NCBI RefSeq assembly: GCF_022132145.1
Contig: NZ_JAJISP010000001.1
Span: 124,001-188,000, forward strand
From: Pseudomonas sp. MMS21 TM103
GTDB taxonomy: Bacteria > Pseudomonadota > Gammaproteobacteria > Pseudomonadales > Pseudomonadaceae
Reading direction: 5' to 3'
Length of the DNA: 64,000 nt
The notes under the pieces were generated by a model. It searched no databases. It was not told the origin of the DNA and was given only the letters and a program-made list of their open reading frames with translations. Position numbers and translations under genes: made by a program. Below are positions 1 through 64,000 of the stretch, piece after piece; the first letter of the stretch is position 1, and every line of letters starts with the position of its first letter.

Positions 1-1187
1 GTTGCGCGCTGTTCCGACAGAACGCCGCCAAGGTCCGCCAGGCCTTGCGCGATGGCCTGGCGGTCAAGGTGCGCGGCAAGGTCTCGCTGTTCGAAGGGCG
101 TGGTGACTACCAGTTGATTATCGACAGCGTCGAGCCGGCCGGCGACGGCGCCCTGCGCCTGGCCTTCGAAGCCCTGAAAGACAAACTCAGCAGCGAAGGC
201 CTGTTCGCCACTGAACGCAAAATCGCCCTGCCCGCCCATCCCAAGCGCATCGGCATCGTCAGCTCGCCGACCGGCGCGGTCATCCGCGACATCATCAGTG
301 TGTTCCGCCGCCGCGCCCCGCAGGTCGCCCTGACCCTGATCCCCACGGCCGTACAGGGCCGCGAAGCCAGCGGGCAGATCATCCGCGCCCTGCAACTGGC
401 CGACCGCCAAGGCTTCGACGCACTGATCCTGGCCCGTGGCGGCGGATCACTGGAAGACCTCTGGTGCTTCAACGAAGAAGCCGTGGCCCGTGCGGTCGCG
501 GCCTGCGCCACACCGATAGTCTGTGCGGTGGGCCACGAAACCGACGTCTCCATCTGCGATTTCGTCGCCGACGTGCGCGCCCCTACACCCTCGGCCGCCG
601 CCGAACTGCTGGCTCCCGATGCCAGCGAACTGGTGCAGCGCCTGCACAGCCTGCAGCGCCGCCTGATCATGCGCATGCACAACCGCCTGGAGCGCGAACG
701 CCTGCGCCTGGATGGCCTGACCCGGCGCCTGCGCCATCCAGGCGAACGCCTGCGCCAGCACGCCCAGCGCCTGGACGACCTGGAAATGCGCCTGGCCCGG
801 GCCTTCGAGCGCCAGTTGAACAATCGCCGCGAACGCCTCGCGCGCCTGCAAACCCGCCTGGCCGGCCAGCATCCCGAGCGCACACTGCAACTGCTGCGCC
901 AGCGCCTGGGCAGCCTCGCCGAGCGGCTGCCACGGGCCATGCGCGAAGGCCTGAAACAGCGCCGCCTGCAACTGCAAAGCCAGGTGCAGACCCTGCATGC
1001 GGTCAGCCCGCTGGCCACCCTCGGCCGTGGCTACAGCATCCTCCTCGACGAGCGCGGCCGGGCCGTGCGCCGCGCCGCCGACACCCACACCGGCCAGCGC
1101 CTGAAAGCACGCCTGGGCGAAGGCGAGCTGGATGTGCGGGTCGAAGACAACTACGTGCAGCCGGCGACCCTGTCGCTGCTGGACTGA
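1..1187 (+). CDS. xseA: Exodeoxyribonuclease VII large subunit, 5'-truncated by window edge
   Basis: This is the catalytic large subunit of exonuclease VII, which with XseB degrades single-stranded DNA from both ends. The reading frame is open from base 3, giving 394 visible residues; the family is about 450, so only part of the N-terminal OB-fold is cut off by the window edge. The nuclease domain is clear: HPKRIGIVSSPTGAVIRDI, the glycine-rich ARGGGSLEDLWCFN segment, and GHETDVSICDFVADVRAPTP. An Arg/Leu-rich coiled-coil of about 150 residues follows, then a C-terminal segment with LGRGYSIL, typical of XseA. An in-frame TTG at 45 is not the real start, because homologous sequence continues upstream of it. 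Confidence 0.95.
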   Translation, partial: CALFRQNAAKVRQALRDGLAVKVRGKVSLFEGRGDYQLIIDSVEPAGDGALRLAFEALKDKLSSEGLFATERKIALPAHPKRIGIVSSPTGAVIRDIISVFRRRAPQVALTLIPTAVQGREASGQIIRALQLADRQGFDALILARGGGSLEDLWCFNEEAVARAVAACATPIVCAVGHETDVSICDFVADVRAPTPSAAAELLAPDASELVQRLHSLQRRLIMRMHNRLERERLRLDGLTRRLRHPGERLRQHAQRLDDLEMRLARAFERQLNNRRERLARLQTRLAGQHPERTLQLLRQRLGSLAERLPRAMREGLKQRRLQLQSQVQTLHAVSPLATLGRGYSILLDERGRAVRRAADTHTGQRLKARLGEGELDVRVEDNYVQPATLSLLD

Positions 1188-1241
1188 ACAATCACCAGGT
1201 GGATGAGCACAACGGCATCCACCCCACACCCGGGATACCGC

Positions 1242-2066
1242 ATGCGTTTTCTTGCCTTGCTAGCCAGTCTTTGCCTCGCCCTGCCCGTGCAGGCCGAAGG
1301 TTTTATCACCCGCCTGCTCAACCAACCGATACCCGGCGGCGTCGCCGTGATCGACCTGGGCCAGCAAACCAGCGCACCCCGCGCCACTTACCAAGGCAAG
1401 CCGCTGCTGGTAATCCACGAAGACGGCCAGCGCTGGATCGCCATCGTCGGCCTGCCCCTGACGACCAAGCCCGGCAGCCAGCAGATCGAGGTGAACGATA
1501 CGCAGAGCCTGAGCTTCCAGGTCGCCGGCAAGCACTACGCCGAGCAGCGCATCACCATCAAGAACCAGCAACAGGTCAACCCAAACGCCGCCAACCTCAA
1601 GCGCATCAACCGCGAACTGGCGGAGCAGACCCGCGCCTACCAGCAGTTCAGTGCCCGCCAGCCGAGCAACCTGCTGTTCGACAAGCCGGTCAACGGGCCA
1701 TTGTCCAGCCCCTTCGGTCTGCGCCGCTTCTTCAATGGCGAGGAGCGCAACCCGCACTCGGGTCTGGACTTCGCCGCCAACCACGGCACCCCGATCAAGG
1801 CTCCGGCGGCCGGCAAGGTGATCCTCACCGGCGACTACTTCTTCAACGGCAAGACGGTGTTCGTCGACCACGGCCAGGGCCTGATCAGCATGTTCTGCCA
1901 CCTGTCGGAGATCGGCGTGAAGCTCGGCGACGAACTGCCGCGCGGCGGCGAGCTCGGCAAGGTCGGCGCCACCGGCCGCGCCACCGGGCCGCACTTGCAC
2001 TGGAACGTCAGCCTGAATGATGCGCGGATCGACCCGGCCATTTTTATCGGCGCGTTCAAACCCTGA
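1242..2066 (+). CDS. Periplasmic M23-family peptidase
   Basis: Peptidoglycan endopeptidase of the LytM/M23 family, 274 aa. The ATG at 1242 gives a clean signal peptide (MRFLALLASLCLALPVQA, cleavage before EGF), so it is preferred to the upstream in-frame ATG at 1203. An N-terminal beta-rich domain is followed by the M23 domain, in which H172 and D176 (motif HSGLDF) and H251/H253 (motif HLHW) supply the zinc ligands and catalytic His. With all ligands present it should be an active hydrolase rather than a degenerate EnvC/NlpD-type activator. It lies 54 bp after xseA on the same strand. The exact cross-link cleaved cannot be read from the sequence. Confidence 0.9.
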   Translation: MRFLALLASLCLALPVQAEGFITRLLNQPIPGGVAVIDLGQQTSAPRATYQGKPLLVIHEDGQRWIAIVGLPLTTKPGSQQIEVNDTQSLSFQVAGKHYAEQRITIKNQQQVNPNAANLKRINRELAEQTRAYQQFSARQPSNLLFDKPVNGPLSSPFGLRRFFNGEERNPHSGLDFAANHGTPIKAPAAGKVILTGDYFFNGKTVFVDHGQGLISMFCHLSEIGVKLGDELPRGGELGKVGATGRATGPHLHWNVSLNDARIDPAIFIGAFKP

Positions 2067-2105
2067 AAGATTGCCGTGCTCCAGTGACTTACCGAGGGAC
2101 TGTTG

Positions 2106-2648
2106 ATGCGAATCAAAGCCGAGACTTCAACCCTGCTGATCATCGATATTCAGGCCCGCCTGTTTCCGGTCATCCAGGACAGTGCGGCGCTGGCCAAAAA
2201 TGCCTTGTGGGTGCAGCAGGTGGCGCAGCGCATCGGCGTGCCCGTACTTCTCACCGAGCAGTACAGCAAGGGCCTGGGGCAGACGATCCCGTCCTTGCGC
2301 GATGGCCACCCGGCCTCGGCCATCATCGAGAAGCTGCATTTCTCTGCAGTCAGCGAGGGCGAGTTGTTCAAGCGCGCCGGCGGTGAACGAGCGCAGTTCG
2401 TGGTGTGCGGCAGCGAAGCGCATGTCTGCGTGCTGCAAACCGTACTCGACCTGCTCGCCCAGGGCCGTCAGGTGTTCGTGGTGGCGGAGGCCGTCGGCTC
2501 ACGCCAGGCCTCGGACAAGGCGCTGGCCCTGGCACGCATGCAGCAAGCCGGCGCCAGCATCGTCTCGCGGGAAATGGTCGCCTTCGAATGGCTCGAGCAG
2601 GCCGGCAACCTGCTGTTTCGCGAGGTGAGCAAGACCTTCATTCGCTGA
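2106..2648 (+). CDS. Isochorismatase-family cysteine hydrolase
   Basis: A 180-aa protein of the isochorismatase/nicotinamidase fold. The expected catalytic triad can be placed: D14 in the LLIIDIQ strand, K76 in IEKLHFSA, and C108 in GSEAHVC. GAGGGA lies just upstream of the ATG at 2106, making it the better start than the TTG at 2103. It resembles YcaC-like and single-domain hydrolases of unknown substrate more than EntB-type isochorismatases. It stands alone between a peptidase and a channel gene, so context does not suggest a substrate. Confidence 0.88.
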   Translation: MRIKAETSTLLIIDIQARLFPVIQDSAALAKNALWVQQVAQRIGVPVLLTEQYSKGLGQTIPSLRDGHPASAIIEKLHFSAVSEGELFKRAGGERAQFVVCGSEAHVCVLQTVLDLLAQGRQVFVVAEAVGSRQASDKALALARMQQAGASIVSREMVAFEWLEQAGNLLFREVSKTFIR

Positions 2649-2738
2649 ACCCGCGGCATCCCCTGCCCCCTGAACACCGCGGACTGCCAGGCATGCCCGA
2701 CGCATGCCCGCCCTACCCGTGCAACCCGGAGTTGAAGC

Positions 2739-3995
2739 ATGCGTAACCAATTCAACGGCTGGCTCGACTGGCTCAACACCCACCCAGAACTGCAAACCCT
2801 GATCTTCTCCGCACTGCTGATCATCGCCGCCTGGCTTTCCAACTGGCTGGTCAAGCGCATCCTGGTGCGCGCCCTGTGCCGCCTGATCGACGCAACGACC
2901 CTGGGACGCAATGCGCAGGAACTCGATAACCAACTGATCAAGCGCTTGGCCAATATAGTGCCGGCACTGATTCTCTTCACCGGTGTCGGCCTGCTGCCGC
3001 ATCTACCAGACGCCCTGGTGATCGTGACCCGCAACGTCTGCAGCGCCTTTATCGTGCTGACCGTCGCCCTGGCCTTGAGCACCCTGCTGGATATTGCCAA
3101 CACGCTCTACCACCTGCGCCGCGATGCCCATCTGCGGCCGATCAAGGGCTACCTGCAGGTGCTGAAGATTGCGGTGTTCGCAGTGGCGGTGATCCTCATG
3201 GTCGCCACCCTGCTCGACCGCTCGCCGCTGATCCTGCTGTCTGGCCTCGGGGCCATGGCCGCGGTGCTGATGTTGATCTTTCAGGACACCCTGCTGTCGC
3301 TGGTGGCCAGCGTGCAGATCACCTCCAGCGACATCATCCGCGTCGGCGACTGGATAGAGATGCCGCAACTGAATGCCGACGGCGACGTGGTCGACATCGC
3401 CCTGCACACGGTCAAGGTGCAGAACTGGGACAAGACCATCACCAGCATCCCGACCAAGCGCTTCATCAGCGACCCGTTCAAGAACTGGCGCGGCATGCAG
3501 GAGTGCGGCGGCAGGCGGATCAAGCGCAGCCTGTACCTCGACCAGACCAGCATCGGCTTCCTCGACGCCCAGGCAATTGCCCGCCTGCAGCGCATCAGCC
3601 TGCTCAGGCAATACCTCAAGCTCAAGCACAGCGAACTGCTCAGCTGGAACAGCGCACTGGCCGATGATGCCCAGGAACCGGCCAACACCCGGCGCATCAC
3701 CAATATCGGCACCTTCCGCGCCTACGTGGAATTTTACCTGCGCCAGCACCCGCAGCTTAACCAGGACATGACCCAACTGGTGCGCCAGCTCAGCCCGACG
3801 GCCAACGGCCTGCCGCTGGAACTCTATTGCTTCACCAATACCATTGCCTGGGGCAGCTACGAGAGCACCCAGTCGGATATCTTCGACCACCTGCTGGCGA
3901 TCCTGCCCGAGTTCGGCCTGCGCGTGTTCCAACACCCCAGCGGCGCGGACATGCGCGAACTGGGACGCCGCCGAGCCGCACAAACGGAGTACTGA
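2739..3995 (+). CDS. MscS-family mechanosensitive ion channel (YbdG-like)
   Basis: Inner-membrane channel of the small-conductance mechanosensitive family, 418 aa, close to the roughly 415 aa of E. coli YbdG. It has about five predicted membrane helices in the first 190 residues. The pore-lining helix region LLSGLGAMAAVLMLIFQDTL is followed by the conserved DIIRVGDWIEMP beta-domain entry, then a long soluble C-terminal part. A GGAG precedes the ATG by about 7 bp. YbdG-type channels open under hypo-osmotic shock or modulate other stress responses; that role is inferred from the family. Confidence 0.9.
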   Translation: MRNQFNGWLDWLNTHPELQTLIFSALLIIAAWLSNWLVKRILVRALCRLIDATTLGRNAQELDNQLIKRLANIVPALILFTGVGLLPHLPDALVIVTRNVCSAFIVLTVALALSTLLDIANTLYHLRRDAHLRPIKGYLQVLKIAVFAVAVILMVATLLDRSPLILLSGLGAMAAVLMLIFQDTLLSLVASVQITSSDIIRVGDWIEMPQLNADGDVVDIALHTVKVQNWDKTITSIPTKRFISDPFKNWRGMQECGGRRIKRSLYLDQTSIGFLDAQAIARLQRISLLRQYLKLKHSELLSWNSALADDAQEPANTRRITNIGTFRAYVEFYLRQHPQLNQDMTQLVRQLSPTANGLPLELYCFTNTIAWGSYESTQSDIFDHLLAILPEFGLRVFQHPSGADMRELGRRRAAQTEY

Positions 3996-4161
3996 GACGG
4001 CCGCCCCGCGCGACTGGGCGGGGGCAAAGCACTGCACAATCGGCGAGCAGTGCAGCCCGCCTCCACGCAATAAAAATGCGCATAAAACACATACTCGATC
4101 GAAATCACTAATTTTATCGCAACGCTTGCCAGCTTTAAGCGCCACGGATAGGGTTTACGCC
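3996..4161 (+). promoter_or_regulatory. Intergenic leader region upstream of leuA with a 7-bp hairpin
   Basis: After the channel gene comes a GC-rich inverted repeat (CCGCCC at 4001 with GGGCGG at 4016, no T-run). A second hairpin follows, with GCACTGC at 4029-4035 and GCAGTGC at 4047-4053. The stretch 4070-4140 is distinctly AT-rich compared with its surroundings and is the likeliest place for the leuA promoter, though I cannot fix -35 and -10 boxes with confidence. Confidence 0.35.
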
Positions 4162-4239
4162 ATGAACACTAACCAAACCCTGATTCTGCTGCGGCAACAT
4201 GCCAACCTCTGCCTGGTCAGCCAGCGACTGCGTGACTGA
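4162..4239 (+). CDS. Candidate 25-aa leader peptide upstream of leuA
   Basis: A short open frame starts with ATG at 4162, has GGATAGGG eight bases upstream, and ends at TGA 4237-4239, 69 bp before leuA. The peptide has 6 leucines in 25 residues and ends LVSQRLRD. That Leu content and its position before the first gene of leucine biosynthesis suggest a cis-acting leader. However, the Leu codons are scattered rather than in a run, and I see no terminator with a T-tract between it and leuA. Classical attenuation is therefore not demonstrated; translational coupling or another mechanism is possible. Confidence 0.45.
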   Translation: MNTNQTLILLRQHANLCLVSQRLRD

Positions 4240-4308
4240 ACCGAAGCGCCGCAACCACCTCGATTTCGCCTGGCCAGCCTCTGCGGCCGCCGTCAAAAGG
4301 ATTACCCC

Positions 4309-5979
4309 ATGAGCATGCTCAAAGACCCGTCCAGCAAGTACCGCGCCTTTGCAGCCATCGACCTGCCTGATCGCACCTGGCCGTCGAAGACCATTACCGA
4401 GGTACCGGTCTGGTGCAGCTCGGACCTGCGTGACGGTAACCAGTCGTTGATCGAGCCGATGGACGCGGTGAAGAAGATGCGCTTCTTCAAGACCCTGGTG
4501 CAGGTCGGCATCAAGCAGATCGAGGTGGGCTTTCCCTCCGCCTCGCAGACCGACTTCGATTTCGTCCGCGAGCTGATCGAGGGTGGTCATATCCCCGATG
4601 ACACCACCATTCAGGTGCTGACCCAGGCCCGCGAGGACCTGATCACCCGCACCTTCGAATCGCTGGTCGGCGCCAAGCAGGCCATCGTTCATGTCTACAA
4701 CGCCACGGCGCCGAGCTTCCGCCGCATCGTCTTCAACCAGGACCAGGCCGGCGTGGTCGCCATCGCGGTGAATGCCGCGCAGGTCATCAAGAAACTGGCC
4801 GCGCAACAGCCGCAGACCCAATGGACCTTTCAGTACTCGCCGGAGATTTTCTCCTCCACCGAACTGGAGTTCGCCGTGGAAGTCTGCGACGCGGTGCTGG
4901 ATGTGTGGCAGCCGACCCCTGCCAACAAGGTGATCCTCAACCTGCCGACCACGGTGGAAGTGGCCACGCCGAACGTCTACGCCGACCAGATCGAATGGTT
5001 CGGCCGCCATATCAGCCGCCGCGACAGCGTGCTGATCAGCCTGCACACCCACAACGACCGCGGCACCGGCGTGGCCGCCAGCGAACTGGGCCTGATGGCC
5101 GGCGCCGACCGCGTCGAGGGTTGCCTGTTCGGCAACGGCGAGCGCACCGGCAACGTCGACCTGGTCAACCTGGCGCTGAACCTCTACACCCAGGGCATCC
5201 ACCCGGGTCTAGATTTCTCCGACATCGACAACGTGCGCAAGGTGGTCGAGGAATGCAACCAGCTTCCGGTGCACCCGCGCCACCCCTATGTCGGCGACCT
5301 GGTCCACACCGCCTTCTCCGGCTCGCATCAGGACGCGATCCGCAAAGGCTTCGCCCAACAGGACCCGGACGGCATCTGGGAAGTGCCCTACCTGCCGATC
5401 GACCCCGCCGATATTGGCCGCGATTATGAAGCGGTCATTCGGGTCAACAGTCAGTCGGGCAAGGGTGGGATCAGCTTCCTGCTGGAACAGGAATACGGCA
5501 TCAGCCTGCCGCGGCGCATGCAGATCGAGTTCAGCCAGGTGGTGCAGAAGGAAACCGATCGCCTCGGCCTGGAAATGAATGCCGGACAGATCCACCAGCT
5601 GCTCGACCGCGAATACCTGCAAGCCACCGCGCCCTTCGCCTTGCAAGGCCATCGCCTGCAGGAAGAGAACGGCACCAGCGCGGTGGATGTGGAGGTCACC
5701 AGCAAGGGCGAGACTCAGCACTGGCGCGGCATCGGCAAGGGCCCGCTGGAAGCCCTGGTCGCCGGCTTGCCGGTGGCCGTGGAGATCATGGACTACAGCG
5801 AACACGCCATCGGTGCCGGCACCAACGCCAAGGCCGCGGCCTACATCGAGCTGCGGGTCAACGGCGGGCGGGCCCTGCATGGCGTCGGCATCGACGAGAA
5901 CCTGACCACGGCAAGCTTCCGCGCCCTGTTCAGCGCGCTCAACCGCGCCCTCGGCCAGGCAGCCGAACAGGCGGCCTGA
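4309..5979 (+). CDS. leuA: 2-isopropylmalate synthase
   Basis: First committed enzyme of leucine biosynthesis; it condenses acetyl-CoA with 2-oxoisovalerate. The 556-aa length matches the long proteobacterial/actinobacterial form. The N-terminal TIM barrel carries the metal/substrate motif [11 protein letters not shown], the HTHNDRGTG metal-binding motif and [10 protein letters not shown]. The C-terminal third (from about residue 430) is the LeuA allosteric dimer domain, ending with the [16 protein letters not shown] segment, so leucine feedback is expected. It is preceded by a possible leader peptide at 4162-4239. Its stop is directly followed by a convergent small ORF. Confidence 0.96.
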
Positions 5980-5980
5980 G

Positions 5981-6226
5981 TCAGCCTGCCCCCGCCCTGC
6001 CGCGGGGGCGCTGCTGGGCCGCTAGGTAATGCGCGGAGGCCTGCAATCCCTGGGTAATATCCGGCCAATAACAACAACGCCTGCAAGCCAGCGCGGCGCA
6101 GCAGTTGGCCTTAAAACAGCAGTCGGGGCACACCGACGCCTGACCCGGCAACTGACAACGCCGCCCGCCAGGTACAGGTTCAGCCGCACAGCTGGTGCAG
6201 ATCCAAGGAGGATCCGCGCAGGCCAA
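5981..6226 (-). CDS. Small cysteine-rich protein, possibly zinc-binding (hypothetical)
   Basis: A minus-strand frame of 81 codons converges on leuA with one base between the two stops. It has 13 cysteines, several in paired CxxC-like groups (ICTSC, VCPDCC, ACRRCC), spaced as in zinc-ribbon or other metal-binding proteins, and ends with a non-Cys tail. The only in-frame start is a TTG at 6226 with no good ribosome-binding site, so the 5' end is doubtful and a sequencing or true frameshift near the start is possible. I do not recognise a function. The main argument for a real gene is the ordered Cys pattern. Confidence 0.42.
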   Translation of the reverse strand: MACADPPWICTSCAAEPVPGGRRCQLPGQASVCPDCCFKANCCAALACRRCCYWPDITQGLQASAHYLAAQQRPRGRAGAG

Positions 6227-6266
6227 TCATTTAAGATCAAAGGGTTCGATTCGCCGGAAGAAAACC

Positions 6267-7025
6267 ATGAAGCACCCAATTGCATGCTTGGCCCACCTGT
6301 CGCTGTTCTGCCTGCTGCACCTGGGCAGCGGCTCCAGCATGGCCGCCAGCGTGGTCATGGCCTTCGGCGAAAATATTCCGCCCTTCAGCTTCCCGGAGAG
6401 CGACAGCGGTATCGAACTGGACGTCATAGGCGAGGCGCTGGCCTTGCGCGGGCACACACTCGAACCCCGCTACTTTCCGCTGGCCCGGGTGCCCCTGGCA
6501 TTTCGCCGTGGCGAGGTGGATGCGGCCATGACCGACCTGGGCCAGGATCTCAGCGATGCCGCCGCGCTCTACGGCAATCCCGCGGTGATTTACCACAACG
6601 TGTTCGTCAGCCTGAAGGGCCGCCACCTCGAGATCAAAACGCCTGAAGATCTCAAGGGCCTCAGCGTAGTGGCCTTTCAGGGCGCCGCCCAGCGCTACCC
6701 CGAATGGCTCGCCGCCAGCCAGAACGATGGCCTGTATTTCGAGCAGAACAACCAGCAGTTGCAGGTCCTGGGCCTGAACAAGGGGCGCTACGACCTGGTA
6801 CTCAGTGACAAGAGCATTTTTCGCTACTTCGAGCTGTATCTGGAACGCACCAGCCTGTTCAAGGCCAAGAACACCGAGATGCATCAGTTCATCGAGGAAG
6901 ATCCGCAGAATTATCGGCCGGTATTCCACGACCCGCAGATCCGTGACGACTTCAATGCCGGCCTCGAAGAGCTCAAGGCCAGTGGCCGCTACCAGGCCAT
7001 CTATGACCACTACCTGACCCAGTAG
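6267..7025 (+). CDS. Periplasmic solute-binding protein, SBP family 3 type
   Basis: A 252-aa secreted protein with a signal peptide of about 27 residues (ATG at 6267, ending near SMAAS). The mature part has the layout of family-3 amino-acid binding proteins: VMAFGENIPPFSF at the start, GIELDVIGEAL, and the hinge-proximal KTPEDLKGLSVVAFQGA motif. No ABC permease or ATPase is nearby, so this may be an orphan binding protein of the kind found singly in many Pseudomonas genomes. A second such protein lies at 49875-50687. Confidence 0.82.
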   Translation: MKHPIACLAHLSLFCLLHLGSGSSMAASVVMAFGENIPPFSFPESDSGIELDVIGEALALRGHTLEPRYFPLARVPLAFRRGEVDAAMTDLGQDLSDAAALYGNPAVIYHNVFVSLKGRHLEIKTPEDLKGLSVVAFQGAAQRYPEWLAASQNDGLYFEQNNQQLQVLGLNKGRYDLVLSDKSIFRYFELYLERTSLFKAKNTEMHQFIEEDPQNYRPVFHDPQIRDDFNAGLEELKASGRYQAIYDHYLTQ

Positions 7026-7036
7026 CAGTCATTCGC

Positions 7037-7828
7037 TCACAGCAGGTTGAACGCATCGGCGTCCCGATACGCCGGGAAACGCTCACGGTAGGCCGCCAGC
7101 TCGGCGGCCTTGAGACTCAGCCGAAACACGCCATCGGCGTCGACCGCATCGAGCAGGGTCTCACCCTGAAAATCCAGCACCTGGCTATCGCCACTGTAGG
7201 CATGGCCCTTGCCGTCCTGACCAATGCGATTCACCGCAGCCACATAACAGAGGTTTTCGATCGCCCGCGCCGGCAGCAAACGGTTCCAGTGCTGGCGCCG
7301 CGCCGCTGGCCAGTTGGCGGTATACAGCAGCAGGTCGGTGGTGTGCGGGTCGCGGCTCCAGACCGGGAAGCGCAGGTCATAGCAGATCAGCGGACGAATC
7401 TGCCAGCCCTTGAGTTCGAACAGCACCTGCTCCTCACCGGCGGCGTAATGCTTGTGTTCGCCGGCCATGCGGAACAGGTGGCGCTTGTCGTAGTGCGCCA
7501 GCGAGCCGTCTGGACGCGCCCAGAGCAGACGGTTGCGGTAAGTGCCATCGGCCGCCTGGATGATCAAGCTGCCGCAGATCACCGCCTGCAGCCGCGCGGC
7601 CTGCTCCAGCAACCACTGGCAGGTTGGGCCATTCTCAGGCTCGGCCAGGGCCGCGGAGTCCATGGAAAAACCGGTGCTGAACATCTCCGGCAGCACGATC
7701 AGGTCGGCGCCCCGGGCCTGTTCCAGCAAGGCCTGAAAATGCGTGCGATTGGCTGCGGGGTCTTGCCAGGCCAGTTCGGTCTGGATCAGCGCCAGCCCAA
7801 GGTCGGGCAATGGGTTTATATCGCGCAT
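7037..7828 (-). CDS. Nitrilase-superfamily omega-amidase (YafV-like)
   Basis: Carbon-nitrogen hydrolase of 263 aa using the ATG at 7828. The Glu-Lys-Cys triad is visible in LPEMFSTGF, YDKRHLF and ICYDLRFP. Proteins of this subgroup hydrolyse the omega-amide of alpha-ketoglutaramate or alpha-ketosuccinamate. Its start overlaps the end of the upstream aminotransferase gene by 13 bp, so the two are co-translated. The pair matches the glutamine-transaminase/omega-amidase coupling known from methionine salvage, in which amidase action makes the transamination irreversible. The physiological substrate is inferred. Confidence 0.88.
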   Translation of the reverse strand: MRDINPLPDLGLALIQTELAWQDPAANRTHFQALLEQARGADLIVLPEMFSTGFSMDSAALAEPENGPTCQWLLEQAARLQAVICGSLIIQAADGTYRNRLLWARPDGSLAHYDKRHLFRMAGEHKHYAAGEEQVLFELKGWQIRPLICYDLRFPVWSRDPHTTDLLLYTANWPAARRQHWNRLLPARAIENLCYVAAVNRIGQDGKGHAYSGDSQVLDFQGETLLDAVDADGVFRLSLKAAELAAYRERFPAYRDADAFNLL

Positions 7829-8964
7829 AGTTTCTCCGCGGCCTGGCGCAGGGTCTCCTCGCGCTTGGCGAAGCAGAAGCGCAGCAGGCGCAAGCCCTGC
7901 GGCGGATGCTGGTAGAACACCGAAACCGGAATGGCCGCCACGCCATGCTCGCGGGTCAACCACTCGGCCATCGCCAGATCATCCAGGTCATCGCGAATCG
8001 TCGAATAATCGGCCAGCTGAAAATAAGTGCCGGCGGCGCGACTGAAGCTGAAGCGCGAGTCACCCAGCAGGTCGCAGAACAGGTCGCGCTTGGCTTGGTA
8101 GAACGCCGGCAGCTCCTCGACATGCTCGGGATATTCGGCCATGAAGTCGGCCAGCGCCCACTGCAGCGGGGTGACGCCACAGAAGCTGACGTACTGGTGC
8201 ACCTTGCGCAGCTCGGCGCTCAAGGCCGGCGGCGCCACCACATAGCCGGTCTTCCAGCCAGTGACGTGATAGGTCTTACCGAACGAGCTGACCACCAAGG
8301 CGCGCTGGTACAGCTCTTCATGGGCCAGCACGCTGGCATGCCCGACCCCGTCGAATACCAGGTGCTCATAGACCTCGTCACTGACCAGGTAGATATCGCG
8401 CTCACGGATCAGCGTTGCCAACTGATCCAGCTCGGCCCGCGAGAGCAATGCGCCACTGGGGTTGTGCGGACTGTTGAGGATGATCAGGCGGGTCTTGTCG
8501 CTCAGCGCATCGGTCAAGGCCTGCCAATCGATGGCAAAGCCGGGCAAGGCCAGCGGCACATGCACGCAGCGCCCTCCGGCCAGTTCAACCGAGGGTTCGT
8601 AGCTGTCGTAGCAGGGATCGAAAACAATCACTTCTTCACCAGGATGAACCAGCGCCTGGATCGCACAGAAGATCGCCTGGGTCGCCCCCGGTGTAATGGT
8701 GACTTCAGTATCGGCATCGACTGTGCGGCCATAGCTGCGCGCGATCTTCGCCGCCACCTGGTCGCGCAGCGCCGGCAACCCGGTCATGGGCGCGTACTGG
8801 TTATGCCCGGCGGCTATGTGCCGGCCGACCGCCTCGCGCAAGGCCTGCGGGCCATCGAAGTCAGGAAAGCCCTGGGACAGGTTGAGCGCGCCGGTGGCCA
8901 CGGCAAGCTGCGACATGCGGGTGAAGATGGTGGTGCCGACATTTGGCAGTTTGCTGATGATCAT
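7816..8964 (-). CDS. PLP-dependent aminotransferase (YbdL/glutamine transaminase K-like)
   Basis: Class I/II aminotransferase of 382 aa. The PLP lysine sits in SSFGKTYHVTGWKTG, and the substrate/PLP motifs NLSQGFPDFDGP, NSPHNPSG and SDEVYEHLVFDG are present. The sequence resembles methionine aminotransferase YbdL and kynurenine/glutamine transaminase K. It is the first gene of a two-gene unit with the omega-amidase. Probable job: transamination of methionine or its keto acid KMTB with glutamine as partner. Substrate preference cannot be determined from sequence alone. Confidence 0.88.
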   Translation of the reverse strand: MIISKLPNVGTTIFTRMSQLAVATGALNLSQGFPDFDGPQALREAVGRHIAAGHNQYAPMTGLPALRDQVAAKIARSYGRTVDADTEVTITPGATQAIFCAIQALVHPGEEVIVFDPCYDSYEPSVELAGGRCVHVPLALPGFAIDWQALTDALSDKTRLIILNSPHNPSGALLSRAELDQLATLIRERDIYLVSDEVYEHLVFDGVGHASVLAHEELYQRALVVSSFGKTYHVTGWKTGYVVAPPALSAELRKVHQYVSFCGVTPLQWALADFMAEYPEHVEELPAFYQAKRDLFCDLLGDSRFSFSRAAGTYFQLADYSTIRDDLDDLAMAEWLTREHGVAAIPVSVFYQHPPQGLRLLRFCFAKREETLRQAAEKLCAI

Positions 8965-9087
8965 GGGACTCCAAGCCGGCCTTGAACCAGGCTCGCGGTG
9001 CTCAGCCTACGCAGCCCGACCCACGCGGCAAAGCGGCAGGTCAGAATGCTATCGATGCGGCAGGATAGCCCAACCTCGAGAAATGAA

Positions 9088-9109
9088 AAAGGCACCCGCA
9101 GGTGCCTTT
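9088..9109 (-). terminator. Rho-independent terminator after der
   Basis: Stem GGCACC/GGTGCC with loop CGCA, flanked by A-runs on the left and T-runs on the right, so it can act in both directions. It lies between the der stop (9131) and the aminotransferase start (8964) and ends the der transcript. Confidence 0.8.
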
Positions 9110-9130
9110 ATAGAGCGGCTGGGTATCAGC

Positions 9131-10603
9131 TCAACGCTTATCCTTGCGCTTCTTATCGGCCTTCTTGTGGTGGCTCATCATGCGGCGCTTCTTGTTCACC
9201 TGCCGGTCGGTGAGGGTGTTCTTGTTACCCTCGTAAGGGTTTTCGCCACCCTTGAACTCGATGCGGATCGGCGTGCCGACCAGCTTGAGTACACGCCGGT
9301 AGGTGTTTTCCAGGTAGCGTACATAAGACTTGGGTACCGCATCGACCTGGTTGCCGTGGATCACGATCAGCGGCGGGTTGGCCCCCCCGAGGTGAGCATA
9401 GCGCAGCTTGATCCGGCGGTTCCTGACCATTGGCGGCGCATGATCGCCGACCGCATCTTCGAGAATCTGGGTCAGGCGGTTGGTCGGCCAGCGAGTAATC
9501 GCCGACTTGAACGAGTCCTGCACCGACTTGTACAGATGACCAACACCGGTGCCATGCAAGGCCGAGATGAAGTGAATATCGGCGAAGTCGACGAAGAACA
9601 ACCGACGCTGCAACTCGACCTTGACGTAGTCGCGCTCGCTGGGATCCATGCCGTCCCATTTGTTCAGGGCGATAACCAGGGCACGCCCGCTTTCCAGGAC
9701 GAAGCCGAGCAGGTTGAGGTCGTGATCGACCACCCCTTCGCGGGCATCCATGACGAACACCACCACGTTGGAGTCCTGGATCGCTTGCAGGGTCTTGACC
9801 ACCGAGAACTTTTCCACCGCCTCGAAGATCTTGCCGCGGCGACGCACGCCGGCAGTGTCGATCAGGGTGTACTTCTCGCCATCGCGCTCGAACGGGATGT
9901 AGATGCTGTCGCGGGTGGTGCCGGCCTGGTCATAGACGATGACCCGATCTTCACCGAGCATGCGGTTGACTAGGGTCGACTTGCCTACGTTGGGGCGGCC
10001 GATGATCGCCAGCTTGATACCGTCCTTCTCGCTCGGGCCTGGGATGCGCTTGGCTTCCTGACCTTCGAGGACAATTTCCTCTTCCTCACCCTCCGGCAGC
10101 TCGGTTGCATCCTTGGGGAAAGACCCCAGTACGGCTTCGAGCATCTGGGTGATGCCACGTCCATGGGCGCCGGCAATCGCCAGGGACTCGCCCATAGCCA
10201 TGGAGGCGAACTCGGCACGTGCCATGTCCGGGTCGATGTTGTCGACCTTGTTGATCACCAGGAAGCTACGCTTGTTGCGCTTGCGCAGGTGCTCGCCAAT
10301 CATCTGATCCGCCGCCGACAATCCGGCGCGGGCGTCCACCATAAACAATACGGCATCGGCCTCTTCAATAGCCTGCAGCGACTGCTCGGCCATCTTCGCG
10401 TCGATACCTTCTTCATCACCGGAAATACCACCGGTGTCGATGACGATATAGGTTCGCCCCTGCCACTTGGCCTCGCCGTATTGGCGATCACGGGTCAGAC
10501 CGGACAGGTCGCCGACAATCGCGTCGCGGCTTTTGGTCAAGCGGTTGAATAGGGTGGACTTGCCGACGTTAGGGCGGCCCACCAGGGCAATTACGGGAAC
10601 CAT
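9131..10603 (-). CDS. der: Ribosome biogenesis GTPase Der
   Basis: Essential double-GTPase for maturation of the 50S subunit, 490 aa. The start [16 protein letters not shown] puts the first P-loop at residues 9-16; the four extra codons upstream are ignored. A second GRPNVGKS P-loop occurs near residue 200, each with its own NKxD (NKVDN, NKWDG), and the C-terminal KH-like domain ends in a Lys/Arg-rich tail. An acidic linker ([11 protein letters not shown]) joins the two G domains. It is last in the hisS-yfgM-bamB-der order typical of gammaproteobacteria. Confidence 0.97.
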
Positions 10604-10731
10604 TAGGCTCTCCACTTCGTTATTTCAAAAAATACAAAAGCCGCTGCATGGGCAGCGGCCAGAATTTACAGGGCGAAACGGCCAACCGTACGGCATTGCC
10701 GTGCAGCATAGCCAAGCCCGTTAGCAGTGGC

Positions 10732-11871
10732 TCACTTGACGGTCAGTGCGACCAGTTTGCCACCATTGCCGAACGCATACAGCCAGGCCCCGACCACCAG
10801 TGGACGAGCACGCAAGCCATCGCTGTCAATGCGCGTACGCCCGACAAAACGCCCATCCACCTGGCTGATCAGGTGAAGGTAACCTTCCAGATCGCCAAAG
10901 GCTATATAGCTGGAAAACACTTCCGGCGCCGACAACTGGCGACGCGACAGCGCATCGTTGCTCCATAGCGCCGAGGAGGAACGCTCGTCGATGCCCTCGA
11001 CCGTGCCATTGGCCAGGCTGACATAGACGTTGCCGAAACCCTGGGCTACGCCAACTGAACTGGAGGCTTCACGCTGCCACAGCACCCGCCCGCTTTCCAA
11101 ATCCAGCGCAGCCACACGACCTTGGTAGCTGACGACATACAGCTTGCCACCCGAAAGCAGCAGGCCTCCGTCGATATCCACCACGCGCTCAAGCTCGGAG
11201 CGCCCTTGCGGAATCGCTACTCGCTGCTCCCAAACCGGAATACCGCGCTGGGCATCGAGGGCAATCACCTTGCCGCTGGACAGGCCGGCAATTGCCAGGC
11301 GGTTGGTCAGCACTGGGCTACCGGTGCCGCGCAGGGTCAGAACTGCCGGGGTGTTTTCAAAGATCCAGCGCTGGCTGCCGGTGTCAGCATCCAGGGCGAC
11401 CAGACTATCATCCTGAGTCTGCACCAGCACGATGTCGCCATTGACCGCCGGAGCCGCGAGCACCTCACTGGCCACTTGCGCGCGCCACTTTTCCTCACCG
11501 GAGCTGGCATCGAGGGCAATGATCTCACCCTTGAGCGTGCCAACCACCACCAGGCCGTAACCGGCGCCCACGGCACCCGAAACCGGCAGATCCAGGTCCT
11601 GTTTCCAGATCACCTTGCCCGTCATGCGGTCGAGCGCCATGACCAGGCCTTCGACATCGGCCGCATAAATGCTGTCACCCTCGACAGCGGGCACCAGCAT
11701 GTTGAAGGTTTTGCCCTGGCCTTGACCGATCGAACGGCTCCACTCCTTCTGCAGCACGACTTCCTCTTCGAAGTCGGGCAGATCGGCAGGCGGCAATTCC
11801 TTTTTACTGTTGCTGCTGCAACCTACGGCCAAAACGGCCAGGGCCAGCAGTGCGGCATTTTTCCAACGCAT
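10732..11871 (-). CDS. bamB: Outer-membrane assembly lipoprotein BamB
   Basis: Lipoprotein of the BAM complex that inserts beta-barrels into the outer membrane; 379 aa from the ATG at 11871. The lipobox LAVGC follows a short hydrophobic signal. Repeated PQQ-like blades (GKVIALDAQRG, IALDASSGEEKW and similar) form the eight-bladed propeller. An alternative ATG at 11883 overlaps the end of the upstream gene by 8 bp. The later start gives a more typical lipoprotein signal and places AAGGGG upstream. Confidence 0.95.
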   Translation of the reverse strand: MRWKNAALLALAVLAVGCSSNSKKELPPADLPDFEEEVVLQKEWSRSIGQGQGKTFNMLVPAVEGDSIYAADVEGLVMALDRMTGKVIWKQDLDLPVSGAVGAGYGLVVVGTLKGEIIALDASSGEEKWRAQVASEVLAAPAVNGDIVLVQTQDDSLVALDADTGSQRWIFENTPAVLTLRGTGSPVLTNRLAIAGLSSGKVIALDAQRGIPVWEQRVAIPQGRSELERVVDIDGGLLLSGGKLYVVSYQGRVAALDLESGRVLWQREASSSVGVAQGFGNVYVSLANGTVEGIDERSSSALWSNDALSRRQLSAPEVFSSYIAFGDLEGYLHLISQVDGRFVGRTRIDSDGLRARPLVVGAWLYAFGNGGKLVALTVK

Positions 11872-11875
11872 CACG

Positions 11876-12520
11876 TCACGCATCCCCTTTGGCCAAATCG
11901 TCGAGCTTCAATTGCAAGCCACCAACAGCGGCATCTTCGGCCAGCGCCGCCTTGGCTTTTACATAGGCGGCATAGGCATCATCGCTGCGGCCCAATTTCA
12001 CCAACAGGTCGCCTTTAAGTTCTTCTCGGCTGGCGAGGTAGGCTTGATCGGCATCACCCTCGAGCAGCGTGAGTGCCTCATCGACTTTGTCCTGCGCAGC
12101 CAGAACCCGGGCCAGACGCTGCCGGGCCAGTTCAGCCAGCGTGTCGTCTACCGGCTTGTCGACAATCGCTTGCAACTCGGCCGCAGCATCATCCAGCTGG
12201 CCTGCTTCGACTGCGACCTTGGCCACGAACAGACTGCCGTACTGGGCATAGTGACTGCCGGAAAAATCGCTCTTGAGCTTGTTGGCCAACTCAGCGACCT
12301 TGCCCGGATCAGGCTGGCCACTCGGGGTCAACGCGGTCTCGAGCAATTGCTGATAGAGCATCGAGGCGCCATGAGCCTGGCTTGTCTGGTATTTCTGCCA
12401 GCCCTGCCAGCCAAACACCACCACCAGCGCCAATGCGCTGCCAGTGAGCAATGGCTTGCCGTTGCGCTGCCACCAATCCTTGATTACCGCCAGTTCTTCA
12501 TCATCGGTACGCGAAACCAC
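11876..12520 (-). CDS. YfgM-like tetratricopeptide membrane-anchored protein
   Basis: A 214-aa protein with an N-terminal cytoplasmic segment, one membrane helix (about residues 25-43, LLTGSALALVVVFGWQGW) and a periplasmic TPR-like region. It starts with GTG and has AGGAG upstream. It matches the YfgM family (DUF2133/TPR_21), which associates with SecYEG and PpiD in E. coli, and sits in the same hisS-yfgM-bamB order. It overlaps or abuts bamB, so translational coupling is likely. Confidence 0.92.
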   Translation of the reverse strand: MVSRTDDEELAVIKDWWQRNGKPLLTGSALALVVVFGWQGWQKYQTSQAHGASMLYQQLLETALTPSGQPDPGKVAELANKLKSDFSGSHYAQYGSLFVAKVAVEAGQLDDAAAELQAIVDKPVDDTLAELARQRLARVLAAQDKVDEALTLLEGDADQAYLASREELKGDLLVKLGRSDDAYAAYVKAKAALAEDAAVGGLQLKLDDLAKGDA

Positions 12521-12558
12521 CCCAGATACTCCTATTCGCTAAATCGCTTAACAGCCTG

Positions 12559-13848
12559 TCAGGCCTGCAAGACGCAGGTCGCCAAATGGTCGGCCAGTGC
12601 CGGCCAGGCGATACTTTGTTGTTCGCCCTGGCCCCGTAGCGGCTTGCAACCTACCACTTGCTGGGCCAGTTCGTCTTCACCCATGACCAAGGCGTAAAGC
12701 GCGCCGCTCTTGTCGGCCTTCTTCAGTTGACTCTTGAAACTGCCTGCGCCGGCATTGACCTGCAAACGCAGAGCCGGCAGTTGATCACGCAGGCGCTCGG
12801 CCAGGGCCAGGGCTGCCAGTTCTGCCGGTTCACCCAGAGCACACAGGTAGACATCGACCTGCCGGGCGATTTCTGCCGGTACCTTGTCCAGGGTTTCAAT
12901 CAGCAGCACCAGACGCTCGATGCCCATGGCAAAACCCACACCCGGGGTCGGTTTGCCACCCATCTGCTCGACCAGGCCATCGTAACGACCGCCGGCGCAG
13001 ACAGTGCCCTGGGCACCGAGCTGATCGGTCACCCACTCGAACACGGTCTTGCTGTAGTAATCCAGGCCACGCACCAGCTTGGGATTGATCACATAGGGAA
13101 CGCCAGCCGCATCCAGGCGCGCCTTCAGGCCGTCGAAATGCACCCGCGATTCGTCATCCAGGTAATCGGCCAGCTTCGGTGCGTCGGCCAGCAGCGCCTG
13201 GGTGTCCGGGTTCTTGCTGTCGAGCACACGCAGCGGATTACTGGTCATGCGCCGGCGACTGTCTTCATCCAGTTGCTCGGCGCGGGCCGTGAGGTACTCA
13301 ACCAGGGCCTCGCGATAGACCGCGCGCGCCGCGCTGGTGCCCAGACTGTTCAACTCCAGGGTGACCGCATCGCGAATGCCGAGCAGGCCCCATAGACGCC
13401 AGGTCAGGATGATCAACTCGGCGTCGATATCCGGGCCGTCGATGTTGAAGACTTCGACACCGATCTGGTGGAATTGGCGATAGCGCCCCTTCTGCGGACG
13501 CTCGTGACGGAACATTGGTCCGATGTACCAGAGTTTCTGGGTCTGTCCGCCACCGGCCAGGCCGTGTTCCAGCACGGCCCGCACGCAGGCGGCCGTGCCT
13601 TCTGGACGCAGAGTCAGGGAGTCACCGTTGCGATCCTCGAAGGTGTACATCTCCTTTTCGACGATGTCGGTCACTTCGCCGATCGAGCGCTTGAACAGCT
13701 CGGTGAACTCGACGATCGGCATACGGATCTGCCGATAGCCATAGCCATCCAGCAGGCGCGCCACGCTGTCTTCGAAGTAACGCCAAAGCGGGGTCTGCTC
13801 GGGCAGGATATCGTTCATGCCACGAATGGCTTGCAGGGACTTGCTCAA
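12559..13848 (-). CDS. hisS: Histidyl-tRNA synthetase
   Basis: Class II aminoacyl-tRNA synthetase, 429 aa. Visible features: the N-terminal RGMNDILP, motif 2 region with [10 protein letters not shown] and [18 protein letters not shown], the His-specific [15 protein letters not shown], motif 3 [11 protein letters not shown], and the C-terminal anticodon-binding domain. It starts with TTG at 13848, with AAGGAA five bases upstream. The nearby ATG is out of frame and stops after two codons. Neighbour ispG lies 18 bp upstream in the same operon. Confidence 0.97.
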
Positions 13849-13866
13849 TTCATTTCCTTAACAGGG

Positions 13867-14979
13867 TTAGCTGCGCACGATGACCGCGGCGTCAGCAGCG
13901 ACCTTCTCGGCCGCCTTCTGGCGTATCAGCTTTTCCAGCTCATCCACCAGGTTGTCGTTGTTCAGCTTTTGCGCTGGTTTGCCATCGATATAGATCAGGT
14001 TGCTCGGTGAGCCGCCAGTGAGGCCGATGTCCGCTTCCTTGGCTTCGCCCGGGCCGTTGACCACACAGCCGATCACCGCGACATCCAGTGGCACCAGCAG
14101 GTCTTCCAGGCGACCTTCAAGGTCATTCATGGTCTTCACCACATCGAAATTCTGCCGCGAGCAGCTCGGGCAAGCGATGAAGTTGATCCCTCGAGACCGC
14201 AGGCGCAGCGACTTGAGAATATCGAAGCCAACCTTGATCTCTTCCACCGGGTCCGCGGCCAGGGAGATGCGGATGGTATCGCCAATGCCCTCGGCCAGCA
14301 GCATACCCAACCCCACCGCCGACTTCACAGTGCCCGAGCGCAGACCACCGGCCTCGGTGATGCCCAGGTGCAAGGGTTGTTCGATCTGCTTGGACAGCAG
14401 CCGATAGGCCTCAACCGCCATGAACACATCGGAGGCTTTGACGCTGACCTTGAAGTCGGGGAAATTCAAACGGTCCAGATGCTCTACATGGCGTAGCGCC
14501 GACTCGACCAGTGCTTCCGGGGTCGGCTCGCCGTATTTCTTCTGCAGATCTTTTTCCAGCGAACCGGCGTTGACCCCGATGCGAATCGAGATCCCGCGAT
14601 CGCGGGCCGCCTCGACCACCGCCTTGACCCGATCTGCACGGCCGATATTGCCCGGGTTGATGCGCAGGCAATCGACGCCCAGTTCGGCCACCCGCAGGGC
14701 GATCTGATAATCGAAGTGGATATCCGCCACCAGCGGCAGGCTGACCTGCTGCTTGATTCGGCCAAAGGCTTCGGCGGCGTCCATGTCCGGCACCGAGATA
14801 CGCACGATATCCGCACCGGCGTCCTGCAGACGTCGGACTTGGGCCACTGTTGCAGCCACATCGTTGGTATCGGTATTGGTCATGCTCTGCACAGCGATGG
14901 GCGCATCGCCCCCCACCGGCACCGAGCCAACCCAAATCTTGCGCGTCAGACGACGCTTGATCGGCGATTCGCAATGCAT
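13867..14979 (-). CDS. ispG: 4-hydroxy-3-methylbut-2-enyl diphosphate synthase (flavodoxin)
   Basis: Fe-S enzyme of the MEP isoprenoid pathway, 370 aa. The ATG at 14979 ([10 protein letters not shown]) is chosen over a 19-codon extension that would overlap rodZ. The three 4Fe-4S cysteines are in [10 protein letters not shown] and [10 protein letters not shown], and the TIM-barrel entry [22 protein letters not shown] is typical. Placement next to rodZ and hisS is conserved in gammaproteobacteria. Confidence 0.97.
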
Positions 14980-14980
14980 C

Positions 14981-15937
14981 TTACTGACCACCCAACTTGA
15001 TACGTGCGGTTTCACCCGAGATATAGGGCGCCACATCGACTGCCTGACCGTTGTAGCTCACCTGCGCACCACGGGCAAAGCCCAGGCGCAACTCCAGCGG
15101 CGCCTTGCCGGCCAGCTGCAAACTATCGCCTTTACGCTTGAGCGCACTGAACAGCACCTTGCCACTGGCGTCGGTCAATTGTGTCCAGCAGTCAGCGACA
15201 TAGCTGACACTTACCGTGCCCTCGCCGGCAGCAACGACCAGCGACTCAGTAGTGTTGGCCGGTGCGGGACTGTCGGCAGCTGCAGGTTCGACCTGTAGCT
15301 CTTCGCCAGCCGGCTCAGCCACTGCCTGCTCGACGGCACCGTCCAATTCCGACGCCGCGGTTTCTTCGGCGATGACAGGCGTCAGGTTCAGCTCAGTCTC
15401 TCCCTGAGCCGCCAGCACGGCCTGATCCTCCGGCTCATCCAGAGGATGCAGCTGGGTCATGCCATCGGCACCGTCTACTTCAACCTGCTCGATACTGGTG
15501 ACAGGCGACTCACCGGTATGCCGCGCGGCCTGCTCTTGCCACCAGTAAAAGCCGACGCCAGTCAGCGCCACCAGCAAGGCAAAACTGACGAATCGCAGGA
15601 TGCTTTGCGAGTAACGTGCGGGCTCCTCGATATGGCCCAGGCTGTGTACATCACTGCCCACGGCATCACTGCCTGTGAACTGATCGAACTCCAGGACCAG
15701 ACGACTCTGATCCATGCCCAGGAGTTTTGCATAAGCGCGAACATAGCCTCGGGCAAAGGTATTGCCCGGCAATTTATCAAAAGCGCCCGCTTCGATCTGA
15801 CTCAGGCGCAGCGGCGTGAGATTCAGTTGGGCGGCCACTTCATCTACGGCCCAGCCCTTGCTCTCGCGCGCTTCGCGCAGTGACTCACCGGGATTGACGC
15901 GCTGGGTTGCTACAACTTCAGGATGCGCCACTTTCAT
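14981..15937 (-). CDS. rodZ: Cytoskeletal protein RodZ
   Basis: Bitopic cell-shape protein of 318 aa that links MreB to the elongasome. An N-terminal helix-turn-helix (about residues 18-85) carries [10 protein letters not shown] and [30 protein letters not shown] single membrane helix lies near residues 112-133. A low-complexity Glu/Ala/Pro-rich periplasmic linker leads to the C-terminal DUF4115 beta-domain ([14 protein letters not shown]). Its ATG overlaps the pilF stop (ATGA), indicating coupled translation. Confidence 0.95.
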
Positions 15938-16695
15938 CTGTGCTCCGACCGATATTGCTGATATTCCGGCGTACCGGGATAAAGACGTTTCAATTGCAGA
16001 CCCAGGCTAGCTGCCGTATCGCGATCCTCGAAGATGGTCGCCAGACTCGCGCCGAGCAACAGGCTACGCGCATTCTGCTCGGCCAGCAGGCTGTAGCTAT
16101 CGTAATAGCCGCGCGCCGGCACATATTGCTTGTCCTCGTAGAGCATGACCGCCATTTCGAGCAGTGCCCGGGGCTGGCGACTGTTCAGGCGTAGCGAGCG
16201 CTCGAAATAGGTTTTCGCCTGTTCGCGCTGATTGAGCTTCATGGCAGTCAGGCCAAGGTTCTCGAACACCCGTGAACGCTCGGGGTAAAGGGTATCGCGC
16301 GAAGCTTGCTGATAATGCTCGAGCGCCTCTTGATAGCGCTCCTGTTCGAACAGGAAACCACCGTAGTTATTCAACAGCCGGGCATCGTCGCGGCGTTGCG
16401 ATAACGCGGTGCGATAATGTTCATCGGCCAGCTTGTATTCCATTTCGTGCTGAAATACCAACGCCAGAGCCGCATGCGCGTCCGCGCTGGAAGGGTCGAG
16501 GTCAAGTGCCTTTTTCAACGGCACCTTGGCCCGCTCACTTGCGCCTTGCTGCAGATAGCCGAGCCCCAGCTGAATGTAGGCATCACGTGCACCATCACGC
16601 CCCTTTTCGGTTCTCATCGGGTCGACGTCACCAGTCGACACACAGCCTGCCAACAGGCTGGCGATTAACAAGAACAGCGCTGGGCGCAGGGTCAT
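15934..16695 (-). CDS. pilF: Type IV pilus biogenesis lipoprotein PilF
   Basis: Pilotin lipoprotein needed for outer-membrane insertion and multimerisation of the PilQ secretin; 253 aa. The lipobox LLAGC is at about residues 14-18. Around six TPR repeats follow (for example AYIQLGLGYLQQGASERA and LLNNYGGFLFEQERYQEALEHY). The PilF family is named PilW in Neisseria. It lies between rlmN and rodZ as in P. aeruginosa. Confidence 0.94.
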   Translation of the reverse strand: MTLRPALFLLIASLLAGCVSTGDVDPMRTEKGRDGARDAYIQLGLGYLQQGASERAKVPLKKALDLDPSSADAHAALALVFQHEMEYKLADEHYRTALSQRRDDARLLNNYGGFLFEQERYQEALEHYQQASRDTLYPERSRVFENLGLTAMKLNQREQAKTYFERSLRLNSRQPRALLEMAVMLYEDKQYVPARGYYDSYSLLAEQNARSLLLGASLATIFEDRDTAASLGLQLKRLYPGTPEYQQYRSEHR

Positions 16696-16708
16696 GGGTA
16701 TCCTCTCT

Positions 16709-17857
16709 TCAAGTTCGATTGGCGGCGGAACTCGGCGTCTCGGCCTCGCTACTCAACTCACGCACGGCAATGTAGCGTTCGCTACGACGAGTACGATCCA
16801 TGACCTGGCCAACCAGCTGGCCGCAGGCAGCATCGATGTCTTCGCCGCGCGTGGTACGCACGGTGACATTGTGCCCGGCTTTGTGCAGCAGATCCTGGAA
16901 ACGGCGAATGGCATTGTTGCTCGGCCGCTCGTAACCCGAGAAGGGGAAGGGATTAAACGGAATCAGGTTGATCTTGCAAGGTACATTTTGCAGAAGTGCG
17001 ATCATCTGCTCAGCATGCTCGGGCTTATCGTTGACATCCTTGAGCAGGGTGTACTCGATGGTCAGTACACGTTTCTCGCCGAGGCGCGAGACATAACGCT
17101 GACACGCCGCCAGCAGCATCTCCAGCGGATACTTCTTGTTGATCGGCACCAACTGGTTGCGCAACTCATCGTTCGGCGCATGTAGCGACAATGCCAGGGA
17201 CACGTCGATGACTTCGCCCAGTTTGTCGATCATCGGCACCACGCCCGAGGTGGACAGGGTCACCTTGCGCTTGGAGATACCATAACCGAGGTCGTCCATC
17301 ATGATCTTCATGGCGGCGACCACGTTATCGAAGTTCAGCAGCGGCTCACCCATGCCCATCATCACCACATTGGTGATGGCGCGATCGACCCTGGCGGGCA
17401 CGCTACCGAATGACTTGTTGGCGATCCACACCTGACCGATCACTTCGGCGGCCGTCAGATCGCTATTGAAACCCTGCTTGCCCGTGGAGCAGAAGCTGCA
17501 ATCCAGAGCGCAGCCCGCCTGCGAGGAAACACACAGGGTGCCGCGCGTACCTTGCGGGATATACACGGTTTCCACACAACTGCCTGACGCCACCCGCACC
17601 ACCCACTTGCGCGTGCCATCAGTAGAAATATCTTCGCTGACCACTTCCGGGCCACGAATTTCAGCACAGGTCTTGAGTTTTTCACGCAAGACCTTGCTGA
17701 CGTTGCTCATGACATCGAAATCATCGACGCCAAAGTGGTGAATCCACTTCATCAACTGACCGGCACGGAAACGCTTCTCCCCGATGTCCTCGAAGAATTG
17801 TTCCATTTCTGCCTGGGTCAGACCCAGTAGATTGATTTTGCCGGTAGCTTCAGTCAT
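16709..17857 (-). CDS. rlmN: 23S rRNA A2503 / tRNA A37 C2-methyltransferase
   Basis: Radical-SAM methyltransferase of 382 aa. The CxxxCxxC cluster motif is at C116, C120 and C123 (CALDCSFC), the SAM-binding GMGEPLLN follows, and the conserved methyl-transfer Cys lies near the C-terminus in DAACGQL. It begins the short rlmN-pilF-rodZ-ispG-hisS run, 13 bp before pilF. Confidence 0.97.
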
Positions 17858-17881
17858 GGCTTCACCCTCGCACGCGTCGCC

Positions 17882-18313
17882 TTAGCGAATGCGCGCACAT
17901 ACCTCGGTAGCGGAGAAGAAGTAGGCGATTTCACGAGCGGCGGAAGCCTCGGAATCGGAACCGTGTACCGCGTTCTCGTCGATGGATACGGCGAAATCGG
18001 CACGAATGGTACCGGCAGCCGCTTCTTTCGGGTTGGTTGCGCCCATCAGCTCACGGTTCTTGGCGATGGCATCTTCACCTTCCAGCACCTGAACGATAAC
18101 CGGACCAGAAACCATGAAGGCGACCAGATCCTTGAAGAAGCCGCGCTCGCTGTGCTCGGCGTAAAAACCGCCAGCTTCGCGCTCGGACAGCTGGACCATT
18201 TTCGAGGCAACGACGCGCAGGCCGGCTTTTTCGAAACGGCTAACGATCTCGCCGATAACATTCTTGGCAACAGCGTCGGGCTTGATGATGGAGAAAGTAC
18301 GTTGAACAGCCAT
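17882..18313 (-). CDS. ndk: Nucleoside diphosphate kinase
   Basis: Housekeeping enzyme that equilibrates nucleoside di- and triphosphates; 143 aa, the usual length. It has the phosphohistidine H117 in NAVHGSDS and the ligand motifs SIIKPDAV and [14 protein letters not shown]. It lies 24 bp upstream of rlmN on the same strand. A -10-like TATAAT sits in the hairpin at 18350-18374 upstream. Confidence 0.97.
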
Positions 18314-18349
18314 GTGTAACTCCAGAAACGGTGGGTAATACGAAAAATT

Positions 18350-18374
18350 AAACCCGCGAATTATACGCGGGTTT
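18350..18374 (-). terminator. Hairpin ending the isc operon; also carries a -10-like box for ndk
   Basis: A perfect 9-bp stem (AAACCCGCG/CGCGGGTTT) with loop AATTATA is followed on the minus strand by TAATTTTT, so it has terminator form for iscX. Read on the minus strand, the loop contains TATAAT, a consensus -10 hexamer positioned to drive ndk, although no good -35 is seen. The two functions overlap in one structure. Confidence 0.65.
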
Positions 18375-18489
18375 GGGGGGAAAACATAAGAGCAGCGCCA
18401 AGCGACGCACCAGTAGGGCCAAGCAGGCGTCGACAGCTCGGGGAATCGCCAACTCGATAGAGGCTTGCCGCCTATGGCTTACAACCGGG

Positions 18490-18690
18490 TCAAGCCGCCT
18501 CTTCGATCCAGGCGGCCTGAATGGCTTCAAGCACTTTCTCGCCGCCACGCTGCGGATCGTCGGAAAAATCCGGCAACGCCAGCACCCAGCGATGCAGGTC
18601 GACGAAATTGACGAAACGCGGATCGATGTCAGGCTTGCTTTCCGCCAACTGGATCGCGATTTCCAGCACATCGGACCATTTGAGGCTCAT
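18490..18690 (-). CDS. iscX: Fe-S assembly protein IscX (YfhJ)
   Basis: A 66-aa acidic protein, the last gene of the isc operon. It begins MSLKWSDVLEIAIQLAE and contains DPRFVNFVDLHRW, both characteristic of IscX, which binds IscS and acts as an iron-dependent regulator of cluster assembly. The ATG at 18690 has GAGCAGG upstream. It lies 22 bp after fdx. Confidence 0.95.
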   Translation of the reverse strand: MSLKWSDVLEIAIQLAESKPDIDPRFVNFVDLHRWVLALPDFSDDPQRGGEKVLEAIQAAWIEEAA

Positions 18691-18712
18691 GACCTGCTCC
18701 TTTGCCGAATAT

Positions 18713-19051
18713 TCAATGTCCTTCGGACACTTGATTGATGGTGTACCTGGGAATCTCGACCACCAGGTCCTGCTTATCCACCACAGCCTGACAAGACAGC
18801 CGCGAATTAGGCTCCAACCCCCAGGCCTTGTCCAGCATATCGTCTTCGAGCTCGTCGGATGGATCCAGGGAGGCAAACCCCTCGCGAATCACCACATGAC
18901 ACGTCGTGCAGGCACAGGATTTCTCACAGGCATGCTCGATGTCGATACCGTTGCGCAGTGCGACGTTGAGCACGGTTTCGCCCGGCTGCGCTTCGAGCAC
19001 AGCCCCTTCAGGGCAGTGGTCGGCGTTGGGCAGAAAAATCACCTGCGGCAT
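18713..19051 (-). CDS. fdx: Isc-type 2Fe-2S ferredoxin
   Basis: Adrenodoxin-type ferredoxin of 112 aa that supplies electrons for cluster assembly. The 2Fe-2S ligands are C42, C48, C51 and C87, matching E. coli Fdx numbering; an extra Cys at 46 is also present, as in many homologues. It is two bases downstream of hscA, within the operon. Confidence 0.96.
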   Translation of the reverse strand: MPQVIFLPNADHCPEGAVLEAQPGETVLNVALRNGIDIEHACEKSCACTTCHVVIREGFASLDPSDELEDDMLDKAWGLEPNSRLSCQAVVDKQDLVVEIPRYTINQVSEGH

Positions 19052-19053
19052 AC

Positions 19054-20919
19054 TTACTCCTCGATTTCATTAAGACTACGGCCAGCCAATGCGGCCTTGA
19101 CCGTGGCATCCAGGCGGCGAGCGGCAAAGGCATCGGTCAACTGGGTCAAACGCTTGGTCTGCTGCTCGATGGCCAGGCCATCGTTACCCGCCATCAGCTC
19201 GCGCAACTGCTGCATTTGCGCATCGATAGCCAGGCGCTCATCGGCGTCCAGCAAACGTTCGCCATCGGCTTGCAAGGCAGCCTCTACCGCCTCGAGCAGA
19301 CGCTGAGCATCCACCTGCAGCTCACGCAAGACACGGGCAACCTTGTCGTCACCGGCATTCTTGAACGAGTCCTGCAGCATTCGCGCGATTTCGCCATCGG
19401 TAAGCCCGTAAGACGGCTTGACCTGGATGCTCGCCTCCACACCCGACGCCAGCTCGCGGGCTGCTACGCCGAGCAAGCCATCGGCATCGACCTGGAAGGT
19501 CACACGGATCTTCGCCGCACCGGCGACCATGGGCGGAATACCGCGCAACTCGAAACGCGCCAGGGAACGGCAATCGCTGATCAGCTCGCGCTCACCTTGC
19601 AGCACATGAATCATCATGGCCTTCTGGCCATCTTTATAGGTGGTGAAGTCCTGGGCACGCGCCACCGGAATAGTGGTGTTGCGCGGAATCACCTTCTCCA
19701 TCAGCCCACCCATGGTTTCCAGGCCGAGCGACAGCGGAATCACATCGAGCAGCAACAGCTCGTCACCCTCCGCACGCTTGTTCCCCGCCAGGGCATCGGC
19801 CTGGATCGCGGCACCTATGGCCACCACCTGATCCGGATCGATGTCGGTCAGGGGCTCGCGGGCAAACATCTCGGCAACCGCCTGGCGCACGCGCGGCACG
19901 CGGGTCGAACCACCGACCATGACCACGGCCTCGACCTCTTCCAGCTCGATGCCGGCATCGCGCACGGCACGCCGACAGGCCTTGAGGCTGCGCGCCAGCA
20001 TCGGCTCGATCAACGCTTCGAACTGCTCACGACTCAACTGCCCCTGCCAGGCCCCATGACTAAGCTGGGCCGCAGCACAACTGGTCAGGGTTTCCTTGGC
20101 CACGCAGGCGGCCTGCAGCAGACTGCGCTGCTCGCCCGGATCGAGATCGGCAGACAGACCGGCCTGCTCGATTATCCAGCCTGCAATTGCATGATCGAAG
20201 TCATCACCACCCAAGGCACTGTCACCACCGGTGGCCATGACCTCGAAAACCCCGCCAGTCAGACGCAAAATGGAGATATCGAAGGTGCCGCCGCCCAGGT
20301 CATAAATCGCCACCACGCCCTCGGCATGCTGGTCCAGACCATAGGCCACGGCTGCGGCGGTCGGCTCATTGAGCAGGCGCAGCACATTCAAGCCAGCCAG
20401 ACGCGCCGCATCCTTGGTGGCCTGGCGCTGGGAGTCATCGAAGTAGGCCGGCACCGTGATTACCGCACCGACCAGTTCGCCACCCAGGGCGGCCTCAGCA
20501 CGCAGGCGCAACACCTTGAGGATATCGGCAGACACTTCGACCGGGCTTTTCGGCCCCTGCACCGTATCGATGAAGGGCATGTGCGACTCGCCTTCGACAA
20601 AGCGGTAGGGCAACTGCTCGCCCAACTGTTTGACGTCGGCCAGACCGCGCCCCATCAGGCGCTTGACTGACAGCACGGTATTCAGTGGGTCAGCCGACGC
20701 GGCCAGCCTGGCGGCCTCGCCGACCTCGACATGGTCGGCGTGATAGCGCACCGCAGAGGGCAGAATGACCTGCCCTGCAGCATCGGCGATCGGCTCGGAC
20801 AGGCCGCTGCGCAGGGCAGCGACCAGCGAATTAGTGGTTCCCAGATCAATCCCCACCGCCAACCGACGCTGGTGGGGCTGGGGGCTCTGTCCGGGCTCAG
20901 CGATCTGCAGTAAGGCCAT
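19054..20919 (-). CDS. hscA: Hsp70-type chaperone HscA
   Basis: Specialised Hsp70 of 621 aa that helps IscU hand over its cluster. It has the ATPase phosphate loop [24 protein letters not shown] and [12 protein letters not shown] shortened substrate-binding domain recognises the LPPVK motif of IscU, which is present here in iscU. It lies between hscB and fdx. Confidence 0.97.
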
Positions 20920-20972
20920 GAGTAATAAATGCTTATCTGTATATCAGGCGTGCCACGTGGGCTGCGCGAGGG

Positions 20973-21494
20973 TTAATCGTCGAGGCGCTCTTCCAGCTGG
21001 CGCACCTCGTGAGAAAGCTTGTCGAGAAACTGCATGCGGCGCATCAGGCGCTCGGCCTCCGCGCGACGCAACGAATCATCCCAACAAACGGCAAAGCTTT
21101 CATGCAACTCATCCTGAGCAATCTTCAGGCGGCACTTGAACGTCGCCACACCCGCCAAGTCAGCGCTGTCCTGCAGGTCTTCCAACTCTTCACGCCAATG
21201 CATCTGCTGCAGCAGGAAGTCCGGGTCTTGCACCGTGACCTCCAGCGGCAATTCCGGCCCACCCAAGGCCAACAGGTAGCGCGCGCGCTTGGGGGCACTT
21301 TTCAGCGTGCTATATGCCTCATTGAGGCTGGCCGAATGCTCCAGCGCCAGGCGCTGCTCACGATCAGGTGCATCGGCAAAACGATCCGGATGGACATTGC
21401 GCGCCAGCTCGCGATAACGCACGGCCAACTGCTCAAGATCCAGACGAAAGCTTGGCTGCAGATCAAACAGGGCGAAATGACAAGGACTACCCAC
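20973..21494 (-). CDS. hscB: J-domain co-chaperone HscB
   Basis: Co-chaperone that brings IscU to HscA and stimulates its ATPase. The J-domain HPD motif is in [18 protein letters not shown], and the C-terminal three-helix domain contains QLEERLDD. The GTG start at 21494 ([14 protein letters not shown]), preceded by TGAGG, gives 173 aa. The longer ATG frame from 21530 would run into iscA and lacks support. Confidence 0.93.
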
Positions 21495-21501
21495 AAATGC
21501 C

Positions 21502-21825
21502 TCAGATATTGAAGCTTTCGCCGCAGCCACACTCGCCGCGCACGTTAGGATTGTTGAATTTGAAACCTTCGTTCAAACCTTCCTTGACGAAGTCCAGTTC
21601 GGTGCCGTCGAGGTACACCAGGCTCTTGGGATCGATGATCACCTTGACCCCGTGAGTCTCGAACACCTGGTCTTCGCTGGCAGCCTCGTCGACGAACTCC
21701 AGCACATAAGCCAGGCCCGAACAGCCCGTAGTGCGCACGGCCAGACGGATCCCGTCGCCCTTACCGCGCCCTTCAAGCGAACGCCGCACATGCTGGGCGG
21801 CAGCTTCGGTCATGCTGATAGCCAT
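21502..21825 (-). CDS. iscA: A-type Fe-S carrier IscA
   Basis: A 107-aa A-type carrier that delivers Fe-S clusters to target proteins. The three ligand cysteines are C35, C99 and C101 (TTGCSGLAY and GECGCGESF). The ATG at 21825 has AAGGAGG seven bases upstream and is clearly the start. Confidence 0.97.
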
Positions 21826-21836
21826 CGACAACCTCC

Positions 21837-22223
21837 TTAGAGCAAACCTTTCTTCTGCTTGTAATCACGCACGGCCGCCTTGATGGCGTCCTCGGCGAGT
21901 ACCGAGCAGTGAATTTTAACCGGCGGCAACGCCAACTCTTCGGCGAGGTGGGTGTTCTTGATGGTTTCCGCCTCATCCAGGGTCTTGCCCTTCATCCACT
22001 CGGTGGCGAGGGAGCTGGAGGCAATCGCGGAACCGCAGCCATAGGTCTTGAACTTGGCGTCTTCAATCACGCCCTGCTCGTTGACCTTGATCTGCAAACG
22101 CATCACGTCGCCGCACGCCGGGGCGCCGACCATGCCGGTACCGACATCCGGATCTTCCGCGTCCATCTTGCCGACGTTACGCGGGTTTTCGTAGTGATCA
22201 ATAACCTTTTCACTGTAAGCCAT
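21837..22223 (-). CDS. iscU: Fe-S scaffold protein IscU
   Basis: Scaffold on which IscS and iron build the cluster; 128 aa. The conserved residues C37, D39, C63, H105 and C106 are present. So is the LPPVK motif at 99-103, the binding site for HscA, consistent with hscA in the same operon. Confidence 0.98.
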
Positions 22224-22264
22224 GCTGGTATTCCTCTCTCATCAGGGGCTGCTCAACGGCAGCT

Positions 22265-23479
22265 TTAGTGTGCAGCCCACTCGACCTTGGACAGATCGAC
22301 ACCCTCTTTGAACATATCCCACAGCGGCGACAGTTCGCGCAGCTTGGTGACCGCCTCACGAACCTTCTGCGCGGCGTAGTCGACTTCTTCGTCAGTGGTG
22401 AACCGGCCGAAGGTGAAACGGATCGAACTGTGCGCCAACTCGTCGTTACGGCCCAGGGCGCGCAACACATACGACGGCTCAAGCGAAGCCGAGGTACAGG
22501 CCGAACCCGACGATACCGCCAGATCCTTGAGCGCCATGATCAACGACTCGCCTTCGACATAGTTGAAGCTGAGGTTGAGGTTGTGCGGCACACGCGAGGT
22601 CATGCTGCCGTTCACGTACAACTCTTCCAGGCCATTGACCTGCTCGAAGAAACGATCACGCAACGCCTGGATGCGCAGGTTTTCCTGGGCCATTTCTTCC
22701 TTGGCAATACGGAAGGCTTCGCCCATACCGACGATCTGGTGAGTCGCCAGGGTACCGGAGCGCATACCGCGCTCATGACCACCGCCATGGGTCTGGGCTT
22801 CCAGACGCACACGTGGCTTGCGCCGGACGTAGAGCGCACCAACACCCTTGGGCCCGTAGGTCTTGTGTGCCGAGAAGGACATCAGGTCGACCTTGAGCTT
22901 GTCCAGATCGATGGCTACCTTGCCGGTGGACTGCGCCGCATCGACGTGAAAGAACACGCCGTGCGAACGGGTCACTTCACCGATGCCCGCGATATCGTTG
23001 ATGGTGCCGATTTCGTTATTCACATGCATGATCGACACCAGAATGGTGTCCTCGCGCAGCGCCGCCTCGACCATCGCCGGAGTAATCAGCCCGTCTTCAC
23101 CCGGCTCGATATAGGTCACTTCGAAGCCTTCGCGCTCCAACTGGCGAGTGGTGTCCAGCACCGCCTTGTGCTCGATCTTCGAGGTGACGATGTGCTTGCC
23201 CTTGCCACTGTAGAAGTGCGCAATGCCCTTGATAGCTAGGTTGTTCGACTCGGTGGCACCGGAGGTCCAGACGATCTCGCGCGGATCGGCATTGACCAGT
23301 TCGGCGACCTGACGGCGACCATTCTCAACAGCCTCCTCGGCCTTCCAGCCAAACACATGGGAGCGCGATGCCGGATTGCCGAAGTTGCCATCAACCAGCA
23401 AACACTCACTCATCTTTTGCGCCACACGCGGATCGACCGGGGTGGTGGCGGAATAATCGAGGTAAATCGGCAATTTCAT
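22265..23479 (-). CDS. iscS: Cysteine desulfurase IscS
   Basis: PLP enzyme of 404 aa that converts cysteine to alanine and passes persulfide sulfur to IscU and to tRNA-thiolation partners. The PLP lysine is K206 (SFSAHKTYG) and the persulfide cysteine is C328 (SSGSACTSA). The ATG at 23479 ([16 protein letters not shown]) is the standard start; the 24-codon extension reaches into iscR and is not used. Confidence 0.98.
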
Positions 23480-23528
23480 TGATCTTCTCCTAATCAGGTT
23501 TCTGGCCACGCGGGCCGGCACCCTACGT

Positions 23529-24020
23529 TCAATCGACGGTGGATGCTGCAATCTTGTCTAAGTGCGGCATCCTGCCATTAGTGCGCCGCTGGTCCTGACA
23601 CTGCGCGATTTCCTGCACTTCGCGGCGCGTCACCAGATCAGCCAAACTGATGCCACTGAGGAACTCATGAATCTGCTGACTCAGGTCGCACCATAAATGA
23701 TGGGTCAAGCAGGTATCGCCGCCATGGCAATCGCCCTGCCCTTGACAGCGCGTGGCATCGACCGACTCGTTGACCGCATCGATTACTTCGGCTACCTGGA
23801 TACCCTGCATGTCGCGCGACAACTGATAACCGCCACCGGGACCACGCACGCTGGAAACCAGATTACTCCGGCGCAGCTTGGCGAACAGCTGCTCGAGGTA
23901 TGACAGGGAGATACCCTGACGCTCGGAGATATCGGCCAGGGACACCGGCCCATGCTGCGCATGTAGCGCCAGATCGAGCATGGCGGTAACGGCGTATCGG
24001 CCTTTGGTGGTTAGTCGCAT
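23529..24020 (-). CDS. iscR: Fe-S cluster regulator IscR
   Basis: Rrf2-family repressor of 163 aa. Holo-IscR with a 2Fe-2S cluster represses the isc operon. Ligands C92, C98, C104 and H107 are all present in the spacing RCxxxxxCxxxxxCxxH, and the winged-helix DNA-binding part contains [14 protein letters not shown]. It is the first gene of iscRSUA-hscBA-fdx-iscX, and its promoter carries two matches to the type-1 IscR operator. Confidence 0.97.
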
Positions 24021-24053
24021 GAGGGAGTTACCACGGGATCACAATTTGCGGCG

Positions 24054-24108
24054 AGTATGCAATTCCCGAGTATTTAAGTCAACTATAAGACCAAGTGATT
24101 TACTCGGG
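24054..24108 (-). promoter_or_regulatory. iscR promoter with two type-1 IscR operators
   Basis: On the minus strand TTGACT (24077-24082) and CATACT (24054-24059) are separated by 17 bp, a good sigma-70 promoter. A type-1 IscR box covers 24062-24086 and includes the -35; a second, weaker box covers 24090-24108 and matches about 15 of the 19 consensus positions I compared. The arrangement implies the usual feedback repression by holo-IscR. Confidence 0.8.
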
Positions 24109-24160
24109 ATTGGCCGCAATCGGAGGGCGCCCAGCATAGCAAAGCGCTCGCCCCGACGCA

Positions 24161-24940
24161 TCACACCGCCGGCTTGTCATCCTGATCCTTGCACACACCA
24201 ACGAAGTCCTCGTCACGCAGCGCCGGCAACTCTTTGGCGCGGTAGTCACTGCCCAACTCGTTGAGCGCCTTGCACATACCCTCCAGACGCCCGTCAACCG
24301 CCTGCAAGTGATCGAGCAACTGACCAATGGCGCGCGCCACTGGATCCGGCATGTCCTGACCGACACCATAGGCATCGAAGCCCAATTTTTCCGCCATGGC
24401 CTGACGCTTGGCCGCCTGCTCATCATCCACCTTGACGATGATCCGCCCGGGAATACCGACTGCGGTCGCCCCTGCAGGCACCTCTTTGGTCACCACTGCG
24501 TTGGAACCGATCTTGGCCCCCGCGCCTACCGTGAACGGCCCGAGCACCTTGGCCCCAGCACCGACCACCACGCCATCTTCCAGCGTCGGATGGCGCTTGC
24601 CCTTGTTCCAGCTGGTGCCACCCAGGGTCACGCCCTGATACAGGGTGACATCATTGCCGATCTCGGCCGTCTCACCGATGACGATACCCATGCCATGGTC
24701 AATGAAGAAGCGTCGGCCGATTTTCGCCCCTGGATGAATCTCGATTCCGGTCAACCAACGCCCCAGGTTGGAGACCACCCGCGCCAACCACTTCCAGCCG
24801 GACGTCCACAGCGCATGAGCCAGGCGATGCAGCCAGACCGCATGCAGGCCCGGATAGCAGGTGACCACCTCAAGCGCATTACGCGCCGCCGGGTCGCGAT
24901 GAAATACGCCCTGGATATCTTCCCGCATGCGCTCAAACAT
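24161..24940 (-). CDS. cysE: Serine O-acetyltransferase
   Basis: Makes O-acetylserine for cysteine synthesis; 259 aa from ATG at 24940. The left-handed beta-helix is built from hexapeptide repeats ([44 protein letters not shown]) with the catalytic HGMG. The C-terminal tail lacks the typical terminal Ile of E. coli CysE, so feedback and cysteine-synthase binding may differ. Being next to isc links cysteine supply with sulfur use. Its start overlaps the end of trmJ by 8 bp. Confidence 0.96.
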
Positions 24941-25712
24941 CAGTTTTCCCCTGCTTATGGTGCTCACCACGCGCCGCCTTGACGGTTTCCGTCAGAATGC
25001 CACGCAAGATATTCATTTCCAGTTTACTGATACAACTACGGCCGTACAGTCGCCGTAAGCGGCTCATCAAATGCCGCGGCTTGGCCGGATCGAGGAAACC
25101 GATCTCGACCAACGCGAGCTGCAGATGCGTATAAAAGGACTCCAGCTCGTCCGTCGTCACCGGCTGGGAACTCTGAATCGCCGTGGTCTCCAACTTTAGC
25201 GTCTTGGTCGGCTTATTCTGCGCCGCCAGCCAGGCCATGCGCACTTCATAGGCCAGCACCTGCACTGCCGCCGCCAGGTTTAGCGAACTGAAATCCGGAT
25301 CGGACGGAATGTGCACATGAAAATGACAACGCTGTAGCTCTTCGTTGGTCAGGCCTGCATATTCACGACCGAACACTAGGGCCACTTCGCCACCCTGTAG
25401 AGCCTGTTCGCACGCTGCCAGCCCGCACTCGCGCGGATCGAGCAATGGCCACGGAATGCGCCGATCGCGCGCACTGGTACCCAGCACCAGACTGCAACCG
25501 ACCAGCGCCTCTTCAAGCGTACCGACGACCTGCGCGGCCTCGAGAATATCAGTCGCGCCCGAGGCCCTAGCCACCGCATCGCCACTGGGGAAGTCAATCG
25601 GGTCGACCAGCACCAGACGCATCAGACCCATGTTTTTCATGGCGCGCGCAGCACCGCCGATATTGCCGGGATGACTGGTATTGACCAGGACCACTCGAAT
25701 ATTTTGCAGCAA
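24933..25712 (-). CDS. trmJ: tRNA (cytidine/uridine-32-2'-O)-methyltransferase TrmJ
   Basis: SPOUT-fold methyltransferase of 259 aa that methylates position 32 of tRNA. The N-terminal [23 protein letters not shown] and the knot motifs [15 protein letters not shown] and [17 protein letters not shown] are characteristic. The start is TTG at 25712, the only start in frame near the conserved N-terminus. It overlaps cysE and diverges from suhB. Confidence 0.95.
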
Positions 25713-25813
25713 CGCAAACGCTCACATGGGCAGACAAGGGCAGCAAAGCTTACAGAACCACTCGGGGTAATGCCATGCAAGACACAGACGGCACTTCATC
25801 CACCAGCCTTTTC

Positions 25814-25822
25814 TGCTAATAT
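25814..25822 (+). promoter_or_regulatory. Extended -10 promoter element for suhB
   Basis: TGCTAATAT, an extended -10 with hexamer TAATAT, lies 36 bp before the suhB ATG. The -35 region is poor, as is common with extended -10 promoters. Confidence 0.45.
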
Positions 25823-25857
25823 GGCCGGCTTTCTTTAACGACCCAGGTGAATCACCC

Positions 25858-26673
25858 ATGCACCCCATGCTGAATATCGCCCTGCGCGCAGCCCGTAGCG
25901 CCGGTGAAATGATTTTCCGCTCGATCGAACGCTTGGACGTCATCTCGGTCGACGAGAAAGATGCCAAGGATTACGTAACCGAGATCGATCGCTCGGCCGA
26001 GCTGCTGATCATCCAAGCCCTGCGCAAGGCTTATCCGACCCACGGCTTCCTCGGCGAGGAAGGCGGCCTGATCGAAGGCAGCGGCGAAGGCGCCGATTAC
26101 TTGTGGATCATCGATCCGCTGGACGGCACGACCAACTTCATCCGCGGCGTGCCGCACTTCGCCGTCAGCCTGGCCTGCAAATACCGCGGCCGACTTGAGC
26201 ACGCCGTGGTCATCGACCCGGTGCGCCAGGAAGAATTCACCGCCAGCCGCGGCCGTGGTGCCGCCCTCAACGGCCGCCGCTTACGCGTCAGCCCACGCAA
26301 GAGCCTGGAAGGCGCCCTGCTCGGCACCGGCTTCCCGTTCCGCGATAGCCAGTTGGACAATCTGGAAAACTACCTGGGCATGTTCCGCAACCTGGTTGGC
26401 CAGACCGCCGGCGTTCGTCGGGCAGGCGCTGCCAGCCTGGACCTGGCCTACGTAGCCGCAGGCCGCTACGATGCGTTCTGGGAATTCGGCCTGTCCGAAT
26501 GGGACATGGCAGCCGGCGCGCTGCTGATTCAGGAAGCAGGCGGCCTGGTCAGCGACTTCACCGGCGGCCACGAATTCCTCGAGAAAGGCCAGATCGTCGC
26601 CGGCAACACCAAGTGCTTCAAGGCAGTCCTGACGGCCATCCAGCCGCATCTTTCCGCCTCAATGAAGCGCTGA
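25858..26673 (+). CDS. suhB: Inositol monophosphatase family protein SuhB
   Basis: Mg-dependent inositol-1-monophosphatase fold of 271 aa. Metal motifs are DYVTEIDRSAE, GEEGG, WIIDPLDGTTNFIRG and WEFGLSEWDMAAGALL. In E. coli SuhB acts as an rRNA antitermination factor, and in P. aeruginosa it affects virulence regulation; catalytic residues are intact here. It is monocistronic, diverges from trmJ and ends in a strong terminator. Confidence 0.95.
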   Translation: MHPMLNIALRAARSAGEMIFRSIERLDVISVDEKDAKDYVTEIDRSAELLIIQALRKAYPTHGFLGEEGGLIEGSGEGADYLWIIDPLDGTTNFIRGVPHFAVSLACKYRGRLEHAVVIDPVRQEEFTASRGRGAALNGRRLRVSPRKSLEGALLGTGFPFRDSQLDNLENYLGMFRNLVGQTAGVRRAGAASLDLAYVAAGRYDAFWEFGLSEWDMAAGALLIQEAGGLVSDFTGGHEFLEKGQIVAGNTKCFKAVLTAIQPHLSASMKR

Positions 26674-26687
26674 CTGCACGATAAATA

Positions 26688-26714
26688 AAAAAACCGGCCG
26701 CTGGCCGGTTTTTT
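26688..26714. terminator. Bidirectional terminator after suhB
   Basis: A perfect 12-bp stem AAAAAACCGGCC/GGCCGGTTTTTT with a 3-base loop. It lies 14 bp after the suhB stop. Confidence 0.92.
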
Positions 26715-26725
26715 ATTACCCACAA

Positions 26726-26749
26726 AAAAGCGCCCCGCAGGGCGCTTTT
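26726..26749. terminator. Second hairpin terminator, for the minus-strand gene
   Basis: Stem AAAAGCGCCC/GGGCGCTTTT with loop CGCA lies 12 bp beyond the stop of the minus-strand gene at 26762. It gives back-to-back terminators between the two convergent genes. Confidence 0.9.
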
Positions 26750-26761
26750 CCATGTGCAGGG

Positions 26762-27298
26762 TTACTTGGCCGTTTCAGCCACTACCAACTGCCCATCCTT
26801 GACCGGAATCCGACTGCCGGGATCGCTGTCCATGCGCACCTGCCCCTCTTTACCATCCAACTGATACTTCACGTCATAACCAACCACTTTTTCGCTGGTA
26901 TCGGTCACGGTGCGACAGCGGTTTTCAGTGGCGGTATAGGTGGCACCGGCCTGCATGTTCTCCTGCACCTTGTTGCCGGCGTAACCGCCACCAACAGCAC
27001 CGGCTACGGTGGCTATCTTCTTGCCGGAGCCGCCACCCACCTGGTTACCCAGCAAACCGCCAACAACCGCACCGATCGCCGTACCGGCAATCTGATGCTG
27101 ATCCCGCACCGGCTTCTGCCGGGTCACGGTGACATCCTCACAGACCTCACGCGGGGTTTTGATCGTCTGCTTGATCGGTTGCACAGCTAGAACTTCCGCG
27201 TACTCGGGACCACTTACCAAGTTGTAAGTGGCCACCGCACCGCCTGCCGTCACACCAACGGCACCCAGCACAGCACCAACGAGCATTGACTTGTTCAT
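26762..27298 (-). CDS. Glycine-zipper 2TM surface-antigen-like protein
   Basis: A 178-aa exported or membrane-anchored protein. The N-terminus has a hydrophobic signal/anchor (MLVGAVLGAVGVTAGGAVATY). A glycine-zipper block follows (GTAIGAVVGGLLGNQVGGGSG..VAGAVGGGYAGN), then a C-terminal domain like the Rickettsia 17-kDa surface antigen family, with paired cysteines in CEDVTVTRQ and NRCRTVTD. AGGAG precedes the ATG at 27298. Such proteins are envelope-associated; the precise role is unknown. It is flanked by terminators and is monocistronic. Confidence 0.85.
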   Translation of the reverse strand: MNKSMLVGAVLGAVGVTAGGAVATYNLVSGPEYAEVLAVQPIKQTIKTPREVCEDVTVTRQKPVRDQHQIAGTAIGAVVGGLLGNQVGGGSGKKIATVAGAVGGGYAGNKVQENMQAGATYTATENRCRTVTDTSEKVVGYDVKYQLDGKEGQVRMDSDPGSRIPVKDGQLVVAETAK

Positions 27299-27411
27299 AT
27301 GAACTCCTGGTTTTCGCTTATTCGGCGCATGGCACCTGATTTCCGGGTATTGGACAGACGCGATGCGCGGCAAGTTCAATACGCGAAGATCAGGCACCCA
27401 CCCAGCTAGAC

Positions 27412-28317
27412 TCAGGGACGCTCATCAACCTCTTCAGTCGGCACTGGCGGAATCAGATCTTCGACAGTCAGGTCGAGCCAGATCAGTGTCGCGTTGGAGA
27501 TATAGATCGATGAATAAGTACCCACCAACACCCCCACGAACAACGCGATCGCAAAGCCGAACAGATTATCGCCGCCAAAAACCAGCAAGGCGCCAATCGC
27601 CAGCAAGGTCGAAATCGACGTGGCCAGAGTGCGCAACAGGGTTTGCGTGGTAGAGATATTGATGTTTTCGATCAAACTGGCCTTGCGCAGCACCCGGAAA
27701 TTCTCGCGAACCCGATCGAAGACCACGATGGTGTCATTCAACGAATAGCCGATGATCGCCAACAGCGCCGCCAGTACTGTCAGGTCGAACGTGACCTGAA
27801 AGAACGACAGGATGCCCAGGGTGATGATTACGTCATGCACCAGCGAGATGAACGCGCCCATGGAGAACTTCCACTGGAAGCGGAAGGCCAGGTAGAGCAT
27901 GACGCCACCCAGCGCCAGGAGCATGCCCAGGCCGCCCTGGTCACGCAACTCCTCACCGACCTGCGGGCCGACGAACTCGACTTTCTTCACCTGCAGCTTG
28001 TCACCAGACTGCTGCAGAATCGTAGCGACCTCGCTACCCAGGTCCGCATCGTCGCCCTGCATACGCACGACCACGTCGGTAGTTGCACCAAAGCTCTGCA
28101 CCACAGCATTGCCATAACCGGCACCCGCCAGACTCTGGCGAATACTGGCGAGGTCCGCAGGCTGCTCATAAGCCAGCTCGATCTGAGTACCGCCGGTAAA
28201 ATCCAGACCGAAGTTCAGGCCCTTGACCACCAGACTACCCAGCGCAATGAGCGTCAGCAGTACGGTGACAGCGAGCGCTATGTGGCGCACGCCCATGAAG
28301 TTGATTACACGATTCAT
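27412..28317 (-). CDS. secF: Protein translocase subunit SecF
   Basis: 301-aa RND-fold accessory subunit of the Sec translocon, six membrane helices. The periplasmic P1 head follows LDFTGGTQIELAYEQPADL. The conserved region IIGYSLNDTIVVFDRVREN is in TM4 and its following loop. It follows secD with a 9-bp gap. Confidence 0.97.
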   Translation of the reverse strand: MNRVINFMGVRHIALAVTVLLTLIALGSLVVKGLNFGLDFTGGTQIELAYEQPADLASIRQSLAGAGYGNAVVQSFGATTDVVVRMQGDDADLGSEVATILQQSGDKLQVKKVEFVGPQVGEELRDQGGLGMLLALGGVMLYLAFRFQWKFSMGAFISLVHDVIITLGILSFFQVTFDLTVLAALLAIIGYSLNDTIVVFDRVRENFRVLRKASLIENINISTTQTLLRTLATSISTLLAIGALLVFGGDNLFGFAIALFVGVLVGTYSSIYISNATLIWLDLTVEDLIPPVPTEEVDERP

Positions 28318-28326
28318 CTCAGCCCC

Positions 28327-30195
28327 TCAAATCCACAACTTCTTCAGATCACGCCCGCCGAAGCTCAGGTTGACCATGGCTCGCGTCACCAGAATAGCGG
28401 TGAACATCGAGGTGAGAATGCCCAGCGACAGCGTCACCGCAAAGCCCTTGACCGGACCGGTACCCATGGCAAAAAGAATCCCGCCCACCAATAAGGTGGT
28501 CAGGTTACCGTCGATAATCGCCGAGTAAGCGCGATCGAAGCCCTCGTGAATGGCCCGTTGCACCGACATGCCATTGGCAATTTCCTCGCGAATCCGCGAG
28601 AAGATCAGCACGTTGGCATCCACCGCCATACCCATGGTCAGCACGATACCGGCGATACCCGGCAACGTCAGGGTGGCACTCAGCAGCGACATCAGCGCCA
28701 GCAGCAGCACCATGTTGAAGCCCAGGGCAATGGTCGCCAGCACCCCAAAGAACCGATAGATAACGACGATGAACAGCGACACGAACAACATACCCCAGAG
28801 GGCGGCATCGACGCCCTTGGCGATATTGTCGGCGCCCAGGCTCGGGCCGATGGTGCGTTCTTCGGCGAAGTACATTGGCGCCGCCAGGCCGCCGGCACGC
28901 AGCAACAATGCCAGCTCGGTCGACTCGCCCGGACCATCAAGGCCGGTAATGCGGAACTGGCTACCCAGCGGAGACTGGATGGTCGCCAGGCTGATAATGC
29001 GCTTCTCTTCGATGAAACTCTGGACCGCGACTTCCTTCTCGACACCATCGACAACCTGGCGCACGTAGCGCACGGTCGGCTTCTGCTCGATAAAGATCAC
29101 TGCCATGCTGCGCCCGACATTGCTGCGCGTCGCGCGGTTCATCAACTCGCCGCCATGACCATCCAGGCGGATGTTCACCTGCGGACTGCCATTCTCATCG
29201 AAGCTGGCCTGGGCGTCGGTTACCTGATCACCCGTGATGATCAGCTCACGTTCCAGCTGCGCGGGTGGGCGCCCCTCCTCGCGAAACTCGAAGGCCTCGG
29301 TCGTGGCTCTCGATGCGTCGGGATCGGCTGCCAGACGAAATTCGAGGTTGGCCGTCTTGCCCAGAATGCGCTTGGCCTCGGCGGTGTCCTGCACACCGGG
29401 TAGCTCAACCACGATCCGGTTGGCGCCCTGACGCTGAACCAGCGGCTCGGCCACGCCCAATTCATTGACCCGGTTACGCACGGTCGTCAGGTTCTGCTTG
29501 ATCGAGTATTCGCGGATTTCCGCGAGCTTGGCCTGAGTCAGGCTCAAGCGCAGCACCTGCAAATCGCTACGCTCGGTCGAACTCAACTCGAAATCGGAGA
29601 ACTCTTTGCGAATCAGACTCTGGGCCTTCTCCAGGGTCGCCTCGTCGACGAAACCCAACTGAATCGCGCCGTTGAGCTCAGGCAGGCTGCGGTAGCGCAC
29701 GCGCTCCTTGCGCAGCATGCTCTTGACCTCCCCCTCGTAGACCTTGCGCCGAGCGTCCAGAGCCTTGTCCATATCCACTTCCAGAAGGAAGTGCACACCA
29801 CCGGACAAATCCAGACCCAGCTTCATCGGACCCGCGCCCAGATTGCGCAGCCAGTCAGGGGTGGTCTGCGCGAGGTTCAAGGCAACTACGAAGTCTTCGC
29901 CCAAGGTCTTGCGCACCACATCCTTGGCAGGCAGCTGATCGGCCTGCTTGGTCAAACGGAGCAGGCCGGCGCGGCCTTGCGCAGCCAGACTCGAGGCCTT
30001 GACCTCAATTCCTGCGGCCTGCAAGGCACGGGTGGCGCGTTCCAGATCAGCTTGTTCGACCTGCATGGCCGTGCTGGTACCGCTGACCTGGATCGCAGGA
30101 TCATCTGGATACAGGTTGGGCGCAGAATAAAGAAAGCCGATCGCCAGCACAGCCAGGATCAGCAGATACTTCCAGAGGGGGAATTTATTCAGCAT
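28327..30195 (-). CDS. secD: Protein translocase subunit SecD
   Basis: 622-aa partner of SecF that uses proton flow to complete protein export. There is a first TM at residues 8-25 and a large periplasmic region containing GLDLSGGVHFLLEVDMD and NRVNELGVAEPLVQRQGANRI. Five C-terminal helices carry GMAVDANVLIFSRIREE. It is part of the yajC-secD-secF operon. Confidence 0.97.
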   Translation of the reverse strand: MLNKFPLWKYLLILAVLAIGFLYSAPNLYPDDPAIQVSGTSTAMQVEQADLERATRALQAAGIEVKASSLAAQGRAGLLRLTKQADQLPAKDVVRKTLGEDFVVALNLAQTTPDWLRNLGAGPMKLGLDLSGGVHFLLEVDMDKALDARRKVYEGEVKSMLRKERVRYRSLPELNGAIQLGFVDEATLEKAQSLIRKEFSDFELSSTERSDLQVLRLSLTQAKLAEIREYSIKQNLTTVRNRVNELGVAEPLVQRQGANRIVVELPGVQDTAEAKRILGKTANLEFRLAADPDASRATTEAFEFREEGRPPAQLERELIITGDQVTDAQASFDENGSPQVNIRLDGHGGELMNRATRSNVGRSMAVIFIEQKPTVRYVRQVVDGVEKEVAVQSFIEEKRIISLATIQSPLGSQFRITGLDGPGESTELALLLRAGGLAAPMYFAEERTIGPSLGADNIAKGVDAALWGMLFVSLFIVVIYRFFGVLATIALGFNMVLLLALMSLLSATLTLPGIAGIVLTMGMAVDANVLIFSRIREEIANGMSVQRAIHEGFDRAYSAIIDGNLTTLLVGGILFAMGTGPVKGFAVTLSLGILTSMFTAILVTRAMVNLSFGGRDLKKLWI

Positions 30196-30257
30196 GACGC
30201 CGCCCGTTATGACGCGGGGCGCCTTAAGCGCCCCGTCAGATGGTAAGAGTGTGACGC

Positions 30258-30590
30258 TTAGATAGCTTTCAGCGTGCCCTTGGGCAGGGTCGCGGCGATG
30301 GCCACTTTCTGAATCTTCAGCTCGACTGTATTGGACACTTCCAGCACCACGAAGTCATCGCTGACCTTGGTCACTTTGCCGGCGATACCGCCGCTGGTCA
30401 CGACCTCATCACCTTTCTGCAGGTTGCCGAGCAGGCTCTTGTGCTCCTTGGCGCGCTTGGCCTGGGGCCGCCAGATCATCAGATAGAAGATGACCAGAAA
30501 GCCGACCAGAAATACCCACTCGAAACCAGAACCTACAGCACCAGCTGGGGCCGCGGCATCGGCAAAAGCCTCAGGGATCAAAAAGCTCAT
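30258..30590 (-). CDS. yajC: Preprotein translocase subunit YajC
   Basis: A 110-aa single-span membrane protein associated with SecDF. The membrane helix is FEWVFLVGFLVIFYLMIW, followed by the conserved RPQAKRAKEHKSLL and the cytoplasmic GDEVVTSGGIAGKV domain. It sits between tgt and secD, the classic queA-tgt-yajC-secDF order. Confidence 0.96.
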   Translation of the reverse strand: MSFLIPEAFADAAAPAGAVGSGFEWVFLVGFLVIFYLMIWRPQAKRAKEHKSLLGNLQKGDEVVTSGGIAGKVTKVSDDFVVLEVSNTVELKIQKVAIAATLPKGTLKAI

Positions 30591-30630
30591 TTAACACTCC
30601 TGTTAGAAACTACTCGAAAAAGTTGATTTA

Positions 30631-32810
<2,180 letters not shown>

Positions 32811-32880
32811 GTTCGGAGGAGGTCGTCTAGCAGGGCGGCAAAGCTTACCGGAAATAGTGCAATCTCGCCACGCAAGTGCA

Positions 32881-32909
32881 TTGACCAAGGCCACCGGCAT
32901 CCCTATACT
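32881..32909 (+). promoter_or_regulatory. Sigma-70 promoter of the tRNA-Leu gene
   Basis: TTGACC (32881-32886) and TATACT (32904-32909) with 17-bp spacing end 13 bp before the mature tRNA. The sequence between -10 and the start is GC-rich (TCGCCGCC), as in stringently controlled stable-RNA promoters. Confidence 0.85.
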
Positions 32910-32922
32910 TCGCCGCCATTGT

Positions 32923-33007
32923 GCCCCGGTGGCGGAACCGGTAGACGCGGCGGATTCAAAATCCGTTTTCGAAAGAAGTGGGAGTTCGAGTCTCCCCCGG
33001 GGCACCA
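32923..33007 (+). tRNA. tRNA-Leu (CAA anticodon)
   Basis: An 85-nt class II tRNA. The acceptor stem GCCCCGG pairs with CCGGGGC, and CCA is encoded. The anticodon loop TTCAAAA places CAA at 32957-32959. A long variable arm (CGTTTTCGAAAGAAGTG region) and the T-loop GTTCGAGTC are present. The leucine identity fits the long variable arm and the CAA anticodon (reads UUG). It lies between queA and the cold-shock gene. Confidence 0.95.
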
Positions 33008-33043
33008 ATATTCAGCGTCAAGCAGTAGCAGAAACGCCCGAAG

Positions 33044-33069
33044 AACCGGCCCTAGAGCCGGTTTTTTAT
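33044..33069 (+). terminator. Terminator of the tRNA-Leu transcript
   Basis: Stem AACCGGC/GCCGGTT, loop CCTAGA, followed by TTTTATT; 37 bp after the tRNA. Confidence 0.88.
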
Positions 33070-33285
33070 TGCCTTTTTTATCGCTCCCCCACCTCCCTCG
33101 TCAACCCAGAGGAATCTGAATAGATCTGCGAGCAGATCGCGTTCGGCCTAATAACCCGCTCTCGGCGGAGGCGATTCAAGCAACGGTTTGCGGTAAACAT
33201 TCACGCACTGGCGAGCAACGCAACCCCCTTGCTGAATAGGCACAAATACCCCTTGATTACGCCTGAAACACCGGCCCGGCGGGGG

Positions 33286-33478
33286 TTGGCATTTGCCTTT
33301 TAGTTAGCGTAGAGTGCTTTCCACTGTGTTTGCATGGGTCGCCGTAATTCGTGGCCTGGTGCAGTAGATCGTCTAGATCCGCTACATCCCGTTCGACGTC
33401 GCATTACTCCTTGCAACCAGTCTCAGCCCTCTATCGCGTAGAGGCTGTCATTAACTACGGTTTCAAGGATATTAAGAT
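33286..33478 (+). promoter_or_regulatory. Promoter and long 5' leader of the cold-shock gene
   Basis: TTGGCA (33286) and TAGAGT (33310) with an 18-bp spacer form a plausible promoter. The transcript would have an untranslated leader of about 155 nt before the ATG at 33479, the length usual for cold-shock mRNAs that fold differently with temperature. A hairpin (CCTCTA...TAGAGG, about 33428-33446) lies in its second half. The preceding 33070-33285 shows no gene. Confidence 0.55.
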
Positions 33479-33691
33479 ATGTCGAATCGTCAGAGCGGTA
33501 CCGTCAAGTGGTTTAACGACGAGAAAGGTTTTGGCTTCATCACTCCAGAAAGCGGTCCGGATCTTTTCGTGCACTTTCGCGCGATCGAGGGCGGCGGTTT
33601 CAAGAGCCTGAAAGAAGGTCAGAAAGTCAGTTTCGTTGCCGTACAAGGGCAAAAAGGCATGCAGGCCGACCAGGTTCAAGTCCAGGAATAA
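33479..33691 (+). CDS. CspA-family cold-shock protein
   Basis: 70-aa single OB-fold RNA chaperone. RNP1 is KGFGFI and RNP2 is DLFVHF, with [19 protein letters not shown] at the N-terminus. It ends with QVQVQE. An AAGGA lies upstream of the ATG. Many Pseudomonas copies of this family are expressed at all temperatures; the long leader suggests post-transcriptional control. It is followed by a terminator and is monocistronic. Confidence 0.95.
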
Positions 33692-33707
33692 TCCTGCAGC
33701 TTTTAAG

Positions 33708-33738
33708 AACCCCTGATGGCAACGTCGGGGGTTTTTTT
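33708..33738 (+). terminator. Terminator of the cold-shock gene
   Basis: Nine-bp stem AACCCCTGA/TCGGGGGTT (one T-G pair), loop TGGCAACG, followed by a T-run. Confidence 0.92.
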
Positions 33739-33804
33739 ATGCACCCGATTACCGCGAACGGTCCCCTAAAGCCTTAGCGCCTTACTTTGCATATCGAGCC
33801 CCAC

Positions 33805-34305
33805 ATGCCCAAACACCTGCTGCGCCCGCAGGGTGATTTCCCCCCTGCAGGACTCATCCGCCGCCTGGCCGCCATGTTCTATGACTTGCTGTTGTGCCTG
33901 GCCCTGCTGATCGTCGTGACCTTTGCCTACAAGCTGATCCTGATGGGCTTTTACGGCGAAGCGCAGCTCAAGCAGCTCTCCGATGCCGGTGCACTGGATG
34001 GCGACCCGGTACTGTCTACCCTGCTGGTACTCAGCCTGTTCGGCTTCTTCAGCAAGTTCTGGACACACAGCGGCCAGACGCTGGGCATGCAGGTCTGGGG
34101 CATTCGCATCCAGAACGCCGACGGTACGGCCATCAGCCTATGGCAGGCATTGCTGCGGTTTCTGGTCGCCATCGCCTCCTGGCTGTGTCTGGGCCTGGGG
34201 TTTTTCTGGGTGCTCTGGGACAAGGACAAGCGCAGCTGGCACGACATCTATTCCGACAGCCGCACCGTGCAACTGCCGAAGAACGTCCACAAAAACCAGC
34301 GATAA
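33805..34305 (+). CDS. RDD-family membrane protein
   Basis: 166 aa from ATG at 33805, with three to four membrane helices. RDD features: AGLIRRLAAMFYDLLL (the Arg and Asp of the name), the central SGQTLGMQVWGIRIQNADG, and WDKDKRSWHDIYSDSRTV near the end. RDD proteins are of poorly defined function; some are reported as ion antiporters. It is followed by a bidirectional terminator shared with lptG. Confidence 0.85.
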   Translation: MPKHLLRPQGDFPPAGLIRRLAAMFYDLLLCLALLIVVTFAYKLILMGFYGEAQLKQLSDAGALDGDPVLSTLLVLSLFGFFSKFWTHSGQTLGMQVWGIRIQNADGTAISLWQALLRFLVAIASWLCLGLGFFWVLWDKDKRSWHDIYSDSRTVQLPKNVHKNQR

Positions 34306-34317
34306 GGCTTGCAAACG

Positions 34318-34344
34318 AAAAAGCCGGCAGTTAGCCGGCTTTTT
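34318..34344. terminator. Bidirectional terminator between RDD gene and lptG
   Basis: Perfect 11-bp stem AAAAAGCCGGC/GCCGGCTTTTT with loop AGTTA between convergent genes. Confidence 0.92.
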
Positions 34345-34358
34345 ATCGACTGCAGCAG

Positions 34359-35420
34359 CTACCCCGCGCGACGCAAAAGCCAGGCACCCGCCAATGCGCA
34401 AACCCCTGCAGGGATCAACACAGCAAACAAGGGCGAGAAACCGAACACCAGGCTGGAAGGTCCAAGCAGATCCTGGGCAATGCGGAACACGAAGCCCACG
34501 ACCACGCCGGTGAAGACCCGCTGACCCAAGGTTACCGAGCGCAATGGACCGAAGATGAAGGAGATCGCCATCAACACCAGTGCGGCAGTCACCACTGGCT
34601 GCAGCACCTTGTTCCAGAACGCCAGCCAGTACTGACCATTGTTCAGGCCCTGCTCGCCCAGGTAGTGGATATATCGCCACAGGCCGGTTACCGACAAAGC
34701 TTCAGGCTCCAGCACCACAGTACCCAGCAGCTGCGGGTTCAGTTCGACATCCCAGCGCTCATTCGGCGCCTTGACCACCTCGGTACTGCGCTCACGAAAA
34801 TGTGTGGTTGCCACATTCTCCAGCAGCCAGTGATCGCCCTGATACTGCGCGCGACGGGCAAAGCTGGAAGACAGCAAGTGACGCTGATCATCGAAGCGAT
34901 AACGGGTTACACCGAACAACACGCCATCGGGCTGCACCGCATTGATATGCACGAACTCTTCGCCCTGGCGATGCCACAAACCGCGCTTGGAACTTTGCGC
35001 CTCGCCAGCGCCCATAGCCATGGCGCGATCGGCCTGAGCCTGATTTTCACTCCAGGGGGCCAGGTACTCGCCGATCAGAATGCCTGCCAGCATCAACACC
35101 AGCATCGGCTTCATCACTGCCCAGACGATGCGTCTGATCGAAACTCCGGCAGCGCGCATGATGGTCAGCTCACTGCTGCTGGCCAGGCTGCCCAGCCCGA
35201 CCAGACAACCTATCAAGGCCGCCATCGGCAGCATCTCGTAGACGCGCCGCGGCAGAGTCAAGAAGACATACCAGGCGGCTTCCGGCAAACCATAACCCCC
35301 CTCGACATCGCCCATTTCATCGATAAAGGCGAACAGCAAGGCCAGCCCGACGAGGACGCCCAATACGGTGAGAATCGCGAAAAATACTTGGGTGCCGATG
35401 TAGCGATCCAATCTAAGCAT
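34359..35420 (-). CDS. lptG: LPS export ABC transporter permease LptG
   Basis: 353-aa inner-membrane permease of the LptB2FGC complex that extracts LPS. Six membrane helices flank a periplasmic beta-jellyroll. MLRLDRYIGTQVFFAILTVLG and RRVYEMLPMAALIGCLVGLGSLASSSELTIMRAAGVS are conserved. It overlaps the end of lptF by 8 bp. Confidence 0.96.
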   Translation of the reverse strand: MLRLDRYIGTQVFFAILTVLGVLVGLALLFAFIDEMGDVEGGYGLPEAAWYVFLTLPRRVYEMLPMAALIGCLVGLGSLASSSELTIMRAAGVSIRRIVWAVMKPMLVLMLAGILIGEYLAPWSENQAQADRAMAMGAGEAQSSKRGLWHRQGEEFVHINAVQPDGVLFGVTRYRFDDQRHLLSSSFARRAQYQGDHWLLENVATTHFRERSTEVVKAPNERWDVELNPQLLGTVVLEPEALSVTGLWRYIHYLGEQGLNNGQYWLAFWNKVLQPVVTAALVLMAISFIFGPLRSVTLGQRVFTGVVVGFVFRIAQDLLGPSSLVFGFSPLFAVLIPAGVCALAGAWLLRRAG

Positions 35421-36534
35421 GAGCCACCTCCGACCCGGTACGGCGGCTCGCCCACTTCAGGCGTATCGGCTCCCAATAAAGCAGTACAAGTCCAATCAAC
35501 AGAAATACTCCATGTACCCACCACAACCCTATCGCCTGAGGGATTCGCCCTTTATCCAAAGCGCTGCGCGCAGCGATCAGCAGAGCCAGATAAGTCATGT
35601 ACAAGAGGATTGCCGGCAGCAGCTTGAGAAAGCGTCCTTGCCGTGGATTGACCCGCGACAGCGGCACCGCCAGCAGGGTCACGATGAACACCAGCAGCGG
35701 CAGCGACAGACGCCACTGCAACTCGGACTGGAAGCGCGGATTGTCACTGCCGATCAACTCTGCGGTCGTCACGGCCTCACGCTCACTGATCTCGCCACTG
35801 ACCGAGGGTTTGGGTAACAGCACGCCATAGGTGTCGTACTGAATCGCCCGGTAGTCGGCCTGACCTGGATTGCCGTCGTAACGGTAACCGTTCTGCAGAA
35901 TCAGATAGCGACTGCCATCGGCCTGAATCTCCTGACGCCCGCTTTCCGCCACCAGCACGGTGATTCCGCGCTCCTTGTCGCCCGTCCGGGAAAACCGCTT
36001 CTCGGAGATGAAGATGTCGGCCAGCTCAGCGCGATCTGCCGACAACTCCTTGGTATAGGTCACCCGCGAACCATCCCGCATGGCTTGGAAACGCCCGGGC
36101 ACCAGGGTATCGAACTCGGTCAGGGCGTCCTGTTGATTGAGAATGGTCGCGACCTGCGCTACCCCCTGCGGCGCCAGGCCCATGCTCAACCAGGCTACCA
36201 GCAGGGCCACCAACAAAGCCGGGGCCATGGTGTAGACCAGCAACCGCTGCTGACTCATGCCAGTGGCCGAGAGCACCGTCATCTCGCTGTCGAGATAGAG
36301 CCGGCCGTAGGCCATGAGGATGCCGAGGAACAACCCCAGCGGCAGGATCAGCTGCAGGAACCCCGGCAGACGAAAGGCCATGATCAGGAACAGCACACCC
36401 GGATCCAGCAATCCCTGGGCCGCCTGCGCCAGGTACTTGATGAAACGGCCACTCATTATGATCACCAGGAGCACGGCACTCATCGCACTCAAGGTAACCA
36501 GCACTTCACGAGACAAATAACGGAACACGATCAA
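35413..36534 (-). CDS. lptF: LPS export ABC transporter permease LptF
   Basis: Partner of LptG in LPS export, 373 aa. The best start is TTG at 36534 (MIVFRYLSREVLVTLSA), with GGAG seven bases upstream; a GTG at 36543 is in frame but lacks a ribosome site. GLFLGILMAYGRLYLDSEMTVLSATGMS is the conserved coupling region for LptB. It diverges from pepA across about 140 bp that must hold both promoters. Confidence 0.95.
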   Translation of the reverse strand: MIVFRYLSREVLVTLSAMSAVLLVIIMSGRFIKYLAQAAQGLLDPGVLFLIMAFRLPGFLQLILPLGLFLGILMAYGRLYLDSEMTVLSATGMSQQRLLVYTMAPALLVALLVAWLSMGLAPQGVAQVATILNQQDALTEFDTLVPGRFQAMRDGSRVTYTKELSADRAELADIFISEKRFSRTGDKERGITVLVAESGRQEIQADGSRYLILQNGYRYDGNPGQADYRAIQYDTYGVLLPKPSVSGEISEREAVTTAELIGSDNPRFQSELQWRLSLPLLVFIVTLLAVPLSRVNPRQGRFLKLLPAILLYMTYLALLIAARSALDKGRIPQAIGLWWVHGVFLLIGLVLLYWEPIRLKWASRRTGSEVAHA

Positions 36535-36628
36535 ACCAGACACTCCAGGGTTGTCAGGCTCAGGCGGCTACGATCACACTAGCCGCACTGTTTGCCGGTC
36601 CGCACACAGACGAACCATCGAAAAATAG

Positions 36629-38167
<1,539 letters not shown>

Positions 38168-38243
38168 TGACGATTATTGCAGGCGCGACCGAACGCCATT
38201 CCGCCTCGGCCGCGCCTGCAGCTGCCCACATAACGAAATCACC

Positions 38244-38663
38244 ATGCCCCGAATAGAATTTTATGTATTGTCCTCCGCCACCCCGGCAGACCGCCTGCGG
38301 GCCGCCTGCCAACTGGCGATGAAAGCCTGGCGCCATGGCCTGCCGGTGTTCCTGCGCGGTTGCGATACAGAACAATGCACGGCGCTCGACGAACTTCTCT
38401 GGCGTTTCAAGGCCGAAGCATTCGTACCGCACAACTTGCATCAGGACGACCCGCAAGCACCGGTGGTGATAGGCCTGGACGAAGAGCCGCACACCCAGCA
38501 AGGCGTGCTGATCAACCTGAACCCGACCCTTTCGCCCTTTGTCGAACGCTTCAGCCGGGTGATCGAGATCGTCAACCAAGAACCCGATCTATTGACCGCC
38601 TGCCGGGAAAACTTCCGCAGCTACCGCCAGCGCGGCTATGATCCGAAACGAGTCGAACTTTAA
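38244..38663 (+). CDS. holC: DNA polymerase III subunit chi
   Basis: 139-aa clamp-loader subunit that links the replisome to SSB. It begins MPRIEFYVLSS and contains ACQLAMKAWRHGLPVFLRG and PHNLHQDDPQAPVVIG, typical of HolC. It lies 76 bp after pepA and 10 bp before the next gene; pepA-holC-valS is the conserved order. Confidence 0.95.
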   Translation: MPRIEFYVLSSATPADRLRAACQLAMKAWRHGLPVFLRGCDTEQCTALDELLWRFKAEAFVPHNLHQDDPQAPVVIGLDEEPHTQQGVLINLNPTLSPFVERFSRVIEIVNQEPDLLTACRENFRSYRQRGYDPKRVEL

Positions 38664-38673
38664 GTTCTGCACC

Positions 38674-39075
38674 ATGGACATGCCAAAACCGCCGCAAAAG
38701 CCCACCCACCTGCTGGACGACCTCGAGTCGATCCGCCAACTGCTGGGCGACGAAATCCTTGATCCGCCACTGCTGACCGACTCGATCGACCCGGACACCA
38801 TCCCCCTGCTCTCGGACATCGTCACCCCACCGCCGGCACCAGGCCATCCGCCAGTCGTGGAGGCCGCTCCGCTGCCGCAGGCCGCGCCCCTGCACAGCAG
38901 CATCCAGCAGACCCTCGACCGCAACAGCGACATGAACCGCCTGGATAACGAACTGCGCGCCGCCGCCGAGCTGATTCTGCAAGATGTCATCGACGACTTC
39001 GTGCCGCAGATCGAGGCCGAGCTCAAACGCCGCCTGCAGGCCCGCCTGAGCCGCCTGCTGCCGCCGCGCAAGTAG
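38674..39075 (+). CDS. Conserved hypothetical protein between holC and valS
   Basis: A 133-aa soluble protein. It has an N-terminal motif HLLDDLESIRQLLGDE, a Pro-rich middle (about residues 45-75), and a C-terminal amphipathic helix (LDNELRAAAELILQDVIDDF and a basic end). It is found at this position in other Pseudomonas genomes. No enzymatic motif is visible. The LLDDLESI segment and location suggest a replication-linked or structural role, but that is speculation. Confidence 0.85.
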   Translation: MDMPKPPQKPTHLLDDLESIRQLLGDEILDPPLLTDSIDPDTIPLLSDIVTPPPAPGHPPVVEAAPLPQAAPLHSSIQQTLDRNSDMNRLDNELRAAAELILQDVIDDFVPQIEAELKRRLQARLSRLLPPRK

Positions 39076-39218
39076 AAAAACACCAGTAGCCCAGCTGCAA
39101 TTCGGGAAGGATTGCCCCACCCGTCAGTCACTCGCCCCACGCCGGCCTTACACCTCATGTGCCAGCCCGCTATACTTGCCGGCTTTTCCGATCAGCCGTC
39201 ATAAGGGTCCCGCCGCGC

Positions 39219-42068
39219 ATGGACAAGACCTACCAGCCGCACGCCATTGAAACCGCCCTCTACCAGAATTGGGAGGCGAACAACTATTTCGCCCCCCAGG
39301 GCTCGGGCCAGCCTTACACCATCATGATCCCGCCGCCGAACGTCACCGGCAGCCTGCACATGGGCCATGGTTTCAATAACTCGATCATGGATGCGCTGAT
39401 CCGTTTCCGCCGCATGCAGGGCCGCAAGACCCTGTGGCAACCAGGTACCGACCATGCCGGCATCGCCACCCAGATGGTGGTCGAGCGGCAACTGGCCGCA
39501 GACGGCATCAGTCGCCACGACCTGGGCCGCGAGAAATTCCTCGAGAAAGTCTGGGAATGGAAGGAAGAATCCGGCGGCAACATCACCCGGCAGATCCGCC
39601 GCCTGGGCAGCTCGGTGGACTGGTCGCGCGAGCGCTTCACCATGGACGACGGCCTGTCCGAAGCGGTCAAGGAGGCCTTCGTGCGCCTGCACGAAGACGG
39701 CCTGATCTACCGCGGCAAGCGCCTGGTCAACTGGGATACCAAGCTGCACACGGCAATTTCCGACCTGGAAGTGGAAAACCACGACGAGAAAGGCAAGCTG
39801 TGGAATCTGCGCTACCCGCTGGCGGACGGCAACACGACGATTGACGGCAAGGACTACCTGATCGTAGCCACCACCCGCCCGGAAACCATGCTCGGCGACA
39901 GCGCCGTCGCGGTAAACCCCAACGACGAACGCTACCAGGCCCTGATCGGCACCTTCGTCGAGCTGCCATTGGTTGGCCGACGCATCCCGATTATCGCCGA
40001 CGATTATTGCGACCCGGCGTTCGGCACCGGCTGCGTGAAAATCACCCCGGCCCATGATTTCAACGACTACGAAGTCGGCAAGCGCCACAACCTGCCGCTG
40101 CTCAACATCTTTGACAAGGACGCCGCCGTGCTCGCGACGGCCCAGGTGTTCAATGTCGACGGCAGCGTCAACAGCGAAGTCGATGGCCGCCTGCCCGCCG
40201 AATACGCCGGGCTGGATCGTTTTGTCGCGCGCAAACAGATCGTCGCCGCCTTCGAGGCCGCCGGTCTGCTGGAAGGAATCGACGACCATGCGCTGAAAGT
40301 GCCAAAAGGCGACCGCTCCGGCACCATCATCGAGCCCTGGCTGACCGACCAGTGGTACGTCTCCACCAAGCCGCTGGCCGAGCCGGCGATCAAAGCGGTG
40401 GAAGACGGCGCCATCCAGTTCGTGCCCAAGCAGTACGAGAACATGTATTTCAGCTGGATGCGCGACATCCAGGACTGGTGCATCAGCCGCCAGCTGTGGT
40501 GGGGCCACCGCATCCCGGCCTGGTACGACGAGGCCGGTAACGTCTATGTCGGCCGCGACGAGGCCGAGGTACGCACCAAGCACAACCTCGGCGAGATCAA
40601 GCTGCGCCAGGACGAAGACGTACTGGACACCTGGTTCAGCTCCGGCCTGTGGACCTTCTCCACCCTCGGCTGGCCGCAGCAGACTGAATTCCTCAAGACC
40701 TTCCACCCCACCGATGTACTGGTCACCGGTTTCGACATCATTTTCTTCTGGGTCGCCCGGATGATCATGCTGACCATGCACCTGGTGAAGAACGACGATG
40801 GCACGCCGCAAGTGCCGTTCAAGACCGTCTATGTGCATGGCCTGGTGCGCGACGGCCAAGGCCAGAAAATGTCCAAGTCGAAGGGCAACGTGCTCGACCC
40901 GCTGGACATCATCGACGGCATCGACCTGGACAGCCTGCTGGTCAAGCGCACCAGCGGCATGATGCAGCCAAAACTGGCAGAGAAGATCGCCAAACAGACC
41001 CGCGCCGAATTCCCCGAGGGTATCGCCGCCTACGGCACCGACGCCCTGCGCTTCACCAATCTGGCGCTGGCCTCCACCGGCCGCGACATCAAGTTCGACA
41101 TGGGTCGGGTCGAGGGTTACCGCAACTTCTGCAACAAGATCTGGAATGCCGCCAACTTCGTCATCGAGAACACCGATGGCCAGGACACTGGTGTCAATGG
41201 CGAGCCGGTGGAGCTGTCTTCGGTGGACCGCTGGATCATCTCCGCCCTGCAGCGCACCGAAGCCGAAGTGACCCGCCAGCTCGACGCCTTCCGCTTCGAC
41301 CTGGCCGCGCAAGCCCTCTACGAATTCATCTGGGACGAGTACTGCGCCTGGTACCTGGAGCTGGTCAAACCGGTGTTGTGGGACGAGAACGCCCCGCTCG
41401 AGCGCCAGCGCGGCACCCGCCGCACCCTGGTGCGCGTGCTGGAGGTGGCCTTGCGCCTGGCCCACCCGTTCATGCCATTCATCACCGAAGAAATCTGGCA
41501 GCGGATCAAGGTCCAAGCTGGCGTCAGCGGTGAAACCATCATGCTGCAGGCCTGGCCGGTGGCCAACGAGAGCCGCCTCGACGCCGCCGCCGAAGGCGAC
41601 ATCGAGTGGGTCAAGCAGCTGATGCTCGGCCTGCGGCAGATCCGCGGCGAGATGAAAATCTCCATGGCCAAGCGCATCGACATCATCCTGCAGAACGCCA
41701 GTGACGAAGATCAACGGCGCCTCGCCGACAACCTGCCGCTGCTGAACAAGCTGGCCAAGCTGGAATCGGTGCGCGTGCTGCAAGCCGGGGAAACGGCACC
41801 GATGTCCGCCACCGCCCTGGTTGGCGACATGCAAGTGCTGGTGCCGATGGCCGGGTTGATCGACAAGGACGCCGAGCTGGCGCGTCTGGACAAGGAAATC
41901 CAGCGCCTGGAAGGTGAAGTCCAAAGGGTCGGCGGCAAGCTTAACAACCAAGGCTTCGTCGCCAAGGCGCCCGCCGAGGTGCTCGACAAGGAGCGCGCCA
42001 AGCTGGCCGAGGCCGAGCAGGCCCTGAGCAAGCTGGCCGAACAGCGCGAGCGCATCGCCAGCCTGTAA
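39219..42068 (+). CDS. valS: Valyl-tRNA synthetase
   Basis: Class Ia aminoacyl-tRNA synthetase of 949 aa. The HIGH motif variant is in [15 protein letters not shown] and KMSKS in [11 protein letters not shown]. The inserted CP1 editing domain has [15 protein letters not shown], and the C-terminal coiled coil starts near residue 880. The ATG at 39219 ([11 protein letters not shown]) is chosen over a 20-codon extension. A hairpin terminator follows. Confidence 0.97.
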
Positions 42069-42092
42069 GCCATACCCCGGCTGCAAATCCCC

Positions 42093-42122
42093 AGCCCGCC
42101 GTCACCAGACCGCGGGCTTTTG
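42093..42122 (+). terminator. Terminator after valS
   Basis: Stem AGCCCGC/GCGGGCT with a 12-base loop, then TTTTG; 25 bp after the valS stop. Confidence 0.75.
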
Positions 42123-42361
42123 CCTTGCGCCAGCCCGCCGGATTTGTACCCCGCCCATGCGCCAGGATGCGCGGCCTTTGGCGAGCCACTCGGCAGCCAA
42201 CAGTCCTTTCTTGTCGATCGTCAAGGTGACGCGACATTTAGTCACAATTTACGCCTCCAAGGCTCCCAACGCCTTCCAGTCGCCTGCCTATTGGTGCATT
42301 CTGCCGCCCAATATTTTTCTAATCATTTCAAATCTTAAACCTCTGACTGGAAACCTCGCCT
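42123..42361 (+). promoter_or_regulatory. Leader region of the NhaD-type gene
   Basis: About 240 bp with no credible gene. It contains the inverted repeat GTGAC (42226) / GTCAC (42241) with a 10-base AT-rich loop, then an AT-rich stretch (42290-42350) leading into the gene. The repeat could be an operator. I cannot assign a promoter with confidence. Confidence 0.3.
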
Positions 42362-43735
42362 ATGTATGCCTACATGCTTATGGCCGCGATCTTCGTGCTC
42401 GGCTATCTATGCATCGCCTTCGAACACCCACTGAAAATCGACAAAGCCGCCTCGGCGCTGCTCACCGCAGTGCTGGCCTGGACGGTGTTGGTGCTAAGCG
42501 CCGACAGCATCCTGCCGCTGATTGAAGCCGGTGCCCACGCGACCAATAATACCGACTTGGTGGTTGGCGAACTGCGTCACCACCTCGGTGAAATCTCCGA
42601 GATCCTGTTCTTCCTGATGGGCGCCATGACCATCGTCGAACTGATCGACGCCCACGAAGGTTTCAAGGTCATCACCGACCGCATCCGCACCACCAAACGT
42701 GTGCACCTGCTGTGGCTGGTGGGGCTGATCACCTTCTTCCTGTCTGCCGCGCTGGACAACCTGGCCACCACCATCGTCATGATCTCCTTGCTGCGCAAGC
42801 TGATCGACGACAAGCACGAGCGCTGGTTCTACGCCGGCATCGTGGTGATCGCCGCCAATGCCGGCGGCGCCTGGTCGCCGATTGGCGACGTGACCACCAC
42901 CATGCTGTGGATCGGCAACCAGATTACCGCTACCGGCATCATCTATAAGCTCTTCCTGCCGAGCCTGATCTGCCTGCTGGTACCGCTGATCATCATGAGC
43001 TTCGTGCTCAAGGGCGATATCAAACTGCCCAAGGTCAAGGAAAGCCGCGAAAGTCGTCGTGACCCGACCACCCCCTTCGAGCGCAACCTGGTGTTCTGCC
43101 TCGGCCTCGGCGCCCTGGTATTCGTGCCGGTGTTCAAGACCATCACCCACCTGCCGCCATATATGGGCATCCTGTTCGGCCTCGGCATTCTCTGGGTCAC
43201 CACCGAAATCATTCACCGCAGCAAGAACAGCGAAGACAAGGACCCGCTCTCGGTGGTCGGGGTACTGCGCCGTATCGACGTCACCAGCGTGCTGTTCTTC
43301 CTCGGCATCCTGCTGGCGGTATCCAGCCTGTCCACCGCCGGCCACCTGACCCAGGTCGCGGCTTACCTGAAGGACAGCCTGGGCAACGTCTACACGATTG
43401 CCATGTCCATCGGCCTGCTCTCCGCCGTAGTGGACAACGTGCCCATGGTCGCCGGTGCAATGAAGATGTACCCGCTGATCGGCCCCGACGCATTGGCGGC
43501 AGCCGGCGGCAACGGTTGGCTGGGCAACTTCGTGGTCAACGGCAACTTCTGGGAAATGCTGGCGTACTGTGCTGGCACCGGCGGTAGCTGCCTGATCATC
43601 GGCTCCGCCGCCGGCGTGGCGGCCATGGGCATGGAGAAGATCAACTTCATCTGGTACGTCAAATACATCAGCGGCCTGGCCTTTGCCGGCTATATCGCCG
43701 GCGCCCTGAGCTACATCGCCCTGTTCGCCAGCTGA
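42362..43735 (+). CDS. nhaD: NhaD-type sodium/proton antiporter
   Basis: 457-aa ion-transporter-superfamily membrane protein with about 11-13 helices. The conserved FLSAALDNLATTIVMISLL and NAGGAWSPIGDVTTTMLW blocks match NhaD antiporters. The second half repeats the fold with SAVVDNVPMVAGAMKM and GTGGSCLIIGSAAGVAAMGM. Asp and Thr residues in these repeats carry sodium in the family. It probably exports Na+ or Li+ at alkaline pH. Monocistronic. Confidence 0.92.
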   Translation: MYAYMLMAAIFVLGYLCIAFEHPLKIDKAASALLTAVLAWTVLVLSADSILPLIEAGAHATNNTDLVVGELRHHLGEISEILFFLMGAMTIVELIDAHEGFKVITDRIRTTKRVHLLWLVGLITFFLSAALDNLATTIVMISLLRKLIDDKHERWFYAGIVVIAANAGGAWSPIGDVTTTMLWIGNQITATGIIYKLFLPSLICLLVPLIIMSFVLKGDIKLPKVKESRESRRDPTTPFERNLVFCLGLGALVFVPVFKTITHLPPYMGILFGLGILWVTTEIIHRSKNSEDKDPLSVVGVLRRIDVTSVLFFLGILLAVSSLSTAGHLTQVAAYLKDSLGNVYTIAMSIGLLSAVVDNVPMVAGAMKMYPLIGPDALAAAGGNGWLGNFVVNGNFWEMLAYCAGTGGSCLIIGSAAGVAAMGMEKINFIWYVKYISGLAFAGYIAGALSYIALFAS

Positions 43736-43755
43736 CAGCCAACGCCTGACGGATT

Positions 43756-43793
43756 AAGGTAAGGGGCGCTCACCCTGCAGCGCCCCTTACCTT
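43756..43793. terminator. Perfect 15-bp inverted repeat after nhaD
   Basis: AAGGTAAGGGGCGCT and its exact reverse complement flank an 8-base loop (CACCCTGC). It is 21 bp after the nhaD stop and very stable; the T-run is short, so it may be a weak terminator or a 3' stabilising structure. Confidence 0.7.
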
Positions 43794-43814
43794 GCGACAG
43801 GAACACTCGGCCCG

Positions 43815-44111
43815 ATGGACGTGAGCAAAACCAAAACCAGTTTCTACCGACGCCTCTATGTGGCCTGGCTGATCGACAGTGGCAGCGCCTGCAGCGTGCC
43901 GGCCCTGATGGCCGCCACGGGCATGCCCAGACGCACCGCCCAGGACACCCTGGCCGCACTCGCCGACCTGGATATCGACTGCGTCTTCATCCAACAAGAG
44001 GGCGAGCGCAACAACGCCGGGCATTACCTCATTCGCGACTGGGGCGCGATCAATCCACAATGGATCGCGGCCAACCTGGCGCCCATCAAGGCCATACTCG
44101 GTTATCCCTGA
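43815..44111 (+). CDS. Small winged-helix protein (HTH_43 type)
   Basis: A 98-aa protein whose body is a winged helix-turn-helix: YRRLYVAWLIDSG, then SVPALMAATGMPRRTAQDTLAALADL as the HTH, then a wing with AGHYLIRDWGAI. It matches the HTH_43 family of putative DNA-binding proteins of unknown target. It is followed 14 bp later by the membrane protein gene and may be co-transcribed with it. Confidence 0.8.
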   Translation: MDVSKTKTSFYRRLYVAWLIDSGSACSVPALMAATGMPRRTAQDTLAALADLDIDCVFIQQEGERNNAGHYLIRDWGAINPQWIAANLAPIKAILGYP

Positions 44112-44125
44112 GCAAGAGGCTCGCC

Positions 44126-44686
44126 ATGCGCAGTTCCCACCGACTGTTAGGCGTAATCGGGTTTCTCCTGGGCCTGTTCCTGCTGTTCGAAGCTCTGGGC
44201 ATCCGGGCGCAGTTCAGCCTGCAAGCCCTACAAAGTCTGATCCTCATGCATCCGGTTATCGGCCTGCTGCTGTTCATCCTGCTGTTTGCCCTGGGCAACC
44301 TGATCCAGATCCCCGGCTGGATCTTCCTCGCCGCCGCGGTGCTGGCGCTCGGGCGGGTCTATGGCGGCATAGCCACCTATCTTGCCGCCATCGCTTCCTG
44401 CGTGTTCACCTTCCTGACCATCCGCTATCTGGGCGGCAACGCCCTGCGCGAACTGGATAACCGCCTGGCACAACGCCTACTGGCCGGTCTCGACCGCCAT
44501 CCACTGGCCAGCATCATCGCCCTGCGCACGCTGTTCCAGACGGTGCCGGCGCTTAACTACACCCTCGCCCTGTCCGGCGTGCCTTTTCGTACCTACCTGC
44601 TCGGCACCCTGCTCGGTCTGCCGCTGCCGATCGCGTTGTACTGCCTGTTTTTCGATTACCTGGCGATGTGGCTGCATATCGCCTAG
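44126..44686 (+). CDS. VTT-domain (TVP38/DedA-like) membrane protein
   Basis: 186 aa with four to five membrane helices. The VTT/SNARE-associated domain is seen in [22 protein letters not shown], the re-entrant [25 protein letters not shown], and [33 protein letters not shown]. The F-x-P-x-x-x-x-x-x-x-G-x pattern is the DedA-like core. Members are lipid flippases or scramblases; substrate is unknown. AGAGG precedes ATG 44126. Confidence 0.85.
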
Positions 44687-44784
44687 CCGGCAACTGGCTC
44701 CACACCCTCGAGCCCACTCTTTTTCAGCACAGCCGCGGCAGCTATGGGAAAATGCCGCGCTCCGCCCCTGCCGATACCGCCAGC

Positions 44785-45819
44785 ATGACATCGCCGACCA
44801 AACGCCCCAGCCGTAAACCATCCGCGCCGCGCCCTCCTTTGCCGGCCAGGCCCGATGCCGCCAAGGGCCAGTTGCACCCGCGCAACCGCCACCAGGGTCG
44901 CTATGACTTTCCCGCACTGATCAAGGCCAGCCCGGAGCTGGCGGCATTCGTGATCATCAACCCCTACGGCAAGGAGAGCATCGACTTCGCCAACCCGGCG
45001 GCGGTCAAGGTGTTCAATCGGGCGCTGCTCAAACAGTTCTACGGCATCAGCCATTGGGATATTCCAGCGGACTACCTGTGCCCGCCGATTCCGGGGCGCG
45101 CCGACTATCTGCATTACCTGGCCGATCTGCTGGCGAGCTGCAATGGCGGCGAGATCCCCCGAGGCGCCCAGGTGCGTGCCCTGGATATCGGCGTCGGCGC
45201 CAACTGCATCTACCCGCTGCTGGGCAACCGCGAATACGCCTGGAAATTTCTCGGTTCTGACATCGACAGCAATGCCATTGCTGCAGCCAAGGCCATCGTG
45301 CAGGCCAATCCGGGGCTCAGAGATGCCATCGAACTGCGCCAGCAGAGCGATGCCGCGCATATTTTCCAGGGCCTGCTGCAGGCCGACGAGCGCTTCGACC
45401 TGAGCCTGTGCAACCCGCCGTTCCACGCCAGCGCCGAGGAAGCCAGCAGCGGCAGCAAGCGCAAATGGCGCAACCTGGGCAAGCTCGACCCCAAGCGCAA
45501 ACTGCCGGTATTGAATTTTGGCGGCCAGGCGGCGGAGTTGTGGTGCCAGGGCGGCGAAGCGGCCTTTGTCGGCCGCTTGATCAAGGAAAGTGCCCAGCAT
45601 GCCCAGCAGGTGCTGTGGTTCACCAGCCTGATATCCAAGGCGAGCAACCTGGCCGGCGTTTACAGCGCCTTGAAACAAGCCGGCGCGCTCGAAGTGCGTA
45701 CCGTGGAAATGGCCCAGGGGCAGAAGCAGAGCCGCTTTGTCGCCTGGACTTTTCTGACCGCCGCACAGCAGCAGAGCTGGCGAACAGCCCGCTGGGCGCC
45801 AATAGCCCACGGGGCGTAG
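44785..45819 (+). CDS. rlmF: 23S rRNA (adenine-1618-N6)-methyltransferase
   Basis: SAM-dependent methyltransferase for A1618 of 23S rRNA. The conserved opening [20 protein letters not shown] is followed by the SAM-binding strand [16 protein letters not shown] and catalytic motif LCNPPFHAS (NPPF for N6-adenine methylation). About 344 aa from ATG 44785; an alternative ATG at 44752 gives an extra basic tail, and neither has a clear ribosome site. It converges on yehW with 16 bp between the stops. Confidence 0.93.
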
Positions 45820-45835
45820 CGGCGGCTGCAACCTG

Positions 45836-46572
45836 CTAGGCTCCAGGCGCGCAGCGCTGCAGCTGCTCGAACAGGCTGTCGACCGCCACGGCCAGCAGGC
45901 CGATGAGGATGGCGCCCTGCAGAATAAAGGCGGTATTGCCGATGACCAGCCCCGAGATCACTGGATCGCCCAGGGTACTGGCGCCGATGGTGGAGCCGAT
46001 GGCCGCGGTGGCGATGTTGATCGTCACCGAGGTGCGAATACCGGCCAGGATCACGTTCAAGGCCAACGGCAACTCCACCTGCCAGAGCACCTGCAGCGGC
46101 GCCATGCCCATGCCGCGCGCCGCCTCCAGCACCGCCGGATCGATGCCGCGCAAACCCGCCAAACTGTTGCGCAGAATCGGCAGCAGGCCATAGAGCATCA
46201 GGGCGAACAGCGTCGGCCCGCTGCCGAAGCCGAGCGCCGGCACCGCCAGGGCCAGCACCGCGACCGGCGGTATGGTCTGGCCGATCGAGGCGACCTGGCT
46301 CACCAGCGGCAGAAAATCCGCGCCCCAGCGCCGGGTCACCATGATCGCCGCGCCCACCCCGACCAGGCTGGAGACGCCGGCCGCCAGCGCCACCAGCAGC
46401 ACATGACTGCCCAGCAGGTCGATGAAGGCGGCGCGGCCGTAGATCACCGTGCGACTGTCCGGCTCGATCAGGCGAAACACTCCTTCCAGTTCGGCCAGCC
46501 CCAGTGCCGCCGCCAGCAACAAGGCCAGCCACAGCAGCGGCTGCCAGTCGCCGCGAAGCAACGCGGGCGGGC

Positions 46573-46576
<4 letters not shown>
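45836..46576 (-). CDS. yehW: Betaine/osmolyte ABC importer permease, YehW-like
   Basis: 246-aa inner-membrane permease with about six helices and the binding-protein-dependent signature ARGMGMAPLQVLWQVELPLALN. The GTG start overlaps the stop of yehX (GTGA). It is fourth in a four-gene unit with the exact order yehZ-yehY-yehX-yehW of E. coli, and its length is close to the roughly 243 aa of E. coli YehW. Confidence 0.88.
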
Positions 46577-47513
<937 letters not shown>

Positions 47514-47517
<4 letters not shown>

Positions 47518-48680
47518 CGACTCACTCCCGAGTAAAAGTGTTCTGCCAACAGACTGAACAGGCTGTCCGCCAGCAGCGCCAGGGCGATGATGGGCAAGGC
47601 GCCGAGAATGATCAGGTCCATCGCCGACTGCCCCAGGCCCTGGAAGATAAAGGTGCCAAAACCGCCCGCGCCGATCAGCGCGGCGACCGCCGTCAGGCCG
47701 ATTGCCTGAATGCTGGTAACCCGCACGCCCTCGATGATCAGCGGCATGGCCAGTGGCAGGCGTACCTGCAGGAACACCTGGGCGGGGCTCATGCCCATGC
47801 CGCGGGCGGACTCGATGACCCCGGCCTCGACTTCCTCCAGGGCGACGCAGGTATTGCGCACTATCGGCAGCAGGCTGTAGGCGATCAAGGCCAGCAGCGC
47901 CGGCGCCCAGCCGATACCGCGGATATTCAGCTGCTGCAGCAGGGGAAACTGCGCAGACAGGTAACTCAGCGGCGCAATCAGCAGGCCAAACAGTGCCAGG
48001 CTGGGAATGGTCTGGATAAAACTCAGCAGGCCGATACTGCCCTTTTGCGCCCCGGGATAACGTTGCAGCAACAGGGCAATGGCACTGCCCAAGAGCACGC
48101 TAAGCCCCACCGCCCCGCCGACCAGGCCCAGATGGCTAGACAAGGCCGCGGCAAATTGACTGCGGCGTGACCGGTACTCACGCAACAATGCCAACGGCTC
48201 CAGCCAATCCTGCGGGGCCAGCCACCACAGCAGCAGGGCCAGGGCGATGCCGCTGCCGAGCAGCCAGGCACGCGCCAGACGCAGGCGCTGCTGCAGCTCG
48301 ATCAGCAGCAACCCCAGCAGGAACAGCAGGCTCCAGCAACCCGCGCCTATACCAACCCGCGCATAGGGCATGTCCGCGCCTATATGACGTTCGATGCTCC
48401 AGGCCAGGCTCAGGGGTAATTGCAGCACCAGCAGCGACACCAGCAACAGAATCGGCCAGTAGGCCGGATGCTGCGGCCGCAGCGCCAGCAACGCACAGGT
48501 CAGCAATGCCCCCGTTAGCGACAATGCCCACGGCAGCCCCACAGCGGCCAGCAGTCCCAGGCCATTGCCCGGGGCGATACGGTTGGGCTGAATACTGACG
48601 AAATCCAGGCTCCACAGCAGTGCCAGCGCCATCAGCGCCAGCGCAGCGATGACTCTATTGCCCCGCAGCGACCACCTCAT
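47514..48680 (-). CDS. yehY: Betaine/osmolyte ABC importer permease, YehY-like
   Basis: 388-aa permease with an N-terminal extension of about five extra helices before the standard permease domain, which carries SARGMGMSPAQVFLQVRLPLAMP. The length and this long N-terminus fit YehY (about 385 aa). The ATG at 48680 is preferred; a longer frame overlaps the binding-protein gene. It lies 7 bp after yehZ. Confidence 0.9.
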
Positions 48681-48687
48681 GCCGATA

Positions 48688-49608
48688 TCATTGGCCCAGG
48701 CTATCGAGGAACGCTGCCGCCACTTTCGCCGGCTCGGCGCCCTGCACCGCCACCTCGCCATTGAGCCGCTGCAGGGTTTGCAGATCCAGGGCGGCGAAGA
48801 CCGGCTGGAGCAGCGCGGCAATCTGCGGATAGGCCTCCAGCACATCCGCGCGCACCACCGGCGCTGGCTGATAGACCGGCTGCACGCCGCGGGTGTCTTC
48901 CAGCACCTGCAGATCCAGGGCGCTCAATCCGCCATCGGTGCCGTACGTCATGGCCGCATTGACGCCATTGGTCTGCAACGACGCGGCGCGGATGGTCGCC
49001 GCGGTATTGCCGCCCGCAAGGATCAGCAGCTGATCGGCTGCAAGTTTGAAGCCGTAGGCCTCCTGGAAAGCCGGAAGCGCCGTTGGCGATTCGACGAACT
49101 CGGCGCTGGCGGCGAACTTGAAGTCACCGCCCTCTGCTAGGTAGCGGGCCAGATCATCCAGCGTCTTCAGGCCGTGGGCGCGTGCCAGGTCGCCACGCAC
49201 GCTCATCGCCCAGGTGTTGTTGGCGTTGGCCGGTTGCAGCCAGACCAGCTGGTTGGCCGCCAGATCCAACTCCTTGACCTTGGCGTACCCCTGCTCGGCG
49301 TCTTTCCACAAGCTGCTGTCGGCGCTGTCGAAAAAGAACGCGCCATTGCCGGTGTACTCCGGGTAGATACTGACCTCACCGGCGATCAGCGCATTGCGCA
49401 CGATATTGGTGGCGCCGAGCTGGGTGCGATCTTCCACCGGCACCCCGCCTCGCTTGAGTGCCTGATAGATCAACTGCCCCAGTACCGCGCCCTCGGTGTC
49501 GATCTTGGACGCGACCACCACGTTTGGCTGCGCCTGGGCAGCCCCCATTACGCCCCACAGTGCCAGCAGTGAAAGAACACGACCCAGCTGCTTGCCCAAT
49601 AAAGACAT
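48688..49608 (-). CDS. yehZ: Glycine-betaine-type periplasmic binding protein, OsmF/YehZ-like
   Basis: 306-aa secreted protein with a signal peptide ending GAAQA before QPN. It belongs to the OpuAC-type quaternary-amine family. IDTEGAVLGQLIYQALKRGG and IYPEYTGNGAFFF fit the family, with aromatic residues likely to form a cage for a trimethylammonium. It is the first gene of the importer. In E. coli YehZ binds glycine betaine with low affinity and is induced by osmotic stress through RpoS; the specific ligand here is not shown. Confidence 0.88.
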   Translation of the reverse strand: MSLLGKQLGRVLSLLALWGVMGAAQAQPNVVVASKIDTEGAVLGQLIYQALKRGGVPVEDRTQLGATNIVRNALIAGEVSIYPEYTGNGAFFFDSADSSLWKDAEQGYAKVKELDLAANQLVWLQPANANNTWAMSVRGDLARAHGLKTLDDLARYLAEGGDFKFAASAEFVESPTALPAFQEAYGFKLAADQLLILAGGNTAATIRAASLQTNGVNAAMTYGTDGGLSALDLQVLEDTRGVQPVYQPAPVVRADVLEAYPQIAALLQPVFAALDLQTLQRLNGEVAVQGAEPAKVAAAFLDSLGQ

Positions 49609-49874
49609 GGTTTTTCCACCCTGATGGTTGACGATCTGGAACGCTCGACCCGGCAATATGGCCGAGCAGCCCCTTAAGGTTAACTGGCTAGCTGTTTATG
49701 ACCATAGGCACGCAACATTCACAGAGCAAATCGTCGTCATCGCCGCGTTTTTTAAGCGGCCAGGGCATGCGCCGAATACTGAAGCACTGACCTGCGGGCG
49801 ATACAGCACAATGCACATTGAGCAAAAATTGGCCAACGTGCCACTATGGCTGCAATGCCAAGCGAGTAGCGCCA

Positions 49875-50687
49875 ATGAATGCAAGACGACTATGCATCAG
49901 CCTTTGCCTGCTGCTGTGCCTGAACACTCAGGCCGCCGAACCGCAAGTGCTGAACATCAGCGTCGGCGACTGGCCACCCTATCTGTCTGCCGACCTCAAG
50001 CACAACGGCGTGATTGCCCACCTGATCAGCGACCTGTTCGCCGATGAAGGCTATAGCGTCAGCTTCCACTTCCTGCCTTGGCCGCGCGCCTATGCGGCAA
50101 CGGCCGCTGGCAGATTCGCCGCCAGCGCGATTTGGATGCACAAGAACGAGCGCGAGGCGGATTTCCTCTATAGCGCGCCGATCCTCGATGAACAGTTCGT
50201 ATTTTTCCACCTGAAAAACTTTCCATTCGATTGGCAGAGCCCCTACGACCTGACCGGCATGACCCTCGGCGGCGGCCTGGGATACAGCTATGGCGCCAAA
50301 TTCGATGAATTTCTGGACACCGGCAACGTGCGCATGGAACGGGTCTCCAGCGACATGCAGAACTTCGAGAAACTGCTGAAAAATCGCGTGGCGCTCTACC
50401 CGCAGGAAATCAACGTCGGCTACGCCGCACTGCACAACCATTTCTCCCCAGCCGACATCGCCAAGATCACCCACCACCGCAAACCGCTGCTCAGCAACTT
50501 CAGCTACCTGCTGCTCCCCAGGCGGCTCGAAGGCAGCCAGGAACTGCGCGAGCGATTCAACCGGCGCCTGCAGCAGTATCGCGACAGTGGCCGCTACCAG
50601 CAGTATTTTCGCGATCTCCAGCAGGGCAAATACCAACAGACACCCGGCCAGACCCTCGACTCCGAGGCCGATTCAGCCGCGCCCTAA
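49875..50687 (+). CDS. Periplasmic solute-binding protein, SBP family 3 type
   Basis: 270 aa with a signal peptide of about 19 residues (ATG at 49875, ending NTQAAE). The mature part begins VLNISVGDWPPYLS and has the SBP-3 layout with LPWPRAYAATAAGRF. No transport partners are adjacent: the importer to its left is a divergent, different family. Its last four bases overlap the convergent ABC1-kinase gene. It is related in type to 6267-7025 but not an obvious duplicate. Confidence 0.8.
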   Translation: MNARRLCISLCLLLCLNTQAAEPQVLNISVGDWPPYLSADLKHNGVIAHLISDLFADEGYSVSFHFLPWPRAYAATAAGRFAASAIWMHKNEREADFLYSAPILDEQFVFFHLKNFPFDWQSPYDLTGMTLGGGLGYSYGAKFDEFLDTGNVRMERVSSDMQNFEKLLKNRVALYPQEINVGYAALHNHFSPADIAKITHHRKPLLSNFSYLLLPRRLEGSQELRERFNRRLQQYRDSGRYQQYFRDLQQGKYQQTPGQTLDSEADSAAP

Positions 50688-52018
50688 GCCTCGGCCTCGC
50701 CTGGGCCGGACCGCGCAGGCGGCGAGTGGCCCTGCGCAAGCGCCATCTGCTCATGCAGCAGATCCGCCAGTGGCAAGGCCACCCCCAGCCGGCTGAGATT
50801 CCAGTAATGCCCTTCCAGGGTGCGGTTGACCAGCAGGGTGGCCGGCGCCGGTTGCAGGCTGCCAAGCGCGCCGAATACATCCGGCAACAGCGCCTGCACC
50901 TGTTGGTGCAGCGGGGTGGCGGCGAAATCCCAGCGTTTACCGCGCTGCAACAACGGCCCGAGCAATCCATGCAACTGACGATACAGACCATAAGGCGTGG
51001 TCGATTGCGGCTGGCGTGTGCCCAGTGCCTGGAAAGCCCGCTCCAGCTGTTCGCCATCGCGCGCCTGCAGCGCCCGGTAGGTTTGCACATAGGCGCCCAG
51101 CAACGCGGGCGACAATGCCTGCACGCAGCCGAAGTCATACACCACCAGCTCGCCGCTGGCGGTGTAGGCGAAATTGCCCGGATGCGGATCGGCATGCAGC
51201 AACCCCAGCCCGAAGGCCTGGGTACTCAGCCAGCGCACCAGGGTCAGGGCCAGGCGTTCGCGCACCTCGGCACTGGCCTGAGCGACGTCGGCAAAGGGCA
51301 AGCCAGGCTCTTCGCTCAATGCCAGTACGCCCGGGCGGCACAGATCTTCCTGCGGCTGCGGCAGGCGCAGCCCCGGCCAATCGGCAAAATACATACGGAA
51401 CTGCTGCAGGCGGCGCATCTCCGCCGGGTAATCCAGCTCGGCCGCGATCACCGCCGCCAGTTCCTGATAGACCCCCTCCAACTGCTCGGCTGGTGCGCGG
51501 AACAAACGCCCCAGCGGCAGCAGACGACGCAGCTGGCGCAAATCCGCCGCGCAGATCTCGGCGATACCGGGGTACTGAATCTTGAGCACCAGCGCCCGCC
51601 CATCCAGTGCCACTGCACGATGCACCTGGCCTAGCGAGGCGGCGGCAAACGGCTGCTCCTCGATGCTCTGGAAGAACTGGCTTAAATCATCGCCATAGAC
51701 CTGCTGCAAATGCCCTTTAAGGGCGCTGAAGGGCAGCGCCGGAACCCGGCTCTGCAGCTTGCCCAGGGCCTGGGCCACCGGTTCGGGGAGCACGTCGTGC
51801 CATTGCGAGGCCATCTGCCCAAGCTTGAGCACCGGGCCTTTCATCTCGCCGAGCACAGTGCCCAGTTGCTCGGCCACCGGCTGCCAATCGACAGCCGAGC
51901 GCCCCGGGCCAAGTTGTTGCCCCAGCAGCCCGCCACCGATGCGTGTCGCGGTGCCGGCCAGCTTGAAGAAACGCCCGAGCGCGGAGGCCGGGGGTGGAAT
52001 TACCGGGGGCTTGGCCAT
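50684..52018 (-). CDS. ABC1/UbiB-like (AarF/ADCK) atypical kinase
   Basis: 444-aa protein of the ABC1 kinase-like family. The family-defining KxGQ motif is K65-L-G-Q68, the Ala-rich loop is AAASLGQVHRA, and kinase residues occur in VLKIQYPGI, LHADPHPGNFAY and VYDFGCVQAL (catalytic D in HADPHPGN, DFG metal site). It lacks the C-terminal membrane helices of UbiB, so it is a soluble paralogue. UbiB-type proteins act in ubiquinone metabolism; this one is away from ubi genes. Confidence 0.88.
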   Translation of the reverse strand: MAKPPVIPPPASALGRFFKLAGTATRIGGGLLGQQLGPGRSAVDWQPVAEQLGTVLGEMKGPVLKLGQMASQWHDVLPEPVAQALGKLQSRVPALPFSALKGHLQQVYGDDLSQFFQSIEEQPFAAASLGQVHRAVALDGRALVLKIQYPGIAEICAADLRQLRRLLPLGRLFRAPAEQLEGVYQELAAVIAAELDYPAEMRRLQQFRMYFADWPGLRLPQPQEDLCRPGVLALSEEPGLPFADVAQASAEVRERLALTLVRWLSTQAFGLGLLHADPHPGNFAYTASGELVVYDFGCVQALSPALLGAYVQTYRALQARDGEQLERAFQALGTRQPQSTTPYGLYRQLHGLLGPLLQRGKRWDFAATPLHQQVQALLPDVFGALGSLQPAPATLLVNRTLEGHYWNLSRLGVALPLADLLHEQMALAQGHSPPARSGPGEAEA

Positions 52019-52119
52019 GGTCGATGCTCATCAGAACCAACCCTGATCATGCGCCTGCAAGGGCCAGTAACCAACGGGCAAGCCTGTTAGCAAAGATGAC
52101 AGCGCGGCAATGGCCTGGG

Positions 52120-52611
52120 CTATCGCGGTTTCCAGAACCGCTGCATTTCCACGAAGAGAAAGGACGCGGTCCAGGTAATCAGCACCAGCCCGGTGAGCGA
52201 TTCGATGCCGGTCAGAAAGCGCAGATCGCCGTGCGGCTGGATATCGCCAAAACCAAGGGTGGTGAAGGTCGTGAAGGAAAAATACACCGAGTCCATCAAG
52301 CTGCCGTTGAAGTTGCCTTCCAGGTAGCCCCAGCCACCGGCGCGGTGCATCAGGTAGTAGGCGAAAGCGAATATCCACACCTCGGCCGCATGCGCCAGCA
52401 GAGCGCCGCCGACGCCCAACACGATGCGGAAGCGATGGCGCACCTGGATGCGTGGCAACAGCAGCGTCAGCCGATAGAGAAATTCGTAGTGAATGATGAC
52501 GGCGACCATCACGATCAGGCTGTTGACTAGAAATACGGCAATCACTGGCAATCCTGCTGTGTAGGGTTTTGATAGGTAGAAGCGCTGCTTCGCTGCACCC
52601 ACCTCGAGCAT
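52120..52611 (-). CDS. Two-TM potassium-channel-like protein
   Basis: 163 aa, with helices at roughly residues 20-42 and 70-92, a pore helix plus selectivity filter TTLGFGDI (a TxGFGD variant), and a final helix around 130-152. It resembles the Ion_trans_2 family of small bacterial channels without a soluble sensor domain. The ATG at 52611 has TGAGG rather close to it. Function as a K+ channel is inferred from the filter. Confidence 0.82.
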   Translation of the reverse strand: MLEVGAAKQRFYLSKPYTAGLPVIAVFLVNSLIVMVAVIIHYEFLYRLTLLLPRIQVRHRFRIVLGVGGALLAHAAEVWIFAFAYYLMHRAGGWGYLEGNFNGSLMDSVYFSFTTFTTLGFGDIQPHGDLRFLTGIESLTGLVLITWTASFLFVEMQRFWKPR

Positions 52612-52798
52612 AGCCTCAGCAATGAGTCGCGGGTTAGAGCCACTGGCATCTGTGCCGCGACTGGCTGGTGACGCCTCCTGCGGCCTGGGGCCGTCGTGAA
52701 GCCTTTACCAGACCAGCATGCTTACCCCCGAGAGCCCTAAAGGCTTGAGGCCAGCGCTGGGCAGGCCCCCCGCCCCGCTGATGCAGCTATATTCATGG

Positions 52799-52808
52799 CA
52801 GTTAACTG
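52799..52808 (+). promoter_or_regulatory. 10-bp palindrome upstream of the dehalogenase
   Basis: CAGTTAACTG, a perfect palindrome, lies 61 bp before the dehalogenase ATG and is followed by related fragments (ACTGTCCAG, ACAGTTTGTCAG). This cluster could be an operator. No regulator gene is adjacent. The 52612-52790 region shows no gene. Confidence 0.3.
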
Positions 52809-52869
52809 ACTGTCCAGCAGCACCAACATGGAACAGTTTGTCAGTTTTTCCAGTGAGAGGAACAACCCC

Positions 52870-53778
52870 ATGGAGTTTCTACGCACCCCGGACAGCTGTT
52901 TTGCCAATCTGCCGGGCTATGCCTTCGCGCCCCATTATCTGCAGGTGGATGACTGCGAGGGCGGCCAGCTGCGCGTGCACTACCTCGACGAGGGGCCTGC
53001 CACTGCCGATCCGGTGCTGCTGATGCACGGCGAACCTTCCTGGAGTTACCTGTATCGCAAGATGATCCCTCTGCTCGTCGCCGCCGGGCATCGGGTGATC
53101 GCCCCCGACCTGATAGGTTTTGGCCGATCCGACAAGCCGACTCAACGCCAGGACTACAGCTATCAACGTCACGTTGACTGGATGCAATCGCTACTCGAGC
53201 AGCTCGACCTCAAGCGCGTCACCCTGGTCTGCCAGGACTGGGGCGGTCTGATTGGCCTGCGCCTGGTGGCGGAAAACCCGGAACGCTTTGCCCGGGTGGT
53301 GGCGGCCAACACCATGCTGCCGACCGGCGACCACAACCCCGGCGAGGCCTTCCGCAACTGGCAGAAATTCTCCCAGGAGGTGCCGGTGTTCCCAGCCGGC
53401 GGGGTGATCAAGGGCGGCACCGTGAGCGCCCTGCCCCAGGCGGTGATAGACGCCTACGACGCGCCCTATCCGGACGAGCGCTACAAGGAAGGTGCCCGTC
53501 AGTTTCCACTGCTGGTGCCAACCACCCCGGACGATCCGGCCGCAGCGGCCAACCGCGCGGCCTGGGCGGTGCTGGCGAACTGGTCCAAGCCGTTCCTGAC
53601 CGCCTTCAGCGACAGTGACCCGATCACCGCCGGCGGCGACAAACTGATGCAGAAGCTGATTCCCGGCACCCAGGGCCAGGCCCATACCACCATCGTCGGC
53701 GCCGGGCACTTCCTCCAGGAAGACCAGGGCGAACGGCTCGCCGAGGTGGTCCTCGGGTTCATCGCCGCCACGCCCTAA
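52870..53778 (+). CDS. Haloalkane dehalogenase (alpha/beta hydrolase, HLD-I type)
   Basis: 302-aa alpha/beta hydrolase with the full dehalogenase set. The nucleophile D123 is in VCQDWGG, followed by the halide-binding W124; the acid D250 is in FSDSDPIT and the base H280 in GAGHFLQED. The oxyanion motif is H53-G-E-P56. Residue positions run close to DhlA (D124, D260, H289), which points to subfamily I. The enzyme cleaves carbon-halogen bonds to alcohol and halide. The upstream start at 52828 is rejected because ATG 52870 begins the conserved N-terminus. Substrate is unknown. Confidence 0.88.
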   Translation: MEFLRTPDSCFANLPGYAFAPHYLQVDDCEGGQLRVHYLDEGPATADPVLLMHGEPSWSYLYRKMIPLLVAAGHRVIAPDLIGFGRSDKPTQRQDYSYQRHVDWMQSLLEQLDLKRVTLVCQDWGGLIGLRLVAENPERFARVVAANTMLPTGDHNPGEAFRNWQKFSQEVPVFPAGGVIKGGTVSALPQAVIDAYDAPYPDERYKEGARQFPLLVPTTPDDPAAAANRAAWAVLANWSKPFLTAFSDSDPITAGGDKLMQKLIPGTQGQAHTTIVGAGHFLQEDQGERLAEVVLGFIAATP

Positions 53779-53787
53779 CCCGGCCGG

Positions 53788-56700
53788 CTAGACGGCGAAG
53801 CGCCGGTCAAGGGCGCTGTAGCCCATGCCCACGCTCTTGTGCACTTTCAATTGCACAGGAATCCGCTCCTTCATGGCCTCGACGTGGCTGATCACGCCGA
53901 TCATCTTGCCGCTGGCATTCAGGCTGTCGAGGGCATCCAGGGCGATTTCCAGGGTTTCGCCGTCCAGGGTGCCGAAGCCTTCGTCGAGGAACAGCGAGTC
54001 GATGCTGGTCTTGTGGCTGACCAGGTCGGACAGGGCTAACGCCAGGGCCAGGCTGACCAGGAAGCTTTCGCCGCCGGACAGGGTCTTGGTGTCGCGGGCG
54101 ACATCGGCCTGCCAGGTGTCGATCACCTCCAGTTCCAGTTCGCCGCTGCCACGCCGCGCCAACTGGTAGCGGCCATGCAGGCGTTCGAGCTGCTGGTTGG
54201 CCAGGTAGACCAGATGATCGAGGGTCAGACCCTGGGCAAACTTGCGGTACTTGGCGCCGTCGGCCGAGCCGATCAGGCTGTTGAGTTGCTGCCAGAGGTC
54301 GTACTCGACCTGCTTGGCGTCGATCTCGGCGAACAGGCTCTGCTGGCCCAGCCGCCGCGCATCGTCACCCTGCAACTGGGCGCGGATTTCGCCCTGGCGC
54401 TGGGTCAGGGTTTTCAGCTCGGCAGTCAGCAGCTGCAGGCGTTGTTCAAGCGGTTCGCGCTCAAGCTTGCCGGCCGGATTGGCTTGCAAGGTCGCCACCT
54501 GTTGCTCGGCGGCGGTTTTCAGTGCCTGGGCCTCGGCCAGGGATCTGTCCAGGCGCTCCTTGAGCCGGGACAGCGCAGCACGCTGCTGATCGTCCAGCAG
54601 CGCGGCCTGGAATGCGCCCTCGTCGCCAAACGGGCTGGCGGCCAGGGCCGCCGCCCACTGCTGCACGTTGACCTGCAGGCCATGTTGATCATCTTTCAGC
54701 CGCTGCGCCTGGGTCTGTTGCGTACCGTGCAATTGCTGGTGACGGTTCTGCTCATGGCTTAGCTGCGCCTCGGCTTGCTGCAGCGCGGCCCGCGCATCGG
54801 CAACCGCCGGCAGTGCCGGCAGTGCCGGCAGCGGTTCCTGCTGCTCTGCCGCCCAGCGCTGTAGCCAGTTGCCATGCAGTTCGCGGGCTAGGCCGAGGGC
54901 ATGCTCCAGCTCGCGCTGCTCAGCCTCCAGCTGCTGGCGCCGCTGTTGCGCCTGCTGCCAGCTGTGCCACTCGACTTCGCGTTCGCGCAGCCAGGCGTCA
55001 CCGTCGGCAGGCAGGCTGTAACCGATCGCGGCCAGCTCTTCGCCGAGGACGCTGTCGCGTTCGCGGCGCTGGCCCTGTAATTGCTCCAGGCGCGCGGCGA
55101 GATCCGCCAACTGGGTGTCCTGATGCTGGCGCTGCTGACTGGCCAGGGCCAGCTGTTGCTGCCTGGCGATGCACGCCTGCTCGAGCTGCTGACGAACCGT
55201 GCGTGCGCCTTCATGGGCGCACTTCACCTGATCGAGCCGATCCAGGCGGCGCTGGATGGCATCCAGTTCGCCCGCCTGCTGCTGCTCATGCGCGGCCACG
55301 GCGACGGCATCGGCCAGCGCGGTGCCGAGCTGTTCGTTCAACTGCTGCCAGCGTTGGTCCTGCTCAGTACGCTCCTGACGGCTGCCTTGCAACTGCTGCC
55401 GATGCTGTTCGAGCTGGCTGGTCAAGGTCGCCAGCTCGCTGGCCAGACGTTGACCGCTGCCGGTCAGGGTTTCCAGTTCGGCCTTCTTCGCCAGCAGGGT
55501 CTGCTGGGTGGCGGACACGTCCAGCGCCTGGTAGGCGGCAATCGCCGGGTGTTCGTGGGAGCCACACAAGGGGCAGGCTTGGCCCTCCTGCAGTTGCGCA
55601 CGGTAGGTTTCCAGGGCCTGGATGCGCCGCTCCTGCTCCAGCAATTTTTCCTGGTCGCGCAGCTGTTGCTGCAGATCCTTGTAGCGCGCGCGCAAGGCGA
55701 GCACCTCGGCCTCCTTGGCGGTGTGCTGGGCGTGCAACTCGTTCAGCTTGCCGTCCAGCTGCGCCTGCTGTTCGGCCAGTTGCTGGCGAGCGCTGGCCAG
55801 CTGCTTGAGCTGGCCCAGCAGGCCGCTGCGCCGGTGCAGCAGCTGCCAGTCCTCGCGCAGGGCGGCTTCGCTGCGCCCGGCCAACAGGTCATCGACCAGC
55901 CGCTGCTGCTCGCCTTCCGCCCCTTGCGCTTCAAGCAGGCGCGCCTGCTCGGCGCTCAACTGCGCGGCCTGCTCGAGCAACTGTCGCTGCAGCACCTGCA
56001 CGGCCTGGGCGGTCTGCTGCTGCTGGCTGCCGAGTTGGTCGATGTCCACGCCCAGCTGCAGGCGCGCCGCAAACTGGCCGCGCCATGCCACCAGCTGCTC
56101 ACCGAGCCGAGCGTGTGGCGCCTGCTCGGCCAGGCGGGTTTGCAGCTGCTGGCGCTGCGCGGCCAGCTGATCGTAAGCGTGCTGCCGCTCGCCAAGCAGT
56201 TGCTGGCTGTATTGGTGAGCCTGCCACAGACACTCGCCGATGCGTTGCGCGGCCTGCTGCTGGGCGACCTGGGTCTGCTGCAAGGCCTGTTCAGCCTGGC
56301 CCACGGCCTGCTGCGCCTGCTGCCAGTCGCGATGAATCGGCTGCAGTTTTGCCGCTGGCTCGCTGGCGGCCAGCTGCGCCAGCTGTGCCTGGGCGGCCTG
56401 CAATTCGTCCCAGGCACGCTGCTCGGCCAGCGCCGTGCTGTGCTGCTGGCTCTGCGCTTTGGCCAGGTCATCGCGCCATTGGCGTTGGCGTTGCAGTTCG
56501 GCCTGCTCGGCATTCAGGCGGGCGTCTTCGGCGCCCAGGCGTTCGGCTTCGAGCTGCAACTGGCTACGCTGCTCGTCACCCAACAACTCGACGCCTGCGG
56601 CACGCGCACGCAGCTGGTCGAGCGTGCCTCTGACCTCGCGGGTCTGCTCGAACACCCGCTGGGAAATCTGCCCATAGATATCGGTGCCGGTCAGCTCTTC

Positions 56701-57216
56701 CAGCAGCTCGGCGCGCTGGTTGGCATTGGCCTCGAGGAAGGCGGCAAAACCGCCCTGGGCCAGCAGCATGGATTTGGTGAAGCGTTCGAAGTCCAGCCCC
56801 GTCAGGCGCTCGGTCTCGCGCAGCTTCTCGTTGATCTTGTCGGTGAGGATAGTGCCATCGGCCGCGGCCAGTTCCACCTTGGGCGCCTGCAGCGCGCCGC
56901 CGGCCTTGTCGCGGGCGCGGCGCTGGCTCCAGAAGGCGCGGTAACGCGCACCTTTGACCTCGAACTCGACCTCGGCCAGGCAATCGCCGGTGTGCCGGGT
57001 CATCAGCTCGTTGGCGCTGGCCGAGACGCTGCTCATGCGCGGCGTGCGGTGGTACAGGGCCAGGCAGATGGCGTCGAGCAAGGTGGTCTTGCCCGCCCCG
57101 GTCGGCCCGGTGATGGCGAACAGGCCGTTGTCCTTGAACGGCTCGGCGGTGAAATCGATCCTCCACTCGCCCTTGAGCGAGTTGAGGTTCTTCAGGCGCA
57201 GGCTGAGGATCTTCAT
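53788..57216 (-). CDS. sbcC: DNA repair exonuclease subunit SbcC (Rad50-like)
   Basis: 1142-aa SMC/Rad50-type ATPase. Walker A GPTGAGKT is at residues 37-44. Two long Gln-rich coiled coils flank the zinc hook CPLCG (C548, C551), and the signature LSGGESFLVSLALALALSDL and Walker B/D-loop SLFLDEGFGTLD follow at the end. With SbcD it cuts hairpins and protein-blocked ends. In pseudomonads sbcD normally lies immediately upstream; here the 600 bp upstream hold no sbcD, only the repeat region. The ATG at 57216 lacks a clear ribosome site. Confidence 0.96.
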   Translation of the reverse strand: MKILSLRLKNLNSLKGEWRIDFTAEPFKDNGLFAITGPTGAGKTTLLDAICLALYHRTPRMSSVSASANELMTRHTGDCLAEVEFEVKGARYRAFWSQRRARDKAGGALQAPKVELAAADGTILTDKINEKLRETERLTGLDFERFTKSMLLAQGGFAAFLEANANQRAELLEELTGTDIYGQISQRVFEQTREVRGTLDQLRARAAGVELLGDEQRSQLQLEAERLGAEDARLNAEQAELQRQRQWRDDLAKAQSQQHSTALAEQRAWDELQAAQAQLAQLAASEPAAKLQPIHRDWQQAQQAVGQAEQALQQTQVAQQQAAQRIGECLWQAHQYSQQLLGERQHAYDQLAAQRQQLQTRLAEQAPHARLGEQLVAWRGQFAARLQLGVDIDQLGSQQQQTAQAVQVLQRQLLEQAAQLSAEQARLLEAQGAEGEQQRLVDDLLAGRSEAALREDWQLLHRRSGLLGQLKQLASARQQLAEQQAQLDGKLNELHAQHTAKEAEVLALRARYKDLQQQLRDQEKLLEQERRIQALETYRAQLQEGQACPLCGSHEHPAIAAYQALDVSATQQTLLAKKAELETLTGSGQRLASELATLTSQLEQHRQQLQGSRQERTEQDQRWQQLNEQLGTALADAVAVAAHEQQQAGELDAIQRRLDRLDQVKCAHEGARTVRQQLEQACIARQQQLALASQQRQHQDTQLADLAARLEQLQGQRRERDSVLGEELAAIGYSLPADGDAWLREREVEWHSWQQAQQRRQQLEAEQRELEHALGLARELHGNWLQRWAAEQQEPLPALPALPAVADARAALQQAEAQLSHEQNRHQQLHGTQQTQAQRLKDDQHGLQVNVQQWAAALAASPFGDEGAFQAALLDDQQRAALSRLKERLDRSLAEAQALKTAAEQQVATLQANPAGKLEREPLEQRLQLLTAELKTLTQRQGEIRAQLQGDDARRLGQQSLFAEIDAKQVEYDLWQQLNSLIGSADGAKYRKFAQGLTLDHLVYLANQQLERLHGRYQLARRGSGELELEVIDTWQADVARDTKTLSGGESFLVSLALALALSDLVSHKTSIDSLFLDEGFGTLDGETLEIALDALDSLNASGKMIGVISHVEAMKERIPVQLKVHKSVGMGYSALDRRFAV

Positions 57217-57315
57217 GTCGGGGTCGATGACCGTCAGAAAAAGGCCATTCTGACATCGTTGGGGGGATTGTGCCGACGACTCATAAGCGGAAAAGTCGCC
57301 GGCGCTTGGCCCTGC

Positions 57316-57447
57316 TGCGAACTACGCAATGATCAGGGCGAAGCGCTGAAGACCTGGCCGGATATACGCATGTAACCCGCACTGACGACAGGGCAGCAAG
57401 AGCGTTACGAACTGCTTGCTGGGAGTGTCCAGATGCGCATTGTCAGG
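57316..57447. repeat. Left copy of a ~130-bp imperfect direct repeat, with attC-like end
   Basis: This copy (132 bp) matches 62895-63023 (129 bp) in the same orientation. Shared blocks include GCGAACTAC, GGCCGGATATACGC, CTGACGACAGG and GTCCA-AT-CGC. Its right part, 57369-57447 (79 bp), is attC-like: ends ATGTAAC and GTCAGGT, with inner arms CAGCAAG/CTTGCTG. Read on the minus strand the R' end is GTTACAT, six of seven positions of the GTTRRRY rule. It lies between sbcC and the efflux operon. Confidence 0.7.
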
Positions 57448-57849
57448 TGTTGCATTGTGATCAGCTTTTGCATGCCCACAGAAGCGCAAGGCTTATCAAG
57501 GCTAAAGGTGCTAACGGGTTTGCCCCCATCCTCACCTCTTTTCAGGCACCCCTCTGGTCCATTTGACGGTTGCGATCGTTGCGAGATCACCGGCTCCCAG
57601 CTAGACATAACAGTAGATGGTGCCGAAAGAGGGTCTTGGCAACCCTCTCATTTCCGGAAAAGCCGAGCCGTGGCGAGGTTTTTGTTATCTGCCGCTGGCA
57701 ATTCCGAGCAGCGACGCTGGGCGGTTCAAGTATCGATTGAACGCAGGCGTCCTCACCAGATGAACACTTGCCCGCGTCAGCGATCGTGCCAGCTGCAAAC
57801 GCTGGAGAGCACCGCCGGCGACAACTTGTATATCACTGGATCGATACAG
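57448..57849 (+). other. Unassigned region upstream of the efflux operon
   Basis: About 400 bp without a credible gene. A plus-strand frame is open through it into the HlyD gene, but its translation resembles no protein I know and lacks the codon pattern of neighbours. A hairpin (GAGGGT...ACCCTC near 57629-57650) is present. The operon promoter probably lies here but I cannot place it. Confidence 0.4.
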
Positions 57850-58839
57850 ATGTCTGATAAGGAACGGCCGCCCTTCACATCGAGCATCGCTTGGTGGTGG
57901 ACAGCTGTGGTGATCGTCATCTTGGCTGTTGCCTCCTACATCCTGTTTCGGTTACTGAGTCCTGCGCCCCAGGCGGAGGGGATTCTCTACGGTAGCGGAC
58001 ATATCGAGGGAACGGAGATCCGGGTCAGCGCCGAAACCACCGGGCGTGTGCTCGATAACCGGATGGACGAAGGCCAACCGGTCCAGGCCAACGATCTGCT
58101 GGTACGCCTCGATGACCGTGAGCTGAGGATTCGCCAAGCGCTAACCGAAGCCGAACTGACGGCCATCCGCCAGGGGCGCCAGGCCCGGCAGGCACAACTG
58201 GATGTCTGGCGCCATCATGCCGATACGGCAGCCTCGGATTACAAGCGTTTCCTGAAACTGCGTCAGACCGGCGTCGCAACGCCTCAGCAGCTGTCCAGCG
58301 TCGAAGATCGCCTCAAGGAAGCGCAGGGCCAGGTCAAGTTTCTGCAGGCGCAACTGGCCGAAAGCGATGCCCGGCTACAGGCCGCCGAGCAAAGCCTGCG
58401 ACTGCTGAAGCTGCAGCTGGAGAAGACCGTCATCAAGGCGCCCGTAGACGGCACCCTGATCGTCAAGGCGATCGAAACGGGAGAACTCGCCACTCCCGGT
58501 ACCCCGATTGCGATGCTGGTGGACCTGTCGCACCTGCGGCTCAAGGTGTACGTTCCGGAACGGCTTATCGGCAGGGTCCGGCTCGGCAACCAAGCCCGGG
58601 TGCGGCTCAACGCCTTCCCCGAACGCTACTTCGAGGCCAGGGTCTCCGCGGTCGATCAGCGTGCCCAGTTCACGCCCCGGGACGTGCATCTGCCGGAGGA
58701 ACGCGCGCGCATCGTCTTCGGCGTCGAACTCTCGCTGGATAACCCCGAAGGCTTCCTGAAACCCGGCATGCCGGCCGACGCCTGGATACGCTGGTCGTCG
58801 GAACAGCCATGGCCGCAACGGCTGGAGGTCCCACGATAG
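57850..58839 (+). CDS. HlyD-family membrane fusion protein (YbhG-like)
   Basis: 329-aa periplasmic adaptor. There is an N-terminal membrane anchor (about residues 14-34, WWWTAVVIVILAVASYILF) and a lipoyl/biotinyl half-motif GTEIRVSAETTGRVLDNRMDEGQPVQ. A coiled-coil hairpin of about 110 residues is followed by the second half KAPVDGTLIVKAIETGELATPGTPIAML and a beta-barrel. First gene of a four-gene unit with an ATPase and two permeases, matching ybhGFSR. Its stop directly precedes the ATPase ATG. Confidence 0.9.
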   Translation: MSDKERPPFTSSIAWWWTAVVIVILAVASYILFRLLSPAPQAEGILYGSGHIEGTEIRVSAETTGRVLDNRMDEGQPVQANDLLVRLDDRELRIRQALTEAELTAIRQGRQARQAQLDVWRHHADTAASDYKRFLKLRQTGVATPQQLSSVEDRLKEAQGQVKFLQAQLAESDARLQAAEQSLRLLKLQLEKTVIKAPVDGTLIVKAIETGELATPGTPIAMLVDLSHLRLKVYVPERLIGRVRLGNQARVRLNAFPERYFEARVSAVDQRAQFTPRDVHLPEERARIVFGVELSLDNPEGFLKPGMPADAWIRWSSEQPWPQRLEVPR

Positions 58840-60579
58840 ATGGTGACTGAGCTGAGCGCAGAGCGGATCATCGAAGCGCAGGGACTGGGCAGGCGCTTCG
58901 GCCACCAGGAGGCGCTGGCGGATATCGATCTGCAGGTGGAGCGTGGCGAAATATTCGGCATCCTGGGTCCCGACGGCGCGGGCAAAACCACCCTGATGCA
59001 GCTGCTCGCCGCGATCCTGGACCCCACCGCCGGCCGGTGCCGGGTGCTCGGCTTCGATACTGTGCGGGAGTCCTCCCAGGTAACCGACCGTATCGGTTAC
59101 ATGTCGCAGGGATTCACCCTGTACGACCGCCTGAGCGTCGAGGAAAACCTGGCGTTTTCTGCTCGCATTCGCGGTGTTCCCGATGCGGCTTACCGACTGC
59201 GACGCCAACGCCTGCTGCAAATGGCAGGTCTTCACGACGCCGTCGACCGAGAGGCCCGCGTGCTGTCGGGCGGCATGCGCAAAAAGCTGTCCCTGTGCAC
59301 CAACCTGATTCATGAGCCCGAGTTGTTGTTGCTGGACGAACTCAGCCTCGGCGTCGACCCGTTATCGCGTCAGGAGCTGTGGAAGATGCTTCGCACCTTT
59401 CGCGATTCCGGCATGACCATCGTCCTGACGACCCCCTATATGGATGAAGCACAGGCCTGTGACCGGCTGGCCTTTCTGCATCGAGGACACCTGCTGGCGA
59501 TGGACAGCCCCATGGCCTTGAGCGATCGGGCGCGTGGGCGGGTCTATGAGGTGGTGACAGCCCGTCTGGCTGAGGTACACGCTATTCTCTCCGCAGCCCC
59601 CGAAGTCATCAGCGGACAGTGGCTCGCCGATCGCTATCGCTTTCAACTCGACAATGATGATGGCCTGTCGGAAGCGCTGCGCATGAAGCTCCACTATCTG
59701 GGCGTCCCGCACCCGACCACGCCCGATCTGGAAAACGCCTTCGTCCAGTTGACGGCCCAGCCGACCGACCGCCTTGCGACAACCGATTCGCTTCACACTG
59801 CCTCCGCGCCGGCCGCTCCCGCAACTGCCATTGCCGCCACCGAGATCAGTGTTCGCTTTGGCAATTTTTCCGCCGTGAACCAGGTCTCCTTCCGTATCGC
59901 CGCTGGCGAGGTGGTCGGTTGGCTAGGGCCGAACGGGGCCGGCAAGACCACACTCATCCGCGTACTCTGCGGCTTGCAGCGCCCGAGCTCCGGCGAGGCC
60001 GAGATCGCCGGCCTGCCATTGGCGACCGCGTCGGCACAGATCAAGGCCCGCATCGGCTACATGTCGCAGCGCTTCTCACTCTATCCCGACCTCAGCGTGA
60101 TCGAGAACCTGCGCTTTTTCGCCGGAGTGTATGGCCTTTCAGGGCAGCGTCGCCGCGATGCGATCCGCTGGGTCAAACCTCTGGTCGGTATCGACGATCT
60201 GGACGTTAGCCGCACCAACGCGCTTTCCGGCGCCATGCGTCAGCGGTTGGCACTGGCCTGCGCCATCATGCACCGGCCCTCGGTACTCTTTCTCGATGAG
60301 CCGACGTCGGGTGTCGATCCCATGGCACGCCGCCGTTTCTGGCAGCTGATCCAGTGGCTGGCCCGATCGGGCATGGCGATTCTGGTCACCACCCATTACC
60401 TAGAAGAGGCCTACTACTGTCACCGCCTCGGGCTGATGCACAACGGTCGCCTGATCGCCCTGGGTACCCTAGACGAACTACGAAGCGCACTGCAGCCCCC
60501 GGACCCAGGGGCACCCATGGACAGCGTTTTCATGGCCTATATCACCCGTCCATCCTCTACTGCCGGGGTGGTCGGATGA
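58840..60579 (+). CDS. Double-NBD ABC transporter ATPase (YbhF-like)
   Basis: 579-aa ATPase with two fused nucleotide-binding domains. NBD1 has Walker A GPDGAGKT (43-50) and signature LSGGMRKK, but its H-loop position holds proline (TTPYMDEA, P199). NBD2 has GPNGAGKT (363-370), a usual H-loop TTHYLEEA, and signature LSGAMRQ with A465 in place of Gly. The two sites therefore probably differ in hydrolysis. Its stop overlaps the next start (ATGA). Confidence 0.92.
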   Translation: MVTELSAERIIEAQGLGRRFGHQEALADIDLQVERGEIFGILGPDGAGKTTLMQLLAAILDPTAGRCRVLGFDTVRESSQVTDRIGYMSQGFTLYDRLSVEENLAFSARIRGVPDAAYRLRRQRLLQMAGLHDAVDREARVLSGGMRKKLSLCTNLIHEPELLLLDELSLGVDPLSRQELWKMLRTFRDSGMTIVLTTPYMDEAQACDRLAFLHRGHLLAMDSPMALSDRARGRVYEVVTARLAEVHAILSAAPEVISGQWLADRYRFQLDNDDGLSEALRMKLHYLGVPHPTTPDLENAFVQLTAQPTDRLATTDSLHTASAPAAPATAIAATEISVRFGNFSAVNQVSFRIAAGEVVGWLGPNGAGKTTLIRVLCGLQRPSSGEAEIAGLPLATASAQIKARIGYMSQRFSLYPDLSVIENLRFFAGVYGLSGQRRRDAIRWVKPLVGIDDLDVSRTNALSGAMRQRLALACAIMHRPSVLFLDEPTSGVDPMARRRFWQLIQWLARSGMAILVTTHYLEEAYYCHRLGLMHNGRLIALGTLDELRSALQPPDPGAPMDSVFMAYITRPSSTAGVVG

Positions 60580-61673
60580 ATCCCGCCCGCATCCGTGCCG
60601 TCATCGGCAAGGAAACGCGGGAAATCCTGCGCGACCCCATCACGCTGGGCGTGGCCCTGCTTATGCCCCTGGTCATGCTGTTTCTATTTGGCTACGCGAT
60701 ATCCCTCGACCTGCGCAGCGCCTCCCTGGGCGTGCTTGACGAGGACTACAGCCCCACCAGCCGAGCATTGATCGAGCACTTCAGCGCCAATGAGTCCTTC
60801 CGGCTCAGCCGCTCCCTGGAGTCAGCCCGGGAGGTCGAAGAGGCACTGCAGCGAGGTCAGGTCGATCTGGTGCTGGTGATTCCGGCAGGTCTGAGCAACA
60901 AGCTGCTGCGCGGGGAACAGCCGGACGTTCAGGTTCTCATCGACGGCACCTATTCCACCACCGCCCTGCTGGCGGCCGGCTATGCCGAGGCCCTGGTTAC
61001 CAGTTTCGCCCCCCCCCCTTCCCGGGCGGCACTGAGGCTCGAAACCCGGGTCTGGTACAACCCCTCGTTGAAAAGCGTCAACTACATCGTGCCCGGTCTT
61101 TATGCCGTGATTCTGCTGGCCTTCCCACCGCTGTTGACCGCGCTGGGCATAGTACGGGAGAAGGAAACGGGCACCATACAGTCCATTTTCGCCTCGCCGC
61201 TGACCTCCAGCGAGTTCATTTTCGGCAAGCTGGTGCCCTACAGCCTGATCGCACTGCTGCAGATGCTCATCGTGGTGGCCTTCGGCTACTTCTGGTTCGG
61301 CGTGCCGTTTCAGGGCAGCTTTCTCTTTCTGCTGGCGGCCGGCCTTATCTACGTGCTCTGTACCGTCGGCATCGGACTGCTGGTGTCAACGCTGACCCGA
61401 ACCCAGTTGACCGCCATGCTGCTGGCCTTGATCGTGACGCTGATGCCGTCCTTCCTGTTTTCCGGTCTGCTGTTTCCGATCTTCACGATGCCGGCGCTGC
61501 TACAGCTGTATGCCGCGATCTTCCCAGGGCGTTATTTCGTCGAAATATCCCGCGGCATCGCGCTGAAAGGCACCGGCATCGACATTGTCTGGCTCCAGGT
61601 AGCGGTGCTGGCCCTCTACACCCTGGCCGTGTTCCTCCTGGCCAGTCGACGACTGAAGAAAAAGGTGGCCTGA
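60576..61673 (+). CDS. ABC-2 type permease 1 (YbhS-like)
   Basis: 365-aa ABC-2 membrane protein. One N-terminal helix (ITLGVALLMPLVMLFLFGYAISLDL) precedes a periplasmic domain of about 130 residues, and five C-terminal helices contain IVREKETGTIQSIFASPLTSSEFIFGKLVPY, the family's coupling motif. Pairs with the next permease to form the channel. ATG overlaps the ATPase stop by 4 bp. Confidence 0.92.
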   Translation: MNPARIRAVIGKETREILRDPITLGVALLMPLVMLFLFGYAISLDLRSASLGVLDEDYSPTSRALIEHFSANESFRLSRSLESAREVEEALQRGQVDLVLVIPAGLSNKLLRGEQPDVQVLIDGTYSTTALLAAGYAEALVTSFAPPPSRAALRLETRVWYNPSLKSVNYIVPGLYAVILLAFPPLLTALGIVREKETGTIQSIFASPLTSSEFIFGKLVPYSLIALLQMLIVVAFGYFWFGVPFQGSFLFLLAAGLIYVLCTVGIGLLVSTLTRTQLTAMLLALIVTLMPSFLFSGLLFPIFTMPALLQLYAAIFPGRYFVEISRGIALKGTGIDIVWLQVAVLALYTLAVFLLASRRLKKKVA

Positions 61674-62764
61674 TGCGACTCGGCAGCCTGTTGATCAAGG
61701 AGCTGATCCAGTTCTTCCGCGACCGGGTCATGCTGCTGCTGATCCTGTGGCTCTACACCGTGGAAGTGGTGATCTGCGCCTACGCATTGGGACTGGATCT
61801 TCGACATCTGCCGCTGGCCGTGCTCGATCACGATCGCAGCGCCTACAGCCGCCAGTTGGTCGATGCACTGACCAGTGGTGAGTCCTTCGCGTTCACCGGT
61901 TACCCCCGCGACATGAGGCAGGCCGAGGGCTGGCTGCAGGAAGGGCGCACCCGCGCCGTGCTGGTCATTCCCGGCGATTTTGCCGAAGCACTGGTACGCA
62001 ATGAAACCTCGACCCTCCAGCTGCTGCTGGACGGTAGCGATGCCAATACCGCCGCGACCGCACGCAACTACATCCTGCGGGGGCTCTCGTTGCTGCAGGC
62101 CGACGCCGGTCCGAATCCGTCACCGGCCATTCGGCCAGTCATACGCATCTGGTACAACCCGGACCTGACCTACACGCGCTTCATGGTGCTGTCGATGATT
62201 GCGCTCGCCGCGCTGATGGTGGGCGTCATTCATCCGGCAGCGACCATCGTGCGCGAAAAAGAACTCGGTACCCTCGAGCAATTGCAGGTCACACCGATCC
62301 GAATCGGCGAACTCTTCGTCGCCAAGACGGTACCGACACTGGTGATAGGCACGCTATCGGTGTTTCCGAGCCTGCTGATCGTCCGCTGGTTCGACGTGCC
62401 CCTGCGCGGCAGCTTGACGTTGTTCGTACTGCTGACCGCCCTCTTCCTGCTCAGCGCCATCGCCATCGGCGTGCTGGTCGCCGCCGTCTGCCGGACATTG
62501 CAGCAGGCGCTGCTGCTGGCGTTCTTCGGTCTGTTTCCGATGATGTTCCTGTCCGGCACCCTGGCCCCGATAGCCAGCATGCCCGCAACACTGCAGTACC
62601 TGTCACTGCTCAGTCCCTTGCGCTACTACATGGACGTCATCCTCGGCATCTTTCTCAAGGGCAACGGCCTTGCCGATCTTTGGCCACAGGCACTGGCGCT
62701 GGCGGGGATCGGTCTGCTGTTGTTCGCATTGGCGGCGACCGTGTTTCGGCGTCAACAGCCGTGA
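61673..62764 (+). CDS. ABC-2 type permease 2 (YbhR-like)
   Basis: 363-aa second permease of the same layout, with FFRDRVMLLLILWLYTVEVVICAYAL at the N-terminus and IVREKELGTLEQLQVTPIRIGELFVAKTVP. Its ATG shares a base with the upstream stop. In E. coli the YbhGFSR system exports some antibiotics and is controlled by the TetR-type CecR; no TetR gene is present here. No terminator is obvious after it. Confidence 0.92.
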   Translation: MRLGSLLIKELIQFFRDRVMLLLILWLYTVEVVICAYALGLDLRHLPLAVLDHDRSAYSRQLVDALTSGESFAFTGYPRDMRQAEGWLQEGRTRAVLVIPGDFAEALVRNETSTLQLLLDGSDANTAATARNYILRGLSLLQADAGPNPSPAIRPVIRIWYNPDLTYTRFMVLSMIALAALMVGVIHPAATIVREKELGTLEQLQVTPIRIGELFVAKTVPTLVIGTLSVFPSLLIVRWFDVPLRGSLTLFVLLTALFLLSAIAIGVLVAAVCRTLQQALLLAFFGLFPMMFLSGTLAPIASMPATLQYLSLLSPLRYYMDVILGIFLKGNGLADLWPQALALAGIGLLLFALAATVFRRQQP

Positions 62765-62894
62765 ACACCCACAGCATCACTACACGGCCTGGAGACAGCA
62801 GAACTGCCAGTTACCCTGTCAAATCTCCTTCAGGATGCAACGCCGTCGCGAAATGCTGATCTGCAACAGCCTTTGAGCGCATCGCCCCCGTCAT

Positions 62895-63023
62895 GCGAAC
62901 TACAGAATGGCCAAGGCGCTAGCCCACAACAGGCCGGATATACGCATGCAACCGCGCTGACGACAGGCTGGAAACGCTATTGCTAACCGCTTGTGCGGAG
63001 GGTCCATATACGCCTTGTTAGCC
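62895..63023. repeat. Right copy of the ~130-bp imperfect direct repeat, with attC-like end
   Basis: This copy matches the left copy at 57316-57447. Its right part, 62946-63023 (78 bp), ends ATGCAAC and GTTAGCC. On the minus strand it reads GGCTAAC...GTTGCAT, both within one mismatch of the attC core-site rules. It directly follows the 119-aa minus-strand gene (stop at 63027), the position an attC site has after a cassette gene. Between the efflux operon's end (62764) and this repeat I see no gene. Confidence 0.7.
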
Positions 63024-63026
63024 GCT

Positions 63027-63386
63027 TTAGAGCCCGCCAAAATGGATAAACCATGGACGTATATCCCGGCCTTTATGACCTTCATACTCCGACTTTCCTC
63101 TGAGCTGCTTCCGGCAACGAAACAGGCTGATCATTGCTGGAATCAATAACAAATTGAACAGCCATTGGCGTGCATCTGTCGACTTGAATACGATTGCTGC
63201 AGATGAGCTAATTAGAATAACGCCAATTATTAAAAGGTTGTATCTGATATGCCTGCGCCTGATTAAAGCAAAGCTCTCCCAATCGTAAACCAGCCAATCG
63301 TGGGAGAAATTAGCGCATTTAGGGCACTTATGGGTTGGAGGCAGGCTATCTGCGATATAACCACAGCTAGGGCATCTAACTTTCAT
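63027..63386 (-). CDS. Zinc-ribbon membrane protein, cassette-type gene (hypothetical)
   Basis: 119 aa. The N-terminus has two CxxC pairs (C5/C8 and C21/C24), a zinc-ribbon, followed by two membrane helices at about residues 48-66 and 74-90 and a short basic tail. AGGAT precedes the ATG at 63386. The base composition is visibly richer in A/T than neighbouring chromosomal genes. It sits between two attC-like sites in the orientation expected of an integron cassette. Function unknown. Confidence 0.72.
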   Translation of the reverse strand: MKVRCPSCGYIADSLPPTHKCPKCANFSHDWLVYDWESFALIRRRHIRYNLLIIGVILISSSAAIVFKSTDARQWLFNLLLIPAMISLFRCRKQLRGKSEYEGHKGRDIRPWFIHFGGL

Positions 63387-63412
63387 GGCACTATCCTAAT
63401 GCTCTCTCTGTA

Positions 63413-63468
63413 GGCTAACGCCTGAATTAACCGGAGCCGCCAAGCGGTTTCCGGTTGAATTTTTAGGC
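63413..63468 (-). repeat. attC-type recombination site B
   Basis: 56-bp imperfect inverted repeat. Outer ends GGCTAAC and TTTAGGC resemble core sites. The inner arms TTAACCGG...CCGC and GCGG...CCGGTTGAA pair with an extra base on one side (an extrahelical base) and a CAA apex, the arrangement typical of attC. The TAA stop of the 99-aa gene (63463-63465) lies inside it. Strand is that of cassette genes. Confidence 0.8.
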
Positions 63469-63762
63469 AGCGGTCTGGCTAGGGCCAACCACCAGGATAT
63501 AGGAAGCCAGCATTGCCAAGATGAGCCAGCAAGACCAGTACAGCCACCTTTCCCAATGAGTCGGCATGCTACCCGCGGCCCTCTCCAGACGATGCCGGTA
63601 GTACATCGCAGCTGCATGCACCGCAAGACCGCCGAGCAAGAGAAGAAGCTTGAACGGCTCCAGCCAGGATTGGAGGAACAGAGCGATGCCGCCTGTGGCA
63701 ATGCAGGCGCCGATGAGCGACAGCAGCTCCGCGTTCTTCAGTCGGTTGCGAGCATCTTTCAT
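63463..63762 (-). CDS. Small three-TM membrane protein, cassette gene (hypothetical)
   Basis: 99 aa with hydrophobic segments at about residues 13-31, 38-54 and 75-93 and a basic loop YYRHRLERAAG. Its ATG at 63762 lies 6 bp from attC site A, and its stop is inside attC site B, so gene plus site B make a compact cassette of about 300 bp. No family is recognised. Confidence 0.72.
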   Translation of the reverse strand: MKDARNRLKNAELLSLIGACIATGGIALFLQSWLEPFKLLLLLGGLAVHAAAMYYRHRLERAAGSMPTHWERWLYWSCWLILAMLASYILVVGPSQTAA

Positions 63763-63767
63763 AGGCT

Positions 63768-63827
63768 GCCTAAGGTCAAAGATCAGGCGCGCCACTTTGC
63801 GGCGTCGACTGGAGCGCGTTGTTGGGC
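63768..63827 (-). repeat. attC-type recombination site A
   Basis: 60-bp site. On the minus strand it reads GCCCAAC (a perfect RYYYAAC) through to CTTAGGC (six of seven of GTTRRRY), with inner arms CAGTCGACGCC/GGCGCGCCTG that pair with unmatched bases. It lies between the metallo-hydrolase stop (63860) and the 99-aa gene. Confidence 0.75.
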
Positions 63828-63859
63828 GGCACAATGACCACCGAGGGGACGCTCGATCA

Positions 63860-64000
63860 TCATGCCGAGAAAGTCAGCTTGGTGCCCGCCATATTGAGCA
63901 AGAACTCCCGGTTCATTTCCTGTTCAATGTGCATCACCGCATTCCTGCCGGTACAGTGCGTGGGCACGATGTAGCGCGGACTGATGTCCTTTAACGCATC
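63860..64000 (-). CDS. MBL-fold metallo-hydrolase, C-terminal part (cut by window edge)
   Basis: 46 codons and a TGA are visible, reading off the right edge. The peptide contains ISPRYIVPTHCTGRNAVMHI and ends MAGTKLTFSA, the C-terminal signature of the MBL-fold subgroup related to dihydropterin-type synthases (the PTHCTGR His is a metal ligand). It lies directly upstream of attC site A, so it may be a cassette gene. The rest must be read outside the window. Confidence 0.8.
   Translation of the reverse strand, partial: DALKDISPRYIVPTHCTGRNAVMHIEQEMNREFLLNMAGTKLTFSA

Follow-up and report, generated by a model that had tools for sequence, protein, structure and literature searches.

The gap between the DNA-repair genes sbcD and sbcC on the chromosome of Pseudomonas sp. 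MMS21 TM103 (4.95 Mb, 13 contigs) holds three gene cassettes headed by a predicted attI, and it raises the question of whether such a block is part of a working integron, what is left of one, an array filled from elsewhere, or no integron at all. The window analysed here is the whole 64,000-nucleotide stretch C1:124001-188000, and sequence was examined to 18 kb beyond its right edge. A preliminary description had taken the block for the probable distal end of a cassette array in a chromosomal integron, with attI and the integrase lying to the right. We consider it probable, at roughly 85%, that the block is instead the residue of a chromosomal integron at sbcD-sbcC that lost its integrase on the spot.

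Three cassettes between sbcD and sbcC

The insert is bordered on the left by sbcC (53788..57216, minus strand, assigned by profile searches) and on the right by sbcD, which lies outside the window (C1:189094-190320). Reading leftwards from sbcD, the predicted attI (C1:188877-188893, about 0.9 kb past base 64,000 and thus outside the window) precedes the first cassette, an MBL-fold gene of 317 amino acids on the minus strand that ends at 63860 (63860..64000 in the window, on to C1:188813; L011:1361-2314). The second cassette carries an open reading frame of 99 amino acids (63463..63762, minus strand) and the third a gene of 119 amino acids (63027..63386, minus strand) with an N-terminal zinc-ribbon-like stretch. 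The preliminary description had placed all three minus-strand genes correctly, and its observation of a stop codon inside a site also stands, the stop of the 99-aa gene (63463-63465) falling within 63413-63468. Its view of the block as simply the distal end of an array is not supported: the cassette next to attI, and so the first, is that of the MBL gene, and beyond the third cassette the array gives way to insertion-sequence debris.

The MBL protein has 4134 homologues at E <= 1e-3 and scores over the cut-off of the general Lactamase_B model. Because it falls far under the curated beta-lactamase models (24.9 bits for the best, against a cut-off of 240), we do not call the gene a resistance enzyme. 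The 99-aa protein had no match in Pfam or NCBIfam and no relatives in the viral contigs searched, and the 119-aa protein gave a sub-threshold match to PF21349. Among the matches listed, homologues numbered 39 for the 119-aa and 40 for the 99-aa protein, own copies included, and for 35 and 37 of these, respectively, the longest contig was shorter than 30 kb. Most of a 119-aa relative was present in 22 named genome loci, 21 of them titled Pseudomonas. Rfam at its gathering threshold returned only a tRNA across the window.

In an integron, the R'' of an attC is complementary to the 5' core of the cassette to which it belongs and not to that of the neighbouring cassette. The 5' cores GTTGGGC, CTTAGGC and GTTAGCC correspond to the R'' sequences GCCCAAC (63821-63827), GCCTAAA (63462-63468) and GGCTAAC (63017-63023) at 7/7, 6/7 and 7/7 positions when taken in cassette order, giving 20 of 21 bases against 15-17 for the five other pairings. 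All three attC sites lie on the minus strand. That of the MBL cassette (63768..63827) has CTTAGGC at the R' position (63768-63774), one base off GTTRRRY, and that of the 99-aa cassette (63413..63468) has R' GTTAGCC (63413-63419); a remnant of 14 bp (63010..63023) represents the attC of the third. The third gene followed by the same R'' sequence recurs in several other Pseudomonas loci, and in P. tumuqii (L018) the 3' region of this cassette continues longer and uninterrupted.

The sites were also scored with a covariance model of seven base pairs built from six attC sites outside the sbcD array, two from a class 1 integron plasmid, two from the array on contig C7 of this genome, one from the array on contig C10 and one from P. 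tumuqii; the window's own sites and a doubtful site (L134:3737-3804) were left out. The site at 63413-63468 reached 27 bits (E 5e-4 over 190,843 bases, 1.8e-5 over 57217-64000). The site at 63768-63827 scored 13.6 bits, which is background by this model (E 1.3 over 190,843 bases, 0.046 over 6,784), as is the third site at 62946-63023 with 10.5 bits at best. A low score is not decisive, since the model, with its seven pairs, is small and gave only 12.6 bits to the site that follows the predicted dfrA1 cassette in plasmid record L041. The best plasmid match of 63413-63468 was the end of an aadB cassette (79% over 59 query bases, E 8e-6), and 587 plasmid records matched it at E <= 0.1; 63768-63827 found no match in plasmids. 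A simple consensus-and-stem scan for attC was dropped, as it gave 30 matches in a 57 kb control and left the sites inseparable from background.

Counted per cassette, one attC is over the model threshold, one is at background and one is halved, with the core rule holding at 20/21 bases. A covariance search of 57217-64000, of the kind that the preliminary description had proposed, recovered 63413-63468 and left the other two sites at background, so that not all three are at background, though only just. Its three attC-like sites fare better by the core rule, which favours all three cassettes, and its central claim of a chromosomal integron cassette array in this orientation is supported by that rule, the attI motif and the 27-bit site.

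The attI motif and the missing integrase

The gap between sbcD and the MBL gene contains, immediately ahead of the MBL cassette, the sequence CCATCTAATCACTGTTG. Across the genus, 20 of 398 genomes, our own included, have the pattern CCNTCTAATCACTGTTR, at 37 sites in all; its reversed control was found in 0 of 398. Among 30 motif loci retrieved, IntI of one kind lay alongside in eight (L093, L100-L103, L108, L116, L121), an intI fragment in one (L114), and 21 had no IntI match at E <= 1e-4. The gene is intact in seven of the eight IntI-bearing loci and interrupted in L100. In six of the eight sbcD lies on the far side of intI, which is intact in five of these six. Because IntI of one kind adjoins the same motif in relatives, we take the motif to be attI; an attI motif before the first cassette, a feature of complete integrons, is thus present here in common with the intI-bearing relatives.

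At our locus no integrase gene stands beside attI, and sbcD comes after an intI-like stub of 41 bp. Throughout the genome, a search for integron integrases returned only C7:51913-52854 over the cut-off (488.9 bits against 265). The expectation of attI and integrase to the right was accordingly half right: extension of the sequence brought out the predicted attI at C1:188877-188893, and of intI only the stub. This stub matches the 3' end of the relatives' intI, best in L116 with 35 of 41 bases, and in each of the eight loci compared its score was reached by 0 of 500 shuffles. The 62 bp before the attI motif have a clear likeness to L116, L108 and L122, are barely over shuffles in L114, are at the edge of chance in L093 and L101 (1/300 shuffles) and are unlike L112, where 206 of 300 shuffles reach the score.

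The same place was then compared among relatives. A sample of 79 genomes gave an SbcD match in 76, of which 14 (our own included) were at >= 67% identity. In five of these 14, sbcC directly follows sbcD (L045-L048, L057), in two the gap measures about 0.3 and 0.5 kb (L053, L055), and in the remaining seven there is a larger insert or sbcC is out of reach. Five relatives read sbcD, intact intI, attI at this place. The insert of L075 has an interrupted intI, attI and cassettes; that of L077 has an intI fragment, attI and cassettes; and in L076 (G012:C1:3466500-3485700) an open IS1111-type transposase frame and the noncoding region belonging to it come after the attI motif, together with another noncoding copy that points the other way, and the covariance model found no attC. 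Relatives thus display empty, full and partly decayed stages at sbcD-sbcC. Because the nearest relative by SbcD (L082) is without insert, local loss after an earlier gain is something that we infer rather than trace on a tree.

Insertion-sequence relics around a transporter operon

The left end of the array is formed by remains of insertion sequences. Window positions 62872-63022 match 51 plasmid records at 79-84%. In each of the three records examined (L041-L043) the matching stretch begins a short way past the end of an IS110-family transposase gene and extends to the end of a cassette, and the alignment places the right end of the element, with a subterminal repeat, 13-14 bp inside attC. 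The third site is thus 14 bp of attC joined to about 140 bp of an IS1111-type element end; of the span 62946-63023, which had been described as one attC-like site, only about 63010-63023 is attC. The element end, relic A (62872..63009, plus strand), consists of the right end and the noncoding (seekRNA) region, and so has the feature expected of an IS1111-type element at attC, a noncoding region with its right end inside an attC.

A second such noncoding region with right end, relic B (57316..57434, plus strand), resembles relic A at 73.7% over 133 aligned positions and lies between sbcC and an operon of HlyD, ABC ATPase and two ABC-2 permease genes (57823..62764, plus strand, assigned by profile searches, the HlyD start being approximate); its attC-like flank is weak (5.4 bits). 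Relics A and B have the same orientation and flank this ABC-exporter operon. For neither was a transposase gene found at the locus, nor did a search across 57200-63100 find a left-end repeat within two mismatches of the repeat of relic A; the operon as cargo of an insertion sequence is accordingly unsupported. The attC remainder expected to have been displaced by relic A was not found in the window. Elsewhere in the genome, the transposase search returned a fragment (C2:87276-87584), an open frame on C11 whose product is a relative at 33% identity, and a short stretch of C7, and the IS1111-type noncoding region occurs at six places, both window copies included. A search with one permease of the operon gave no match at E <= 1e-60 outside this genome among the 149 searched, and the operon was therefore likely acquired.

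The 119-aa gene stands beside an IS1111-type noncoding relic in seven of the 22 named loci (L020, L022, L023, L025, L027, L034, L037). In these seven the relic follows the gene at around 10,300-10,500, with a short match only in two, and no transposase match was found within the locus.

Taken together, these features suggest the following history. The ancestral order would have been sbcD, intI (on the opposite strand), attI, cassettes, sbcC. The stub would once have been part of a working intI, likely deleted down to 41 bp. IS1111-type elements, which may have targeted attC through a seekRNA, would have inserted near attC ends and later lost their transposase genes, the attC of the third cassette being cut by the end of an insertion sequence likely targeting such sites. 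The transporter operon would have entered between the two relics and replaced the previous content. The order in which these losses are told is likewise our reconstruction. The predicted attI and attC sites were or are presumably active. As the cognate IntI is absent, the cassettes are predicted to be fixed now; they are probably stranded unless an integrase from elsewhere moves them, and any expression of them is predicted to depend on read-through or on a promoter within the attI region.

attI-headed arrays across the genus and the competing readings

Of the 20 genomes that bear the attI motif, 13 have at least two copies of it. From the 37 sites 20 attI regions were fetched; IntI lies beside attI in five of them (L127, L134, where it is broken, L135, L137 and L142), and 15 have no IntI match. 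Over these 20 regions and L075-L077 the covariance model, at E <= 0.01, found 58 attC. Every one of them is on the same strand as attI and lies downstream of it; downstream sequence makes up 231 of 271 kb. At least one attC lies downstream in 13 of the 15 orphan regions; the model found none in the orphan regions L140 and L141, nor in L127 and L076. Three genomes assembled as a single contig allow distances to be read: G138 has an orphan array with four attC and an intact IntI 1.17 Mb away, G164 an orphan array with nine attC and an intact IntI 0.71 Mb away, and G113 two orphan arrays, one with four attC and one with five, but no IntI that passes the cut-off. In all, seven of the 20 genomes with the motif lack an IntI over the cut-off.

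Seven orphan loci beside an ABC-ATPase gene have 157-194 bp in common with the intI-bearing L101; the remaining orphan loci have less in common with it, or only the motif at the same sensitivity. In seven genomes (L094, L099, L107, L110, L113, L119, L120) the orphan attI block is about 0.5 kb from the ABC-ATPase gene, a pattern suggestive of one or two second sites that recur. A match of 26-31 bp between the sbcD-linked L101 and the orphan loci L107 and L110 was set aside as a candidate terminal repeat; it is probably a REP-type repeat. Blocks of about 1.4 kb common to both arrays of G138 are likely insertion sequences instead of shared cassettes, because a transposase match falls in the same region of L096.

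Our own genome contains two further integron loci. An orphan array on C10 (L123, G000:C10:237500-248500, positions 1740-2700) has the attI motif first and no integrase, followed by a RidA-like gene of 134 amino acids, a 59-bp attC, a cupin-like gene and IS1111-like debris, the genes being named by eye; the attC scores 61.9 bits and belongs to the model's own training set. The genome's one integron with an intact IntI is on C7 (L012, G000:C7:40000-59900, positions 11911-19324), where attC sites of a uniform Pseudomonas type follow the IntI. Compared with four full-length sbcD-type IntI, this integrase shows 52-53% identity. The stretch that follows its gene terminates in another attI-like core, one also present in G224; judged by sequence, the C7 integron is of another lineage than the sbcD type. 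Its IntI might still act in trans on the attC sites of the sbcD array, but its own array starts at that other core.

These data bear on three other accounts of the block. To the view that it is the distal end of a live integron with the integrase further right we give practically no credence: the orientation and order of genes and sites suit it and the attI motif does lie to the right, but sbcD comes after attI and the stub, and the only IntI over the cut-off is on C7. With an adjacent integrase, that reading is already refuted. Ordinary genes with chance attC-like repeats make a very improbable account. Two of the three sites are at model background and the consensus scan matched freely in the control, but 63413-63468 is significant and resembles a known aadB cassette end, and neither the 20/21 core rule nor the attI motif nor the recurrence of the third gene's R'' in other Pseudomonas loci would be expected.

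It is also improbable, if less so, that a promoter-attI block lacking intI came to be seeded at sbcD, its cassettes being supplied in trans by an integrase encoded elsewhere. Arrays headed by attI and lacking intI do exist at other loci (15 of the 20 fetched, 13 of these 15 with attC downstream), among them the one on C10. Against this, relatives have intI itself at sbcD, and the intI 3' stub remains here. Had an attI block that was always without intI at this place captured an array, the outcome would look similar except for the stub, which a seeded block should lack. An integron at sbcD-sbcC that lost its integrase on the spot is the account that we prefer. The order of the genes, the lack of intI, the attI motif with the neighbours that it has in relatives, the cassette rule and the insertion-sequence relics are shown by the data; counted against the account are the two of three attC sites at model background and the uneven likeness across relatives of the 62 bp before attI. 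Beyond the locus, we raise tentatively, as something rather less than an even chance, that the integron of this genus is a dispersed system in which one integrase gene serves scattered attI-headed arrays, many without an integrase of their own, the sbcD array and its C10 partner being what remains after loss of the cognate integrase.

The remains are legible here, in the form of the stub, the attI motif, cassettes still in order and the insertion-sequence relics that interrupted the array, and the empty, full and half-decayed stages of the sbcD-sbcC gap can be compared across species. Since attI-headed arrays without intI are common in the genus, whether one IntI feeds several docking sites becomes testable; if it does, the counting and reading of intI-less arrays change. 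In the open-access literature we found no paper on an integron at sbcD-sbcC, nor one in which a single integrase serves several arrays headed by attI; older papers on Pseudomonas stutzeri integrons could cover either.

IS1111 elements such as ISKpn4 and ISPst6 insert at attC ends (PMC11187229). The relics resemble them in the noncoding region downstream of the transposase position, the subterminal repeat and insertion by the R'' end of attC; unlike those elements as described there, both copies here are without transposase and left end, and hence are relics. The block is like a CALIN in having attC-bearing cassettes with no integrase nearby (PMC12444791). By the count of at least two attC without a nearby integrase, one site has E < 0.01 and the other 0.046-1.3 depending on the length searched. 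It differs by its predicted attI, which the CALIN definition does not require (PMC12444791), and by having one of three sites over the model. Loss of an integrase with retention of cassettes is already known, and the Xanthomonas history is of the same kind. There, ancestral integrons beside ilvD repeatedly lost intI, and roughly every second genome also has attC clusters at other loci, which a functional IntI can reportedly mobilise in trans (PMC12444791). Our system is like those ilvD integrons in its lineage-specific site, repeated decay of intI, retention of cassettes and intI-less arrays elsewhere; unlike them, as far as that account goes, it occupies sbcD-sbcC, keeps an attI motif and an intI stub, and has orphan arrays headed by the same attI motif (PMC12444791).
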